The notes below the pieces were generated by a model. The model had not been told where the DNA came from. It saw only the letters and a program-made list of their open reading frames with translations, and did no database searches. A stretch of 40,567 nt of DNA from a virus. Made by a program: the position numbers and the translations under genes. The stretch lies in the IMG/VR virus record IMGVR_UViG_3300033145_000158, positions 1 through 40,567 of that record; one strand, 5' to 3'. This document shows positions 1-40,567 of the stretch, piece after piece. Within the stretch, counting starts at the first letter, position 1. Every line of letters begins with the position of its first letter.

Positions 1-280
1 TGTAACTATGGGAATACTCTTAGAAGTGTCTGCGTAGATGATACCCACGTTTATTGTGGGGGCTATACCATAGATGATGTTTGGCAAATTGGTAAGTCCG
101 ATATGGTCAAAGACGCGGAGTGTAACTATGGGGATAATGTTTATGCTGTCTGCGTAGATGATACCCATGTTTACGCAGGCGGGAATGCGATTGATGACGT
201 ATGGCAAATTGGTAAGTCCGATATGGTCAAAGACCGTGAGCTTAACTATGGAGATGATGTTCAAAGTATAGCTCTTTATA
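1..280 (+). repeat. 120-bp tandem repeats (start of window)
   Basis: Units begin at TGTAACTATG (1 and 121) and CTTAACTATG (241), spaced exactly 120 bases, so each codes 40 residues in frame. They continue the array at 40045-40567. Units differ mostly in short stretches around the codons after CNYG and after YAGG/YCGG, while the VCVDDTH core is nearly invariant at DNA level. Such high DNA identity suggests recent duplication or recombination between units. Confidence 0.85.
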
Positions 281-1329
281 TAGCAGTAGGGGCAACCACC
301 TATACCAAAACAGTCTCGATGTCTGCTCTCTTAAAGGCACAAGATGACGCCACAGTTGACCTAGATGCCTACCTAAAGGCCAAAGATTCCAAGACAGTAG
401 ATATCGATGCCCTGCTCAGGGGGACGGCCACGGCCGGGGTAGACCTGGACGCTTTGGTGGTGGCTTTGGGGATAACCAAGACGGTGGCACTAGACGCCTT
501 CCTGAAAAGTATTGAGGCCGAGACAGTATCACTCGATGCGCTGGTCAAAGCACTTGGCATACCCAAAACTGTGGTGCTGGATGTGATATTGGGAACCGGC
601 GGAAAAGTAGACATTGACCTGGATGCTTTATTGCGGGCCACGGATACTACTGCGATAAACATTGACGCCCTTCTACAGTCACTCGGCCTCACCAAAACAG
701 TAGCGATTGACGCCCTACTGGCCCTGGTAAAGCAGACAGAAACGGTTGATATAGACGCTATATTGAAAGGGCAGGACACCGAGACGGTCAGCCTGGACGC
801 CTGGTTGAAAGGACTGGCCCTTGTCCAGTCAATCAACCTGGATGCCCTACTTCAGGCCACCGGACAATCCAAGACTGTAGCACTGGACGCCCTCTTGAAT
901 ACCATAGAAACCGAGACGATAGACCTCGATATCCTGGTCAAGGGCTTGGGTATCACAGAAACGGTCGCATTGGATGTCTTACTCCACGGCTCAGGGATAA
1001 AAACCATAGACCTCGACGCTTTACTACAAGGCCGAAGCACTATCACCATCACGCTCGATATCATCTTGAGGGAATACCCCGCCCGTGCCCTGCGGTATAT
1101 TGTAGAAGTGCGTGACGGCTCCGGCAACCTGCTGGCAATCCTACAGAATGCCTTTGATATCCCCTACACCCAGTTACTGAACCAACCGCCCATGCTGGAC
1201 TTTTCCATACCGGCCTCGGATGCCAAAAAGGAATACCTGGTTTGGGGTAATGAGATATGGCTGAGGGACTATCGAACCGGGGATCTGGTAAAGAGGTTCA
1301 GGGTTAGCAGCCGGAGGGATAGACGCTGA
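1..1329 (+). CDS. Tail fibre / receptor-binding protein, 3' part
   Basis: The frame is open from base 1, so this is the 3' part of a gene. Its natural start is probably ATG 39964 at the other end of the window, joined in phase through the 67-base overlap, which gives about 621 residues. Residues 1-90 hold the last 40-residue beta-propeller-like repeats (core VCVDDTHVYAGG, then VWQIGKSD). Residues about 100-355 form some 18 units of 14-15 residues around T-V-x-L-D-A-L-L. The last 80 residues (VEVRDGSGNLLAIL, then NEIWLRDYRTG) match the first domain of tail hub proteins of the ReqiPepy6 gp37-like kind and resemble the product of 1329-1700. The propeller may bind a receptor and the 15-residue repeats may form a stalk. 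That role is inferred from repeat architecture and tail-gene context. Confidence 0.75.
   Translation, partial: CNYGNTLRSVCVDDTHVYCGGYTIDDVWQIGKSDMVKDAECNYGDNVYAVCVDDTHVYAGGNAIDDVWQIGKSDMVKDRELNYGDDVQSIALYIAVGATTYTKTVSMSALLKAQDDATVDLDAYLKAKDSKTVDIDALLRGTATAGVDLDALVVALGITKTVALDAFLKSIEAETVSLDALVKALGIPKTVVLDVILGTGGKVDIDLDALLRATDTTAINIDALLQSLGLTKTVAIDALLALVKQTETVDIDAILKGQDTETVSLDAWLKGLALVQSINLDALLQATGQSKTVALDALLNTIETETIDLDILVKGLGITETVALDVLLHGSGIKTIDLDALLQGRSTITITLDIILREYPARALRYIVEVRDGSGNLLAILQNAFDIPYTQLLNQPPMLDFSIPASDAKKEYLVWGNEIWLRDYRTGDLVKRFRVSSRRDRR
303..1067 (+). repeat. Degenerate 14-15-codon repeat array in fibre gene
   Basis: About 18 consecutive coded units follow the pattern [T/S]-[V/I]-x-[L/I]-D-[A/V/I]-[L/I/F/W]-[L/V] plus 6-7 variable residues, often ending in K or E. 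The DNA is diverged while the protein pattern is kept, unlike the near-identical 120-bp repeats upstream. A repetitive beta or alpha/beta stalk is a reasonable structural guess. Two weaker units recur at the start of the 1329-1700 product (ELDALLRG, GLDIILG), which links the two genes. Confidence 0.8.
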
Positions 1330-1700
1330 TGGGATTTCCTTATACCTTCCCGATTACCCTGGTCTGGCGTCAAGGCGAGGCTATAGAGCTTGATGCGCTA
1401 CTACGGGGCCAGGGCTCCGTGGCCGTGGGGCTGGACATTATCCTGGGGATTATCCCTGAGAAAGCGCGGCGGTTTGCCCTGGAGATACGAGACAATGGCG
1501 AGCTGCTGGCCATCCTGAAGGATGCCTATGATATTGTCTACAGCTTGCAAGAGAATATCCCGACATTGGACTTCAATCTGCCGGCCGACAATGGCAAGAC
1601 TGCTTACCTGGCCAGGGGCAGGGAGATCTGGTTAAGGAATATGAGGACTGATACTGTGATTGCCAAACTTAGACCGAGCGAACAAAAGGAGCGAAGATGA
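1329..1700 (+). CDS. Tail hub N-terminal-domain protein
   Basis: The product has 123 residues. It opens with two units of the fibre's repeat (ELDALLRG, GLDIILG) and continues with a domain very similar to the last 80 residues of the preceding fibre: LEIRDNGELLAIL, an acidic/aromatic stretch, LDFNLPADNG, then REIWLRN. In ReqiPepy6 gp37-like tail proteins this domain normally forms the N-terminus of a single long hub protein; here it stands alone. The start ATG overlaps the upstream stop by one base (TGATG), so translation is probably coupled. A role in joining fibre to tail tip is inferred. Confidence 0.6.
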   Translation: MGFPYTFPITLVWRQGEAIELDALLRGQGSVAVGLDIILGIIPEKARRFALEIRDNGELLAILKDAYDIVYSLQENIPTLDFNLPADNGKTAYLARGREIWLRNMRTDTVIAKLRPSEQKERR

Positions 1701-2224
1701 AAGGTTTAGCACACGTCGATATAGGAAGCGAATTGACCCGGGATGAATATGAGGCTGACACGGGGCATACTTTTTCTGTGGGCACCGCCTTCCCGGGAAC
1801 GCCCACTGAGATGGACATGTTCTACAGGACCGACGAGCACAAGCTATATCTCTATGACGGCACCGACTGGGTATGGCTAGGCGGCGGAGGCGGCGATTTC
1901 GTCGAGCTTGACGGCGGTACTTCACATGGGCAGGTTGCTAATAACAACTGGGAAGACTGGGACTTATCGGGCGTGTTACCAGCAGGAACCAAAGCTATAT
2001 TGTTAGCGGCTAGGCATGCCGGCTCTAGTCCGGGAACGGGGACAGTAGGCGCTAGAAAAGACGGTAGTGCTCTTGGGCGCAATGATTGGCAACTTTCAGC
2101 TGGTTCTTACGATAGCCTTAGTATTATTGCCGAGGTGCCTGTTTCAAGAATCATAGAGACATACGGGCAGAAAGCCACGACGGTAACTACTACCACCTTC
2201 CGACTTATGGGGTATTGGCTATGA
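1697..2224 (+). CDS. Putative tail fibre / tip appendage protein
   Basis: The product has 175 residues and starts at an ATGA overlap with the upstream gene. Residues about 25-55 carry the motif FPGTPTEMDMFYRTD followed by LYLYDGTDWVWLG, a short beta module common in phage tail fibres (a pro-rich lead, F-Y-R-T-D, then Y-D-G-x-x-W). A five-glycine hinge follows, then a Gly/Ser/Thr-rich beta-type domain ending in TTFRLMGYWL. It has no membrane segment or catalytic motif that I recognise. It sits between the two halves of what is usually one hub protein, which suggests a fibre gene inserted there. Confidence 0.6.
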   Translation: MKGLAHVDIGSELTRDEYEADTGHTFSVGTAFPGTPTEMDMFYRTDEHKLYLYDGTDWVWLGGGGGDFVELDGGTSHGQVANNNWEDWDLSGVLPAGTKAILLAARHAGSSPGTGTVGARKDGSALGRNDWQLSAGSYDSLSIIAEVPVSRIIETYGQKATTVTTTTFRLMGYWL

Positions 2225-3672
2225 TAACAACGAGCCTGACAACTAACGGACTTCTATCTCAATTGGCTGAGGAAGTGATCGAGGAATATGACACCGGCGA
2301 GTCGGGGGCTGATGTCGCCGATATCGTCGCCAACCTCTTGGCTTTTCAACGCAAATCAACGCCGATCACAGTCGGGACTATTGGCGTCACCGGGACAAGG
2401 GCTATACAAGTCACCACCGCCCGGACTATCCTCTCTGTTTTGCTGGAGCTGCAGGAAAGCGTGGGGGGTTATATTAACGTCGATAACGACCGCGTCCTGG
2501 ATTGGCCAACCGATACCGGGGAGGACAAGGGGCAGCAAATCAGATATCGAAAGAACCTGGTCGGCATCGAGCGCACCCGGAACTGGGAAGATTTCTGCAC
2601 CAAACTTCACCTAACTGGGGGAGAAGGCAAGCTATCGGATATTACGGTTGGACCGGTAGCTGTCGACACCGACACCGATGCCACCTATGGCTATATCACA
2701 CTCAAAGAGGCCTACTCGGCCTATCTTGGCTTCACGGCTGAAGGCGAGGCGCTGCCGGCTAATGTTACTATCTGGAAAGAGAATGCAGCACCGGCAGAAA
2801 TTACACCGTCGAATGGGTCGGGAGCCGGGTGGTTTGACATAGAGAGAATATACGACGGTGTTTGGGATACATTTTACGCTGCCAGCGCGGCAGGCTCAGG
2901 AGAGGGGACATACAGCTCTTGGGCTTATGTCGATATTGCCAGCGCATCCTATGTTGGTTTGCACCTCAAAACCAGTGATGGCATGGGGCGTCTGGGTGGG
3001 ATGCAAATAGAGGTCTACGACGGGGCTGACTGGACTAATATCTATGACGGCTCAGAAAGCAAGAATGGGTATATCTATTTTCCTGTCCAGACAGTAGAGA
3101 GGATTAGAATACGGGCGAAGTATGGTTGGGCCAGCGACCAGTTAGAAGTCTTTGAGATCCTTGGTTTAGAAGCAGATATCTCGGATGACACGGCAAACTG
3201 GGTGCAGGGCGCTTTCGAGAATATAGCCAGGTGCGACATCGGGGATTGGGATGCCGGCGCTACTTACTTGATATCTTATACCCACGCCAATTACCTGGTG
3301 GCCTGGGACAAGATAACAGACGGCGATGATATCGTGGCCCACATCGTCCCTGTGCCATCCCGGATCTACAGTATATCGCTGGTCGAATACGGGCGAATAC
3401 TACTCACCGAATTGAAGGAGGATTCCTACACCTATGCGATAGATGCCGTCAACCTGGCCGAGGTAGACAAGAAGTTTAGTTTCGACGAGTTACAGCTCGG
3501 CTCGATAATCACCGTAATTGATGAGGACCTGGGCATTGATATATCAGCCCGGGTGGTTAGAATCTCGTTTGACGCGCTACAGCCGGAGAGGATGCAGATT
3601 GAGATTTCCTCTAGGATTCGGGACATTGCTGACATTATTGCGGGTATGAACAAACTGATACGAGAAGTCTAA
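2221..3672 (+). CDS. Tail hub protein with inserted discoidin-like domain
   Basis: The chosen start is ATG 2221, which forms an ATGA overlap with the upstream stop; an in-frame TTG at 2215 is the alternative. The product has 483 residues. Residues 1-195 contain TTNGLLSQLAEEV and GQQIRYRKNLVGIE, typical of siphovirus tail hub (gp37-like, tail endopeptidase-like) proteins. Residues about 195-318 look like an F5/8-type-C (discoidin) beta-sandwich: RIYDGVWDTFY, SWAYVDIASASYVGLHL, a Y-D-G-A-D-W strand and a final RIRAKYG strand. The C-terminal part returns to the hub fold (SFDELQLGSIITVIDEDLG). The N-terminal hub domain is missing and is found in upstream genes. The insert probably binds host surface glycans (inference). 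Confidence 0.75.
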   Translation: MITTSLTTNGLLSQLAEEVIEEYDTGESGADVADIVANLLAFQRKSTPITVGTIGVTGTRAIQVTTARTILSVLLELQESVGGYINVDNDRVLDWPTDTGEDKGQQIRYRKNLVGIERTRNWEDFCTKLHLTGGEGKLSDITVGPVAVDTDTDATYGYITLKEAYSAYLGFTAEGEALPANVTIWKENAAPAEITPSNGSGAGWFDIERIYDGVWDTFYAASAAGSGEGTYSSWAYVDIASASYVGLHLKTSDGMGRLGGMQIEVYDGADWTNIYDGSESKNGYIYFPVQTVERIRIRAKYGWASDQLEVFEILGLEADISDDTANWVQGAFENIARCDIGDWDAGATYLISYTHANYLVAWDKITDGDDIVAHIVPVPSRIYSISLVEYGRILLTELKEDSYTYAIDAVNLAEVDKKFSFDELQLGSIITVIDEDLGIDISARVVRISFDALQPERMQIEISSRIRDIADIIAGMNKLIREV

Positions 3673-3687
3673 AGAGGAGTTTGCGTA

Positions 3688-3867
3688 ATGGATGATTTAA
3701 GGTGGTTAGCAAGACCGATATTGGCTGGCATTGCCCTGGTTATTTGGGCGATTACATTCTGGGGAACCGGTGAACTACCGCCCACGTTTCTAACAGGATT
3801 AACAGCAACCGCTTGGGGTGCCGTGTTTGTCTCCCGAGAAGTAGAAAAGAAGAAGTTGATAGGATGA
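3688..3867 (+). CDS. Small membrane protein, holin-like candidate
   Basis: A 59-residue product starts at ATG 3688 after AAAGAGGAG. Two hydrophobic segments, about residues 9-25 (ILAGIALVIWAITFWG) and 31-49 (FLTGLTATAWGAVFVS), flank a short acidic turn, and the tail is basic (EVEKKKLIG). The size, two membrane spans and charged C-terminus fit a phage holin. The stop overlaps the next start (ATGA). Position after the tail genes and before a strong terminator also suits lysis. No family signature is visible, so the role is inferred from topology and context. Confidence 0.55.
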   Translation: MDDLRWLARPILAGIALVIWAITFWGTGELPPTFLTGLTATAWGAVFVSREVEKKKLIG

Positions 3868-4088
3868 TTAGATGTAACTGGCACGTTGCAGCCGGGATAA
3901 TAACAGCCTGGAGTTTCTTGGCAGGGTGGGGGTTGCCGATAGTCTGCGCCCTGGCTTTCCTCTATTACGAAACACAGCAGGACAAAAACAAAGGGACGCA
4001 ATCCTACTTGGATATTTATGAGTGGGCGGTTGTCGTCTATATTAACGTGGCGGTGATAATACCGCTCAGATTGTGGGGTATCGTATGA
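3864..4088 (+). CDS. Small membrane protein, lysis-cluster candidate
   Basis: The chosen start is ATG 3864, inside an ATGA overlap with the preceding gene and preceded by an A/G-rich stretch; a longer reading from 3813 would overlap deeply and lacks a better site. The 74-residue product has two hydrophobic parts: one long stretch at about residues 8-33 (AAGIITAWSFLAGWG then PIVCALAFLYY) and one at about 51-72. A polar loop, ETQQDKNKGTQ, lies between them. It could be a second holin or an antiholin. I recognise no family. Confidence 0.5.
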   Translation: MIRCNWHVAAGIITAWSFLAGWGLPIVCALAFLYYETQQDKNKGTQSYLDIYEWAVVVYINVAVIIPLRLWGIV

Positions 4089-4432
4089 GTGCAGACTACC
4101 AGCCAGATTTGATAGAACTGGAGCATAAGACGGATCGGGAATTGCTTATAATCAGCGTGGTCAAACTCAATGCCATAGAGGGGAAAGCCTTACCTGCCAT
4201 TGATGGTCGCCTGGATAAAATTAACGGCACAGTGAAAGACCACGGTAACCGATTAACTGCCATTGAGACAAAGTGCCACGAAACCAGAACGACGATATTC
4301 GCTCGCCTGGATCGCAGGACATCCGATAATACAGGGCGTCCACCCAAAAAGTATGTGGCCATCGGTGCTTCCTTCATTGTCATTATCGGCAGTTTAGGCT
4401 ATGCTGTCGGTCGCATAATGGCATGGTGGTAG
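4085..4432 (+). CDS. Coiled-coil protein with C-terminal membrane anchor (XhlA-like candidate)
   Basis: The chosen start is ATG 4085, in an ATGA overlap; the frame extends to 4073 without support. The 115-residue product has a long amphipathic heptad region (residues about 10-70, including LNAIEGKALPAIDGRLDKIN and later RLTAIETK), a basic linker and one C-terminal membrane segment (VAIGASFIVIIGSLGYAVG). This layout, coil then single membrane anchor beside holin-like genes, is that of hemolysin XhlA-type phage lysis accessories. It is the last gene before a strong terminator, so it ends the late operon. Confidence 0.55.
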   Translation: MSADYQPDLIELEHKTDRELLIISVVKLNAIEGKALPAIDGRLDKINGTVKDHGNRLTAIETKCHETRTTIFARLDRRTSDNTGRPPKKYVAIGASFIVIIGSLGYAVGRIMAWW

Positions 4433-4648
4433 CTACAGCGTTAATACAGCAGCGTTAAATAATAACTGGTAACCTACTATGCGTATGGCTTTTGAGGCAG
4501 CCTCTTGGCCATCTCAGTGCGTTTCCTGTGGCCAGAGGCCAGAATTACCCCCTACCGTTTACCCGGCGGTAGGGGGTGCTTTTTTGTTTCTATTTTTAAG
4601 CGGGAAAGTATTTTCAAAAGATAATTTGGCTTCACGCCTAGAGGGGGA
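4433..4648. other. Gene-free stretch between late and early regions
   Basis: No credible coding sequence is seen. It holds a direct repeat of CAGCGTTAA (about 4437 and 4452), an imperfect hairpin at 4500-4540 (CCTCTTGGCC against GGCCAGAGG) and the intrinsic terminator at 4547-4586. An AT-rich spacer then leads to the early promoter. This boundary is a plausible place for a packaging site or control region, but I see no direct sign of either. Confidence 0.6.
4547..4586 (+). terminator. Strong intrinsic terminator after the late operon
   Basis: The arms ACCCCCTACCG (4547-4557) and CGGTAGGGGGT (4567-4577) pair perfectly over 11 bp around a 9-base loop. They are followed by GC and a run of T (about 4580-4585). 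This is a textbook Rho-independent terminator placed directly after the lysis-like genes, isolating them from the early promoter downstream. Confidence 0.92.
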
Positions 4649-4683
4649 TTGACAAGTGCACAGCGATACTTTATACTGTGCAC
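4649..4683 (+). promoter_or_regulatory. Early sigma70-type promoter overlapped by a palindromic operator
   Basis: TTGACA at 4649-4654 and TATACT at 4672-4677 are separated by exactly 17 bases, a near-consensus promoter. The inverted repeat GTGCACAG (4656-4663) - 12 bases - CTGTGCAC (4676-4683) occupies the spacer and covers the end of the -10 box. A protein bound there should block polymerase. The gene 13 bases downstream encodes a ribbon-helix-helix protein, so autorepression is the simplest reading (inference). Confidence 0.85.
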
Positions 4684-4695
4684 ATAGGAGATAAA

Positions 4696-4848
4696 ATGAG
4701 TACAAAAGCTATTGGCATAAGAGTCCCGGTTATCCTGTTAGATAAGATAAACGAGAGAGCTGCGTGCCGGGACATATCGTTCAACAAGTGGGTAAATTGG
4801 GCTTTGGCTCAGGGAATCCGAAGTTACAAGAAGAAGCCCCAGGACTAA
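4696..4848 (+). CDS. Ribbon-helix-helix (Arc/CopG-type) DNA-binding protein
   Basis: The product has 50 residues; ATG 4696 follows AGGAG. The N-terminal strand KAIGIRVP, a first helix (ILLDKINERAACRD) and a second helix after ISFNKWVNWAL are the secondary structure pattern of Arc/MetJ/CopG repressors, which bind palindromes as dimers through the paired strands. It is the first gene after a promoter whose -10 box is covered by a perfect 8-8 inverted repeat, so it probably represses its own operon. It is the only repressor-like protein in the window apart from the small HTH protein at 8125. Confidence 0.75.
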   Translation: MSTKAIGIRVPVILLDKINERAACRDISFNKWVNWALAQGIRSYKKKPQD

Positions 4849-4864
4849 TGAAAGGAGGTCGATC

Positions 4865-4999
4865 ATGGAAGAGCTGGAGAGGTTAGCCCGAATCAGGGAC
4901 GAGGCAGCCGATGTGTTGCTTGCCGAGATACGGGTTGATGCTAGAATCGCCGAGCATATACGAGACCAGTGGGCGAATCAAAACGCCGGGTCGGAATAG
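4865..4999 (+). CDS. Small hypothetical early protein
   Basis: ATG 4865 follows an excellent site, AAAGGAGGTC. The 44-residue product is highly charged and probably helical throughout (EELERLARIRDEAADVLLAE, then further Arg/Glu-rich sequence). No family is recognised. It lies between the ribbon-helix-helix gene and the coiled-coil gene at 5029, probably in the same transcript. The strong ribosome binding site is the main argument that it is real. Confidence 0.6.
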   Translation: MEELERLARIRDEAADVLLAEIRVDARIAEHIRDQWANQNAGSE

Positions 5000-5028
5000 A
5001 CCTGGCACAAAAAAGGGAGGACAAACCA

Positions 5029-5721
5029 ATGACAGAACCAGAGCATAAGGAAACCCAACTATCCAGGGCAATCGTAAACGTCTTGCCTGGGCTGGACCCG
5101 GCAGTAATCGCTATCAGGGAGGAGGTCCAGAAGCTACTCGTCTATTCTCAGGATCGGGCGGTGACCTCAATTCAGGATGCCGAGAGCGCCACCAATGACC
5201 TCAGCATTATAAGCCAACTCAAGAAGTCGCTGGACGAGAAGCGCAAGGAATACCTTAAACCTTTGCAGGACTACCAGAAAGCCATTCGTGAGGTATTCGA
5301 CTCTATCAGTGTGCCACTGGATCAGGCCAACAAGGTGACCAAGGGCAAGGTTTTAGCCTTCAAGCAGGAGCAGGAAAGGCTACGAGTGGAAGCCGAGAAC
5401 GCGGCAAGGCTGCAACGTGAGGCAGATGCAGCAGCCCGTAAAGTGCTCGAGGAAACCGGGGAGATAGTGGAGAGGCGTCAGGAAGCGCCAGTGGTAGTCC
5501 CTGAAGAAGTTTCATCACAAGTCCATGCCGACCTCGGAACCAGCGGGGTAACAAAAACTTGGAGGTTTGAGGTTACCGACTTCACCGCCATCCCGGACAA
5601 GTACAAGGAAACTAACGACAAGGCAATCCTGAAAGTAATCCGGGCCGGTGGCGACATCCCTGGTATAAGAGCATGGCAAGAAGATGGGCTCAGGGTAACT
5701 GCTGTGAAGGGGGAGGGATAA
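5029..5721 (+). CDS. Phage early coiled-coil protein
   Basis: The chosen start is ATG 5029, nine bases after AAAGGGAGGA; a reading from 4969 would overlap the previous gene and has no comparable site. The 230-residue product is helical: residues about 30-150 form a charged coiled coil (SIISQLKKSLDEKRKEYLKP, then FKQEQERLRVEAENAARLQ). It ends in a small conserved-looking domain, WRFEVTDFTAIPDKY then GGDIPGI. Proteins with this layout are common in early regions of siphoviruses next to recombination or replication genes; their biochemical role is not clear to me. A link to DNA metabolism is inferred from the neighbours. Confidence 0.65.
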   Translation: MTEPEHKETQLSRAIVNVLPGLDPAVIAIREEVQKLLVYSQDRAVTSIQDAESATNDLSIISQLKKSLDEKRKEYLKPLQDYQKAIREVFDSISVPLDQANKVTKGKVLAFKQEQERLRVEAENAARLQREADAAARKVLEETGEIVERRQEAPVVVPEEVSSQVHADLGTSGVTKTWRFEVTDFTAIPDKYKETNDKAILKVIRAGGDIPGIRAWQEDGLRVTAVKGEG

Positions 5722-5722
5722 G

Positions 5723-5923
5723 ATGGAACTACAATACGAAGTTACCCAAGTAAACGGGAATCCGGCAATACACCTGTTGTCAAGTGACGGCCATGTCGCA
5801 ACTATCTGGGGTACTGTAAAACCGCCGGAATCCCCTTTTGAACGTGCTAATAATATCATTGAGGTACTGGATAAAGACAATCACTATGGCGCGATAATAT
5901 GGGGGGCGGTGCCAAGGTGGTAA
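5723..5923 (+). CDS. Hypothetical early protein, 66 aa
   Basis: ATG 5723 follows GGGGGAGGGATAAG, a clear binding site, and lies one base after the preceding stop. The product alternates short strands (LQYEVTQVNGNPAIHLL, HVATIWGTV) with a helix (FERANNIIEVLDKDN) and ends AIIWGAVPRW. No family is recognised. The repeated I-W-G-x-V motif is the only internal feature of note. Confidence 0.6.
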   Translation: MELQYEVTQVNGNPAIHLLSSDGHVATIWGTVKPPESPFERANNIIEVLDKDNHYGAIIWGAVPRW

Positions 5924-6096
5924 ATCCGATAGAACTGCAAAAGCTAAAGACAATCAAGTCAATCCAGGAACCACGGGAGCTAGAGAAAATGGCCACGGTG
6001 AATCACTGCCTATTCGGGATCTTCAACAAGTGGTGGATACACTGTGACAGGGGAGACAATGAGTGGGGGGGATATCTCTGGCTGAGGAGAAACTGA
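5899..6096 (+). CDS. Hypothetical protein, start uncertain
   Basis: The frame is open from ATG 5899, overlapping the upstream gene by 25 bases. A GTG at 5917 lies a few bases after GGGGGGCGG and may be the real start. The product (65 or 59 residues) has a charged helix (ELQKLKTIKSIQEPRELEKM) followed by an aromatic-rich C-terminus (IFNKWWIHCDRGDNEWGGYL). No family is recognised. Its stop is overlapped by the next gene's start (TGATG), consistent with coupled translation. Confidence 0.45.
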   Translation: MGGGAKVVNPIELQKLKTIKSIQEPRELEKMATVNHCLFGIFNKWWIHCDRGDNEWGGYLWLRRN

Positions 6097-6335
6097 TGCT
6101 GATTACTAAAGATAACATTCGCAACCCCGCTGCTTTGTGGAAGTGGATAAAAAGAGAAGCCGAATCTGATAATATAGAGAGTTTGGAACTGGAGACATTG
6201 ATTGAAGATATACCGATTGATAATTCCCCTATGGTATTAAAGCATGTATCGGGGAGAGTGCTGACTATTACACTAGGCCCTGACACTGCAGAGGCAGAAC
6301 TGATGCCGATTTTTGTAAGTAAAAAGGAGAGATAA
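6096..6335 (+). CDS. Hypothetical early protein, 79 aa
   Basis: The chosen start is ATG 6096 (TGATG overlap), 6-7 bases after GAGGAGAAA. An ATG at 6063 in the same frame lacks a clear site. The product begins MLITKDNIRNPAALWKWIKR, has an acidic middle (LELETLIEDIPIDNSPM) and ends in two strands, GRVLTITLG and MPIFVSKKER. No family is recognised. It directly precedes the Gp3-like gene and is probably co-translated with its neighbours. Confidence 0.55.
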   Translation: MLITKDNIRNPAALWKWIKREAESDNIESLELETLIEDIPIDNSPMVLKHVSGRVLTITLGPDTAEAELMPIFVSKKER

Positions 6336-6336
6336 G

Positions 6337-7392
6337 ATGCCAATCAACGGACTAAGCGAAATCACACGTATGCCCCGAATTGCCAAAATCCACCTGGGCG
6401 AGAAGGTGCAGAAAGGAAACACGACATACCCCAAAGCCACAGACTATTTTGTGCTACCCAGTAAAGACGATGTGGGGGAGCTGGCCGACATACTCCGGGC
6501 AACACTAGGGGACAAACCAAAAGAGTTACCAGTCATATTCCCAGTAGATAATGATGAGGAATTTGCTTCCCAGTATTACCGGTGTTACGGCAAGACCCGG
6601 GGGCTTGTTTGCCGAGGGGATGGGATCAAGGCCACCTGCAAGATTGATACAACCACTGGCGCCATGATTACCAGGGACACCAAGCCGGAGAACGTCGTTC
6701 TAAAAGAGATAACCTGTGCAGGGAAGGAATGCCCTTACTACCAGGACAAACAATGCAGGGAAATGATGATGCTCCAGTTTATGCTGCCGGATATACCGGG
6801 TATTGGAATCTGGCAGATAGACACCAGCTCCATCAACTCGATTATCAATATCAACTCCAGCATCAAGATGTACCGGGGCATCTTCGGCAAGGTCGCTATG
6901 CTACCACTGACCCTCACCCTGAAACCGCAAGAGGTCTTATCGCCGGTGGACCAGAAGAAAAAGACGGTCCATGTGTTGAATCTGGAAGTCCGGCAGAGCC
7001 TCAGGGATATGTTGGCCATAGCTGAGAAGACACCGCTTGAACGGCTGGCGCTACCGGCGGCAGACGATGAGAAGCCCGAGATTGTGGAGGATGCAGTAGA
7101 AACTACCACAACCGCAGTAAAACCTGATATGCCACAAGCCGAGGAGGATACCAAGAACTACTGGCCAGAAGGGGATGGTGGCCCACCGCCAGCCGCTCAA
7201 AAAACTGATACACCCGCCCAGAAAGGCGAGCAACCAATGAGAAACCTGGGGGATTTGTTCCGGGCGTGTAAGGCCTTCTACCAGTTAATGCCCGACCAAG
7301 TATGCAAAGAGCTGGGGGTATCAGGCAAGGAGAGTATCAGCGACGTAGCCGATGCCTGGGAGAAAATCAAGGCGATAAAAGCCGGGGGATAA
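6337..7392 (+). CDS. Gp3-like / recombination directionality factor-like protein
   Basis: The product has 351 residues; ATG 6337 follows AAAAAGGAGA. Residues about 10-230 match a family I know from phage annotation as Gp3-like or RDF-like (including phiC31 gp3, the directionality factor of a serine integrase): PRIAKIHLGEKV, YPKATDYFVLP, QYYRCYGKTRGLVCRGDG, a Cys cluster C-x4-C-x6-C around residue 129, and IWQIDTSSINSIININSSI. An acidic, Pro-rich linker and a helical C-terminal part (LGDLFRACKAFYQLMPDQV) are extra. Many phages carry this family without a serine integrase, and none is visible here, so a general role in DNA replication or recombination is equally likely. Family assignment is from memory of its motifs. 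Confidence 0.65.
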   Translation: MPINGLSEITRMPRIAKIHLGEKVQKGNTTYPKATDYFVLPSKDDVGELADILRATLGDKPKELPVIFPVDNDEEFASQYYRCYGKTRGLVCRGDGIKATCKIDTTTGAMITRDTKPENVVLKEITCAGKECPYYQDKQCREMMMLQFMLPDIPGIGIWQIDTSSINSIININSSIKMYRGIFGKVAMLPLTLTLKPQEVLSPVDQKKKTVHVLNLEVRQSLRDMLAIAEKTPLERLALPAADDEKPEIVEDAVETTTTAVKPDMPQAEEDTKNYWPEGDGGPPPAAQKTDTPAQKGEQPMRNLGDLFRACKAFYQLMPDQVCKELGVSGKESISDVADAWEKIKAIKAGG

Positions 7393-7515
7393 CAGTGGAT
7401 GCTTACTATCAGGAAAGCCTACCACAGGCCACCAGAGCCACGAGAGAGGGCTTTAAACCCTTTTAAGGTATTATGGGGGATAGGCTAGGCGTAAAATTTT
7501 GGAAAGGGGGACGTG

Positions 7516-7767
7516 ATGCAAGTTGGGAAGAATCACAGAGTAACCACTGATGAGATGAATGTTATCTTATCCAAACGCCTTATTCATCAGAAAACAGGCG
7601 AGGAGTACTGGACGCCACTTACCTACCACGCTACGTTGCGGGATGCCTTGAACGAGTTGGTCAGGATGAATGTAAACAAGACGGGGCTCACGGATTTACA
7701 GACAGTGGTAGACAAGATGGATGAAACTCGCAAGCTCATTACAGCAGCAATAGGAAGTAAAGGATAA
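7516..7767 (+). CDS. Hypothetical protein, 83 aa
   Basis: ATG 7516 lies after GGAAAGGGGGAC; a GTG at 7513 in the same frame sits too close to that site but cannot be excluded. The product has a short N-terminal polar part, then YWTPLTYHATLRDALNELV and a C-terminal helix (DLQTVVDKMDETRKLITAAI). The pattern of a Tyr/Thr-rich strand followed by two amphipathic helices recurs in small phage early proteins, but I cannot name a family. Confidence 0.6.
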   Translation: MQVGKNHRVTTDEMNVILSKRLIHQKTGEEYWTPLTYHATLRDALNELVRMNVNKTGLTDLQTVVDKMDETRKLITAAIGSKG

Positions 7768-7777
7768 TTAACAACAT

Positions 7778-7867
7778 GGTGGCCTGGGTTAAGTAACAGC
7801 GTGAGTTTCGCTGGTCACTTTCAGCCCAATGCAGTAGCCGGGACGAAACTGGCCAGCCCAGGCCACC
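7778..7867 (+). ncRNA. Candidate structured RNA (three-way junction) in 5' leader
   Basis: The outer arms 7778-7790 (GGTGGCCTGGGTT) and 7855-7867 (AGCCCAGGCCACC) pair over 13 bp with one G-U. Inside lie a perfect 5-bp hairpin, CAGCG (7797-7801) with CGCTG (7809-7813) and a 7-base loop, and a second helix, 7814-7822 (GTCACTTTC) with 7845-7853 (GAAACTGGC), 8 of 9 paired. This makes a clean three-way junction of 90 nt. It ends 9 bases before AAAGGAGG and ATG 7888. It is not a tRNA. It could be a leader regulator, a stand-alone RNA, or a DNA cruciform. No known class is recognised. Confidence 0.55.
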
Positions 7868-7887
7868 GCCAAATAAAGGAGGATACA

Positions 7888-8058
7888 ATGCAGACTTATC
7901 TAGTTACATACTCAGACGGCAGCACAACCGAAATCCGGGCCGTTAGTGAAGACAAGGCTATCCACCAAGCACTGGACAGTAGTCACCTACATATAGTGAG
8001 CGTCGAAGAGCTGAAACCAATCCCCCCAAACCCAGTCGGCCATGCAGGGGATAGTTAA
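7888..8058 (+). CDS. Small protein downstream of structured leader
   Basis: The chosen start is ATG 7888, directly after AAATAAAGGAGGATACA. The longer frame from 7801 would run through the hairpin element and lacks a binding site. The 56-residue product begins MQTYLVTYSDGSTTEIRAVS, then a helix (EDKAIHQALDSS), a strand (HLHIVSVEEL) and a Pro-rich tail. This beta-beta-alpha-beta layout is frequent in tiny phage proteins. No function can be assigned. Confidence 0.65.
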   Translation: MQTYLVTYSDGSTTEIRAVSEDKAIHQALDSSHLHIVSVEELKPIPPNPVGHAGDS

Positions 8059-8076
8059 AAATAATAAGTTAAGGGC

Positions 8077-8105
8077 CTGACAAGTTGTCTAGTTTAAGGT
8101 AGACT
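8077..8105 (+). promoter_or_regulatory. Candidate promoter before the HTH gene
   Basis: CTGACA (8077-8082) and TAGACT (8100-8105) are spaced 17 bases apart, each one base from consensus. A short inverted repeat GTCTA-8-TAGAC (8087-8104) spans the promoter core in much the same position as the operator at 4656-4683. It could start transcription of the replication block. Confidence 0.55.
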
Positions 8106-8124
8106 GTAACAAAGGTTGTAAGGT

Positions 8125-8283
8125 ATGAGATACGATTCATTGAGAAAGATAGCACGTAATTCGCAACTCGTAAAATACCGGAGGGAAAACCCTGGATTGA
8201 GCCTCAAAGAAATTGGGCAGGTATTCGGCATCAGCCATGTTCGTGTATATCAAATTCTAAAGAAGGAGATAGCTGGTGAGTGA
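8125..8283 (+). CDS. Small helix-turn-helix DNA-binding protein
   Basis: The product has 52 residues. ATG 8125 follows AAAGGTTGTAAGG. Residues about 22-48 read NPGLSLKEIGQVFGISHVRV, a helix-turn-helix resembling sigma factor region 4 or small phage regulators, with the turn at FGIS and the recognition helix HVRVYQILKK. The N-terminus is basic. It lies just after a promoter with an inverted repeat and overlaps the next gene by 8 bases. Autoregulation or control of the replication block is plausible but inferred. Confidence 0.65.
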   Translation: MRYDSLRKIARNSQLVKYRRENPGLSLKEIGQVFGISHVRVYQILKKEIAGE

Positions 8284-8728
8284 ATATGCGGAGAAGTTAA
8301 GGGACCCTCGCTGGCAAAAGAAACGACTCAAAATCCTTGAACGGGACGAATGGGCCTGCCAGATATGCCATGATTCTGAGTCCACATTAGTTGTCCATCA
8401 CCGAATATATATTGCCAAAACAGAGCCTTGGGATTACCCTGATGATTTATTGGTTACACTTTGTGAGAACTGCCACGAATTAGAACGGGAAATACGCCCA
8501 GAATATGAAAAACTCTTATTGAATAAAGTTCTCTCTAAATTCTTCGCTGATGATTTAAGGCGGTTAGCTCTTGGTTTTAGTAATATAGAATTACTCCATG
8601 CATCAGAGGTTATAGCTAGTGTATATGAGTGGGCATTATCTTCCCCCGCAATTCAGCAAGAACTACTAGGCCGATTTTGGGAAAACCTACATACAGAAGC
8701 AAAGGAGAAGATTAATGCCAAGGGGTAG
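8276..8728 (+). CDS. HNH endonuclease domain protein
   Basis: GTG 8276 lies 7 bases after AAGGAG and gives 150 residues. The zinc/HNH core is CQICHDSESTLVVHHRIYIA followed by LVTLCENCHELE: two CxxC pairs (about residues 29-32 and 63-66), the HH pair and the final His at CENCH. The N-terminus DPRWQKKRLKILERDEWAC is typical of the compact HNH fold of many phage and McrA-type nucleases. The remaining 80 residues are helical. It may nick DNA in replication or packaging, or be a free-standing mobile endonuclease. The location just before the replication initiator is the only contextual clue. Confidence 0.75.
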   Translation: MSEYAEKLRDPRWQKKRLKILERDEWACQICHDSESTLVVHHRIYIAKTEPWDYPDDLLVTLCENCHELEREIRPEYEKLLLNKVLSKFFADDLRRLALGFSNIELLHASEVIASVYEWALSSPAIQQELLGRFWENLHTEAKEKINAKG

Positions 8729-9479
8729 GTTTTTAAGCCGGGTAATTAGCCTTGATGAAAAAGTGGATGCCTTGTCAGATGATACGGCCCGCCTACTTTT
8801 TACATGGCTGATACCCCATCTGGATTGTGAGGGGAGGCAATATGGCGATCCTATTACCATCAAGAGTATTGTCTTTCCCCGGCGTAACATTTCACCCAAA
8901 AGAATAGAGAAATATCTCGTGGAATTAGAAAAAACAGGGCTGATTGTACGCTACTCTGTCAACGGAAACACCTATTTATTTTCACCGCAGTTTGAGAAGC
9001 ACCAAACGGGATTACAAAAAAGCAAGGAAGCTCAGTCACAAATACCGCCGATTACTCCAGAGTTACTCCAGAGTAAGTCAAGAGTAGGTCATTTGCAAGT
9101 TAAAGGTAAAGTTAAAGGTAAAGTTAAAGAAGAAACTACTAAAGAAAGTGTCTTCAAAAAAGAGTTGGCAAAAAGGTTTGGCATCTTCTGGGAGGCTTAC
9201 CCCAAGAAGGTATCCAAAGGTCAAGCCGAAAAGGCTTTCCAGCATATTCATCCTAGCGAAGGGCTTATGGGCATTATTCTCGCAGCCATCTCAAAGCAAA
9301 AGAAATCAGATGATTGGTTAAAGGAAGGCGGGAAATATATCAAGAACCCATCGACTTGGCTTAATGCTAGATGCTGGGAAGACGAAATACGGAAAGGAGG
9401 CGGTAATGGAAGCGCTAAGCAAAACCTTGGAAAGCTACCCGCGCACTACGCCAAACCAGAAGAATTCTACACTGATTGA
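8715..9479 (+). CDS. Phage replication initiator / replisome organiser
   Basis: The product has 254 residues; ATG 8715 follows AAGGAGA and overlaps the HNH gene by 14 bases. The N-terminal half (residues 1-105: FLSRVISLDEKVDALSDDTA, LFTWLIPHLDCEGR, SIVFPRR, KYLVELEKTGLIVRY) is a winged-helix domain typical of phage replication initiators. A basic, repetitive linker K-V-K-G-K-V-K follows. The C-terminal part, FWEAYPKKVSKGQAEKAF and YIKNPSTWLNARCWEDE, is the region commonly found upstream of DnaC-like loaders. The next gene is such a loader, as expected for a lambda O/P-like pair. Direct DNA repeats in the linker may mark the origin. Confidence 0.8.
   Translation: MPRGRFLSRVISLDEKVDALSDDTARLLFTWLIPHLDCEGRQYGDPITIKSIVFPRRNISPKRIEKYLVELEKTGLIVRYSVNGNTYLFSPQFEKHQTGLQKSKEAQSQIPPITPELLQSKSRVGHLQVKGKVKGKVKEETTKESVFKKELAKRFGIFWEAYPKKVSKGQAEKAFQHIHPSEGLMGIILAAISKQKKSDDWLKEGGKYIKNPSTWLNARCWEDEIRKGGGNGSAKQNLGKLPAHYAKPEEFYTD
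9099..9130 (+). repeat. 12-bp direct repeats, possible origin iterons
   Basis: GTTAAAGGTAAA occurs twice in tandem (9099-9110, 9111-9122), followed by a partial third copy, GTTAAAGA. They lie in the linker of the replication initiator gene, with an AT-rich stretch to about 9165 just after. Lambdoid phages keep iterons plus an AT-rich unwinding zone inside the O gene. The repeat also codes K-V-K-G, so it could simply be a coding repeat. Confidence 0.45.
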
Positions 9480-10209
9480 GTCCCGGATAGCCGATTGCGA
9501 GTTCCGGTTAATCAATTATGGGTATGCCCCTAATCCTCACTGTCCTATATGCCAGGGCGGGGGAGTGGTCCACCCGGAAAGGAACGATGGGAGTGTGGAT
9601 TTCTCCCGGGTGATAGACTGTCCGTCCAGTGATTGTATTGAGAAATCATATGCGGCATACCGGCGTGGTGATACACACCTGGCAGCCGTGGGTATATCCC
9701 CTAAGAAACAGAAGTTCGAGGACTTCCAAAAGAGAACAGGGGCTAAAGAGGCCTTCAAGATGTTCAAGGATTTAGCCACTGGTGATGCCAGTTACATGAT
9801 GCTGCTCTGCTATGGTGGAAAAGGCAATGGTAAGACCCACCTGTGTAACGCCCTGGCCCTGGGGCTCCTTGATCGGGGAGTAACCACTAAACTATACACG
9901 GTGTCCGATATGGTGAGTGAGTTAAGGGCAGGAATAAACAATAACACGATTGAGCCCATGATTAAAAAGTTAAAGCAGGTCGAAGCTCTTATTTTAGATG
10001 ACTACAAGCCGGAATATGGGACTCCCTGGGAGATGTCGAGGGTAGAGGAAATTATAGATGCGCGGTATCGTGATGCCTTGATAACCGTGCTGACCACCAA
10101 CCAGGGATTAGAGACAGTACCTGACCGGATAACAAGTAGATTCATGGATCCGGCGCTGGGGGTGATAGTCCTCAATGAAGGTAGCGACTACCGAATGAGG
10201 CGCAGATGA
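9406..10209 (+). CDS. DnaC/IstB-like helicase loader ATPase
   Basis: The chosen start is ATG 9406 right after AAAGGAGGCGGTA; an ATG at 9364 has no site. The product has 267 residues. An N-terminal zinc-binding part is suggested by CPICQGGGVVHP and CPSSDC (residues about 47-75). The AAA+ core has Walker A GGKGNGKTH (about residue 140), Walker B EALILDDYK (about 196) and sensor LTTNQ (about 229). This is the layout of phage DnaC-type loaders, which deliver the replicative helicase to the origin. It overlaps the initiator gene by 74 bases. No phage-encoded helicase is seen, so it probably recruits the host DnaB. Confidence 0.82.
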   Translation: MEALSKTLESYPRTTPNQKNSTLIESRIADCEFRLINYGYAPNPHCPICQGGGVVHPERNDGSVDFSRVIDCPSSDCIEKSYAAYRRGDTHLAAVGISPKKQKFEDFQKRTGAKEAFKMFKDLATGDASYMMLLCYGGKGNGKTHLCNALALGLLDRGVTTKLYTVSDMVSELRAGINNNTIEPMIKKLKQVEALILDDYKPEYGTPWEMSRVEEIIDARYRDALITVLTTNQGLETVPDRITSRFMDPALGVIVLNEGSDYRMRRR

Positions 10210-10240
10210 TACGCTCGATAATAGCCAGGGAGGCGAAATA

Positions 10241-10579
10241 ATGGTCAAGTCTGAATTTAAGGCCGAACTGAGAAAGGTTTTTAGAAGGCATACAGGACAA
10301 AACCAAGCAATCACCGGGCGGGAACTTGCAGGGATGTTTGGGTGCCACGATGATCGGAGAATACGAGTGGTAATCCGAGAGCTTATCACCGAAGGTTTGC
10401 CGGTAGCATCGTCGACCGAATCGCCAGCCGGGTATTTTGTAGTTAGTAACCGGCGAGAGGCCGAGAAATATGCTGCAGGGGAGAAGTCGAGGCTAATCGA
10501 AATAGCGCTACGGCGCCGGGACTTCTGCCGTGGGGCTGCTCTTCACTTGGCTCCGGTCGAGCAAAGGAGGTTGATATAG
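10241..10579 (+). CDS. Winged-helix protein of the replication region
   Basis: The product has 112 residues; ATG 10241 follows GGGAGGCGAAATA. Residues about 22-75 (QAITGRELAGMFGCHDDRR, then VVIRELITEGLPVASS and GYFVVSNRREAEKY) form a winged-helix pattern: a helix-turn-helix around GMFGCHDD and a wing ending in G-Y-F-V. The C-terminus is a basic helix. Proteins of this type are often found beside phage replication genes and are presumed DNA-binding regulators. I know no biochemical role. Confidence 0.65.
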   Translation: MVKSEFKAELRKVFRRHTGQNQAITGRELAGMFGCHDDRRIRVVIRELITEGLPVASSTESPAGYFVVSNRREAEKYAAGEKSRLIEIALRRRDFCRGAALHLAPVEQRRLI

Positions 10580-10624
10580 AGTTATGATACTTAGTATATT
10601 CTTAGCTATGGGAGATTGGATTAG

Positions 10625-10855
10625 ATGGAAGGACTTAAAAAGCGAGTGGTAAAAACAGTGTATTTAGAACATTACTGTAAGGCTTGTGAGTTAAACAATC
10701 CACCAAAGTTGTTTGAGGGAGCAGTTAAGGATAATGGCGATATTGAATGGCCTGTACTTGGGGGTTATCACATTAGTTACTGCTTCCACTGTGGGTTAAA
10801 ACTCCCGATAAAATACCCTATAGAAAAGGAAGCACACAATGAACCTAGAAGCTAA
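10625..10855 (+). CDS. Small zinc-finger-like protein
   Basis: ATG 10625 follows GGGAG at a rather long spacing. The 76-residue product has two Cys pairs, CKAC (about residues 18-21) and CFHCG (about 53-56), arranged as a four-cysteine zinc site around a short beta region (DIEWPVLGGYHISY). The C-terminus is charged. It is the first of a run of small AT-rich genes. No family is assigned. Confidence 0.55.
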   Translation: MEGLKKRVVKTVYLEHYCKACELNNPPKLFEGAVKDNGDIEWPVLGGYHISYCFHCGLKLPIKYPIEKEAHNEPRS

Positions 10856-11054
10856 GAGGGAAGATGTGTTCTATATTCTGCAAGATATTAGGTTGGGCGG
10901 ATTATCAGAAAGAGAAGGGATAAAGGAACTGGGTCATATAGGCGTAATGCTGGTTGAGAAAGACGTGGAGTTGCCAGAGTGTGCTATTCCGATTGTGTGC
11001 CCCTTACTCAAAGGTGGCTATGTCAAAGCATATCCCTTACAGGAGGAGATATGA
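10839..11054 (+). CDS. Hypothetical protein, 71 aa
   Basis: ATG 10839 follows AAAAGGAAG and overlaps the previous gene by 17 bases. The product is helical at first (EAKREDVFYILQDIRLGG, then SEREGIKELGHIGVMLV) and ends in a short strand segment and an acidic tail. No motif is recognised. Its stop is overlapped by the next start (ATGA). Confidence 0.55.
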   Translation: MNLEAKREDVFYILQDIRLGGLSEREGIKELGHIGVMLVEKDVELPECAIPIVCPLLKGGYVKAYPLQEEI

Positions 11055-11332
11055 AGATTAGGGAGGCAATAGCAGAGCGAATTTATTGGGATTGGAATAG
11101 GGATGCAGTTACTAAGCCAATCATTGGGTGGACTGACTTGCCTGAGTATAGAAAGCAGGTTTATAGGGATTGGGTAGATGAGTTTATCTTTGCTATCAGA
11201 GAAGATGGCTGTCGGTTAGCCATAGTTAAAGAGGAGGGAGAGCTGCCTCAGCCAGATATGACTTATGAGCAAGGGCAACAAGATATGCTCAACGCTGGCT
11301 ATGTTCAGGAGGTTGTTAGTAACCCTCATTGA
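11051..11332 (+). CDS. Hypothetical protein, 93 aa
   Basis: The chosen start is ATG 11051, an ATGA overlap right after AGGAGGAGAT. The longer frame from 10979 lies inside the upstream gene. The product begins MKIREAIAERIYWDWNRDAV and contains WTDLPEYRKQVYRDWVDEFI, helical and rich in Trp, Arg and Asp. It resembles small phage proteins with a W-x-x-L-P-x-x-x-R motif, but I cannot name a function. The promoter for the following block lies over its last codons. Confidence 0.55.
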   Translation: MKIREAIAERIYWDWNRDAVTKPIIGWTDLPEYRKQVYRDWVDEFIFAIREDGCRLAIVKEEGELPQPDMTYEQGQQDMLNAGYVQEVVSNPH

Positions 11333-11357
11333 CATATTGGTAATAACATGGTATTAT
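11329..11357 (+). promoter_or_regulatory. Promoter for the small-gene block
   Basis: TTGACA (11329-11334) is followed after 17 bases by TATTAT (11352-11357), with an overlapping perfect TATAAT at 11355-11360 (20-base spacing). The next gene starts at 11377 after AAGGAGG. A consensus -35 within a compact operon suggests that the nuclease-containing block can be expressed separately from the replication genes. Confidence 0.7.
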
Positions 11358-11376
11358 AATATCAAGGAGGGCTATT

Positions 11377-11787
11377 ATGGGTAGTATGATTGGAAATAAA
11401 TTAGGTTTAGCGGGCGAGTTTAGGGTAATGTCTGAATTACTTTTAAGGGGACACAACCTCGCAAAATCCTACTTGGAGGAGGGGGCTGATATAATACTTG
11501 AGAATGGCTTACGTATAGAAGTTAAAAGTGGGCATAGATGCCATTACCAAGGTAAGTACAGGAAAAAGGGTAATTACAATTTCACATTCAAGGGAGGGGC
11601 AAGGAAGACACCCCAAAACTTAGACGGCTGTGATTTTGTTATTCTTTGGTGCATAGATGACGAATGTTTCTTCATTATTCCAGTAGGAGAAATTAGTGCG
11701 TCTTGTATAGGTATCTGTAATATCTCACCTAAGTTTAAGTATTACTCTTATAAAGATAATTGGGATTTATTGGAGGTAAAGGAATGA
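11377..11787 (+). CDS. PD-(D/E)XK nuclease-like protein
   Basis: The product has 136 residues; ATG 11377 follows CAAGGAGGGC. The core GEFRVMSELLLRGHNLAKSY, then EEGADIILENGLRIEVKS, shows the expected order: a conserved Glu in the first helix (about residue 14), Asp in GAD (about 38) and Glu-x-Lys in IEVKS (about 48-50). This is the catalytic set of PD-(D/E)XK enzymes such as Hjc-type resolvases and related homing or repair nucleases. A later strand, DFVILWCIDDECFFIIP, completes the fold. It could resolve recombination or replication intermediates, or be a selfish nuclease. It heads its own transcript. Confidence 0.7.
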   Translation: MGSMIGNKLGLAGEFRVMSELLLRGHNLAKSYLEEGADIILENGLRIEVKSGHRCHYQGKYRKKGNYNFTFKGGARKTPQNLDGCDFVILWCIDDECFFIIPVGEISASCIGICNISPKFKYYSYKDNWDLLEVKE

Positions 11788-11990
11788 CTGACCAAGAGAT
11801 TGTAGATAAGGTTAAAGTGCGGATGAATAAAAATGGGTACGAGTGGGAATTAAAGTTTTGGCAATCCCAACCTTATGTTGAAAAAGTTCTAGTCCGCTAT
11901 GTGCGGTGGCTTGAGAAGGAGAAGTGTGATAACAGGATAAGAGGGGTGTTTATGGGTATAAGAGAAGGGCTAGGAAAGGAGAAATTATGA
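11784..11990 (+). CDS. Hypothetical protein, 68 aa
   Basis: The chosen start is ATG 11784, an ATGA overlap after GGAGGTAAAGG; the frame from 11760 lacks a site. The product is charged and helical (TDQEIVDKVKVRMNKNGYEW, then VLVRYVRWLEKEKCDNRI). No family is recognised. It overlaps both neighbours by 4 bases and so is part of a tightly coupled chain. Confidence 0.55.
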   Translation: MTDQEIVDKVKVRMNKNGYEWELKFWQSQPYVEKVLVRYVRWLEKEKCDNRIRGVFMGIREGLGKEKL

Positions 11991-12265
11991 CTGAATTACT
12001 ACTTACAGATAAACAGATGGATGATGCTATGTTTGGCGTTTCTGATGGGGAAACAGTAATAGAAAATTGGCAAGCAGGCGATGGGAGATTGCGAGCAATA
12101 GCCAATGAAGCAGCCAGGCAAGCGGTAGAGTATGTGTTTGAGAGGATTGAGATAGCAAGCCGTCCGATGAGTACTAATATGGCTGGTATCTCTTTAGGAA
12201 GAGAGCAGTATGAGGCAATCAAGCAAGGGATACTGGAGGAATTAAATACAGAGGTAAAGGAATGA
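11987..12265 (+). CDS. Hypothetical protein, 92 aa
   Basis: ATG 11987 lies in an ATGA overlap after AAAGGAGAAA. The product is acidic and mostly helical: MTELLLTDKQMDDAM, LRAIANEAARQAVEYVFERI, then LGREQYEAIKQGILEELNTE. The pattern resembles small phage proteins that form helical bundles, but no family is recognised. The following gene overlaps its stop by 4 bases. Confidence 0.55.
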   Translation: MTELLLTDKQMDDAMFGVSDGETVIENWQAGDGRLRAIANEAARQAVEYVFERIEIASRPMSTNMAGISLGREQYEAIKQGILEELNTEVKE

Positions 12266-12570
12266 AATTCAGAAAGAAACCAGTGGTAATCAAGGCGGTA
12301 CAACTAAGGTGGGATACATGGAGTGAGATGTGCGACCACGCTGGCGTAGGCAAACTAGAGGATGGTGAGCCTAGTGGTTGTTATGTGGATGCAGAGGGGA
12401 ATGGTTGTGAGGGTTGCCCAGATGCTGATTGCCGAATAGGGTTATGGATACCCATACTAGACGGTTTGGTGCTTGCTGTACAGGATGATTGGGTAGTTAA
12501 GGATGCTAAAGGTAAGCTTTACCCTGTTAAACCTGACATCTTTGAGCAAACCTATGAACCTGTAATTTAA
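12262..12570 (+). CDS. Conserved small phage protein (RKKPVVIKAVQ type)
   Basis: The product has 102 residues and starts in an ATGA overlap after GAGGTAAAGG. The N-terminus MKFRKKPVVIKAVQL and the C-terminus DDWVVKDAKGKLYPVKPDIF then EQTYEPV are the two hallmarks of a very widespread uncharacterised phage protein family that I recognise from many phage genomes. Between them is a Cys-rich insert (C-x2-C-x4-C around residues 49-56, GCEGCPDADC) that could bind metal and is less usual. Function is unknown. Confidence 0.65.
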   Translation: MKFRKKPVVIKAVQLRWDTWSEMCDHAGVGKLEDGEPSGCYVDAEGNGCEGCPDADCRIGLWIPILDGLVLAVQDDWVVKDAKGKLYPVKPDIFEQTYEPVI

Positions 12571-12597
12571 GATACTAGATGAGATAAGAGGTGAGAA

Positions 12598-12849
12598 ATG
12601 AAGGTAGCATACTTTTGGTGGGCTGACGCTGCGATGTATGACAATTCTCCCCAAGAAATTAGTGATGTCAAAGAAACCTATGAGTTAGCACGAATGTTTA
12701 GTGCTGGTATTCTAATTAATGAAACTGAGGCAATGGGTACACTGGCTTTAGATGTGCAAATGAATGAAGAGACCTGTAGAGCAGTACATACATATCCCAA
12801 GGTTTGCTTTAGGGAGTTCAAAGTAATTGATGTCAAGGAGGGTGAGTGA
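12598..12849 (+). CDS. Hypothetical protein, 83 aa
   Basis: ATG 12598 follows AGAGGTGAGAA. The product begins with a hydrophobic strand (MKVAYFWWADAAMYD), then a helix (VKETYELARMFSAGI) and later strands (VCFREFKVIDV). It looks like a small alpha/beta protein. No family is recognised. The next gene starts on its stop codon. Confidence 0.5.
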   Translation: MKVAYFWWADAAMYDNSPQEISDVKETYELARMFSAGILINETEAMGTLALDVQMNEETCRAVHTYPKVCFREFKVIDVKEGE

Positions 12850-13163
12850 TGAAAAAACTAGGTGGACAGTTTTGCATACTTGATAGTAAGTGGCATACCC
12901 ATTGTGGAGAACTTACTCAGTCAAGCCAAGAGTTAATCTGCTCTCTATTCCACCCAAAGCCTGGCAAGAATGGGTTGCTGGGTGATAAAGAAAGAGATAA
13001 TGAAGACACTACGGACACTGACAAACTAATGGCAGGGAAGATTACGGAGGCTGTATGTGACCAATTTAGCGACTGGATGGCTGAACCTACTCCGTTCAAT
13101 CTAAAGGCAGATATTTATTATCGGGTTAGGAAAGTGCAGGAGGCGAGTAATGTTACAGAATGA
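12849..13163 (+). CDS. Hypothetical protein sharing the ICSLF-x-PKP motif
   Basis: The chosen start is ATG 12849 (TGATG overlap after AAGGAGGGTGA); GTG 12846 is an alternative. The 104-residue product carries QELICSLFHPKPGKNGLLGD at residues about 28-48, closely matching DAICSLFEPKPDPSRLLSDD in the product of 13325. This suggests duplicated genes or a shared binding element. The C-terminus is a mixed helix/strand segment (EAVCDQFSDWMAEPTPFN). No function is known. Confidence 0.5.
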   Translation: MKKLGGQFCILDSKWHTHCGELTQSSQELICSLFHPKPGKNGLLGDKERDNEDTTDTDKLMAGKITEAVCDQFSDWMAEPTPFNLKADIYYRVRKVQEASNVTE

Positions 13164-13332
13164 AGACATCAAGGGTTGTATCCATTTCTGGGAGGCGCAA
13201 CTAGCTCAATGCAAGCTAATAGTGGGTGATTCTACCAGGTCATTGGTAGACCAGACTATAGAGGCATTGAAAGAGAATCTGGATACTAGGATAAGAGAGG
13301 ATAAGGTTAAGGAGATGATGGGTAATGGATAA
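13150..13332 (+). CDS. Small hypothetical protein, 60 aa
   Basis: ATG 13150 follows GCAGGAGGCGAGTA. The product is helical, with one likely amphipathic helix (CIHFWEAQLAQCKLIVGD) and a C-terminal charged helix (ENLDTRIREDKVKEMM). It overlaps both neighbours. Such small helical phage proteins can be host-takeover or antidefence factors, but nothing in the sequence shows that. Confidence 0.5.
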   Translation: MLQNEDIKGCIHFWEAQLAQCKLIVGDSTRSLVDQTIEALKENLDTRIREDKVKEMMGNG

Positions 13333-13810
13333 ACTAGGGGGAGTGGAGAAGATAAAGTATGCCATAGGTGAAATCCTATCAGGGTATGCCGAGTTATGTA
13401 TTGAAATAAACGGGCAATCTATCAAGCAATTCCAGCTAAACGTAGATGCTATCTGCTCTCTATTTGAACCAAAGCCTGACCCTAGTAGGTTGCTGAGTGA
13501 TGATGCAATAGATAATGCTTGGCCTGATGAAACCCCCGAATGTAACACCATAGCAGAAACACTAAAGCAGGGGATACTAATTGGGGCAAAAATGATAGCC
13601 AAAGCCCAGGATGTCAAGACTGCTACAATGGTAAGGGCTAAGACTATCAAGGAAGTGGGGGAGTGGTTAGAAAATGGTAATGGGAAGCCACCCCCACGAG
13701 GTTCTATGATTTACTGTATTTCGGAACTAGAATTGGTGACACTCAAGAAAGGGGAGGTGCCTGATAAAGAACAGAACCTAGATGAATTAGAAGGAGGGAT
13801 TGAGCCTTGA
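13325..13810 (+). CDS. Hypothetical protein, second ICSLF-x-PKP paralogue
   Basis: The product has 161 residues; ATG 13325 overlaps the upstream stop region and follows GGAGATGATGG. Residues about 40-62 (VDAICSLFEPKPDPSRLLSD) match the 12849 product. The C-terminal part has a helix (MIAKAQDVKTATMVRAKTIK), then EVGEWLENGN and an acidic end. Proteins with A-x-A-Q-D-x-K-T helices and such ends are frequent in early phage regions and uncharacterised. No catalytic residues are apparent. Confidence 0.5.
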   Translation: MDKLGGVEKIKYAIGEILSGYAELCIEINGQSIKQFQLNVDAICSLFEPKPDPSRLLSDDAIDNAWPDETPECNTIAETLKQGILIGAKMIAKAQDVKTATMVRAKTIKEVGEWLENGNGKPPPRGSMIYCISELELVTLKKGEVPDKEQNLDELEGGIEP

Positions 13811-13896
13811 AGCCAACTTTGATTGAGATACCCTACCGCTGGGTGGACAAATTATTGGAGAGGTTTTTACAATGGATGGTAAGGCTTTACCACTAA
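13807..13896 (+). CDS. Possible 29-residue peptide with TTG start
   Basis: A TTG at 13807 lies 8 bases after GGAGGG and opens a 29-residue frame (MKPTLIEIPYRWVDKLLERF and a basic tail) that overlaps the upstream stop and the start of the nuclease gene at 13872. The binding site is good and the amphipathic composition is coherent. The size and rare start make this uncertain; it may serve only to couple translation to the nuclease gene. Confidence 0.3.
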   Translation: MKPTLIEIPYRWVDKLLERFLQWMVRLYH

Positions 13897-14213
13897 CCAT
13901 CACTGAGGCGGCTTTTAGCCTTCAGGTGGAGGATATGCTAAAACTATTCGGGTGGCGCTGGTGCCATTTCCGTCCAGCATGGAGTGCTAAAGGGTATAGG
14001 ACTCCCATCAAGGGTTACAAGGGATTTCCCGATTATGTGGCCGTGCGAAACGGGGTGTGCTTATTTATTGAACTCAAAAGCGAAAAGGGTATTTTAAGTG
14101 ATGATCAAAAAGAATGGCTTGATATGTTAAGCAAAGTCCCAGGGTTAGGTGTTTTTATCTGGAGGCCTAGTGACTTCGACGAGATGGCTGCCATCCTGGG
14201 AGGGGTTAAGTGA
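13872..14213 (+). CDS. VRR-NUC domain nuclease
   Basis: The product has 113 residues; ATG 13872. It has the compact VRR-NUC pattern of the PD-(D/E)XK superfamily: an N-terminal helix with Glu (SLQVEDMLKLFGWRWCHF), then GFPDYVAVRNG (the catalytic Asp at PDY), LFIELKSEKG (Glu-x-Lys) and SDDQKEWLDMLSKVPG. The family includes phage stand-alone nucleases and the FAN1 catalytic domain, which cut structured or flapped DNA. The binding site is weak and lies inside the preceding frames, so coupling is likely. It is directly followed by a methyltransferase gene overlapping its stop (GTGA). Confidence 0.82.
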   Translation: MDGKALPLTITEAAFSLQVEDMLKLFGWRWCHFRPAWSAKGYRTPIKGYKGFPDYVAVRNGVCLFIELKSEKGILSDDQKEWLDMLSKVPGLGVFIWRPSDFDEMAAILGGVK

Positions 14214-14842
14214 AACCTAATCTACTGGATTTATTCTGTGGGGCTGGTGGTGCGAGTATGGGGTATCACCGTGCTGGCTTTGAGGTAGAGGGTATGGATA
14301 TTAAACCCCATCCCCATTACCCGTTCAAGTTCTACCAGGCTGATGCTCTGGAATTTCCCTTAGAGGGGTATGATGCTTATCACGCCAGTCCGCCGTGCCA
14401 GGCTTATAGTGAGGCAACCCCCATTACCACAAAAGGCAAACACAAGAAGTTAATCAAAGCCACTCACAATCTATTAGTGGAAACAAGGAAACCTTATGTG
14501 ATTGAGAATGTAGAAGGTGCTAGGTGGCACTTAAAAAATCCAATAATGTTATGCGGGTCAATGTTCGGGTTGGGGGTTTGGAGACATCGTTGGTTTGAGG
14601 TTTTCCCCGGTTACTTTTTATCGCCTTTTAGTTGCCAGCACAATGGGCATCCAGTAACAATCAACCCACCCGCCAATGCACGGAAATCACAGGGAGGAAA
14701 ACGGAATTTTGAAAAAGAACAAGTCGCTATGGGCATAGACTGGATGGATAAAACGGAAATCTCGCAAGCAATCCCCCCTGCCTATACCGAATACATAGGG
14801 AAGTATTTATTGGCCACAATACTGAGAGGATCTGAAGCATGA
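14210..14842 (+). CDS. Short C5-cytosine DNA methyltransferase
   Basis: GTG 14210 overlaps the upstream stop. The 210-residue product has motif I LLDLFCGAGGASMGYHRAGF (residues 5-24, SAM binding), the catalytic Pro-Cys in ASPPCQAYSEA (about residues 61-71) and the ENV motif in YVIENVEGARW (about 96-106). It also has an R-H-R-W motif near 125 and a C-terminal helix region near PPAYTEYIGKYL. Typical C5 enzymes exceed 300 residues; this one has little room for a target-recognition domain, as in other short phage homologues. It probably modifies phage DNA to evade host restriction. Activity is not certain. Confidence 0.82.
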   Translation: MKPNLLDLFCGAGGASMGYHRAGFEVEGMDIKPHPHYPFKFYQADALEFPLEGYDAYHASPPCQAYSEATPITTKGKHKKLIKATHNLLVETRKPYVIENVEGARWHLKNPIMLCGSMFGLGVWRHRWFEVFPGYFLSPFSCQHNGHPVTINPPANARKSQGGKRNFEKEQVAMGIDWMDKTEISQAIPPAYTEYIGKYLLATILRGSEA

Positions 14843-15060
14843 ACCAGTGGGGATTTTTTGAGATAGCCGGCCTGGAAACCTGGGCAAAGCTGGCCCAATA
14901 TCAACATAAAAACTACGGCACCAAGCTCGACAAGCCCGTCTTCATGTTTGACGGCAAGCCCAAGAAGCCAATATCCTACCCTACCCTGGAGGAATGCGAC
15001 CGGGATATGAAACGGGTGGTTGGGGAGATATCACCCGGTAAGACGAGGGGGATTCGATGA
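14839..15060 (+). CDS. Hypothetical protein, 73 aa
   Basis: ATG 14839 lies in an ATGA overlap with the methyltransferase gene, after GAGAGGATCTGAAGC. The product has an N-terminal helix (FFEIAGLETWAKLAQYQHKN) and a Pro/Lys-rich second half (FDGKPKKPISYPTLEECDRD). No family is recognised. The next gene overlaps its stop by 4 bases. Confidence 0.5.
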   Translation: MNQWGFFEIAGLETWAKLAQYQHKNYGTKLDKPVFMFDGKPKKPISYPTLEECDRDMKRVVGEISPGKTRGIR

Positions 15061-15476
15061 CAACCGTGAAGGATTTTTACTCGCCTGGTGAAATTCGATT
15101 TACTGTTAAGCAATCCCTTTGGTTAATCCAAAACCTGGGCACGCTTCGGGAAGGCCGCTGGCCCCCGGAATACTTGAGCGTCATGGGCAGAGGGAAGGGA
15201 CCTCGCAGGGCTCCGTTTGAAACACCTATATTCTACGCCGCTGAAATTGAGACTCGGACGGAACGATGCGGGATAGATGGGTTGATTCTGATAGCTATTG
15301 ATTGCTGGGGCATGACCGTAGACTCGCTGATGATATACCTCCGCATGCCTGAGTGGTCTATCCGCAAAAGAAAGAAGAGAGCGCTAGGATATGTCAGTAG
15401 CGGGCCCGGCAGGAGATGGCTGGATTCTAAGAAGCGGAAAGCCGAGACATACCAAGAATACAAGAGGCGGAAGTAA
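15057..15476 (+). CDS. Putative phage transcriptional regulator (ArpU/RinA-type position)
   Basis: The product has 139 residues and starts in an ATGA overlap. The middle part, ETPIFYAAEIETRTERCGID then GLILIAIDCWGMTVDSLMIY, is followed by LRMPEWSIRKRKKRALGYVS. It has the look of a helix-turn-helix of the sigma-like late-gene regulators, with the turn near CWGMTVD and a basic recognition region. The C-terminus is strongly basic. Late regulators often sit shortly before the terminase genes, as here (only the helicase-methylase gene intervenes). The assignment rests on pattern and position. Confidence 0.4.
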   Translation: MTTVKDFYSPGEIRFTVKQSLWLIQNLGTLREGRWPPEYLSVMGRGKGPRRAPFETPIFYAAEIETRTERCGIDGLILIAIDCWGMTVDSLMIYLRMPEWSIRKRKKRALGYVSSGPGRRWLDSKKRKAETYQEYKRRK

Positions 15477-17734
15477 TGATGAAATCTATGGGGAGTTATC
15501 AAGAATTTCTACAGACAAAAAATGAGCGTATAGTTGATAGTGGGATTGATGTTAGCCGCGAGGATATACACCCTGTGTTATTCGATTGGCAAAAAGATAT
15601 AGTGCAATGGGCGTGCAAAAGGGGGCGATGTGCTATATTCCTAGACACTGGTTTGGGGAAAACGTTTATTCAATTAGAGTGGGCTAGGCTTATAGGTGAA
15701 AACACGTTGATTATTGCCCCTTTATCAGTGGCGAGGCAAACAGTGAGAGAGGCTAAGAAAATAGGCATAGATATTAACTACGTTCGACATCAAGGCGATA
15801 TTACAGGGACGCAGAAGATATGGATTACTAATTACGAGATGATATGTGAGTTCGATTTTAGTTATTTCGATGCTGTTGTATTGGATGAATCCAGCATACT
15901 GAAGTCTATTGCAGGTAAGACACGGAAGCAGCTAACGGCATTATGTGAGGCCACTAAGTATAAAATGTGCTGCACAGCTACGCCGGCGCCGAATGATTAT
16001 ACAGAGATAGGGAATCATACTGAGTTCTTGGGCATATGCACTATATCCGAAATGCTGGCCACCTTCTTTGTCAATGCTAATAAAGAGCGTATCCTATCAC
16101 TAGGGAGTGCTTCGGCCCGCCGGAAGGGCAGTAACAAGGGTGGCACTGAATGGCGATTGAAGCACCACGCCGAATCTGCGTTCTTTGAGTGGATGGCATC
16201 CTGGGCTATTACTATGATAAAACCATCCGATCTGGGTTATGATGATGGCGGATTCGAGTTGCCTGAGTTAAGGGTAACCCCTGTGTTTGTAGGTGCCGAA
16301 TACAATGGTGACCAGTTGTTTTTTACGGGGTTGCATGGGATAACTGATAGAGCAAAAAAGAGGGCTGAGACATTACAGCCCCGCCTCGATATGCTCCGAT
16401 CTAAAGTGAATGGCAATGGGGAGCAGTGGATAATATGGACTGGTTTAACTAGCGAGAGCTCAGGGGCCAAAGCGATATTCCCCGATGCAGTTGAAGTCAA
16501 GGGGAGTGATAGCGCTGAATATAAAGCCAAAGCATTTGAGGACTTCCAAGATGGCAAGTATAACATATTGATTACTAAGACCAAGATAGGCGGATTCGGA
16601 TTAAATCTACAGCAATCACATAATATGGTATTCCTGGGGCTTAACGATTCCTGGGAATCATACTACCAGGCTATCCGTAGGCAATACCGATATGGGCAGA
16701 CTCAGGCAGTTAATGTTTATGTCATTATGTCTGATATGGAATCGGAGATATACTATAATGTTATGCGCAAGGATAAGCTGGCTAGTAATTTAAGGGCCAA
16801 GCTGATAAAGCAAATCAGCAAATATGAGAAAAAGGAGTTAGGTATGTCAGGTGGATTGGCAGTTGACTATAATGAAGATATAGCAACGGGTGAATTATGG
16901 ACGGCCATGCTAGGGGATAGTGCCCAGAGGATAAAGGAGCTAGAGGATAGCACAATAGATTTATCAGTATATTCCCCTCCATTCGCCGATTTATATACAT
17001 ATACTGCTAGTGAAAGGGATTTGGGGAATTGCAGGAATTGGCCGGAGTTCTTTGCTCATTATGCGTTTATCATCTGTGAGGTATTACGAGTGACAAAACC
17101 TGGGCGGCTTACCTGTGTGCATACCTCGGACATACCTGCATTGGCGCAGAAGGATGGATATATAGGGGTTAAGGATTTTCCTGGTGAGGTTATCCGTGCT
17201 TATGAAAAAGAAGGATGGATATTTAGCGGGCGTGCTTTTGTGCAAAAGAATCCCCAGGCGCAGGCCATACGAGTTAAGAGTAAGGCATTGCTTTTTGTCC
17301 AGTTGCGTAGGGACTCGGCGGATTCCCGTCCTGCTTTAATAGATCAGATATTACTATTCAAGAAACCAGGCGATAACGCAGTGCCTATTAACCCTGTTGA
17401 TAATGGGGAATTAGATAACGAAACCTGGATTGAATGGGCGCACGGTATATGGTTGGGAATAAGGGAGACTGAGACGCTACAATATCATCTTGCTCGAGGT
17501 GCTGATGACGAGAAACATATCTGCCCTTTACAGTTAGGTACTATTGAGAGATGCATTAAACTATATTCTAACCCTGGCGAAACAGTGCTAACTCCGTTTG
17601 GGGGTATTGGCAGCGAGGCATATATGGCAGTTAAATTACGGCGCGGGGCAATACTTATTGAGCTAAAGGCAGAATATTTTAAGGTGGCTGTTAATAATTT
17701 AAGGCAGGCTACATCGCAGCAGGTACTATTATAA
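15476..17734 (+). CDS. SNF2-like helicase fused to DNA methyltransferase
   Basis: The product has 752 residues; ATG 15476 overlaps the upstream stop. Residues about 30-450 form a superfamily 2 helicase: Walker A LDTGLGKTF (57-64), motif II VVLDESS (135-140), motif III CCTATPAPND (about 165), motif V TKIGGFGLNLQQ and motif VI QAIRRQYRYGQ. Residues about 460-752 form an amino-methyltransferase: motif IV SPPFADLY (about 499) precedes the SAM-binding motif TPFGGIGSEAY (about 705), the order of beta-class enzymes. SPPF variants often go with N4-cytosine methylation. The fusion may track along DNA while methylating it. Codon use is more AT-rich than in the flanking genes, suggesting separate acquisition. 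No restriction subunit is nearby. Confidence 0.85.
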   Translation: MMKSMGSYQEFLQTKNERIVDSGIDVSREDIHPVLFDWQKDIVQWACKRGRCAIFLDTGLGKTFIQLEWARLIGENTLIIAPLSVARQTVREAKKIGIDINYVRHQGDITGTQKIWITNYEMICEFDFSYFDAVVLDESSILKSIAGKTRKQLTALCEATKYKMCCTATPAPNDYTEIGNHTEFLGICTISEMLATFFVNANKERILSLGSASARRKGSNKGGTEWRLKHHAESAFFEWMASWAITMIKPSDLGYDDGGFELPELRVTPVFVGAEYNGDQLFFTGLHGITDRAKKRAETLQPRLDMLRSKVNGNGEQWIIWTGLTSESSGAKAIFPDAVEVKGSDSAEYKAKAFEDFQDGKYNILITKTKIGGFGLNLQQSHNMVFLGLNDSWESYYQAIRRQYRYGQTQAVNVYVIMSDMESEIYYNVMRKDKLASNLRAKLIKQISKYEKKELGMSGGLAVDYNEDIATGELWTAMLGDSAQRIKELEDSTIDLSVYSPPFADLYTYTASERDLGNCRNWPEFFAHYAFIICEVLRVTKPGRLTCVHTSDIPALAQKDGYIGVKDFPGEVIRAYEKEGWIFSGRAFVQKNPQAQAIRVKSKALLFVQLRRDSADSRPALIDQILLFKKPGDNAVPINPVDNGELDNETWIEWAHGIWLGIRETETLQYHLARGADDEKHICPLQLGTIERCIKLYSNPGETVLTPFGGIGSEAYMAVKLRRGAILIELKAEYFKVAVNNLRQATSQQVLL

Positions 17735-17749
17735 AAAGGAGGTCCAAAA

Positions 17750-17839
17750 GTGAGGTATCTTAAAAGCGCATTCTGGTATGTAATCGATAAGTGGATACTG
17801 GCATTGATTAAATGCGAAAAACTCACCCGCCACGCCTAG
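17750..17839 (+). CDS. Small peptide gene, 29 aa
   Basis: GTG 17750 lies after AAAAGGAGGTCC, one of the best ribosome binding sites in the window. The product (RYLKSAFWYVIDKWILALIK, then a basic tail) is a single amphipathic or weakly membrane-seeking helix. The frame is too short to prove, but the binding site is hard to explain otherwise. No family is recognised. Confidence 0.45.
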   Translation: MRYLKSAFWYVIDKWILALIKCEKLTRHA

Positions 17840-17909
17840 TTTACCAACTTAGGCACAAACTTGAGGCAGGCACGAAAAATGAGGTGGAGTCATATATTCC
17901 CTCACCCCA

Positions 17910-17956
17910 TTGACAAAAGCCATATCGTATGATAGCCTATAATAGCTAACAGCTAT
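17910..17956 (+). promoter_or_regulatory. Candidate late promoter with inverted repeat
   Basis: TTGACA is at 17910-17915 and TATAAT at 17938-17943; the spacing of 22 is too long for ordinary sigma70 use, so an activator or another -35 may be involved. The inverted repeat ATAGCT-AAC-AGCTAT (17942-17956) overlaps the end of the -10 box and could be a binding site. It precedes the packaging and head genes, the expected place for a late promoter. Confidence 0.4.
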
Positions 17957-17962
17957 GGAGAA

Positions 17963-17992
17963 AGGAAGGCTCGGGGGTTCCCGGGCTTTCCT
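17963..17992 (+). promoter_or_regulatory. Hairpin in the leader of the packaging operon
   Basis: AGGAAGGCTCGGG (17963-17975) pairs with CCCGGGCTTTCCT (17980-17992) over 13 bp with two G-U pairs and a 4-base loop. No T run follows, so a simple terminator is unlikely on this strand. It lies 15 bases before the GTG of 18008 and may protect the late mRNA 5' end or act as an antitermination or attenuation element. Confidence 0.6.
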
Positions 17993-18007
17993 GTTAAAAG
18001 GGGAGCA

Positions 18008-18214
18008 GTGAAGATAGAATTTACAGCATCACTACCTGACATACAGACGGCAATAAATATTGGCGGTGATGGTTCAACCAGGGTTAAACTGGAAATCCCA
18101 GAGTCAGAACTGGCGGAAGCGGTCAAATTAGTGCTTCTTAAAGGTCAGGCATTCAAGGTAAAAATTGACTCTATCAATCAAGAGGATTGGGGAGTAAAAG
18201 TAGATGGCGACTAA
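18008..18214 (+). CDS. Hypothetical protein before terminase
   Basis: GTG 18008 follows AAAAGGGGAGCA and gives 68 residues: a strand (KIEFTASLPDIQTAI), a turn with GGDGSTRVKLEIPESE, a helix (LAEAVKLVLLKGQAF) and a last strand. It looks like a small alpha/beta fold. It overlaps the small terminase gene by 11 bases and is probably co-expressed with it. No family is recognised. Confidence 0.55.
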   Translation: MKIEFTASLPDIQTAINIGGDGSTRVKLEIPESELAEAVKLVLLKGQAFKVKIDSINQEDWGVKVDGD

Positions 18215-18623
18215 TGGCACTAACGGTAATGGTAACAGCGGCGGCCGACCAAAGATAGAAATAGACTGGAAGCGCTTTGAGTCCTATTGCGCTGTTCAGT
18301 GCACCCTACGGGAAATCGCTGACTATTTTGACTGCTCCGAGAAGACCATCGAGAGGAAAGTTAAGGAGCATTACGGTTGTCCTTTTGTCAATATTTTTAA
18401 GCGTAGACGGCAGAAGGGGTTAATGAGCCTTCGTGCCAGTTTATTCAAGATGTCTGAAAAGAGTCCTCAGATGGCTATCTTCCTGGCTAAGAACTGGCTG
18501 GGCATGGCAGACAGGACAGAGGTCACCGGCGCCGGGGGTGGACCACTAGAGACAAAGATAATCGTGGCCAGTGCAGAGGACAAGCGGAACGTGGAACGGG
18601 TGATGCACGGTGAGAGAACTTAG
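18204..18623 (+). CDS. terS: Terminase small subunit
   Basis: The product has 139 residues; ATG 18204. After a Gly/Asn-rich start (residues 1-18) comes a helix-turn-helix (CTLREIADYFDCSEKTIERK, residues about 31-50), typical of small terminases that recognise the packaging site. A basic helix (FKRRRQKGLMSLRASLFKM) and an oligomerisation segment (SPQMAIFLAKNWLGMADRTE) follow; the phrase P-x-x-A-I-F-x-L-K/A-N is common in this family. It lies directly before the large subunit and overlaps it by 14 bases. Confidence 0.85.
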   Translation: MATNGTNGNGNSGGRPKIEIDWKRFESYCAVQCTLREIADYFDCSEKTIERKVKEHYGCPFVNIFKRRRQKGLMSLRASLFKMSEKSPQMAIFLAKNWLGMADRTEVTGAGGGPLETKIIVASAEDKRNVERVMHGERT

Positions 18624-20718
18624 ATATACCCGTATATTCGGGCAGAACAGCTCGGCCTGGCTGGACGGCAAGCGAAGGAGCCTCAATGAAGGCGGAACCG
18701 CCAGCTCGAAGACATGGTCAATCCTTCAATTACTGGAGCAGATAGCCCGGGGAACCAAATCCCCGCTATTGATATCAGTTGTAAGCGAGTCTCTCCCCCA
18801 CCTAAAACGTGGAGCTATCAGAGACTTCTTCCGGATACTGGGAACGACATCGAAAACCGACTCCCAATATAATATGACAGAGAACACCTATACTTTTGGG
18901 GATGGTGTAATTGAGTTCTTCGGAGCTGATGAAGCCGCCAAGGTAAGAGGCCCCCGGCGTGATATCCTCTTCATCAATGAGGCTAACAACGTGCCATGGG
19001 AGACAGCCAGGGGATTAGATATCCGTACCAGGGCATTCACTATAATCGACTGGAATCCGGTCAGTGAGTTCTGGGCCCATGAGTACTGGGTAGGGCAACC
19101 GGAGAATACTTATATCCATTCCACTTACCTTGACGCTGTGGATGTACTACCCCCGGAGATAGTCGCCAATATCGAGTCAAACAAGGACAAGGACCCGAAC
19201 TGGTGGAACATCTACGGGCTGGGGCTAATCGGCAAGGTTGAAGGTCTTGTCTATCCTGTATTCAGCCAGGTGAATGAGTTACCCCATGGGCAGGAGTTCT
19301 ACGGGTTGGACTTCGGCTACTCTTGCCTGAGGGGTGACACGCTTGTTGTTACTGATAAGGGAAACAGAGAAATTAGAAATATAAAAAGGGGGGATAGGGT
19401 TTTAACGAGAAGATGTTACAGGGAAGTAACCTGGTCTGGCAGCAGAGGCGTAAAACAAGTTTATGAACTTGACTTCGGACACGAAAAGCGTATAATAGTA
19501 ACTGGAGACCATTTAATTTATACCGCAAACGGCTGGCAAAGAGCGGATAGATTAAGGAAGGAAGAAACGATATGCGCTTTGAAGTTAAATTCAACGGGAA
19601 AATCTATCGGCGATACCCTAACGGCAAACACCCGAATTACTTTTATTGCAAAAATGGTAGGAGTGGCAAGACCTTTATCCTACATCGGGAAATCTGGAAA
19701 GAAAATTTCGGGGAAATTCCACCGAATGGCGTTATCCACCATCAGGACGGCAATCCCCTTAACAATGGCATCGGAAACCTTGTCCTGGTTACTAACAGCG
19801 AGCATCAAAAAATTCATTACAGAGATAAACTCGGCGCAATACCACCTGAAGAGATGCGCCATATCCGCTCAAAATACGGGTTTACAACTGATAACTGGCG
19901 AGAACGCCATGAAAAGAGCATGGATACCGCAAGGAAGCGGATCAAAAATTGTATTGAGTGCGGCAAGGAAATCACGCCAACGAATACCCACCAAAAATTC
20001 TGTGGCCATATCTGTAGAAAAAGAGCAAACACAAGGCGAAGCCGAAAAGAATATATTTGTGAAAATTGCGGCAAGACATTTATGGCCTCAACGTATTTCC
20101 CGAGAAATGCCTGTTCTTCAAAATGTGCAAGTGCGCTTACGGTTACTAAAAGAAAAGTGCGAAGTATTTGACCTAACGGTAGGTGGCGAACACGAATTTT
20201 TTGCTAACGGCATATTGGTACATAATTGTGACCCTACGGTCTTAGTGAGGAATGTCATTAGAGGCGATGACCTGTTCTCACAGGAGTTAATCTTCGAGAA
20301 GGGGCTAACCAATGATGCGATAGCCTACATGATGGCTGACCTGGGCGTACAGAAGCACTATGATGAAATCTTTGCTGATTCCGCCGAGCCCAAGTCTATC
20401 GAAGAGATATTCCAGCATGGATTTAATATCAAGCCCTGCCCCAAAGGGCCGGGGAGTGTAGAGTACGGTCACCAGAAGGTTAGACAGTATAGACAGTTCT
20501 GGACCAAGGACTCTGTTAACTGCATCAAGGAACAGAGGAACTTCAGGTATATTCCCGACAAGGATGGCAAGCTAACCCAAAAGACAACTCATAACTTTAG
20601 CCACGGGATGGATGCTCGACGTTACGGTGTCGTGGGCGCATTTGAGCCGGTAGATGAAGAGGCCGTCCAAGTCTATGACACGATAAGCGCCGAAGGGGTT
20701 AATTTAGACATTGAGTAA
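18610..20718 (+). CDS. terL: Terminase large subunit interrupted by an intein
   Basis: GTG 18610 starts a 702-residue frame. The ATPase part has a Walker A-like EGGTASSKTW (residues about 28-37) and Walker B DILFINEAN (about 118-126). At residue 239, inside the first acidic motif of the RNase H-like nuclease (GLDFGYS / CDPTVLVRN), a 301-residue intein is inserted (19324-20226). After removal the mature protein would have 401 residues and read DFGYSCDPTVLV, as expected for terminases. Without splicing the packaging nuclease should be inactive, so the phage depends on splicing (inference). The late part keeps FADSAEPKSIEEI and NFSHGMDARRY, typical of the nuclease domain. Confidence 0.92.
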   Translation: MRELRYTRIFGQNSSAWLDGKRRSLNEGGTASSKTWSILQLLEQIARGTKSPLLISVVSESLPHLKRGAIRDFFRILGTTSKTDSQYNMTENTYTFGDGVIEFFGADEAAKVRGPRRDILFINEANNVPWETARGLDIRTRAFTIIDWNPVSEFWAHEYWVGQPENTYIHSTYLDAVDVLPPEIVANIESNKDKDPNWWNIYGLGLIGKVEGLVYPVFSQVNELPHGQEFYGLDFGYSCLRGDTLVVTDKGNREIRNIKRGDRVLTRRCYREVTWSGSRGVKQVYELDFGHEKRIIVTGDHLIYTANGWQRADRLRKEETICALKLNSTGKSIGDTLTANTRITFIAKMVGVARPLSYIGKSGKKISGKFHRMALSTIRTAIPLTMASETLSWLLTASIKKFITEINSAQYHLKRCAISAQNTGLQLITGENAMKRAWIPQGSGSKIVLSAARKSRQRIPTKNSVAISVEKEQTQGEAEKNIFVKIAARHLWPQRISREMPVLQNVQVRLRLLKEKCEVFDLTVGGEHEFFANGILVHNCDPTVLVRNVIRGDDLFSQELIFEKGLTNDAIAYMMADLGVQKHYDEIFADSAEPKSIEEIFQHGFNIKPCPKGPGSVEYGHQKVRQYRQFWTKDSVNCIKEQRNFRYIPDKDGKLTQKTTHNFSHGMDARRYGVVGAFEPVDEEAVQVYDTISAEGVNLDIE
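19324..20226 (+). other. Intein in TerL (splicing domains with out-of-frame HNH insert)
   Basis: The intein starts with Cys1 (CLRGDTLVVTD, block A). It has block B as VTGDHLIYTANGW (the T-x-x-H motif) at about 19500-19535. It ends with block F VFDLTVGGEHEFFANG and block G ILVHN, followed by the +1 Cys of the extein at 20227. All residues needed for class 1 splicing are present. Between about 19580 and 20160 the splicing frame is open but codes sequence with no homing-endonuclease motif; the endonuclease lies in another frame of the same DNA. In effect this is a mini-intein with a long linker. Confidence 0.9.
19572..20171 (+). CDS. HNH homing endonuclease nested out of frame in the TerL intein
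   Basis: A 199-residue frame starts at ATG 19572, 8 bases after AAGGAAGGA. It is offset by 2 bases from the terminase frame and lies wholly within the intein. The HNH core is LHREIWKENFGEIPPNGVIH then HQDGNPLNNG and NLVLVTNSEH: His56-His57, Asn65 and His78, as in HNH homing enzymes of phages. Two C-terminal zinc knuckles follow (Cys127/130/144/148 and Cys163/166/181/185) for DNA binding. It probably cuts intein-less terL alleles to spread the element. It should be translated separately from the terminase, unlike usual intein endonucleases, which are part of the intein chain. Confidence 0.85.
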   Translation: MRFEVKFNGKIYRRYPNGKHPNYFYCKNGRSGKTFILHREIWKENFGEIPPNGVIHHQDGNPLNNGIGNLVLVTNSEHQKIHYRDKLGAIPPEEMRHIRSKYGFTTDNWRERHEKSMDTARKRIKNCIECGKEITPTNTHQKFCGHICRKRANTRRSRKEYICENCGKTFMASTYFPRNACSSKCASALTVTKRKVRSI

Positions 20719-20729
20719 TTGGAGTCGAT

Positions 20730-22121
20730 ATGAAACAAACGACTGAGCAAGCCCCCGGAGGGGAACTAGACGAGATACTGCGAGAAGCGGTCCAAAGCGT
20801 CGAGCAATCCCTCTCACTGGAAGATCGCGGGTGGGTCAACCTCTCTGGTACTACGGCTGATGTCATCGACCCCAACGTCAGGATAGCCAATCTGAAGCTC
20901 TCCCGGTTGTACGCCACCAAGGACCCGATGGGGAAACAGGCCATCAGATTATGGACAGACTACACTTTCGGCACCGGCATGACATGGAGCGTAAGCGAAG
21001 AGAACAAACAGACCAAAGGGATAATCGAGGGATTCTGGAACGGGAAGCACAACCAATCCGTCCTATCAGCCCGGGGGCAGAGGAAGTCCTGTGATAAAGG
21101 GCTAATAGATGGCGAAGTGTTCTTTGCCCTATTCCTGGGAGGGAACGGTGAAGCGACGATCAGGACCATTTCCCCCCTGGAGATAACCGAGATAATCACC
21201 GACCCGGACGACATCGAGACCGAGATGTATTATAAGCGCACATGGGCAGACACCCAGGGGGAGGTGAATGAAGACTACTTCCGCAGTACTACTAACATCG
21301 AAGGGAAGCCATCTAAGAGTGCCACTGGGCAGGATATACAAACCACTGATGGCGCGGTAATCTACCACGTTGCCTTTAATACTATTACCCAGAGGGGTAA
21401 TCCCCTACTACTCCCAGCCCTGGACTGGCTTCGGCAATACAGGCGTTTCCTGGCTTCTAGGGTAGCCATTATGCTGGCACTGGCACGGTTTGCCTGGCGG
21501 TCAAAGGTCAAGGGCGGGACCGCCGCAGTCGCCAATATCAAGGGCAAGCTCGATGCTAAGACACCCGCTGCCGGAAGTGACCTAATTGAGAACCTGGGGG
21601 TGGATACCCAGCCTATCAAGACCGACTCCGGGGCTAAGGGAGCATACGAGGATGGAAGGCAGTTGAAACTCCAGATATCCGCCGCCGTGGGCATCCCGGA
21701 GCAGTATTTCGGGGATATATCAAGCGGTAATTTAGCAACCGCCAAGACGGTTGAATTACCAATGATGAAGATGTTTCAATCTCATCAGCAGGTGTGGCTT
21801 GATACCTACAGGGATATTAACAAGGTGGTGCTGGAGAGCGCTGGGGTGCCACAGGACAAGCAGTATGTTGATATGGACTTCCCTGTTATAGCCCCTGAAG
21901 ATGTGGCCGCTGCAGCTGAGGCATTCGCTCAGATATTAACAGTTATGCCGCAGATAGCAGTGTCTGATGATGTTATCCAGCAAGCCCTGATGACGCTGGG
22001 GATAAACGACCCGGCCCAGGTGCTGGAGGATATCAAGAAGGCGGAGATAGCACAAGAATCAGACCCTAATGTTAAGTTAATCAAAGCACTCAAACGATTT
22101 AGGGAGAGCCTGGGAGAATGA
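20730..22121 (+). CDS. Portal protein
   Basis: The product has 463 residues; ATG 20730 follows TTGGAGTCGAT. Signs of a phage portal are its position just after terL, its length, and motifs such as DPMGKQAIRLWTDYTFGTGM, FWNGKHNQSVLSARGQRKSC, LIDGEVFFALF and the C-terminal crown region GIPEQYFGDISSGNLATAK, which is well kept in portals of this type. A long helix-rich C-terminus (VAAAAEAFAQILTVMPQIA) matches the stem and crown. It forms the dodecameric channel for DNA entry and binds the terminase. Confidence 0.85.
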   Translation: MKQTTEQAPGGELDEILREAVQSVEQSLSLEDRGWVNLSGTTADVIDPNVRIANLKLSRLYATKDPMGKQAIRLWTDYTFGTGMTWSVSEENKQTKGIIEGFWNGKHNQSVLSARGQRKSCDKGLIDGEVFFALFLGGNGEATIRTISPLEITEIITDPDDIETEMYYKRTWADTQGEVNEDYFRSTTNIEGKPSKSATGQDIQTTDGAVIYHVAFNTITQRGNPLLLPALDWLRQYRRFLASRVAIMLALARFAWRSKVKGGTAAVANIKGKLDAKTPAAGSDLIENLGVDTQPIKTDSGAKGAYEDGRQLKLQISAAVGIPEQYFGDISSGNLATAKTVELPMMKMFQSHQQVWLDTYRDINKVVLESAGVPQDKQYVDMDFPVIAPEDVAAAAEAFAQILTVMPQIAVSDDVIQQALMTLGINDPAQVLEDIKKAEIAQESDPNVKLIKALKRFRESLGE

Positions 22122-22294
22122 AGGTAGATATCATCAAGCCTACTGAGGTAAAACCAAAGGGATTTAAGCCATCGCCGACTACAGTGGTGCGATTGGTGGA
22201 TGGAGATGGAAAGTTGGTGGAACTGCGCTCGATGAACCGAAGGCAACGTCGGCGGCTGGGGGTAAAAAGGAGTAAAAGGGATGGAATGTCGTAA
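22118..22294 (+). CDS. Small basic protein after portal
   Basis: ATG 22118 overlaps the portal stop (ATGA) and follows GGGAGA. The 58-residue product reads KVDIIKPTEVKPKGFKPSPT, a short strand pair (VVRLVDGDGKLVEL) and a very basic end (RRQRRRLGVKRSKR). It may bind nucleic acid or act in head assembly. No family is recognised. Confidence 0.55.
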   Translation: MKVDIIKPTEVKPKGFKPSPTTVVRLVDGDGKLVELRSMNRRQRRRLGVKRSKRDGMS

Positions 22295-22574
22295 TTGTGG
22301 AGGGCTGGGTTATCTGGAATATGAGAGTGGACTAATCAGGATAGGATGTACAACATGTGAAGGGACAGGGGAGGTTAAGCCAGATATGGTTGATGTGGTA
22401 ATACTGCCACCGGAAGCCCCGGAAGACCTAGTTATAAACGGTGAGGTGCTGAATGCCGACAGTAATAGCGGAGCTGGACAGGGTGATTCTACTCATAGAG
22501 TCAAAAATCCCCGCAAACCCCAACAGCCCACAAAATCTAAAAAGAAGCGAAAAGCTACAGCGAAAGCTAAGTGA
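22281..22574 (+). CDS. DnaJ-type zinc-finger small protein
   Basis: ATG 22281 follows AAAAAGGAGTAAAAGG. The N-terminal 35 residues (CRNCGGLGYLEYESG, CTTCEGTGEV) form two CxxCxGxG motifs like the zinc finger of DnaJ. The C-terminal half is Lys/Pro/Asn-rich and overlaps the next gene by 122 bases in another frame, so its composition may reflect the overlap. It could be a small chaperone-like or nucleic-acid-binding protein of head assembly. Confidence 0.6.
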   Translation: MECRNCGGLGYLEYESGLIRIGCTTCEGTGEVKPDMVDVVILPPEAPEDLVINGEVLNADSNSGAGQGDSTHRVKNPRKPQQPTKSKKKRKATAKAK

Positions 22575-23247
22575 TTACTTCGATTCTCTGGCTCGGGCCT
22601 TTCCTTACCACCGGCTGTCTGCTATTTACAGCAAATATGTGAAGGAAAGCCTGGGGGCTGATTCTAGTGGTATCATTGACCCAATGCTTTCATCGTTTAC
22701 TTCCGAGTTGGAACTGACGATAGCAGGGGAATTGGCCGATGTATACTTTGAAGGCTCTGCCGAGATGATAAGCTGGGGGCAAACTAACGCCGGAATCCCC
22801 ATAACCTACGAGGGGCCGCCAATGAGCGAGGCGGTGAAGTGGGCTAAAGACCACAGTGCCAAGCTGGTCACCCAAGTCAACGCAGAGACCAAGCGGCGGA
22901 TAGCCCAGACCATTAGTGACGGGATTAAAAACAAGCGGGGCATACCGGGGATATCAAGAGACCTCAGGAATACCTTTGATAGTATGTCGAAGTACCGGAG
23001 CGAACTAATTGCCCGGACTGAGACTGCTTCTTCCCTCTCCCAGGCTTCACTTGACCGGATGGAAGGTATGGGTGTGACAGGTAAGGAGTGGATAACCGTT
23101 GGCGACGATCGGGTGAGCCCTGAGTGTTACGGGAACGAATCCGAGGGCGCAATTCTCCGAGGCCAAACCTTCAGTGGTGGTGTGATGGCACCGCCTCAGC
23201 ATCCAGCGTGCAGGTGTTGTGTAGCCCCCGTGATGCTGAAGAAATAG
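22453..23247 (+). CDS. Mu gpF-like / SPP1 gp7-like minor head protein
   Basis: The product has 264 residues; ATG 22453 follows GGTGAGGTGCTGA. The C-terminal domain is characteristic: YRSELIARTETASSLSQASL, EWITVGDDRVSPECYGNESE, GGVMAPPQHPACRCCV. These are the R-T-E-T, D-x-x-V-x-x-x-C and H-P-x-C-R-C motifs of phage Mu F-like minor head proteins, which sit near the portal and may aid DNA ejection. The N-terminal half is helical. It stands in the expected place after the portal. The deep overlap with the upstream frame is unusual. Confidence 0.85.
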   Translation: MPTVIAELDRVILLIESKIPANPNSPQNLKRSEKLQRKLSDYFDSLARAFPYHRLSAIYSKYVKESLGADSSGIIDPMLSSFTSELELTIAGELADVYFEGSAEMISWGQTNAGIPITYEGPPMSEAVKWAKDHSAKLVTQVNAETKRRIAQTISDGIKNKRGIPGISRDLRNTFDSMSKYRSELIARTETASSLSQASLDRMEGMGVTGKEWITVGDDRVSPECYGNESEGAILRGQTFSGGVMAPPQHPACRCCVAPVMLKK

Positions 23248-23261
23248 AAAGGAGATTTATA

Positions 23262-23462
23262 ATGAAAGAGGTGCGTTGTGCCGATTGTGGCTGGACAGGG
23301 ACGCTGACTGAGGCCTGGGATGCGACTAAATCTGTAATGTACGAAGAATCTGAAGACCTTTACGATGAAGATAATGCACACTTTTGTCCAATCTGCCATA
23401 AAGAAACATTAGAAGTTTTTGAAGATGGGAATCGATTGGGGAGTATGTATATTTATGGCTAG
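23262..23462 (+). CDS. Zinc-ribbon small protein
   Basis: The chosen start is ATG 23262 after AAAGGAGATTTATA; the longer frame from 23124 lies in the minor head gene. The 66-residue product has CADCGWTG and CPICHKE, a four-cysteine zinc ribbon, around an acidic middle (YEESEDLYDEDNAHF). It might bind nucleic acid or protein. No family is recognised. The next gene starts inside its last codons. Confidence 0.6.
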   Translation: MKEVRCADCGWTGTLTEAWDATKSVMYEESEDLYDEDNAHFCPICHKETLEVFEDGNRLGSMYIYG

Positions 23463-23592
23463 AGAGATACTTAAACTGTCAGAGGCATTAAAAAAGATAG
23501 ACTGGCCGATTGAATATGGTACAATAAAAGTGCAGATACGTAATGGCAAGCCGACTCTGATAACTATTGAGAGGACGGTTAAGTTAGATTAA
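23455..23592 (+). CDS. DUF2292-like small protein, 45 aa
   Basis: ATG 23455 overlaps the upstream gene by 8 bases, after GGGGAG. The product ends in EYGTIKVQIRNGKPTLITIE, close to the short DUF2292 pattern (Y-G-S-V-x-I-x-x-x-D-G-x-x-x-x-I-E). That family is a single beta-meander domain common in phages and Firmicutes, of unknown function. Too short for firm assignment, but the length and pattern agree. Confidence 0.55.
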   Translation: MAREILKLSEALKKIDWPIEYGTIKVQIRNGKPTLITIERTVKLD

Positions 23593-23603
23593 GGAGGAAC
23601 CTT

Positions 23604-23861
23604 ATGGAATTAGAAACATTATGTACTAAACTGGAGTCAATGGAATACGTGCGGAGAACATTGTTGAATAACAAAACCATTAAGGAAATCCATGCTCCGC
23701 TAAGATATGAAGCTATAATAAGAGCAATGCTCACCCCTCATTATGGGGAAGTTATTTTGAGTGGTATATGTCTATATGTCAGTCCTCATGTACCCGACGA
23801 CAAAATATATTTCGTCTATGCAGATGGCACCGAGGAAATAGCCGATTTAGCAACTAACTAA
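23604..23861 (+). CDS. Hypothetical protein, 85 aa
   Basis: ATG 23604 follows AAGGAGGAACCTT. The product has helices in the first half (LETLCTKLESMEYVRRTLLN) and strands in the second (GEVILSGICLYVSPHV, DKIYFVYADGTEEIADL). It is probably a small alpha/beta protein. No family is recognised. It is the last gene before a strong terminator. Confidence 0.55.
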   Translation: MELETLCTKLESMEYVRRTLLNNKTIKEIHAPLRYEAIIRAMLTPHYGEVILSGICLYVSPHVPDDKIYFVYADGTEEIADLATN

Positions 23862-23897
23862 CAACTGAAACCATATTATAAATCTAGTCCAACGGAA

Positions 23898-23945
23898 GAA
23901 CCGGAGGCTTTGAGCGGAAACGCTCAGGTTTCCGGTTTCTTTTTG
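23898..23945 (+). terminator. Intrinsic terminator before the protease-scaffold gene
   Basis: A long hairpin runs from GAACCGGAGGCTT through GAGCG-GAAA-CGCTC to AGGTTTCCGGTT. The inner 5-bp stem carries a GAAA tetraloop, and TCTTTTTG follows. It is strong enough to end or reduce transcription from the packaging genes before the abundant head genes; read-through or a promoter would be needed downstream. Confidence 0.85.
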
Positions 23946-23962
23946 TATTTTAGGAGGTTATC

Positions 23963-26071
23963 ATGCCATATCCAACTTTAAGCGAGTTGCCAGACGCTGT
24001 AAAGAAATTGCCAAAGCACGGGCAGGAGATATACCAAAAGGCGTTCAATGCTGCCTTTAAGCAGTATGGAGGCGACGAAACTAAATCTCACGCGACCGCC
24101 TGGGCCGCCGTCAAAAGCAAGTTTAAGAAGTCCGGCGACGAGTGGGTGGCCAAGGAAGCCGTCCATCCCCACGGTGACCATGTCTGTGTTTGTGCTGACT
24201 GCGGGAAGGAGGTGACTGTTGGTGTGGGCGTGAAGTGCAATACCCAGAAATGCCCGGAGTGTGGCGCCCCGATGACAGCAAAGACGGCTGGGGAGAATAG
24301 AGAGTCTGACACTGGGGAGATGAGTGCCGATGATAAGCACAGCCTACTTCAATCGGCATTGGTGGACCAGTATGGAGTGACGCCCGACATTAACCCAGAC
24401 CCTACAGGTATGTATATTCAGGAGGTCTTTGATGACTATATCGTCTATAGAGCCGGGGAGCAATTATACAAGGTTGGTTATACCCTGGCAGAAGATGGCA
24501 CCGTTACATTCTCAGGGGAACCAGAGAAGGTAACCCGGCAGACAAGCTATACCCCGATGGAATCACTCCAGAAAAAGTATGCTGACATTGTTATGGAAAC
24601 AGGACGGCGTAATGCTACCCTGGATTCAGGCCGTATCAAGAAGGCAGTGGAGCTTTGTCAAGGGTTGCTATCATCTGAGGCTCCGGACGAAGCCCAAGTC
24701 AAGACGGCACTGAAGGAGGCCGGCAAGGCGGTGGGCTGGCTAAATGAGCAAGCCCTGATGAAGATTGAGGACAATGAGAAATTCACGGCTTCGGCTTTTG
24801 CCTATACTCCCGACACAGAGAACCCAGATACATGGGGCGTCAGGCTTCATGAGACGGCCGTCAGTGGCCTTACAAAGCAGCAGCTGGGTAAAGCCTCGGC
24901 TTCCCTCAGCCCCGGGGGCTACAAAGGAATAAAGGCCAATATCCCAGAATCCTCCCGGTCTGATGTGATGCGGAAGATTCGTCTGGGTTATTGCTCCCTT
25001 GGCATAGATGAATCCGATATTCCCAAATGGGTAAAGGCTCCGGAGACCCGGGAGAGAGTCCTGACTTATACTCCCTTGACCGAAGCCAAATTCGACAAAG
25101 GCCGGGCGACTGTCATTGTCATCAAGCCCGGATTCAATGCTACTGAAGACAGATACTATCCCGCGGAGATGCTGAAGCGAGATTATGGCGTCTTCGAGGG
25201 AATGAAGATGTATGCTGACCATCCTACAGATGAAGAAGACAAGGCCCGTCCGGAGCGGTCGATAAAGGATTGGGTTGCTACGCTATCCGATGTTACTGTT
25301 GACGAGAGTGGAATTGTGACCGGCATTGCTGAGGTTATCGAGCCGTGGCTAATGCAGAAGCTCGCCTCATTGCGGGAGAAGGAGATGCTGTCTGATATGG
25401 GTATCTCCATCAATGCAGTGGGCAGTGCTTCTAAAGGCACTATCGACGGCAAAGAAACTCTGATAATCGAGAAGCTGGTGGCTGCCAGGTCGGTTGACTT
25501 TGTCACCGAGCCGGGTGCCGGCGGCATTGTCACATTCTACGAATCGGACAGAAGCCGGGATGTCGACCTGATCGAACTATCAGGACTAAGGGAGAAACGC
25601 CCTGACCTAGTCAAGCTCATAGAAGACGCGGTCAAGGCAGAAATAACCAGGGAGGTAAAGAACAAAATGGAATTAGACGGAAAGGTCAAGGAATTGGAGG
25701 GGCAGGTTGAATCCCTCACTACCGAGAACACCGAACTGAAGACTTCAATATCCGAGGCAGAGAAGGCAAAGGCTAAGGCTGAAGCACAAGCCGCTATCAA
25801 AGAGGCTGTAGACAAGGCTGAAGGCTTACCGGATGCTGCTAAGGCTCGTATGATTGAGAGATTCGCTGATGCCGAGACCGTCGAGGGGATAGAGGAAGCG
25901 ATACAGTCCGAGAAAGATTACATCGCCAAGCTGTCCGAGTCCAAGAAGGTCAAGGATTTAGGGCCTTCACACCAGGACCCAGAAGCCAGCCAGAAGGCTC
26001 TTCGGGAATCATTCAAAACCATGCACCCCGAATGGACCGATGCTCAGCTCGATATAGCCTGCAAAGGCTAA
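23963..26071 (+). CDS. ChaB / zinc-ribbon / prohead protease-scaffold fusion
   Basis: The product has 702 residues; ATG 23963 follows TAGGAGGTTATC. Residues 1-65 (LPDAVKKLPKHGQEIYQKAF, HATAWAAVKSKFKK) are a ChaB domain. Residues 75-110 form a zinc ribbon (CVCADCGKE, CPECGAP). Residues about 375-525 resemble a prohead protease: GRATVIVIKPGFNATEDRYY, MYADHP, LSDMGISINAVGSA, and the Ser/Asp-rich AARSVDFVTEPGAGG. Residues about 565-680 are coiled coil (VKELEGQVESLTTENTELK), as in scaffolds. Protease and scaffold in one chain is known in phages; the ChaB and zinc parts are extra. It should organise and then process the capsid shell coded downstream. Catalytic residues cannot be fixed by eye. Confidence 0.75.
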   Translation: MPYPTLSELPDAVKKLPKHGQEIYQKAFNAAFKQYGGDETKSHATAWAAVKSKFKKSGDEWVAKEAVHPHGDHVCVCADCGKEVTVGVGVKCNTQKCPECGAPMTAKTAGENRESDTGEMSADDKHSLLQSALVDQYGVTPDINPDPTGMYIQEVFDDYIVYRAGEQLYKVGYTLAEDGTVTFSGEPEKVTRQTSYTPMESLQKKYADIVMETGRRNATLDSGRIKKAVELCQGLLSSEAPDEAQVKTALKEAGKAVGWLNEQALMKIEDNEKFTASAFAYTPDTENPDTWGVRLHETAVSGLTKQQLGKASASLSPGGYKGIKANIPESSRSDVMRKIRLGYCSLGIDESDIPKWVKAPETRERVLTYTPLTEAKFDKGRATVIVIKPGFNATEDRYYPAEMLKRDYGVFEGMKMYADHPTDEEDKARPERSIKDWVATLSDVTVDESGIVTGIAEVIEPWLMQKLASLREKEMLSDMGISINAVGSASKGTIDGKETLIIEKLVAARSVDFVTEPGAGGIVTFYESDRSRDVDLIELSGLREKRPDLVKLIEDAVKAEITREVKNKMELDGKVKELEGQVESLTTENTELKTSISEAEKAKAKAEAQAAIKEAVDKAEGLPDAAKARMIERFADAETVEGIEEAIQSEKDYIAKLSESKKVKDLGPSHQDPEASQKALRESFKTMHPEWTDAQLDIACKG
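25651..25669 (+). promoter_or_regulatory. Possible internal ribosome binding site and start for scaffold alone
   Basis: Within the protease-scaffold gene, GGGAGGTAAAG (about 25650-25660) precedes an in-frame ATG at 25667, exactly where the coiled-coil scaffold segment begins. Initiation here would give a free scaffold of about 134 residues, as lambda Nu3 is made inside gene C. The spacing is slightly long (about 11 bases). Confidence 0.5.
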
Positions 26072-26107
26072 CCAGACCAGACACTATTAACTTAGGAGGA
26101 ATGCAAA

Positions 26108-27097
26108 ATGCCATATGGAGTATATACAGCAGGGACTGCTGGAGATGAGGTTTCCAGCACTTATGAAGGTAGGCATTTGACCTTCACCGAGAGCCAGCTC
26201 ACACACCCCTCCCATACTGATGGGCTAGTAGATAAAGGCGATGCCGTCTTGGTTGGCGAAAACGTTGTGGGTGTAGCATTTTCGAGTGCAGCTGCCGCCA
26301 CTGACCTCGTGGCTATTGACACTGAAGGTATCTGGCAATTATCAGTAGTTGCCGAAAATGAAGACGGTGATTCTGCCATTGCAGTCGGTGACGAATTGTA
26401 TATCAACATGACTACCTGTATCCTGAGCAAAATCGCCAACAAAAACACACACCAGCGATTCGGTTTCGCGCTCTATGCTATTGTCGCAGGCGAAACCGAT
26501 GTTATCCCTGTCAAAGTTCACTGGAACCCTGACGATGCTACGGAAAAAGTCGGCACCCATGCCGTACCGGAATCCAGCGCACATGCTGACAAGATTTTCC
26601 GTGAATACCGCTATCGCACCTCTTCAACTACCGGCGATGTTCGCGGATTGTACATGGAACTGTTAATGGCTGGCGCCGGATGTTCGGGTGAGGCTGGACG
26701 GCATAGGACTATGATTGAGGCGGCTGTCGCAACGGCTCACGGTTGCCATGACGGTGTTGAGTTCGATACTGACGGTTCCGTCACAGGTTTAGCAGTTGGG
26801 CATCGGGCAACCTACATGGCAAAGGACGCCAATGCTGCTGCTACTATTGCAGGTGGAATGTCGGAACTGTATGCAAGTGGTGATTCTACTGATTACTCAA
26901 CTGCTACCGTTCATTCAATCCATCGTTTTGTCAATGATGGAGATGCCACTGGGAAGGCCACTGCCGTAAACGTATTCGAGTTCTCAGGGCTTTCCGCTAA
27001 CCAGTATGCGGCTAATACCGATACGCCTGACCATGCGCTAACGTGTATTATCAACGGCGACACTCGTTACATCATGGTATCGGAAGCACAGGCCTAA
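26108..27097 (+). CDS. Capsid decoration / DUF2190-like protein
   Basis: The product has 329 residues; ATG 26108 follows TTAGGAGGAATGCAAA. Residues about 40-140 (LVDKGDAVLVGENVVGVAFS, LVAIDTEGIWQLSV, AIAVGDELYINMTTCILS, VIPVKVHWNP) match the DUF2190 type of head decoration protein. The C-terminal half (RYRTSSTTGDVRGLYMELLM, HGCHDGVEF, GMSELYASGDSTDYS) is a second beta-rich domain found in phage head or fibre proteins. The gene lies between scaffold and major capsid. It probably coats the capsid surface. Confidence 0.7.
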   Translation: MPYGVYTAGTAGDEVSSTYEGRHLTFTESQLTHPSHTDGLVDKGDAVLVGENVVGVAFSSAAAATDLVAIDTEGIWQLSVVAENEDGDSAIAVGDELYINMTTCILSKIANKNTHQRFGFALYAIVAGETDVIPVKVHWNPDDATEKVGTHAVPESSAHADKIFREYRYRTSSTTGDVRGLYMELLMAGAGCSGEAGRHRTMIEAAVATAHGCHDGVEFDTDGSVTGLAVGHRATYMAKDANAAATIAGGMSELYASGDSTDYSTATVHSIHRFVNDGDATGKATAVNVFEFSGLSANQYAANTDTPDHALTCIINGDTRYIMVSEAQA

Positions 27098-27126
27098 ATT
27101 GAATCCAATTAAGGAGAGAAGGGGAC

Positions 27127-27420
27127 ATGAATTTCTATGCTGAGATAGAACAACGCAAGCAGTCCAAACTGATAGAGATTACCCAACTGGTAGATGAATA
27201 CTACCAACTAAGCCACCAGGCAAAGTCAATTCAAAAGCGATTAGCCGAGATAGACAAGCTCGTGGAGGCTAGAGAGAACAGAATCCTTGAATGTGAACAA
27301 TCTCAGCGAGATTTTAACAGCTATCTAGCAGTTAAAGAAGGGGGTGTAACCCTAGAGCAACTGAAGAAGGCTGTAGAAAGCGGGGATAGCTTGGATGTTC
27401 CCGAATCCAAAATAAACTGA
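27127..27420 (+). CDS. Coiled-coil head-region protein
   Basis: The product has 97 residues; ATG 27127 follows AAGGAGAGAAGGGGA. It is helical almost throughout (KQSKLIEITQLVDEYYQLSH, SIQKRLAEIDKLVEARENRI) with a Gly-containing break before a last helix (TLEQLKKAVESGDSLDV). It sits between decoration and major capsid genes, so a capsid assembly role is likely, for example a second scaffold or chaperone. No family is recognised. Confidence 0.6.
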   Translation: MNFYAEIEQRKQSKLIEITQLVDEYYQLSHQAKSIQKRLAEIDKLVEARENRILECEQSQRDFNSYLAVKEGGVTLEQLKKAVESGDSLDVPESKIN

Positions 27421-27431
27421 GGAGACTTAAA

Positions 27432-28574
27432 ATGCCTGATTTTATGAAAATAATGGAGGACTGGAACGGCTATGTTAACGTCAATGATGTTAACAGACCC
27501 GAGGGGTATGAGCAGCGATTGAAGGAAACTATTGACTTGCTTACTAATGCCCGGGGCCTTCCGTCCCATAAGCACGAATACCTAATCAGGGAAGCGCTGA
27601 CAACTTCAGACTTCCCCTATCTGTTCGGCGATGTCCTTGACAGGCAGGTTCTGGCCCAGTACAAGGCCACTGAATCGTCCTGGAAGAATTACGTCAGGAC
27701 ATCTACCGTTCCCCGGCTCGCCCCCCAGGTTGGCGGATATAGATTCGCCATATCCGGCGGCGATCAGCGGCTTGCTAAAGTCGCTGAGAAAGGCGAGTAC
27801 CTGGCTAGCGACCGCAACGAGTCCCGTTACTCGCTGACTGTATACAAGTACGGTAGGCAGTTCGATATATCCTGGGAGGCCCTAATCAATGATGATATTG
27901 GTGCCCTGAAGGATACTCCCATGCGGTTCGCCAAGGCGGCTATTAGAACCGAGCAGTACACCGTTGTTAATCAGTTTGCCAGCGACACAGGAACTCACGC
28001 GGCTGGTAACCTGTACGATGATGCTACTGCCGGGGAAATCAACGGCTCGGTTAACCTCTTGACCATTGCGAACCTTGAGGCAGGGCTTGAGGCTATGGCA
28101 GGTTGGCTGGATGCCGGTGGAAGCCCGATCTACAACAGGGCTAAATACCTAGTCGTACCCCCGGCTCTCGAAATGACCGCCCGGCAGATACTTACCTCTA
28201 CTACCAAGATGTGGTCAGATAACGCCGCCGGTCCCGTCCCATATCCTACCAACAACGTGGTATCACAGATGGGCCTGCAGTTAATCGTCGAGCCGTGGTT
28301 ACCTGTTTGCGACGCTACTGATGGTGATACGGCCTGGTATCTCTTCGCCGACCCCAACGATATTGCTTGCCTAGAAGCCGGATACCTGAAAGGCCACGAG
28401 AGGCCTGAAATCTGCATGAAGGCTAGTGATAAGGTCAGCGTAGGTGGTGGTACAATCAATCCAATGAGCGGAGACTTTGCTACTGATAACGTCTTCTATC
28501 GTGTCAGGCACTGTTTCGGCATCTGTGAACTCGACTGGAGAGCGACCTACGCCGGCGGGCAGGTCAACGCCTAA
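27432..28574 (+). CDS. Major capsid protein (Mu gpT-like / HK97 fold)
   Basis: The product has 380 residues; ATG 27432 follows TGAGGAGACTTAAA. Evidence: position after scaffold, length, and the pattern FPYLFGDVLDRQVLAQYKAT, VPRLAPQVGGYRFAISGG, YGRQFDISWEALINDDI, ALEMTARQIL, WYLFADPNDIACLEAGYLKG. These are typical of capsid proteins with the long-helix HK97 fold, close to the Mu major head subunit group. A short basic N-terminal region might be cleaved by the protease encoded upstream. It is followed by a strong hairpin. Confidence 0.87.
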   Translation: MPDFMKIMEDWNGYVNVNDVNRPEGYEQRLKETIDLLTNARGLPSHKHEYLIREALTTSDFPYLFGDVLDRQVLAQYKATESSWKNYVRTSTVPRLAPQVGGYRFAISGGDQRLAKVAEKGEYLASDRNESRYSLTVYKYGRQFDISWEALINDDIGALKDTPMRFAKAAIRTEQYTVVNQFASDTGTHAAGNLYDDATAGEINGSVNLLTIANLEAGLEAMAGWLDAGGSPIYNRAKYLVVPPALEMTARQILTSTTKMWSDNAAGPVPYPTNNVVSQMGLQLIVEPWLPVCDATDGDTAWYLFADPNDIACLEAGYLKGHERPEICMKASDKVSVGGGTINPMSGDFATDNVFYRVRHCFGICELDWRATYAGGQVNA

Positions 28575-28595
28575 AAAGGAAGTTAACGAATCCCG

Positions 28596-28640
28596 CTGGT
28601 CGGGGGGTAGGTTTTTCTCCTTTTCCTACCTCTCGGCCGG
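28596..28640 (+). terminator. Long hairpin after the major capsid gene
   Basis: CTGGTCGGGGGGTAGG (28596-28611) pairs with CCTACCTCTCGGCCGG (28625-28640) over 16 bp, including four G-U pairs, around a T-rich 13-base loop. Only ATTTCT follows, so termination may be partial. It would favour capsid protein over downstream structural genes. An mRNA-stabilising 3' structure is an alternative. Confidence 0.65.
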
Positions 28641-28657
28641 ATTTCTAGGAGGTTAGA

Positions 28658-28923
28658 ATGGCAAACCTTGATTTTGGATGGCCTTATAGCCATGTAACAG
28701 CAGATACGCAGGTAAAAGCAGGGAAGGGAATATTACATTCCATTGTTCTTAATGGGCTCACTACAGCCGGGGATGCCACAATATACGATAGTCTCACGGA
28801 GGCAGGAACGGTTATTGGCGTACTACACCTAGACCCTACTACTATGACTGCCGTTTTTCTACCGGCTTATACATTGGGTTTGACGGGGCCCTGGCTGCTG
28901 ATTTAACCATCACTTTTGCATAG
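28658..28923 (+). pseudogene. Small head structural gene with single-base frameshift
   Basis: ATG 28658 follows TAGGAGGTTAGA. The frame runs 82 residues to 28906 and its first 60 residues look real (TADTQVKAGKGILHSIVLNG, AGDATIYDSLTEAGTVIGVL). After about 28825 the sequence degenerates (FLPAYTLGLTGPWLLI). A -1 shift restores a convincing beta-strand end, STGLYIGFDGALAADLTITF, stopping at 28923. The run TTTTT at 28854-28858 is a likely place for one lost base or for slippage. The whole gene would give about 88 residues. Sequencing error, decay or recoding cannot be told apart here. Confidence 0.65.
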
Positions 28924-28934
28924 GAGTAGTTATA

Positions 28935-29105
28935 GTGCAGTACAGAGAACCTTTTAATTTTGAGTATTGCAAAGCGGTAAAATGTCAATACCGTAAAGGC
29001 CGGAGATGTACCCTTAAAGAGTGCGTCCGTAAAGGTTGCGAGAAGCGATCCGCTTACTTCACGATCCACGGCGAATTAGCCAAAGGGGACAACCCCGATG
29101 CCTGA
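28935..29105 (+). CDS. Cysteine-rich small protein, 56 aa
   Basis: GTG 28935 follows AGGAGTAGTTATA. The product has five cysteines (C12, C17, C25, C30, C35) in a very basic context (CKAVKCQYRKGRRCTLKEC, then VRKGCEKR), suggesting a small metal-binding module. The C-terminus is polar and overlaps the next start by 8 bases. No family is recognised. It is unusual among head structural genes. Confidence 0.55.
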   Translation: MQYREPFNFEYCKAVKCQYRKGRRCTLKECVRKGCEKRSAYFTIHGELAKGDNPDA

Positions 29106-29397
29106 CCCAAGAATACACCCTATAGTTTCAGTAGATGACACATTTACAACGGTTGGCGCTGTTTCGACTGAGGTAAGATCATTCACTCATAACAGGGCAG
29201 AACTAGATCTTGTTAATGATAGTGACGAGGTTATCTATCTAGGGTTTGGTAATGCAGCTGTTATTGGGAGCGGAAAGCGATTAAACCCCAATGGCGGGGC
29301 TTATCATATGGGCCCGGAGAATCTATTTTATGACGACATCAACGCTATTTGTGAAGGCGGACAGGCTAACCTTTGTGTAAGTGAGGGGCTTATCTAA
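29098..29397 (+). CDS. Head-region structural protein, 99 aa
   Basis: ATG 29098 follows AAAGGGGACAACCCC. The product is beta-rich: TEVRSFTHNRAELDLVNDSD, VIYLGFGNAAVIGSGKRLNP, GGAYHMGP, then INAICEGGQANLCVSEGL. This resembles small jelly-roll modules in phage virions (E-L-V-N-x-S-D-x-x-I-Y-L-x-x-G then G-x-x-L-N-P-x-G-G), often found near head fibres. It probably decorates the head, judged from position. Confidence 0.6.
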   Translation: MPDPRIHPIVSVDDTFTTVGAVSTEVRSFTHNRAELDLVNDSDEVIYLGFGNAAVIGSGKRLNPNGGAYHMGPENLFYDDINAICEGGQANLCVSEGLI

Positions 29398-29879
29398 TGA
29401 GTGGTATATCAAATCCAGCAGATTTAGCTTCTGTCACTGCGTCCCTGGCAGCCATCCAGGCAGCCATTGCTGATGTTGATACTGACTTGGCGATAGTTGA
29501 TGCCAACGTGGATACCATCGAAGCGGTTACCTCTGCTTTGCCTACTCTGTCTGAAACAGGTGGAACGGTAACCACGGACGGCACAGAGCAGAATGTCTAT
29601 ATCAATGCCACGCCTTTGGGTGTGTATAATCCGATAGGTGTCAAGATAGATTGCTCTGCACATACGGCTGGCGAGACCATCGTAATTAGGACGTATTATG
29701 ACATTGCCCCAGGCGGTGCAGGGTTAATCCTAGCTGATGCCCTCACATTTGCCGGTGCGATTGACCCTGCAATAATTACTATCGGGCTAGGCCCCAACAG
29801 ATACGGGGTTAAAGTTACTATAGAAAAGACAGCCGGCACTAACAGGGCTTATCCGTGGTCGGCGTTTTACGAAATCTAA
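29397..29879 (+). CDS. Head fibre-like structural protein, 160 aa
   Basis: ATG 29397 overlaps the upstream stop (TAATG). An Ala/Asp-rich coiled region (LASVTASLAAIQAAIADVDT, LAIVDANVDTIEAV) is followed by a beta domain (TDGTEQNVYINATPLGVYNP, GETIVIRTYYDI, RYGVKVTIEKTAG). A coiled stalk plus beta head is typical of short trimeric fibres. It lies in the block between capsid and connector genes, so a capsid fibre is likely (inference). Confidence 0.6.
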   Translation: MSGISNPADLASVTASLAAIQAAIADVDTDLAIVDANVDTIEAVTSALPTLSETGGTVTTDGTEQNVYINATPLGVYNPIGVKIDCSAHTAGETIVIRTYYDIAPGGAGLILADALTFAGAIDPAIITIGLGPNRYGVKVTIEKTAGTNRAYPWSAFYEI

Positions 29880-30595
29880 TGACTAGGACGTTTTACGATA
29901 ACCTGGGATTGAATGAGAATATAGAACTCGACTTGTCAATGCTCGAGGCTACTGGAGTCTACTTGCACGACGAGTCAAAGAATCACCATATAGCCACACA
30001 ACACGCTACACTCGGAACGCCTTTATGGATGCAGCTAGCGTCTGGTAGATATGGGATAAGCATAAATCCGGCATATCCAACTGTAGACACTAAGCAGTTC
30101 TACGATATACCGGCGGCAGATTGCCTAAACCTTGATTTTACATCTGGCGATTACAGCCTTGCTCTTTGGTTCTACTGGACATCGACAGGCTCGTCACAAA
30201 TATTAATGTCTAAGTATGCCCTTGATGCTTCCGGATGGGAAGTCTATTTGTATGATACGGGAATCAACAGATATTTGACTGTACGACATCATCACGGGGG
30301 AACTAGGACAGCTTCTTATTCGAATGGATGGGCTTTTGGCGAGTGGCACTTGTGGAGCTATACAAGGATTGGCGGGATGGCTTATCACTACAAAGATGGT
30401 GAGCTGATAGCGACTTTCATTTCATCGGGTGGGTTGATTGACCCGGTATCAAGCATTGCCGATGACTGGCGATTCGGGTGTCGATATACTGAAGACCAGA
30501 ACTGGGCAAGGGTTAGATTCTACCGCCCCCGAGCTTGGTCAAAGGCTTTAACCGCTGATGAACACAGATTACTTTATAGGTTGGGGTATCCGTGA
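29879..30595 (+). CDS. LamG / concanavalin-like lectin domain protein
   Basis: The chosen start is ATG 29879 (TAATG overlap); the frame from 29855 lies within the previous gene. The 238-residue product shows a LamG-type jelly roll: CLNLDFTSGDYSLALWFYWT, SQILMSKYALDASGWEVYLY, YLTVRHHHGGTRTASY, EWHLWSYTRIGGMAYHYKDG, and the C-terminal RVRFYRPRAWSKALTADEHR, a closing motif common in this fold. Such domains bind sugars or surface polymers. Together with neighbouring fibres it may form a head appendage that binds host surface or environmental glycans (inference). Confidence 0.72.
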   Translation: MTRTFYDNLGLNENIELDLSMLEATGVYLHDESKNHHIATQHATLGTPLWMQLASGRYGISINPAYPTVDTKQFYDIPAADCLNLDFTSGDYSLALWFYWTSTGSSQILMSKYALDASGWEVYLYDTGINRYLTVRHHHGGTRTASYSNGWAFGEWHLWSYTRIGGMAYHYKDGELIATFISSGGLIDPVSSIADDWRFGCRYTEDQNWARVRFYRPRAWSKALTADEHRLLYRLGYP

Positions 30596-31800
30596 TGATT
30601 GATAATATTGGTAGGATTGATACGCTTATTGAACGCCAGGTTGATATGCTTGGTGAGGCTGCCAGTTCAAGGGCGGTTACTTGTACTTTACGAGTCTCCC
30701 CCGATGGGAGTGGCGCTGATGGCTTATCGTGGAGAACAGCCTATCAGACTATTCAGGATGCTCTGGACGCTGCCTCAACTGATGTAAACTCACTTACTCA
30801 GATACGGATAGCTCCCCAAGCAGGGAATATTCATTATAACATTGACCGCACCGGCGACCCAACTTGGTCAGCTAACGTGATGCTGATAGGCTCTCATAGG
30901 ACATGGGTCAAGATTATGAACGACCACGATGGTGCTACTTCTATTTTGAAACTGACTGGATATGCCAGCCTGATAGACCTGAACTTTAATCTAGGGACTG
31001 GCAATAACGGGGTTATATTCGCAAAGGGGGCGTTCCGTGCTAAAGCCCTTCAGTTTGTCGGTGAAGATTTGACCGGAGCTGCCACAGCTTTGCACCTAAA
31101 TGGAGCGTCCTTAATCAAACACGGCAAAATCGCCGATTGCCATTTTAGGGGGCACTCAACTTATATGACGGGGATTCTGATTGATAACTGTGCGCTGTCT
31201 ATGTTCGAGGGTATTAAAATACACGATTGTCTAAAGGGCATCCAGATAGTGCATGAGGATTCCGACTCTAATTACTTCTATGATATAGGCATCGGCGGAT
31301 GCGACTATGTAAACGGCATTGGTATAGACATTGATGCTGGAAATAGGCAACATTTTGAGAGGATTATATTCCACGGGAATACACGGAATGTAGATGCTGC
31401 AAACGGGGGGCACATCTGGAATGATATTGAGGGCGAGTTCCCGGTTACAATCTCCCCTGATGATATGACGGGAATAACATTAACAGCAGATAACGTGGCT
31501 AACGTCTTTGGTGCTGATACCGAGTTAATTGCGGCTAACGCTATTAACAACCCCTTCAGGATTATTATGACTATCGTTGAGCCGCAGATTGCTCAGTGGT
31601 ATCAATTAAGGCTGAGCTCCGATAGCGGGGCGACGTGGTATGAGCGGATTATGGTTTCGACAGCTAGGGCAGCTGGTTCGTCACTCCCTGATGGCACTGA
31701 GTTCATTTTTAATGCTGATACTAGAATATCAGGGAGTATTAAAGCGGAATCAGGCGGGGGAGATACTATGAAGGTCTGGCTTAAGATACAGGAGATATAA
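30595..31800 (+). CDS. Right-handed beta-helix structural protein
   Basis: The chosen start is ATG 30595, overlapping the stop of the upstream gene (TGATG); GTG 30592 is an alternative. The 401-residue product has an N-terminal helix, then TLRVSPDGSGADGLSWRTAY (residues about 31-50), the usual entry to pectate-lyase-like beta-helices. Successive rungs are rich in I/N/G: ATSILKLTGYASLIDLNF, ADCHFRGHSTYMTGILIDNC, FEGIKIHDCLKGIQIVHEDS. A beta-sandwich C-terminal domain follows. The fold is common in tailspikes that bind or cut polysaccharides. Its place among head genes suggests a head fibre or spike instead. Confidence 0.7.
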   Translation: MIDNIGRIDTLIERQVDMLGEAASSRAVTCTLRVSPDGSGADGLSWRTAYQTIQDALDAASTDVNSLTQIRIAPQAGNIHYNIDRTGDPTWSANVMLIGSHRTWVKIMNDHDGATSILKLTGYASLIDLNFNLGTGNNGVIFAKGAFRAKALQFVGEDLTGAATALHLNGASLIKHGKIADCHFRGHSTYMTGILIDNCALSMFEGIKIHDCLKGIQIVHEDSDSNYFYDIGIGGCDYVNGIGIDIDAGNRQHFERIIFHGNTRNVDAANGGHIWNDIEGEFPVTISPDDMTGITLTADNVANVFGADTELIAANAINNPFRIIMTIVEPQIAQWYQLRLSSDSGATWYERIMVSTARAAGSSLPDGTEFIFNADTRISGSIKAESGGGDTMKVWLKIQEI

Positions 31801-31802
31801 TT

Positions 31803-32153
31803 ATGGCATGTACTTATGATGTTTCAACTAACCGGGGTAAAGTCCGATTGCTAATTAACGATGTATCAACAACTGCTTGTGTCTTTTCTGATGCCGAGAT
31901 TGATATTTTCTTATCTATGCACTCCAGCAATATTTACCTGGCGGCGGGCGAGGCTCTAGGGGCTTGGGCTGCTAAGTACACGTTGTTACCAGAAAGCGAA
32001 AAGATAGGTGATTACCAGTATAAACAAACTACTATTGCCGCCATGAATAAACTGAAACTGGAACTGGAGGCAAAAGCATACTCTGATCCAGAGATGGACT
32101 GGGCAGAGATGGACTTAACTGAGGGCTCTGGAATTACAGCGGAGGAAGATTGA
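31803..32153 (+). CDS. Head-tail connector (adaptor) protein
   Basis: The product has 116 residues; ATG 31803 follows AGGAGATATAATT. The opening DVSTNRGKVRLLINDVSTTA, FSDAEIDIFLSMHSS, then LAAGEALGAWAAKYTLLPES match phage head-tail adaptor proteins of the gp6/gp15 type, which bind under the portal as a ring. The C-terminus is acidic. The following genes are the other connector parts in canonical order. Confidence 0.72.
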   Translation: MACTYDVSTNRGKVRLLINDVSTTACVFSDAEIDIFLSMHSSNIYLAAGEALGAWAAKYTLLPESEKIGDYQYKQTTIAAMNKLKLELEAKAYSDPEMDWAEMDLTEGSGITAEED

Positions 32154-32488
32154 GTTACACGTCATTATTGATTAATACCTGTACAGTCAGGCGATATACC
32201 GAGGGGGTTGCAGACGGATACGGTAACCCTACCCTGACCTGGTCTGATCACCTAATTGATGAACCCTGCCGATTGTCATCTGGCAGTGCGGTCACCCAGG
32301 GCAAGGAGATAAAGGTTGGGGCGGAGTTGGTGTTGTCTGACCATACTGTGTTTTTGGGCGATGTCGATGTTACTGAGCAGGACCAAATAGTTATCGATGG
32401 TGCTACCTTTGAAGTCCTGATGGTAGTCAATCGCCAGGACGGATCGGGGTCACATCACATGGAATGCTTCGTGAGGACAGTCTTATGA
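32150..32488 (+). CDS. Head-tail joining / stopper protein
   Basis: TTG 32150 is the probable start, overlapping the upstream stop; no ATG is near. The 112-residue product (LINTCTVRRYTEGVADGYGN, HLIDEPCRLSSG, then YKxx-like strands VLSDHTVFLGDVDVTEQDQI, ATFEVLMVVNRQDGSGSHH) has the pattern of small head closure proteins (SPP1 gp16 / HK97-type stopper). Its place between adaptor and HK97 gp10-like genes supports this. Confidence 0.72.
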   Translation: MSYTSLLINTCTVRRYTEGVADGYGNPTLTWSDHLIDEPCRLSSGSAVTQGKEIKVGAELVLSDHTVFLGDVDVTEQDQIVIDGATFEVLMVVNRQDGSGSHHMECFVRTVL

Positions 32489-32874
32489 AACTCAGCATGA
32501 GCGTAACGAGCAACCTAAAAACCAAAGAGGCGAAAGATATTCTTGGCAAGGCTACTAGGCTGGCTATGCGGGACACAGTGGTTGAGATAGCCAATGACTC
32601 AATGAGGAATACACCCAAATTGACAGGCCACAATATGAGGTCGATTGCAGGTGAAGTCTCAGGGATGGGGACAGTCCAGCAGGGGGCGGATGCCGAGCCG
32701 GGGAAGATTGTCGATGATAGCAAGATGGAGGGCGCGGTATATTCCACCTCTGGCTATGGCGGCTATCTTGAAACAGGAACGGCCCGTATGGATGCCCGCC
32801 CCTACATGAATCCCGCTAAGGAAAAGCATTTTACCCCTGCCAAGTTCGCCGAAAAAGTGAGGAAGTATACATGA
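32485..32874 (+). CDS. HK97 gp10-like tail completion protein
   Basis: The chosen start is ATG 32485, an ATGA overlap; the frame from 32464 has no site. The 129-residue product reads ATRLAMRDTVVEIANDSMRN, TPKLTGHNMRSI, AVYSTSGYGGYLETGTARMD, ARPYMNPAKEKH. These are the T-G-x-L/M-R, Y-x-x-Y-x-E-x-G-T and R-P-x-x-x-P-A motifs of the HK97 gp10 family, which acts in joining or completing tails. Confidence 0.85.
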   Translation: MKLSMSVTSNLKTKEAKDILGKATRLAMRDTVVEIANDSMRNTPKLTGHNMRSIAGEVSGMGTVQQGADAEPGKIVDDSKMEGAVYSTSGYGGYLETGTARMDARPYMNPAKEKHFTPAKFAEKVRKYT

Positions 32875-33278
32875 GTTTGCCTGATATCAACGCAATTCTA
32901 CGCACTTATCTGACAACGTCGTCAACGAAGGTAGATCCGTTAATCGCCCTGGTGGCAGATAGGATATATTGCCCCAGGCTTCCGGAGAATGCTACTCTGC
33001 CGGCCGTCGGGTACTTTACCCGGGGAGGGTCCGCAACCCCGTATATTCCCGATATGCCGAATCCCAGCGTCCAGTTCGACTGCTGGGCTGATAATCCTAT
33101 TGATGCAAAAGAAGTGTATCGAAAATTGTACGATGCATTACAAGGAATCCAGAACGTCGCAGTCGGGTCCAACTATATCCTGTCGGCTATTGAAGAAGTA
33201 CAGGGCATCGACCTAGTTGATTCCGAGATTCCCGATTACTTCAGGGTATTATGCTTCTTTAGTGTCCTAATACGCTGA
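32871..33278 (+). CDS. Tail terminator-like protein (DUF3168 type)
   Basis: The product has 135 residues and starts in an ATGA overlap. DINAILRTYLTTSSTKVDPL, ALVADRIYCPRLPENATLPA, PSVQFDCWADNPIDAKEVYR, then KLYDALQG are the pattern of DUF3168-like tail completion or terminator proteins (a helix, R-I-Y, P-x-x-A-x-x-P, then Q-F-D-x-W). The protein probably caps the tail tube at the head-proximal end. Confidence 0.75.
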   Translation: MSLPDINAILRTYLTTSSTKVDPLIALVADRIYCPRLPENATLPAVGYFTRGGSATPYIPDMPNPSVQFDCWADNPIDAKEVYRKLYDALQGIQNVAVGSNYILSAIEEVQGIDLVDSEIPDYFRVLCFFSVLIR

Positions 33279-33329
33279 TGGAATAAAAACGCCCCAATTC
33301 AAGGCTCAGCGCCGTAGAACCACGTTACA

Positions 33330-33352
33330 GGCGGTCGGGGGCCGTCTTTTTT
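33330..33352 (+). terminator. Probable intrinsic terminator before tail genes
   Basis: GGCGG (33330-33334) pairs with CCGTC (33342-33346) with one G-U, over a G-rich 7-base loop, followed directly by a run of T (33347-33352). The stem is short, but the T run is clear and the next gene has its own strong ribosome binding site. More distant upstream pairing, such as GCCCC at 33291, may add to the fold. Confidence 0.5.
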
Positions 33353-33378
33353 ATTAAAACTTTGAGGAGGTAAACAAA

Positions 33379-33753
33379 ATGGCAGACACACTGATGACAG
33401 TAACACAGGCAACAAAGGCGGGCCTACTGGATATGTCAGGACACGCAAACAAAGAGCTGGGTAATGCAGCCGGGAGTGATTATTTCTACTTTCCAAATGA
33501 TGGGCACACAGTGTTAATAGTTGATGGAGTAACTGGAGATACTTTTACTTTTACAGCTGTTAACGACCCATATGGGCGGATTGAAACTCTCGCCCCTGTT
33601 GTATCAACCGGTAAAATCGCCATGCTCGGCCCGTTTATGCCTGAGCTTTGGAACGTGGTATCTGGCACTTTTGCGGGTTGTGTCAAGTTCAAACCAACAA
33701 CTGGCAATGTAGGTGACGTTTTGCTGGCTGTTAAAGTGACTGACGCAAGTTAA
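33379..33753 (+). CDS. Structural protein, 124 aa
   Basis: ATG 33379 follows TTGAGGAGGTAAACAAA. The product is beta-rich: NAAGSDYFYFPNDGHTVLIV, DGVTGDTFTFTAVNDPYGRI, GKIAMLGPFMPELWNVVSGT, FAGCVKFKPT. The phrase H/R-T-x-L-x-V-x-N-x-x-x-x-x-x-T-F-T and the end K-x-G-D-V-x-L-A-V are seen in small phage decoration or tail proteins. It opens the tail block and has a high-expression type binding site, so it is probably abundant in the virion. Confidence 0.6.
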   Translation: MADTLMTVTQATKAGLLDMSGHANKELGNAAGSDYFYFPNDGHTVLIVDGVTGDTFTFTAVNDPYGRIETLAPVVSTGKIAMLGPFMPELWNVVSGTFAGCVKFKPTTGNVGDVLLAVKVTDAS

Positions 33754-33773
33754 TAAATTAAACAGGAGGGAGA

Positions 33774-33974
33774 ATGAGCAAGAGTAGTAAACCAGAAGTA
33801 GTTGAGCCTCGCAATTTGCAAGAAGAGGTGGCGAAGTTCTTCTTGACAGCCGTTCCTTGGGAAAGTGCTCCTTTCCCGTTAAAGCAGGGATGCATGATTC
33901 GGGCAAAGGAGCTGCTAACATTTCTTGATTCTCAGGGCGCCAGGCTGCCGGAGGATAGAAGGCTAATTAGGTAA
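33774..33974 (+). CDS. Small hypothetical tail-region protein, 66 aa
   Basis: ATG 33774 follows AACAGGAGGGAGA. The product is polar at first (SKSSKPEVVEP), then helical (NLQEEVAKFFLTAVPWESAP, MIRAKELLTFLDSQGA). No family is recognised. It lies between two structural genes. A chaperone or minor virion role is possible. Confidence 0.55.
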   Translation: MSKSSKPEVVEPRNLQEEVAKFFLTAVPWESAPFPLKQGCMIRAKELLTFLDSQGARLPEDRRLIR

Positions 33975-33998
33975 ATAATCATCAGGAGGTAAAAGGAA

Positions 33999-34499
33999 AT
34001 GGCTAAGACGGTAGCAAATGTATTGGTAGGTGTGGCAACCCTGTATTATCACGCTACAGCTGGAACGGCAGTAGGCAGTGTGACTACGGAGGTAGGTTTC
34101 ACTGAGGACGGTGTGACTATGGAATATACCCCCACCGTTGAAGATATCGAAGTTGAAGAGGAAACGGTGGCTATCAGTAGGGTTATCTCCAAAGAGGAAA
34201 TCGCCATAACCTGTAACATGGCGGAATCTGCCCTTGCTAATATGGAATTGGCGATGGCAGGTGCTTCTTTGGCTGGTTCTGTTATCACCCTGGGAGGTGG
34301 AACTCTTCAGAACTTTGCCATGAAGATTGTGGGGGTTAATCCATCTGGTGCGGCAAGGACTATTTATGCAGGGTACGTTCACCCCACCGGAGCTGTCGGC
34401 ATGGCTTACAAGAAGGGAGAGAAGACGGTTGTCCCTGTAACCTTGAAACCATACCTCAACGCTTCTGGCGGAACTGTTATCACTATCACCGATGCCTAA
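33999..34499 (+). CDS. Major tail tube protein
   Basis: The product has 166 residues; ATG 33999 follows CAGGAGGTAAAAGGAA. Its beta-rich sequence (TEVGFTEDGVTMEYTPTVED, IEVEEETVAISRVISKEEIA, GTLQNFAMKIVGVNPSGAAR, VVPVTLKPYLNASGG) has the features of siphovirus tail tube proteins: an early G-x-T-x-x-G-V-x-x, acidic E-V-E-E in the middle, and I-P-V-x-L-K/F near the end. The location before the frameshifted chaperone pair and tape measure gene is diagnostic. Confidence 0.8.
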   Translation: MAKTVANVLVGVATLYYHATAGTAVGSVTTEVGFTEDGVTMEYTPTVEDIEVEEETVAISRVISKEEIAITCNMAESALANMELAMAGASLAGSVITLGGGTLQNFAMKIVGVNPSGAARTIYAGYVHPTGAVGMAYKKGEKTVVPVTLKPYLNASGGTVITITDA

Positions 34500-34520
34500 T
34501 TCAGATAAAAAGGAGATAAT

Positions 34521-34928
34521 ATGGATAGGACCGAAGACGAAAAGGTTTTTCAAGATCCGATTAAAGTAATGCTCGGGGGCAGGGAGTTTGGCGTGAATCC
34601 GCTTGTTATTAAATACTCCCGCCCCTGGCGCAAGAAGGTCATCAACCTGATATCAACCGTCCCTAAGTATGCCCAGGTGGATACTAGCAAACCAGATGAA
34701 TTCGCCGAAGCCCTCGGGGTGCTTATGGTTGAGAGTCAGGACACGATTATTGACCTGTTCTTTGAATATGCCAAGGACTTAGACAGGGATGAAATAGAAG
34801 GCATAGCGACTGAAGGTGAAATTGCAGTTGCTTTTGAGGCGGTGATGAATCTATCGTTCCCTTTATCGGAAACGCTGCCGGCGATGATGCAGCGAAATCA
34901 GAAGAAGTCAGCCTCGCGGAAGGGCTAG
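34521..34928 (+). CDS. Tail assembly chaperone (G-type)
   Basis: The product has 135 residues; ATG 34521 follows AAAAAGGAGATAATA. It is helical: QDPIKVMLGGREFGVNPLVI, YSRPWRKKVINLISTVPKYA, ESQDTIIDLFFEYAKDLDRD. The position directly between tail tube and tape measure genes, and the slippery sequence near its end, make it the short form of the tail chaperone pair (lambda G). It would bind the tape measure protein during tail assembly. Confidence 0.85.
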   Translation: MDRTEDEKVFQDPIKVMLGGREFGVNPLVIKYSRPWRKKVINLISTVPKYAQVDTSKPDEFAEALGVLMVESQDTIIDLFFEYAKDLDRDEIEGIATEGEIAVAFEAVMNLSFPLSETLPAMMQRNQKKSASRKG

Positions 34929-35134
34929 AGTTCCTGTTATTCGAATGGCACACGACCCCAGAATATATCATCAATAACTGGACGGACGAGTTGTTCAACC
35001 TGATGTGTGTGAAACTCAGCGAGCGCAAGGAACGGGTGTCTAATGCTTCAAAAGGCAAGAAACAGGCTACAACCTCAGATGTAGACTTATTTAGGCAAGC
35101 AGGAATAAAGGTACAGAAACAGAAGAGGAAATAA
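34521..35134 (+). CDS. Frameshifted long tail assembly chaperone (GT-type)
   Basis: A -1 shift at CCCTTTA (34859-34865) continues the chaperone in a second frame to a stop at 35134, giving about 204 residues. The added part reads GNAAGDDAAKSEEVSLAEGL then EFLLFEWHTTPEYIINNW and DELFNLMCVKLSERK, with a basic end. L-L-x-x-W-x-x-x-P-E-x-I is typical of the T part of such chaperones. The second frame has no good start of its own, which supports recoding rather than a separate gene. The reading is join(34521-34865, 34865-35134). Confidence 0.85.
34859..34865 (+). promoter_or_regulatory. Canonical -1 frameshift site CCCTTTA
   Basis: In the zero frame the codons are TTC-CCT-TTA, so the heptamer is C-CCT-TTA, exactly the X-XXY-YYZ phase needed for tandem -1 slippage. 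The T-domain frame is the -1 frame and is open from here to 35134. A stimulatory structure downstream was not established. Confidence 0.85.
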
Positions 35135-35135
35135 T

Positions 35136-37778
35136 ATGGCGATCAGTGCCGGGGATGTTTTAGTTAAGATAAACGGTGACACTGGAGACCTGGACAGAAA
35201 ATTATCCCAGGTCGACGGTAAAATCAAAACACATACCGACAAGTGGCAAAAGCGGATGAGAACAGTCGGGCTGGTTATGGTTGGTGCGGTTGCGGCTATT
35301 GGTGGGGCTTCCCTGAAGATGGCTGTGGACTTTGAGACTGCCTTTGCCGGTGTGCGTAAAACGGTAGATGCTACCGAGGAAGAGTTTGCCGGACTGGATG
35401 CTGAACTGAAAGCTATGACGAAAGAATTGCCGGTTACCTACACTGAGCTGGCCAGGATAGCCGAGGCAGCTGGGCAGTTGGGTATTGCCAAGGGTGATAT
35501 AATTGACTTCACCAACGTCATCGCTAAATTAGGGATGGCTACCAATATGACCGGTGAGGAAGCAGCTACATCCCTGGCTAGATTTATGAATATCACGGGG
35601 ATGGCGACTTCCGACATTGAAAAACTGGCCTCAGTCATTGTTGACTTAGGCAACAACAGCGCCACTACAGAGGCAGAGATTGTCGATATGGCCATGAGGT
35701 TAGCTGGTGCCGGTACTACTATCGGGATGTCCGAGACTCAGATTATGGCATTCGCCGCCGCTCTATCTTCAATGGGGCTTAGATCTGAGGCCGGCGGTAC
35801 TGCGTTCTCCAAGACAATGCTGGAGATGAACTCTGCTGTCGCCGGTGGCGGTGACGCTCTAATGGCTTTTGTTTCAACAGCGGGGATGGCTACCAGCGAA
35901 TTCTCCACTCTCTTCAAAGAAGATGCTACCGGGGCGGTAGTGAGCTTTATTGAGGGGTTAGGACGGATGAAATCTGCCGGAGAGGACATAACCCCTGTCC
36001 TTGATGAAGTAGGTTTAAGCGGCATCAGGGTGGTTGATACGTTACTAAGAGCATCCGGTAATATGGAACTGTTAACCGACGCCCAAAACCTAGCTATGGA
36101 AGCGTGGAAGGAAAACGCAGCGCTACAAGAGGAAGCTGCTAAAAGAATCGAGACCACCGCTTCTAAAATGCAGATACTCAAAAACGAGGTAGCATTAACA
36201 CAGGCTGCTCTCGGTGAAGCGTTACTCCCTATCTTAAAACGAGTAATGGACGCCTTAATTCCTATTATCAATAAGATGACTGCCTGGATAGAGAAATACC
36301 CCCAGTTGTCGGTTGCGATTCTGGCAGCCGTTGGTGCTATGGGTACTATGATGGTGATGATCGGTCCTTTGATGAAGATGTGGAGCGCTCTGCAGGCAAT
36401 CATACACTCGAACACCGTAGCATTGGTTGCTCATAAAGTCGCAATGATAGCACACAAGGTTGCTTCGTTTATAGCCATTGGAGTGATGAAGCTAATCACT
36501 ATGGCACAGTGGGCGTGGAACGCTGCCATGAATGCCAACCCTATCGGGGCGATTATCACTCTAATAGGATTACTGGTGGCGGCCGGCATATATCTCTACC
36601 GGAACTGGGATAAGGTGGTGACATTTTTCAAGGGCGCATGGCGAAAGATAAAGCTCTTTTTCCTGACAGGTGTTGAGAAAGTGCTGGGAATACTGGCCAA
36701 GTTTACCGGGTGGCTACCAGGGGTTGGTGATAAAATAACTGCTCTCCACGATAAAGTGGCCAATATGATTGACGCTGAGAAGATAGGTACTGATGCCAAC
36801 AATGCCGCACGTTCTTTTGCCGAATTGGAGCGAAAGGTAAGCGATGCCTCGGACGATATGGTGATTGATGCAGAGGAAGCTACACAAGCAGCTATTGATG
36901 GAGCTACCCGGGTTGCCAAGGAAGAGAAGCGAATACTAGATGAACGGGCCGGATACTACCGAGACCTCACATCTGAACGCCTGGGCTTAATAGATGACCA
37001 GATGATGGCTGAACTAGCAGCAATGGATCCAACAGGGGAGGTGGCCAGGTTAGCCGAGGAATACAATCAACTACAGGAAGGGGTAAAGGAAGAGGATGCA
37101 GAGCGCGATAGAGATATTGACGAACTTCATGTAAAATCCCTCAAAAAACGGCTTCGGGATGATGATGATTTATCCAGAATAGACAAAGAGCGGCTGAAAG
37201 ATGAAATAAAAGGGTATGAAGAAGATTGGAAGATAGAGGAAAAGGGCAACGAACTCCACAATGCAATAATGGGGGCTGGCGCTGAAGGCTACTTTGCCGA
37301 CCAGAAGGCGGCAATCAATGAGGGGTTAGCTGAAACGGTTACCACTTATAACGCAGACCTATTGGCTTTCCAGGAGATGAACGCCGACAAGCTAACTAAT
37401 ACCCAAGAGTTCCTAGACGAATACAACCGGATAATGAGTGGACTGGGGGCTACGCCTTCATACGAGTTTGAAATGCCCACCGTCCCTGCGCATGGCAGCG
37501 GTCCAATCATAACTTATATGGACCCTTCGCTAAAGAAAATGGCCGGTGGCGGTATGATACCCGAACCGACTTTGCTCTATGGACTAAAGAGTCAAAGGCC
37601 TTATGCCATAGCAGGAGAAGCTGGGCCCGAGCGAGTCGGCGGCGGGGGTGATACTTACCAGGTAATCATCAACAACCCTGTCGTACGGGAAGAAGACGAT
37701 ATTCGCAAAATAACCCAGCAAGTAGGGGTTGAATTGGGACGTGTCAGCAATAGGCGCATGAGGATGGTGGGACTATGA
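35136..37778 (+). CDS. Tape measure protein
   Basis: The product has 880 residues; ATG 35136. Residues about 60-260 match the TP901-type tape measure core: MAVDFETAFAGVRKTVDATE, YTELARIAEAAGQLGIAKGD, SLARFMNITGMATSDIEKLA, GNNSATTEAEIVDMAMRLAG. Hydrophobic stretches follow (LSVAILAAVGAMGTMMVMIG at about 390 and NPIGAIITLIGLLVAAGIYL at about 465), probably for membrane passage during ejection. The C-terminal third is coiled coil and ends in a beta segment (YQVIINNPVVREEDDI). At about 0.15 nm per residue, the usual rule, the tail would be near 130 nm. Confidence 0.9.
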   Translation: MAISAGDVLVKINGDTGDLDRKLSQVDGKIKTHTDKWQKRMRTVGLVMVGAVAAIGGASLKMAVDFETAFAGVRKTVDATEEEFAGLDAELKAMTKELPVTYTELARIAEAAGQLGIAKGDIIDFTNVIAKLGMATNMTGEEAATSLARFMNITGMATSDIEKLASVIVDLGNNSATTEAEIVDMAMRLAGAGTTIGMSETQIMAFAAALSSMGLRSEAGGTAFSKTMLEMNSAVAGGGDALMAFVSTAGMATSEFSTLFKEDATGAVVSFIEGLGRMKSAGEDITPVLDEVGLSGIRVVDTLLRASGNMELLTDAQNLAMEAWKENAALQEEAAKRIETTASKMQILKNEVALTQAALGEALLPILKRVMDALIPIINKMTAWIEKYPQLSVAILAAVGAMGTMMVMIGPLMKMWSALQAIIHSNTVALVAHKVAMIAHKVASFIAIGVMKLITMAQWAWNAAMNANPIGAIITLIGLLVAAGIYLYRNWDKVVTFFKGAWRKIKLFFLTGVEKVLGILAKFTGWLPGVGDKITALHDKVANMIDAEKIGTDANNAARSFAELERKVSDASDDMVIDAEEATQAAIDGATRVAKEEKRILDERAGYYRDLTSERLGLIDDQMMAELAAMDPTGEVARLAEEYNQLQEGVKEEDAERDRDIDELHVKSLKKRLRDDDDLSRIDKERLKDEIKGYEEDWKIEEKGNELHNAIMGAGAEGYFADQKAAINEGLAETVTTYNADLLAFQEMNADKLTNTQEFLDEYNRIMSGLGATPSYEFEMPTVPAHGSGPIITYMDPSLKKMAGGGMIPEPTLLYGLKSQRPYAIAGEAGPERVGGGGDTYQVIINNPVVREEDDIRKITQQVGVELGRVSNRRMRMVGL

Positions 37779-38521
37779 GCTATAGCTTAAACTTCAACGC
37801 AGTAGACTTATCTGGCTACGGACTTGTGGTTACCCATAGCAACCTGCCGGACTTCAGGCAGGACCACGATAGCCAGCTAATACAGAACACCAGCTATGGA
37901 TTTAAGTCGAAGAGACCGCCCAAGATAATCAACCTTGATGTCATCGTGAGCGGTGCCACCCGGGCGATCCTGGACGGTTATTTGGACAGTATCAAATCTG
38001 CTATAGTCCATGATACTGACAAAGTGCTAAAAATCGATATCGTAACTGATAGATACTGGAATGCCAGGAATATCGGTTTTGACGGCGGGTACCGGGCGGC
38101 CGGTATCTGGCAAGGCAACATAACATTCCAGGCCGACGACCCGATGGCCTATGATAACACGGAGACCTCGAGCGATTTCAATATCGACTCCGATCCGGAC
38201 ACGGTGATTGAGACGGTGGGGGGAAATGGGTTTATCAATCCAGTCTATACCCTAACCGCCGGCGAGGACCTAAGCGATGTTGATATCAAAGTCGAAAACA
38301 TCTACACCGGGGAAGAGATGATATGGGAAGGCTCTTTGTCTAACGGCGAGGAGCTGGAGATTGATGTTGCTGCCTGGGTAGTGAAGAAGGAAGGCACAGA
38401 GGATATGGACATCAGTGGTATTTTCCCCCGGTTAGTGGGCGGGATAAACAACTCGATTAAAGTAACCGGCTTCTCGACTACGGGGAGCCTCAATATCAAA
38501 TACAGAGCGAGATACTTGTAA
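37775..38521 (+). CDS. Distal tail (Dit-like) protein
   Basis: The product has 248 residues and starts in an ATGA overlap with the tape measure gene. NFNAVDLSGYGLVVTHSNLP, SKRPPKIINLDVIVSGATRA, KVLKIDIVTDRYWNARNIGF and ITFQADDPMAYDN are the features of siphovirus distal tail proteins: an early L-x-x-Y-G-L, P-x-x-I-x-L then F-x-A-D-D-P. The C-terminal galectin-like half (NPVYTLTAGEDLSDVDIKVE) is present. It should cap the tail and hold the fibre proteins encoded downstream. Confidence 0.8.
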   Translation: MSYSLNFNAVDLSGYGLVVTHSNLPDFRQDHDSQLIQNTSYGFKSKRPPKIINLDVIVSGATRAILDGYLDSIKSAIVHDTDKVLKIDIVTDRYWNARNIGFDGGYRAAGIWQGNITFQADDPMAYDNTETSSDFNIDSDPDTVIETVGGNGFINPVYTLTAGEDLSDVDIKVENIYTGEEMIWEGSLSNGEELEIDVAAWVVKKEGTEDMDISGIFPRLVGGINNSIKVTGFSTTGSLNIKYRARYL

Positions 38522-38537
38522 ACGGAGGTTAATTGAA

Positions 38538-39093
38538 ATGGCAGTAGCAGATTTGGTAGTGCAGCAATTCACCGGGGCAGGACCGACTAAGGACACGGTT
38601 ACCACACCCAGGCTATCGACCATGGACGACGATGCGCCGGGGACGGCTAACCCTTTGCCTATACCGGCGGCGGGAATCACGTTTTCATACTGGATGACTT
38701 TCACTATTGAACAATCATCAGTTCTATTCTGATGGCGCCTGTGGCTGGGCGTTAGGAACAAGCGGAGACTTGTTTATCGCTCAAAAGACCGGCACTGATA
38801 TGGGTGTCCCGGTAGCCAGCTATGACCAAGCCGGAGGTACGTTAGGCGTCACTGGCTACGATATGGACGATGTGACCAATGGCCATGCCTACTACAAGAC
38901 CGGCGTAGGCACTCACGCGGCCCCGGTCGCAGTCGATAGCCTAACCAGTGGGGCGACAATGACCGTTGATGCCGGAGACCATACTATTGCTGAAGGATTT
39001 AAGGGAATTGTGATTCAGGCGGAAGTTGACACCGACGCGACCCGCGGAGCCCAGGCAGCCGAAACGCTGACTTTCCAATATGATGAGGTATAG
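38538..39093 (+). pseudogene. Tail-tip protein gene split by a one-base frameshift
   Basis: ATG 38538 follows ACGGAGGTTAATTGAA. The first frame (64 residues, to 38732) ends SYWMTFTIEQSSVLF. The next frame, offset +1, gives NNHQFYSDGACGWALGTSGD through ETLTFQYDEV to 39093. The S-Y-W ... F-Y-S/T-D-G ... F-x-Y-D-E order is that of one continuous small tail protein in other phages. The 556-base span is one base more than a multiple of 3. The second frame has only a TTG (38707) without a binding site. Sequencing error, true decay and recoding are all possible. The junction lies between 38698 and 38732. Confidence 0.65.
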
Positions 39094-39144
39094 TTTACAT
39101 AATATTATTCTGGGTACCATGCTTTAATTAAGGAGTTTGAAACT

Positions 39145-39567
39145 TTGGTAACAGAGATGTTCTGGTGTGCCGAATATAATAACGGCCTAGCCTTGCCCGA
39201 GTACGATATCATCACCGGCAAGGTCAACAAGTTTGCTCAGGTAGACCATAAGAACGTGCTCCGTTTCTGGTGGCTGCCGGTGACGCCCGACATGTGCCCC
39301 CGGTTTCCTAACGTGCGGGTTAATCCGAGGCTTAAAAGGCACGCCGTAGATACTAACGGGAGCAAAGGATTTGTTGCCCGGCGGATAGGCGTATCGCTGA
39401 CATTCGGCAAGCCCTCAGTATCGGTACCGCCCAAGCGGGTTATCTGCTATGTGCTGGGAATAGAGGGCGGACCCCGGAGAGAGATATACCCTGACGGTCA
39501 TGTGGTTAACAAGGAGCTACCGACCAGTGGGGAGACACAGGATTTATTGCATCACGGGCAAAAATAA
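39145..39567 (+). CDS. Tail-region hypothetical protein, 140 aa
   Basis: TTG 39145 lies 9 bases after AAGGAG; ATG 39157 is an alternative. The product has aromatic-rich strands at first (MFWCAEYNNGLALPEYDIIT, VLRFWWLPVTPDMCPRF) and ends in IEGGPRREIYPDGHVVNKEL. I recognise no family and no lysozyme or amidase motif, although it lies where some phages carry tail-tip enzymes. A virion or fibre-assembly role is possible. Confidence 0.5.
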   Translation: MVTEMFWCAEYNNGLALPEYDIITGKVNKFAQVDHKNVLRFWWLPVTPDMCPRFPNVRVNPRLKRHAVDTNGSKGFVARRIGVSLTFGKPSVSVPPKRVICYVLGIEGGPRREIYPDGHVVNKELPTSGETQDLLHHGQK

Positions 39568-39583
39568 AAAGGGGGATAATACA

Positions 39584-39952
39584 ATGCTAACTAAAGGGAA
39601 ATACGGTTTACACGGAAGGTTAATCAATCCCGAAAGAATACAGGTAGAAACCACACAGATGGATATGACTAAGGCATATCGTGAGTGGAAAGAAAAGAGA
39701 GGGCAGGATGCCGCCGATGAAAGTAAGGCTAAGTTTATTGAGGTTGAGTTTCTGCCTGAAAAGGACGATGCACAGTTAGCTTTAGGCAAGAAAGCCACCT
39801 TGTACCTCAATCCTAAGACTAAAGCAACGTGGTATGAGTATACCGATAGACCTATGGAGAACTCACCCACCTTGACTGCGAAGCTAGATGAACTCACGGC
39901 ATCTATAGCTTTACTGAATGACAAGATGGATGCGATGGAGCAAGCTAAATAA
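39584..39952 (+). CDS. Tail-region hypothetical protein with C-terminal coil
   Basis: The chosen start is ATG 39584 after AAAAAGGGGGATAATACA; the frame from 39500 lies in the upstream gene. The 122-residue product begins LTKGKYGLHGRLINPERIQV, has KATLYLNPKTKATWYEYTDR in the middle and a coiled C-terminus (LTAKLDELTASIALLNDKMD). The middle phrase, W-Y-E-Y-x-D-R-P followed by a coil, is common in short phage proteins encoded near tail fibres. It could be a fibre chaperone or connector. Confidence 0.55.
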   Translation: MLTKGKYGLHGRLINPERIQVETTQMDMTKAYREWKEKRGQDAADESKAKFIEVEFLPEKDDAQLALGKKATLYLNPKTKATWYEYTDRPMENSPTLTAKLDELTASIALLNDKMDAMEQAK

Positions 39953-39963
39953 GAAGGTAGTTG

Positions 39964-40567
39964 ATGGCTGATTACGTTTATGCTGGCGGGTCTGTTAATG
40001 AAGTCTGGCAGATAGACAAGTCTGATTTATCTTATGTTGCTAAGTGTAACTATGGGAGTAGTGTTTATGCTGTCTGCGTAGATGATACCCACGTTTATGC
40101 TGGGGGAGTTACCGTCGATGATGTTTGGCAAATCGGCGTTTCTGATATGGTTAAAGACGCCGAGTGTAACTATGGGAATACTCTTAGAAGTGTCTGCGTA
40201 GATGATACCCACGTTTATTGTGGGGGCTATAGTAAGTCCGATATGGTCAAAGACCGTGAGCTTAACTATGGAGATGATGTTCTTGCTGTCTGCGTAGATG
40301 ATACCCATGTCTACTGTGGTGGTGCTATCGTTGGTGAAGTCTGGCAGATAGACAAGTCTGATTTATCTTATGTTGCTAAGTGTAACTATGGAGACTCTGT
40401 TTTCTGTGTCTGCGTAGATGATACCCACGTTTATGCTGGGGGCTTAAGCATTAATGATGTTTGGCAAATCGGCGTTTCTGATATGGTTAAAGACGCCGAG
40501 TGTAACTATGGGAATACTCTTAGAAGTGTCTGCGTAGATGATACCCACGTTTATTGTGGGGGCTATA
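39964..40567 (+). CDS. Tail fibre with beta-propeller-like repeats, 5' part
   Basis: ATG 39964 follows AAGAAGGTAGTTG. The frame stays open to the window end and continues in phase at base 1. The product is built of 39-40-residue units: VYAGGSVNEVWQIDKSDL, then CNYGSSVYAVCVDDTH, repeated with changes. Each unit looks like a four-stranded propeller blade (WD40/PQQ-like), with V-W-Q-I, C-N-Y-G and V-C-V-D-D-T-H as landmarks. One unit (40165-40260) is 8 codons shorter. Joined with 1-1329 the protein would have about 621 residues and 7-8 blades plus a repeat stalk. It is probably the receptor-binding tail fibre. Confidence 0.75.
   Translation, partial: MADYVYAGGSVNEVWQIDKSDLSYVAKCNYGSSVYAVCVDDTHVYAGGVTVDDVWQIGVSDMVKDAECNYGNTLRSVCVDDTHVYCGGYSKSDMVKDRELNYGDDVLAVCVDDTHVYCGGAIVGEVWQIDKSDLSYVAKCNYGDSVFCVCVDDTHVYAGGLSINDVWQIGVSDMVKDAECNYGNTLRSVCVDDTHVYCGGY
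40045..40567 (+). repeat. 120-bp tandem repeats (end of window) and 67-bp terminal overlap
   Basis: Units start at 40045, 40165, 40261, 40381 and 40501, spaced 120, 96, 120 and 120 bases. The 67 bases at 40501-40567 equal those at 1-67 and at 40165-40231. The contig thus ends inside the repeat, either because the assembly circularised or because it stopped at unresolved repeats. The true number of units is uncertain. Confidence 0.9.

Follow-up and report, generated by a model that had tools for sequence, protein, structure and literature searches.

Introduction

REP/BIME-type intercistronic hairpins are GC-rich inverted repeats found just after a stop codon, and the c4 antisense RNA can be processed out of phage transcripts. 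The c4 antisense RNA of phages is catalogued as Rfam family RF01695 (PMC2864571). Phages also use RNA that operates at the level of an entire operon, as documented for the put RNAs of phage HK022 (PMC9378689); antitermination RNA of the put type binds the zinc-binding domain of the RNA polymerase beta' subunit and suppresses termination. In addition, comparative genomics has yielded orphan structured RNA motifs that have a conserved fold and no known function, some of which are linked to phages (PMC2864571 and later collections).

Here we describe a candidate structured RNA at positions 7778-7867 (plus strand) of a 40,567-base IMG/VR virus record, IMGVR_UViG_3300033145_000158, which was analysed over its full length and is referred to below as the window. 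Like putL and putR of HK022, it is a folded RNA of the 70-100 nt range in a phage early transcript, and by analogy it might act on the whole operon regardless of which gene comes next (PMC9378689). However, the put-type architecture of two tandem stem-loops close to the early promoter was not found, as the element has one closing helix, with about 3.1 kb separating it from the likely early promoter further upstream. The likeness to c4 antisense RNA lies in being a structured RNA in phage transcripts, but the element has no Rfam match even at E values up to 10; inspection by eye showed no complementarity between the element and the start region downstream. As in the REP/BIME-type hairpins, a GC-rich inverted repeat directly follows a stop codon, but the element is not repeated in the genome, is longer and more complex, and has a conserved specific core. 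The orphan motifs similarly combine a conserved fold with no known function, but they have many homologues with covariation, whereas two copies of our element were found (PMC2864571).

Genomic setting of the element

The element fills most of a 120-nt intercistronic gap (7768-7887) within a run of early genes transcribed from the same strand. It is separated by 10 nt from the stop codon of the preceding 84-aa gene (7513-7767, plus strand) belonging to PHROG 154, which is annotated as a replication initiation protein, and ends 8 nt before the sequence AAGGAGG (7876-7882, plus strand), the strong ribosome binding site that the initial annotation had correctly placed within 20 bases of the element. 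This site serves a 56-aa gene (7888-8058, plus strand, with its ATG at 7888) that could be assigned to no family at the curated cut-off. Folding did not sequester the ribosome binding site. Beyond the 56-aa gene lie genes for an HTH protein and an HNH endonuclease, followed by a rep-like gene (8715-9479) and a DnaC-like helicase loader (9364-10209), the last two on the plus strand. On the other side, an RDF-like gene ends 0.4 kb upstream of the element.

The best sigma-70-like promoter upstream of the element, TTGACA-17-TATACT (4649-4677, plus strand), is a consensus match; the early operon containing the element probably starts there. An inverted repeat (GTGCACAG/CTGTGCAC) overlaps this strong promoter (window 4649-4690) and is likely to be the operator of the early operon. 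No intrinsic terminator was predicted on the element's strand in a scan from 4580 to 14,300, and consensus scans detected neither a promoter directly upstream nor a terminator directly downstream of the element, in this phage or in the second phage described below. The element is therefore probably part of a longer transcript. It is present in a single copy in the genome, and a MITE or other repeat was rejected on this ground.

Several other features of the window were noted. The gene for the large terminase subunit (18610-20718) contains an intein of about 300 aa (residues about 239-540), recognised by matches to Pfam Intein_splicing (E = 7e-12), Hint_2 and the NCBIfam intein C-terminal region. 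A single gene at 15476-17734 joins a SNF2/DEAD-type helicase and an N6/N4 DNA methylase domain. Repeats of 120 nt (40 codons) occur at both ends of the record (1-261 and 39994-40567), which suggests that one repeat-bearing gene spans the record ends, and hence that the genome is circular or circularly permuted.

Predicted fold and chance expectation

The minimum free energy (MFE) fold of 7778-7867 has an energy of -45.5 kcal/mol, and it reproduces exactly the nested pairing that had initially been noticed, namely a 13-bp helix enclosing a 5-bp hairpin and a 9-position helix with one mismatch. In this fold the outer helix (P1) pairs 7778-7790 with 7855-7867 and includes one G-U pair. The first enclosed hairpin, P2 (7797-7813), is composed of CAGCG/CGCTG around the loop TGAGTTT, with 4-5 bp formed between 7797-7801 and 7809-7813. 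The longer arm, P3 (7814-7853), contains a 9-position helix (7814-7822/7845-7853) with one C-C mismatch and one G-U pair, an AG/AC internal loop, a CCC/GGG helix, and a loop with CAGTA; all of these segments were read on the plus strand. An alternative inner fold of the same sequence has an energy of -42.5 as compared to -45.5 kcal/mol, and is related to the MFE fold of the homologue presented below.

In a local shuffle test, z was about -4.6 to -5.0, and none of 200 and none of 300 dinucleotide shuffles were as good. Since the element had been picked from 40 kb, we also performed a look-elsewhere test in which whole 40-kb windows were dinucleotide-shuffled. Each shuffled 40-kb window contained a mean of 0.6 helices of 13 bp that had such spacing and no more than one G-U pair (the real window has two), and a 90-mer at or below -45.5 kcal/mol was present in 1 of 16 shuffled windows. 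The inner 64 nt, taken alone, had a z of -1.4, with 51 of 500 shuffles being as good. Within the real window, the terminator near 4500 is the only segment that exceeds the exact 90-mer in energy. Given the look-elsewhere counts and the unremarkable inner part, energy alone does not establish the element, and the original statement that such pairing is unlikely by chance was overstated. It is conservation, and not folding energy, that supports the element.

A homologue in a divergent phage

Searching IMG/VR with the rep protein retrieved 53 loci, one of which contains the element. This copy is found at 3145-3245 of IMGVR_UViG_3300031227_004974 (L007), a divergent IMG/VR phage. Positions 7804-7863 of the window (plus strand) align with L007 3183-3241 at 88.7% identity over 62 columns (E = 1e-13), and within this conserved block CCGGGACGAAACTGGCCAGCCCAGGC is identical between the two phages. 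In L007 an unrelated 80-aa gene precedes the element, with 12 nt between its stop codon and the element, and an unrelated 84-aa gene follows, after which come rep and then the helicase loader; the 56-aa gene of the window has no homologue in L007. The two phages thus share neither of the genes that flank the element, and the rep and helicase-loader genes further on are common to both.

The proteins that the two phages have in common include an exonuclease-like protein (36%), a 59-aa protein (about 70%), the C-terminus of rep (57%) and the helicase loader (31%), and several later genes are also shared. The longer shared-gene segments (100 nt or more) are 68-80% identical in DNA, as compared to 89% over 62 nt for the element, with some shorter coding pieces matching the element in DNA similarity. 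Among the conserved blocks seen there, the element alone fell outside an evident reading frame; the two others that we inspected hold small ORFs. A protein-coding reading of the segment is disfavoured, as L007 has an in-frame TAG, there is no shared start codon, and the core contains compensating one-base shifts; a frame on the minus strand is open in both copies and has no plausible start.

Comparison of the two genomes also brought up some features in their own right. An ORF of about 29 aa (KPxLIEIxYxxVDxxLERFLQW) is shared between window 13808-13891 and L007 6034-6117 at 80% DNA identity. A protein of about 59 aa with a EPRELEKMATVNHCLFG core is encoded at window 5920-6096 and L007 1265-1435, and in pattern scans it was found within IMG/VR only in these two phages and was absent from GTDB genomes. 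In L007, a second strong GC-rich branched hairpin without a U-tract (3249-3297) directly follows the element; it is absent from the window. Finally, both rep genes carry internal tandem repeats, consisting of 2.8 units of 12 bp in the window (9097-9129, plus strand) and five units of 22 bp in L007. Those of the window are possible iterons of the real origin, and the presence of iteron-like repeats inside both rep genes makes it less likely that the element itself is an origin.

Structure retained between the two copies

The P1 helix of L007 is formed by TTTGCCTGGG/CCCAGGCAAG and has 10 bp. Of the 11 pairs starting at 7778-7788 in the window, 10 can still pair in L007, including two that changed on both sides (from G-C to T-A and from G-C to T-G); the outermost and the two innermost P1 pairs of the window are not kept as such. 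The 5' arm of the L007 helix lies outside the BLAST block, and the linker that follows this arm is 9-11 bases longer than that of the window. A helix as long as this one, in any register, arose in 108 of 20,000 shuffles of the upstream 80 nt. In P3, the lower nine pairs (counted with the flanking G-C 7813-7854) are all retained, two of them as U-G in place of C-G, one of which depends on the alignment chosen. Overall, three of the four positions that changed and still pair became G-U on the plus strand, corresponding to A-C on the other strand. Such wobble changes are tolerated in plus-strand RNA and not on the other strand, which favours RNA of the plus strand.

The inner part of the structure is less constant. 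P2 is out of register in L007, where a shifted CGGC/GCTG version is possible, and the MFE inner fold of L007 consists instead of GTAAC/GTTAC together with a GCCAGT/ACTGGC hairpin (-38.8 versus -34.7 kcal/mol for the P3 fold), placing alternative inner folds within about 4 kcal/mol. Taken whole, the L007 element is not exceptional in energy (z = -1.3). When natural flanks are included, pairing of the L007 P1 varies with flank length from 0 to 0.93, and the helix competes with an upstream hairpin. The power to detect covariation is low, as only two sequences are known.

Judged from the alignment of these two sequences, the supported core of the element is P1 plus the lower P3 arm. Since P2 is not kept in register and rival inner folds exist, the strict three-way junction proposed in the initial annotation is not established and stands as a possibility: its P1 and lower P3 are kept in L007, whereas P2 occurs there only in a shifted register and the rival folds are equal or better. 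The expectation that the arms of a homologue would re-pair was borne out for the outer helix, with its compensated changes, and for the lower part of the long arm.

Searches for known families and further copies

Neither the whole window at gathering score nor positions 7700-7950 at E up to 10 produced a covariance-model match to any of the 4227 families of Rfam 15, and ARAGORN called no tRNA or tmRNA, in line with the earlier impression that the element matches no tRNA or riboswitch. Two short resemblances were discarded, one to the hammerhead (GAAAC), of which core bases are lacking, and one to the c-di-GMP riboswitch (GGGACG); neither had an Rfam match.

When IMG/VR was scanned for exact patterns taken from the element, only L007 and chance matches inside other sequences came up. 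No match was obtained when GTDB was scanned with a 22-mer of the core or with a neighbouring small protein, or when INPHARED and PLSDB were searched at the DNA level, and using the downstream 56-aa gene and the RDF-like gene as protein anchors retrieved no relatives. We also built a covariance model (R1) from the two sequences, removing the linker bases of L007 so that the helices align; over 69 loci and 34 whole records it matched the two copies only. Since 33 other phage records with a related rep contained no match to the element, it does not appear to be tied to that replication type.

Discussion

The element is a candidate structured RNA, an orphan of which two members are known in the collections searched, and this conserved phage segment is probably a real RNA element. 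Its P1 closing helix and long arm are retained, and its genome position is the same, between phages whose adjacent genes differ.

Our leading explanation, which we put forward tentatively, is that the element is a cis-acting folded RNA motif of about 90-100 nt within the early transcript, which is bound by a factor and acts on the whole operon. The combination of no adjoining promoter or terminator, no shared neighbour, a shared place in the operon, and a conserved sequence favours such an operon-level cis RNA. The element would then sit inside a polycistronic early transcript of two related phages and act in cis as RNA, with a protein, or RNA polymerase itself, landing on it in a sequence-specific manner. 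Binding may tune the expression of the downstream replication genes, possibly through processing or stabilisation of the transcript or through a polymerase made resistant to termination. By this explanation the element would not be a ligand sensor for a single neighbouring gene. A more far-reaching version, possible if rather doubtful, is that the two copies represent a new family of phage regulatory RNA, compact and with a conserved CCGGGACGAAACTGGCC core, which would bind a host or phage factor and control how the replication module is expressed; this control might work through a switch between two inner folds that exclude each other while the closing helix stays common to both.

It is unlikely that the element is a free-standing small RNA, processed from the early transcript or made from its own promoter and acting in trans on host or phage targets. 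Its compact closed structure, and its persistence while the flanking genes differ between the two phages, would fit such a molecule, but in both phages it occupies the same place in the operon, with no promoter-like site directly before it and no intrinsic terminator after it. The stand-alone phage RNA that had been suggested at the outset thus gained no support from promoters or terminators.

Even less probable is a purely local intercistronic structure, REP-like or leader-like, which would control the neighbouring small genes only, by protecting the 3' end of the upstream mRNA or by setting the translation of the downstream small ORF. The position of the element, which fills most of the gap and leaves 10 nt to the stop codon on one side and 8 nt to a strong ribosome binding site on the other, is what such a structure would have, but neither neighbouring gene is common to L007, the ribosome binding site is left free, and a simple stabilising hairpin would hardly need 26 identical nucleotides.

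An improbable reading is that no structure was selected at all, with the fold arising by chance in a GC-rich segment and the similarity to L007 reflecting shared ancestry or recent exchange. The look-elsewhere test points in this direction, as do the instability of the L007 P1 with its flanks and the different inner fold. Against it stand a noncoding block conserved at least as well as the shared genes, a linker of variable length, and a closing helix with compensated changes.

A DNA element (a cruciform, replication origin, single-strand initiation site or recombination site) is the most improbable of the readings. Inverted repeats of such size could extrude, and both rep with its helicase loader and the RDF-like gene are close by, but the iteron-like repeats lie inside both rep genes instead and the G-U changes, which would be A-C on the other strand, do not favour a cruciform, weakening the earlier idea of a DNA cruciform near the replication genes.

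These results carry a caution, as long nested pairing spotted by eye in 40 kb was not significant alone, and it was the homologue that carried the argument. If the element is real, it would be a small RNA motif not described before, carried in the early operon of phages from an uncultured lineage, and its conserved core may provide a handle for finding more copies.

What the first reader, a model, noticed from the sequence alone, without database searches (positions are those of the whole stretch)
19324..20226. HNH homing endonuclease nested out of frame inside a terminase intein
The TerL intein has complete splicing motifs at both ends (Cys1, T-x-x-H block, HEFFANG, His-Asn and +1 Cys). Its middle 600 bases encode a full HNH plus double zinc-knuckle endonuclease in a frame shifted by 2 bases, with its own AAGGAAGGA site and ATG. 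The splicing frame has no stop across the same 600 bases, as it must if TerL is to be made, yet its translation there lacks endonuclease motifs. Homing enzymes of inteins are normally fused in frame. Here a free-standing mobile gene appears to have invaded a mini-intein and two frames are kept open together. I know of no described example, but cannot search.
Basis: partly seen in the sequence, partly recalled or inferred. Interest (0 to 1): 0.88.

Follow-up and report, generated by a model that had tools for sequence, protein, structure and literature searches.

The report
Endonuclease gene hidden inside terminase intein
In this phage and at least 17 other distinct cases, the DNA-packaging enzyme (terminase) gene carries a self-splicing protein insert (intein) whose middle 600 or so bases also encode, in a shifted reading frame, a complete DNA-cutting enzyme that probably spreads the insert, so one stretch of DNA is read two ways at once.

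Summary
TerL (18610-20718) carries an intein (19324-20226) with intact splicing motifs. A 199-aa HNH_3 endonuclease (19572-20171) lies inside it in another frame, while the intein frame stays open. It is not a local indel artefact. IMG/VR, GTDB and GenBank records hold 17 further distinct TerL inteins with the same nesting and the same register. They include isolates TJE1 and Highwayman, and one TerL with two such inteins. No in-frame copy was found. Across the 18 elements the intein frame has 0 stops against 43 expected; free-standing relatives have 59 against 59. Codon-position differences show that the HNH frame is the conserved one, and the intein middle behaves as a stop-free spacer. Inteins plus HNH are far more alike than their host TerLs, and 29 relatives have an empty site, so the element moves as a unit. 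Related TerLs show the HNH between two halves of a split intein, suggesting (not proving) a route to split inteins. Closest known cases are the ShiLan out-of-frame HNH in a methylase, which has no intein, and 'fractured genes' with split inteins. I judge it a new variant of known kinds. Splicing, HNH translation and cleavage remain inferred, and one relevant preprint could not be read.

The parts
18610..20718 (+). terminase large subunit ORF including the intein (GTG start, 702 aa precursor)
   Evidence: phrog_2 terminase large subunit E=2e-27; Terminase_3C PF17288
19324..20226 (+). intein, 301 aa, Cys1 to His-Asn; host motif DFGYS|CDP (TerL RNase H motif I)
   Evidence: PF14890 and Hint_2; motif positions
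19324..19575 (+). N-terminal splicing segment (blocks A and B; CLRGDT..., TGDH at about 19501-19512), 84 aa
19554..19562 (+). Shine-Dalgarno-like AAGGAAGGA before the HNH start
   Evidence: duplex energy -8.3 kcal/mol, close to the local 5% tail (-9.3)
19572..20171 (+). HNH endonuclease ORF, 199 aa, nested in another frame (offset 2 of the TerL frame); ATG overlaps intein codons ATA-TGC (Ile-Cys), TGA overlaps TTT-GAC (Phe-Asp of block F)
   Evidence: HNH_3 E=1.8e-13; phrog_15471 HNH endonuclease E=1e-22; AF2 mean pLDDT 84.9
19674..19817 (+). HNH catalytic core (LHREIW ... IHHQDGNPLNNGIGNL ... EHQKIH)
19950..20015 (+). first zinc knuckle CIECGK...FCGHIC
20058..20126 (+). second zinc knuckle CENCGK...CSSKC
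20158..20226 (+). C-terminal splicing segment CEVFDLTVGGEHEFFANGILVHN (blocks F and G)
   Evidence: TIGR01443 intein_Cterm
20227..20229 (+). +1 extein Cys codon (TGT); the 29 intein-less relatives have no Cys here (mostly Asn, Ser, Thr or Gly)

Best explanation
This is a mobile phage intein with dual coding. The TerL ribosome reads one frame to make a TerL-intein precursor, which splices itself out (inferred from intact motifs) to restore TerL. The middle of that frame is an unconserved spacer kept only free of stops. The same DNA is read in the offset-2 frame from its own start to make a separate I-HmuI-like HNH/zinc-knuckle homing endonuclease (translation inferred). The nuclease cuts intein-less terL alleles at the conserved DFG[FY]S motif, and repair copies in the intein, the nested gene and a splicing-competent +1 Cys (inferred). 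Shown: nesting, conserved register, stop avoidance, selection on the HNH frame, and co-mobility of intein and HNH between unrelated TerLs. Inferred: splicing, expression, cleavage and homing.
For: Same architecture in 18 distinct TerL inteins, all with HNH at offset 2, starting about 72-95 aa after Cys1 where that was measured cleanly and ending about 16-28 aa before the terminal Asn. Intein-frame stops 0 vs 43.3 expected in nested elements, 59 vs 58.8 in free-standing relatives; the third frame is at expectation (353 vs 365). Met is never followed by an A-initial codon in nested HNHs (0/43 vs 15/33, Fisher p=4e-7), and NTA is never followed by a purine (0/56 vs 48/78, p=8e-16). Window vs L002 codon differences at HNH positions 1/2/3 are 0.26/0.25/0.56, so the HNH frame is constrained. 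Mobility: intein segments 55% and 71-77%, HNH 55-62% identical between window, L002 and L004, but exteins only 28-41%; window TerL is 74-82% identical to several intein-less TerLs. Empty site in 29 relatives. HNH model best matches I-HmuI 1u3e (Foldseek prob 0.98).
Against: No expression, splicing or cleavage data. The Foldseek match is weak (E=5e-3, TM 0.3). The AF2 model of the intein frame failed (pLDDT 36 with 3 sequences), so the Hint fold rests on HMMs and motifs. Only about half of the relatives have a clear Shine-Dalgarno signal. The stop statistics treat related sequences as independent, and six of the 18 are not individually significant. Intein-frame identity in the middle slightly exceeds the null (z about 2), so some weak constraint on the spacer cannot be excluded.
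Confidence: 0.85

Rival explanations
1. Assembly or sequencing error: two compensating indels moved an ordinary in-frame HNH intein out of frame.
For: Single metagenomic virus record; HNH inteins are known in frame in other genes (own knowledge).
Against: L002/L003, L004 and 14 other distinct elements in independent assemblies and GenBank phages share the identical register with diverged sequence.
Confidence: 0.01
2. The nested HNH is a packaging co-factor (HK97 gp74-like) working with TerL rather than a homing enzyme.
For: Relatives stand free next to terL in PAE1, CL2, EauM-23, SN1, BP10 and others; HNH proteins are known packaging components (Kala et al. 2014, cited in PMC10448857).
Against: It matches only HNH_3 (I-HmuI-like), not other HNH models, in Pfam. 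Presence is sporadic: 29 relatives of the window TerL lack it at this site, and intein and HNH move together between distant TerLs. Related HNHs occur at about four TerL positions, always with an intein when inside the gene.
Confidence: 0.07
3. Dead HNH: the nested ORF is a decaying relic inside a mini-intein and only the intein frame matters.
For: BL3 (L055) shows a real HNH relic at a TerL intein.
Against: In the window and the other 17 elements the HNH ORF is long and unbroken, catalytic residues are invariant in the aligned members and third-position changes dominate; decay would hit the HNH frame.
Confidence: 0.04
4. The insert is an RNA intron (group I) with an ORF and happens to be open.
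For: HNH_3 enzymes often live in group I introns (own knowledge).
Against: No Rfam match anywhere in the window; intein motifs with Cys1, TxxH, His-Asn and +1 Cys; frame open in all nested relatives.
Confidence: 0.01
5. TerL is made in two pieces in vivo and the intein splices in trans, with the HNH simply lying between, as in relatives whose frame is broken.
For: Vibrio phages (L053, L054), L062 and BL3 (L055) have this split state.
Against: The window frame and 17 others are stop-free far beyond chance, which only a continuous precursor requires.
Confidence: 0.04

Closest known systems
ShiLan domain (Arsenault, Gosselin and Gogarten 2025, PMC11855218)
   Same: A stop-free insertion in a phage gene whose other frame encodes a hidden, mobile HNH endonuclease; from the coordinates given there (GTG at positions 18-20) the register appears the same (offset 2).
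   Different: No intein or intron could be detected in ShiLan, so the insert is thought to stay in the methylase. Here the insert has a full intein splicing domain around the HNH, the host is an essential packaging gene, and no mycobacteriophage was among the matches to this HNH.
Fractured genes / split inteins with a free endonuclease between halves (Dassa 2009, cited; phage MIJ3 PolB, PMC6892783)
   Same: An endonuclease gene lies at the endonuclease position of an intein but is not fused in frame.
   Different: There the host gene is broken into two ORFs and splicing is in trans. Here the intein and host gene remain one open frame overlapping the HNH completely. Split relatives of the same family do exist (L053, L055, L062).
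Canonical bifunctional inteins with an in-frame LAGLIDADG or HNH domain
   Same: Same endonuclease position between blocks B and F; same homing logic.
   Different: The endonuclease is in another frame with its own start and is a separate protein.
I-HmuI and other free or intron-encoded HNH_3 homing endonucleases (PDB 1u3e)
   Same: HNH_3 core; best structural match of the model.
   Different: Carrier is an intein, not a group I intron; the C-terminal part carries two zinc knuckles.

Membership tests
Intein (Hint splicing domain, class 1) | Cys1, block B TxxH, block G His-Asn, +1 Cys/Ser/Thr | tested here: met
   C at 19324, TGDH, VHN|C; splicing motifs also present in the relatives
Intein (Hint splicing domain, class 1) | Homology to Hint/intein profiles | tested here: met
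   PF14890 E=1.1e-12, PF13403 E=1.1e-7
Intein (Hint splicing domain, class 1) | Autocatalytic splicing | not testable with these tools
   no expression data
Canonical bifunctional intein | Endonuclease domain in frame with the splicing domain | tested here: not met
   HNH at offset 2 in 18 of 18 distinct elements
HNH_3 homing endonuclease (I-HmuI type) | HNH_3 profile and catalytic residues | tested here: met
   PF13392 in all 9 members of A1; invariant L37 H38 H56 H57 N65 N69 H78 H82
HNH_3 homing endonuclease (I-HmuI type) | Fold similarity to a solved homing enzyme | tested here: inconclusive
   1u3e top, prob 0.98 but E=5e-3, TM 0.3
HNH_3 homing endonuclease (I-HmuI type) | Cuts the empty allele and drives copying | not testable with these tools
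   only distribution and mobility pattern seen
ShiLan-type hidden HNH insertion | HNH out of frame inside a stop-free insertion in a phage gene | tested here: met
ShiLan-type hidden HNH insertion | No detectable intein or intron around it | tested here: not met
   clear intein splicing domain
Fractured gene / split intein | Host gene broken into separate ORFs, endonuclease between | tested here: not met
   one open frame 18610-20718; met instead in L053, L055, L062
Group I or II intron | Intron RNA structure | tested here: not met
   no Rfam match in the window

The most novel reading that the evidence does not exclude
Dual-coding inteins are a widespread, unrecognised third architecture of mobile inteins (besides in-frame and endonuclease-free ones) that spreads among phage terminases. 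They are also a natural route to split inteins: once the nested gene gives the region its own start, the intein frame can acquire stops and its C-terminal half can be translated separately, as seen in L062, L053 and BL3.
Probability: 0.45. Interest if true: 0.86.

Novelty: new variant of a known kind. Interest (0 to 1): 0.75.

Why it matters
Inteins and their homing endonucleases are textbook in-frame fusions. A family in which a 200-codon nuclease and the host precursor are encoded in two overlapping frames would be a clear, replicated case of a long same-strand overlapping gene in phages. It makes two open questions testable. One is how internally nested genes are translated from a busily read mRNA. 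The other is how split inteins arise, since nested, split-with-HNH and split-with-relic states all occur at TerL. It also warns annotators: the TerL proteins of phages such as TJE1 and Highwayman carry an unannotated nuclease.

Tried and rejected
P0003 as scan query gave nothing. A genome-contig scan with P0002 gave nothing, while L043's HNH found Bacteroides and Prevotella cases. The motif script mis-placed or missed Cys1 in a few relatives (L002, L006, L039, L041, L105); those were read by eye. AF2 of the intein frame was uninformative. Phylogeny could not decide single or multiple origin of nesting: 4 changes for the nested label, weak deep support. Group I intron, indel artefact and dead-HNH readings were rejected on the evidence given. 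An attempt to fetch ShiLan itself used a wrong accession and was dropped. Dassa 2009 is not held, and the Gosselin 2025 preprint (10.1101/2025.01.02.630785) was not found in the library, so a prior description there cannot be excluded.

Full report
Observation. The TerL ORF runs open from 18610 to 20718. Residues 239-539 are an intein: Cys1 at 19324, TGDH in block B, VFDL..HEFFANGILVHN at 20158-20226 and +1 Cys at 20227. Pfam reports Intein_splicing and Hint_2, NCBIfam intein_Cterm, and phmmer solved gp41-1 and DnaB-type inteins. Inside it the ORF 19572-20171 encodes a 199-aa HNH_3 protein with two Cys4 knuckles. Its ATG is built from the intein codons ATA-TGC (Ile-Cys) and its TGA from TTT-GAC (Phe-Asp of block F). 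An AAGGAAGGA lies 9 nt upstream of the ATG. The HNH occupies the usual endonuclease position of an intein, but in another frame.

Relatives. IMG/VR gave L002/L003 (61% HNH identity) and L004 (55%) at the same TerL site with the same register. L005 (W|CDE, Walker B) and L006/L007 sit at other TerL positions. GenBank phages with it, annotated only as TerL where annotated at all, are Tetrasphaera phage TJE1 (L038), Acinetobacter phage Highwayman (L039), Rhodobacteraceae phage LS06-2018-MD07 (L041) and a faecal phage (L043). L051, L052, L058, L059/L060, L061, L105 and the Bacteroides and Prevotella assemblies L081 and L082 add more. L004 has two inteins in one TerL, each with its own nested HNH (2201-2785 and 3476-4105). 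In all 18 distinct elements the HNH is at offset 2 of the TerL frame. No in-frame example turned up.

Is the overlap maintained? For each HNH I permuted synonymous codons and counted stops in the intein register. Nested elements: 0 observed, 43.3 expected. Ten free-standing relatives: 59 observed, 58.8 expected. Two split cases: 21 observed, 21.0 expected. In the remaining register nested elements are at expectation, 353 vs 364.8. Stops in the intein register arise from ATG+A, NTA+purine and NTG+A. Nested HNHs have none of these: 0 of 43 Met are followed by A against 15 of 33 in the others, and 0 of 56 NTA are followed by a purine against 48 of 78. Met codons have no synonym, so the intein frame limits even the HNH amino-acid sequence. 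The register makes sense: it meets far fewer chance stops than the third frame (43 against 365 expected), so it is the easier one to keep open (inference). These sequences are related, so the probabilities are indicative only.

Which frame is selected? Window against L002 differs at HNH codon positions 1/2/3 by 0.26/0.25/0.56; L004 gives 0.29/0.33/0.52. Intein-frame identity in the middle (33%) is close to what HNH conservation alone would give (28%, z=2.1), and closer free-standing pairs show similar or larger excesses. So the HNH is the conserved protein and the intein middle is essentially a spacer. AlphaFold agrees in part: HNH pLDDT 85 with I-HmuI as best PDB match. The intein-frame model was poor throughout (pLDDT 36) and says nothing either way.

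Mobility. Between window and L002/L004 the intein N segment is 55-56%, the C segment 71-77% and the HNH 55-62% identical, while flanking exteins are 28-41% identical. Window TerL is 71-82% identical to four intein-less TerLs examined and 60-64% to a fifth. Twenty-nine relatives have the site without this intein and none has Cys at +1, while the occupied alleles have Cys. This is what homing with co-conversion of the +1 codon would leave; homing itself is inferred.

Split relatives. In Vibrio phages 1.238.A and 1.245.O the N-intein ends at a stop, an HNH ORF follows, and a separate ORF annotated 'hedgehog/hint' carries the C-intein and TerL end. L062-L064 show the same, the C-part opening inside the HNH 3' end. 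In Brochothrix phage BL3, gp2 and gp3 are TerL-IntN and IntC-TerL, with a zinc-knuckle relic of the HNH at the junction. This series is compatible with nested dual coding being a step towards split inteins, but direction and monophyly are unresolved.

Literature. The ShiLan domain is a stop-free insertion in a mycobacteriophage methylase hiding an out-of-frame HNH, but without any detectable intein or intron (PMC11855218). Split inteins with an HNH between halves are known, e.g. phage MIJ3 PolB (PMC6892783), as are TerL inteins generally (PMC8228797). I found no paper with an endonuclease nested out of frame in a continuous, motif-complete intein. The library is partial and one preprint on non-canonical phage inteins could not be read.

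Verdict. Real, recurrent and mobile; a new architecture built from known parts. Translation of the HNH, protein splicing and cleavage of the empty site remain to be shown at the bench.

Noticed in passing
L004 1155-4376: One TerL gene carries two inteins at different sites, each with its own out-of-frame HNH, so a single gene would give TerL, two inteins and two nucleases.
   Followed up: yes
L055 502-2382 (Brochothrix phage BL3): TerL is split into gp2 (TerL-IntN) and gp3 (IntC-TerL-C) with an HNH zinc-knuckle relic at the junction; looks like a natural split intein after loss of the endonuclease.
   Followed up: partly
L053 and L054 about 1884-2871; L062 1020-3287: TerL inteins broken by stops, with a full HNH ORF between N- and C-intein ORFs (split intein with endonuclease between). 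L053 also seems to hold an earlier intein in TerL.
   Followed up: partly
L033 74-2323: Empty at the DFG site but with an ordinary-looking intein with an in-frame LAGLIDADG-like motif (LAGLIDSDG) at the TerL Walker A motif.
   Followed up: no
L059/L060 600-3266: TerL with a second, apparently endonuclease-free intein at the Walker A site, besides the nested-HNH intein near the C-terminus.
   Followed up: no
window 8276-8728: A further HNH-like ORF (CxxC...HH...CxxCH), unrelated in sequence to the nested one by eye.
   Followed up: no
window 15476-17734: Long ORF (752 aa) that by eye looks like an SNF2-type helicase fused to a DNA methyltransferase.
   Followed up: no
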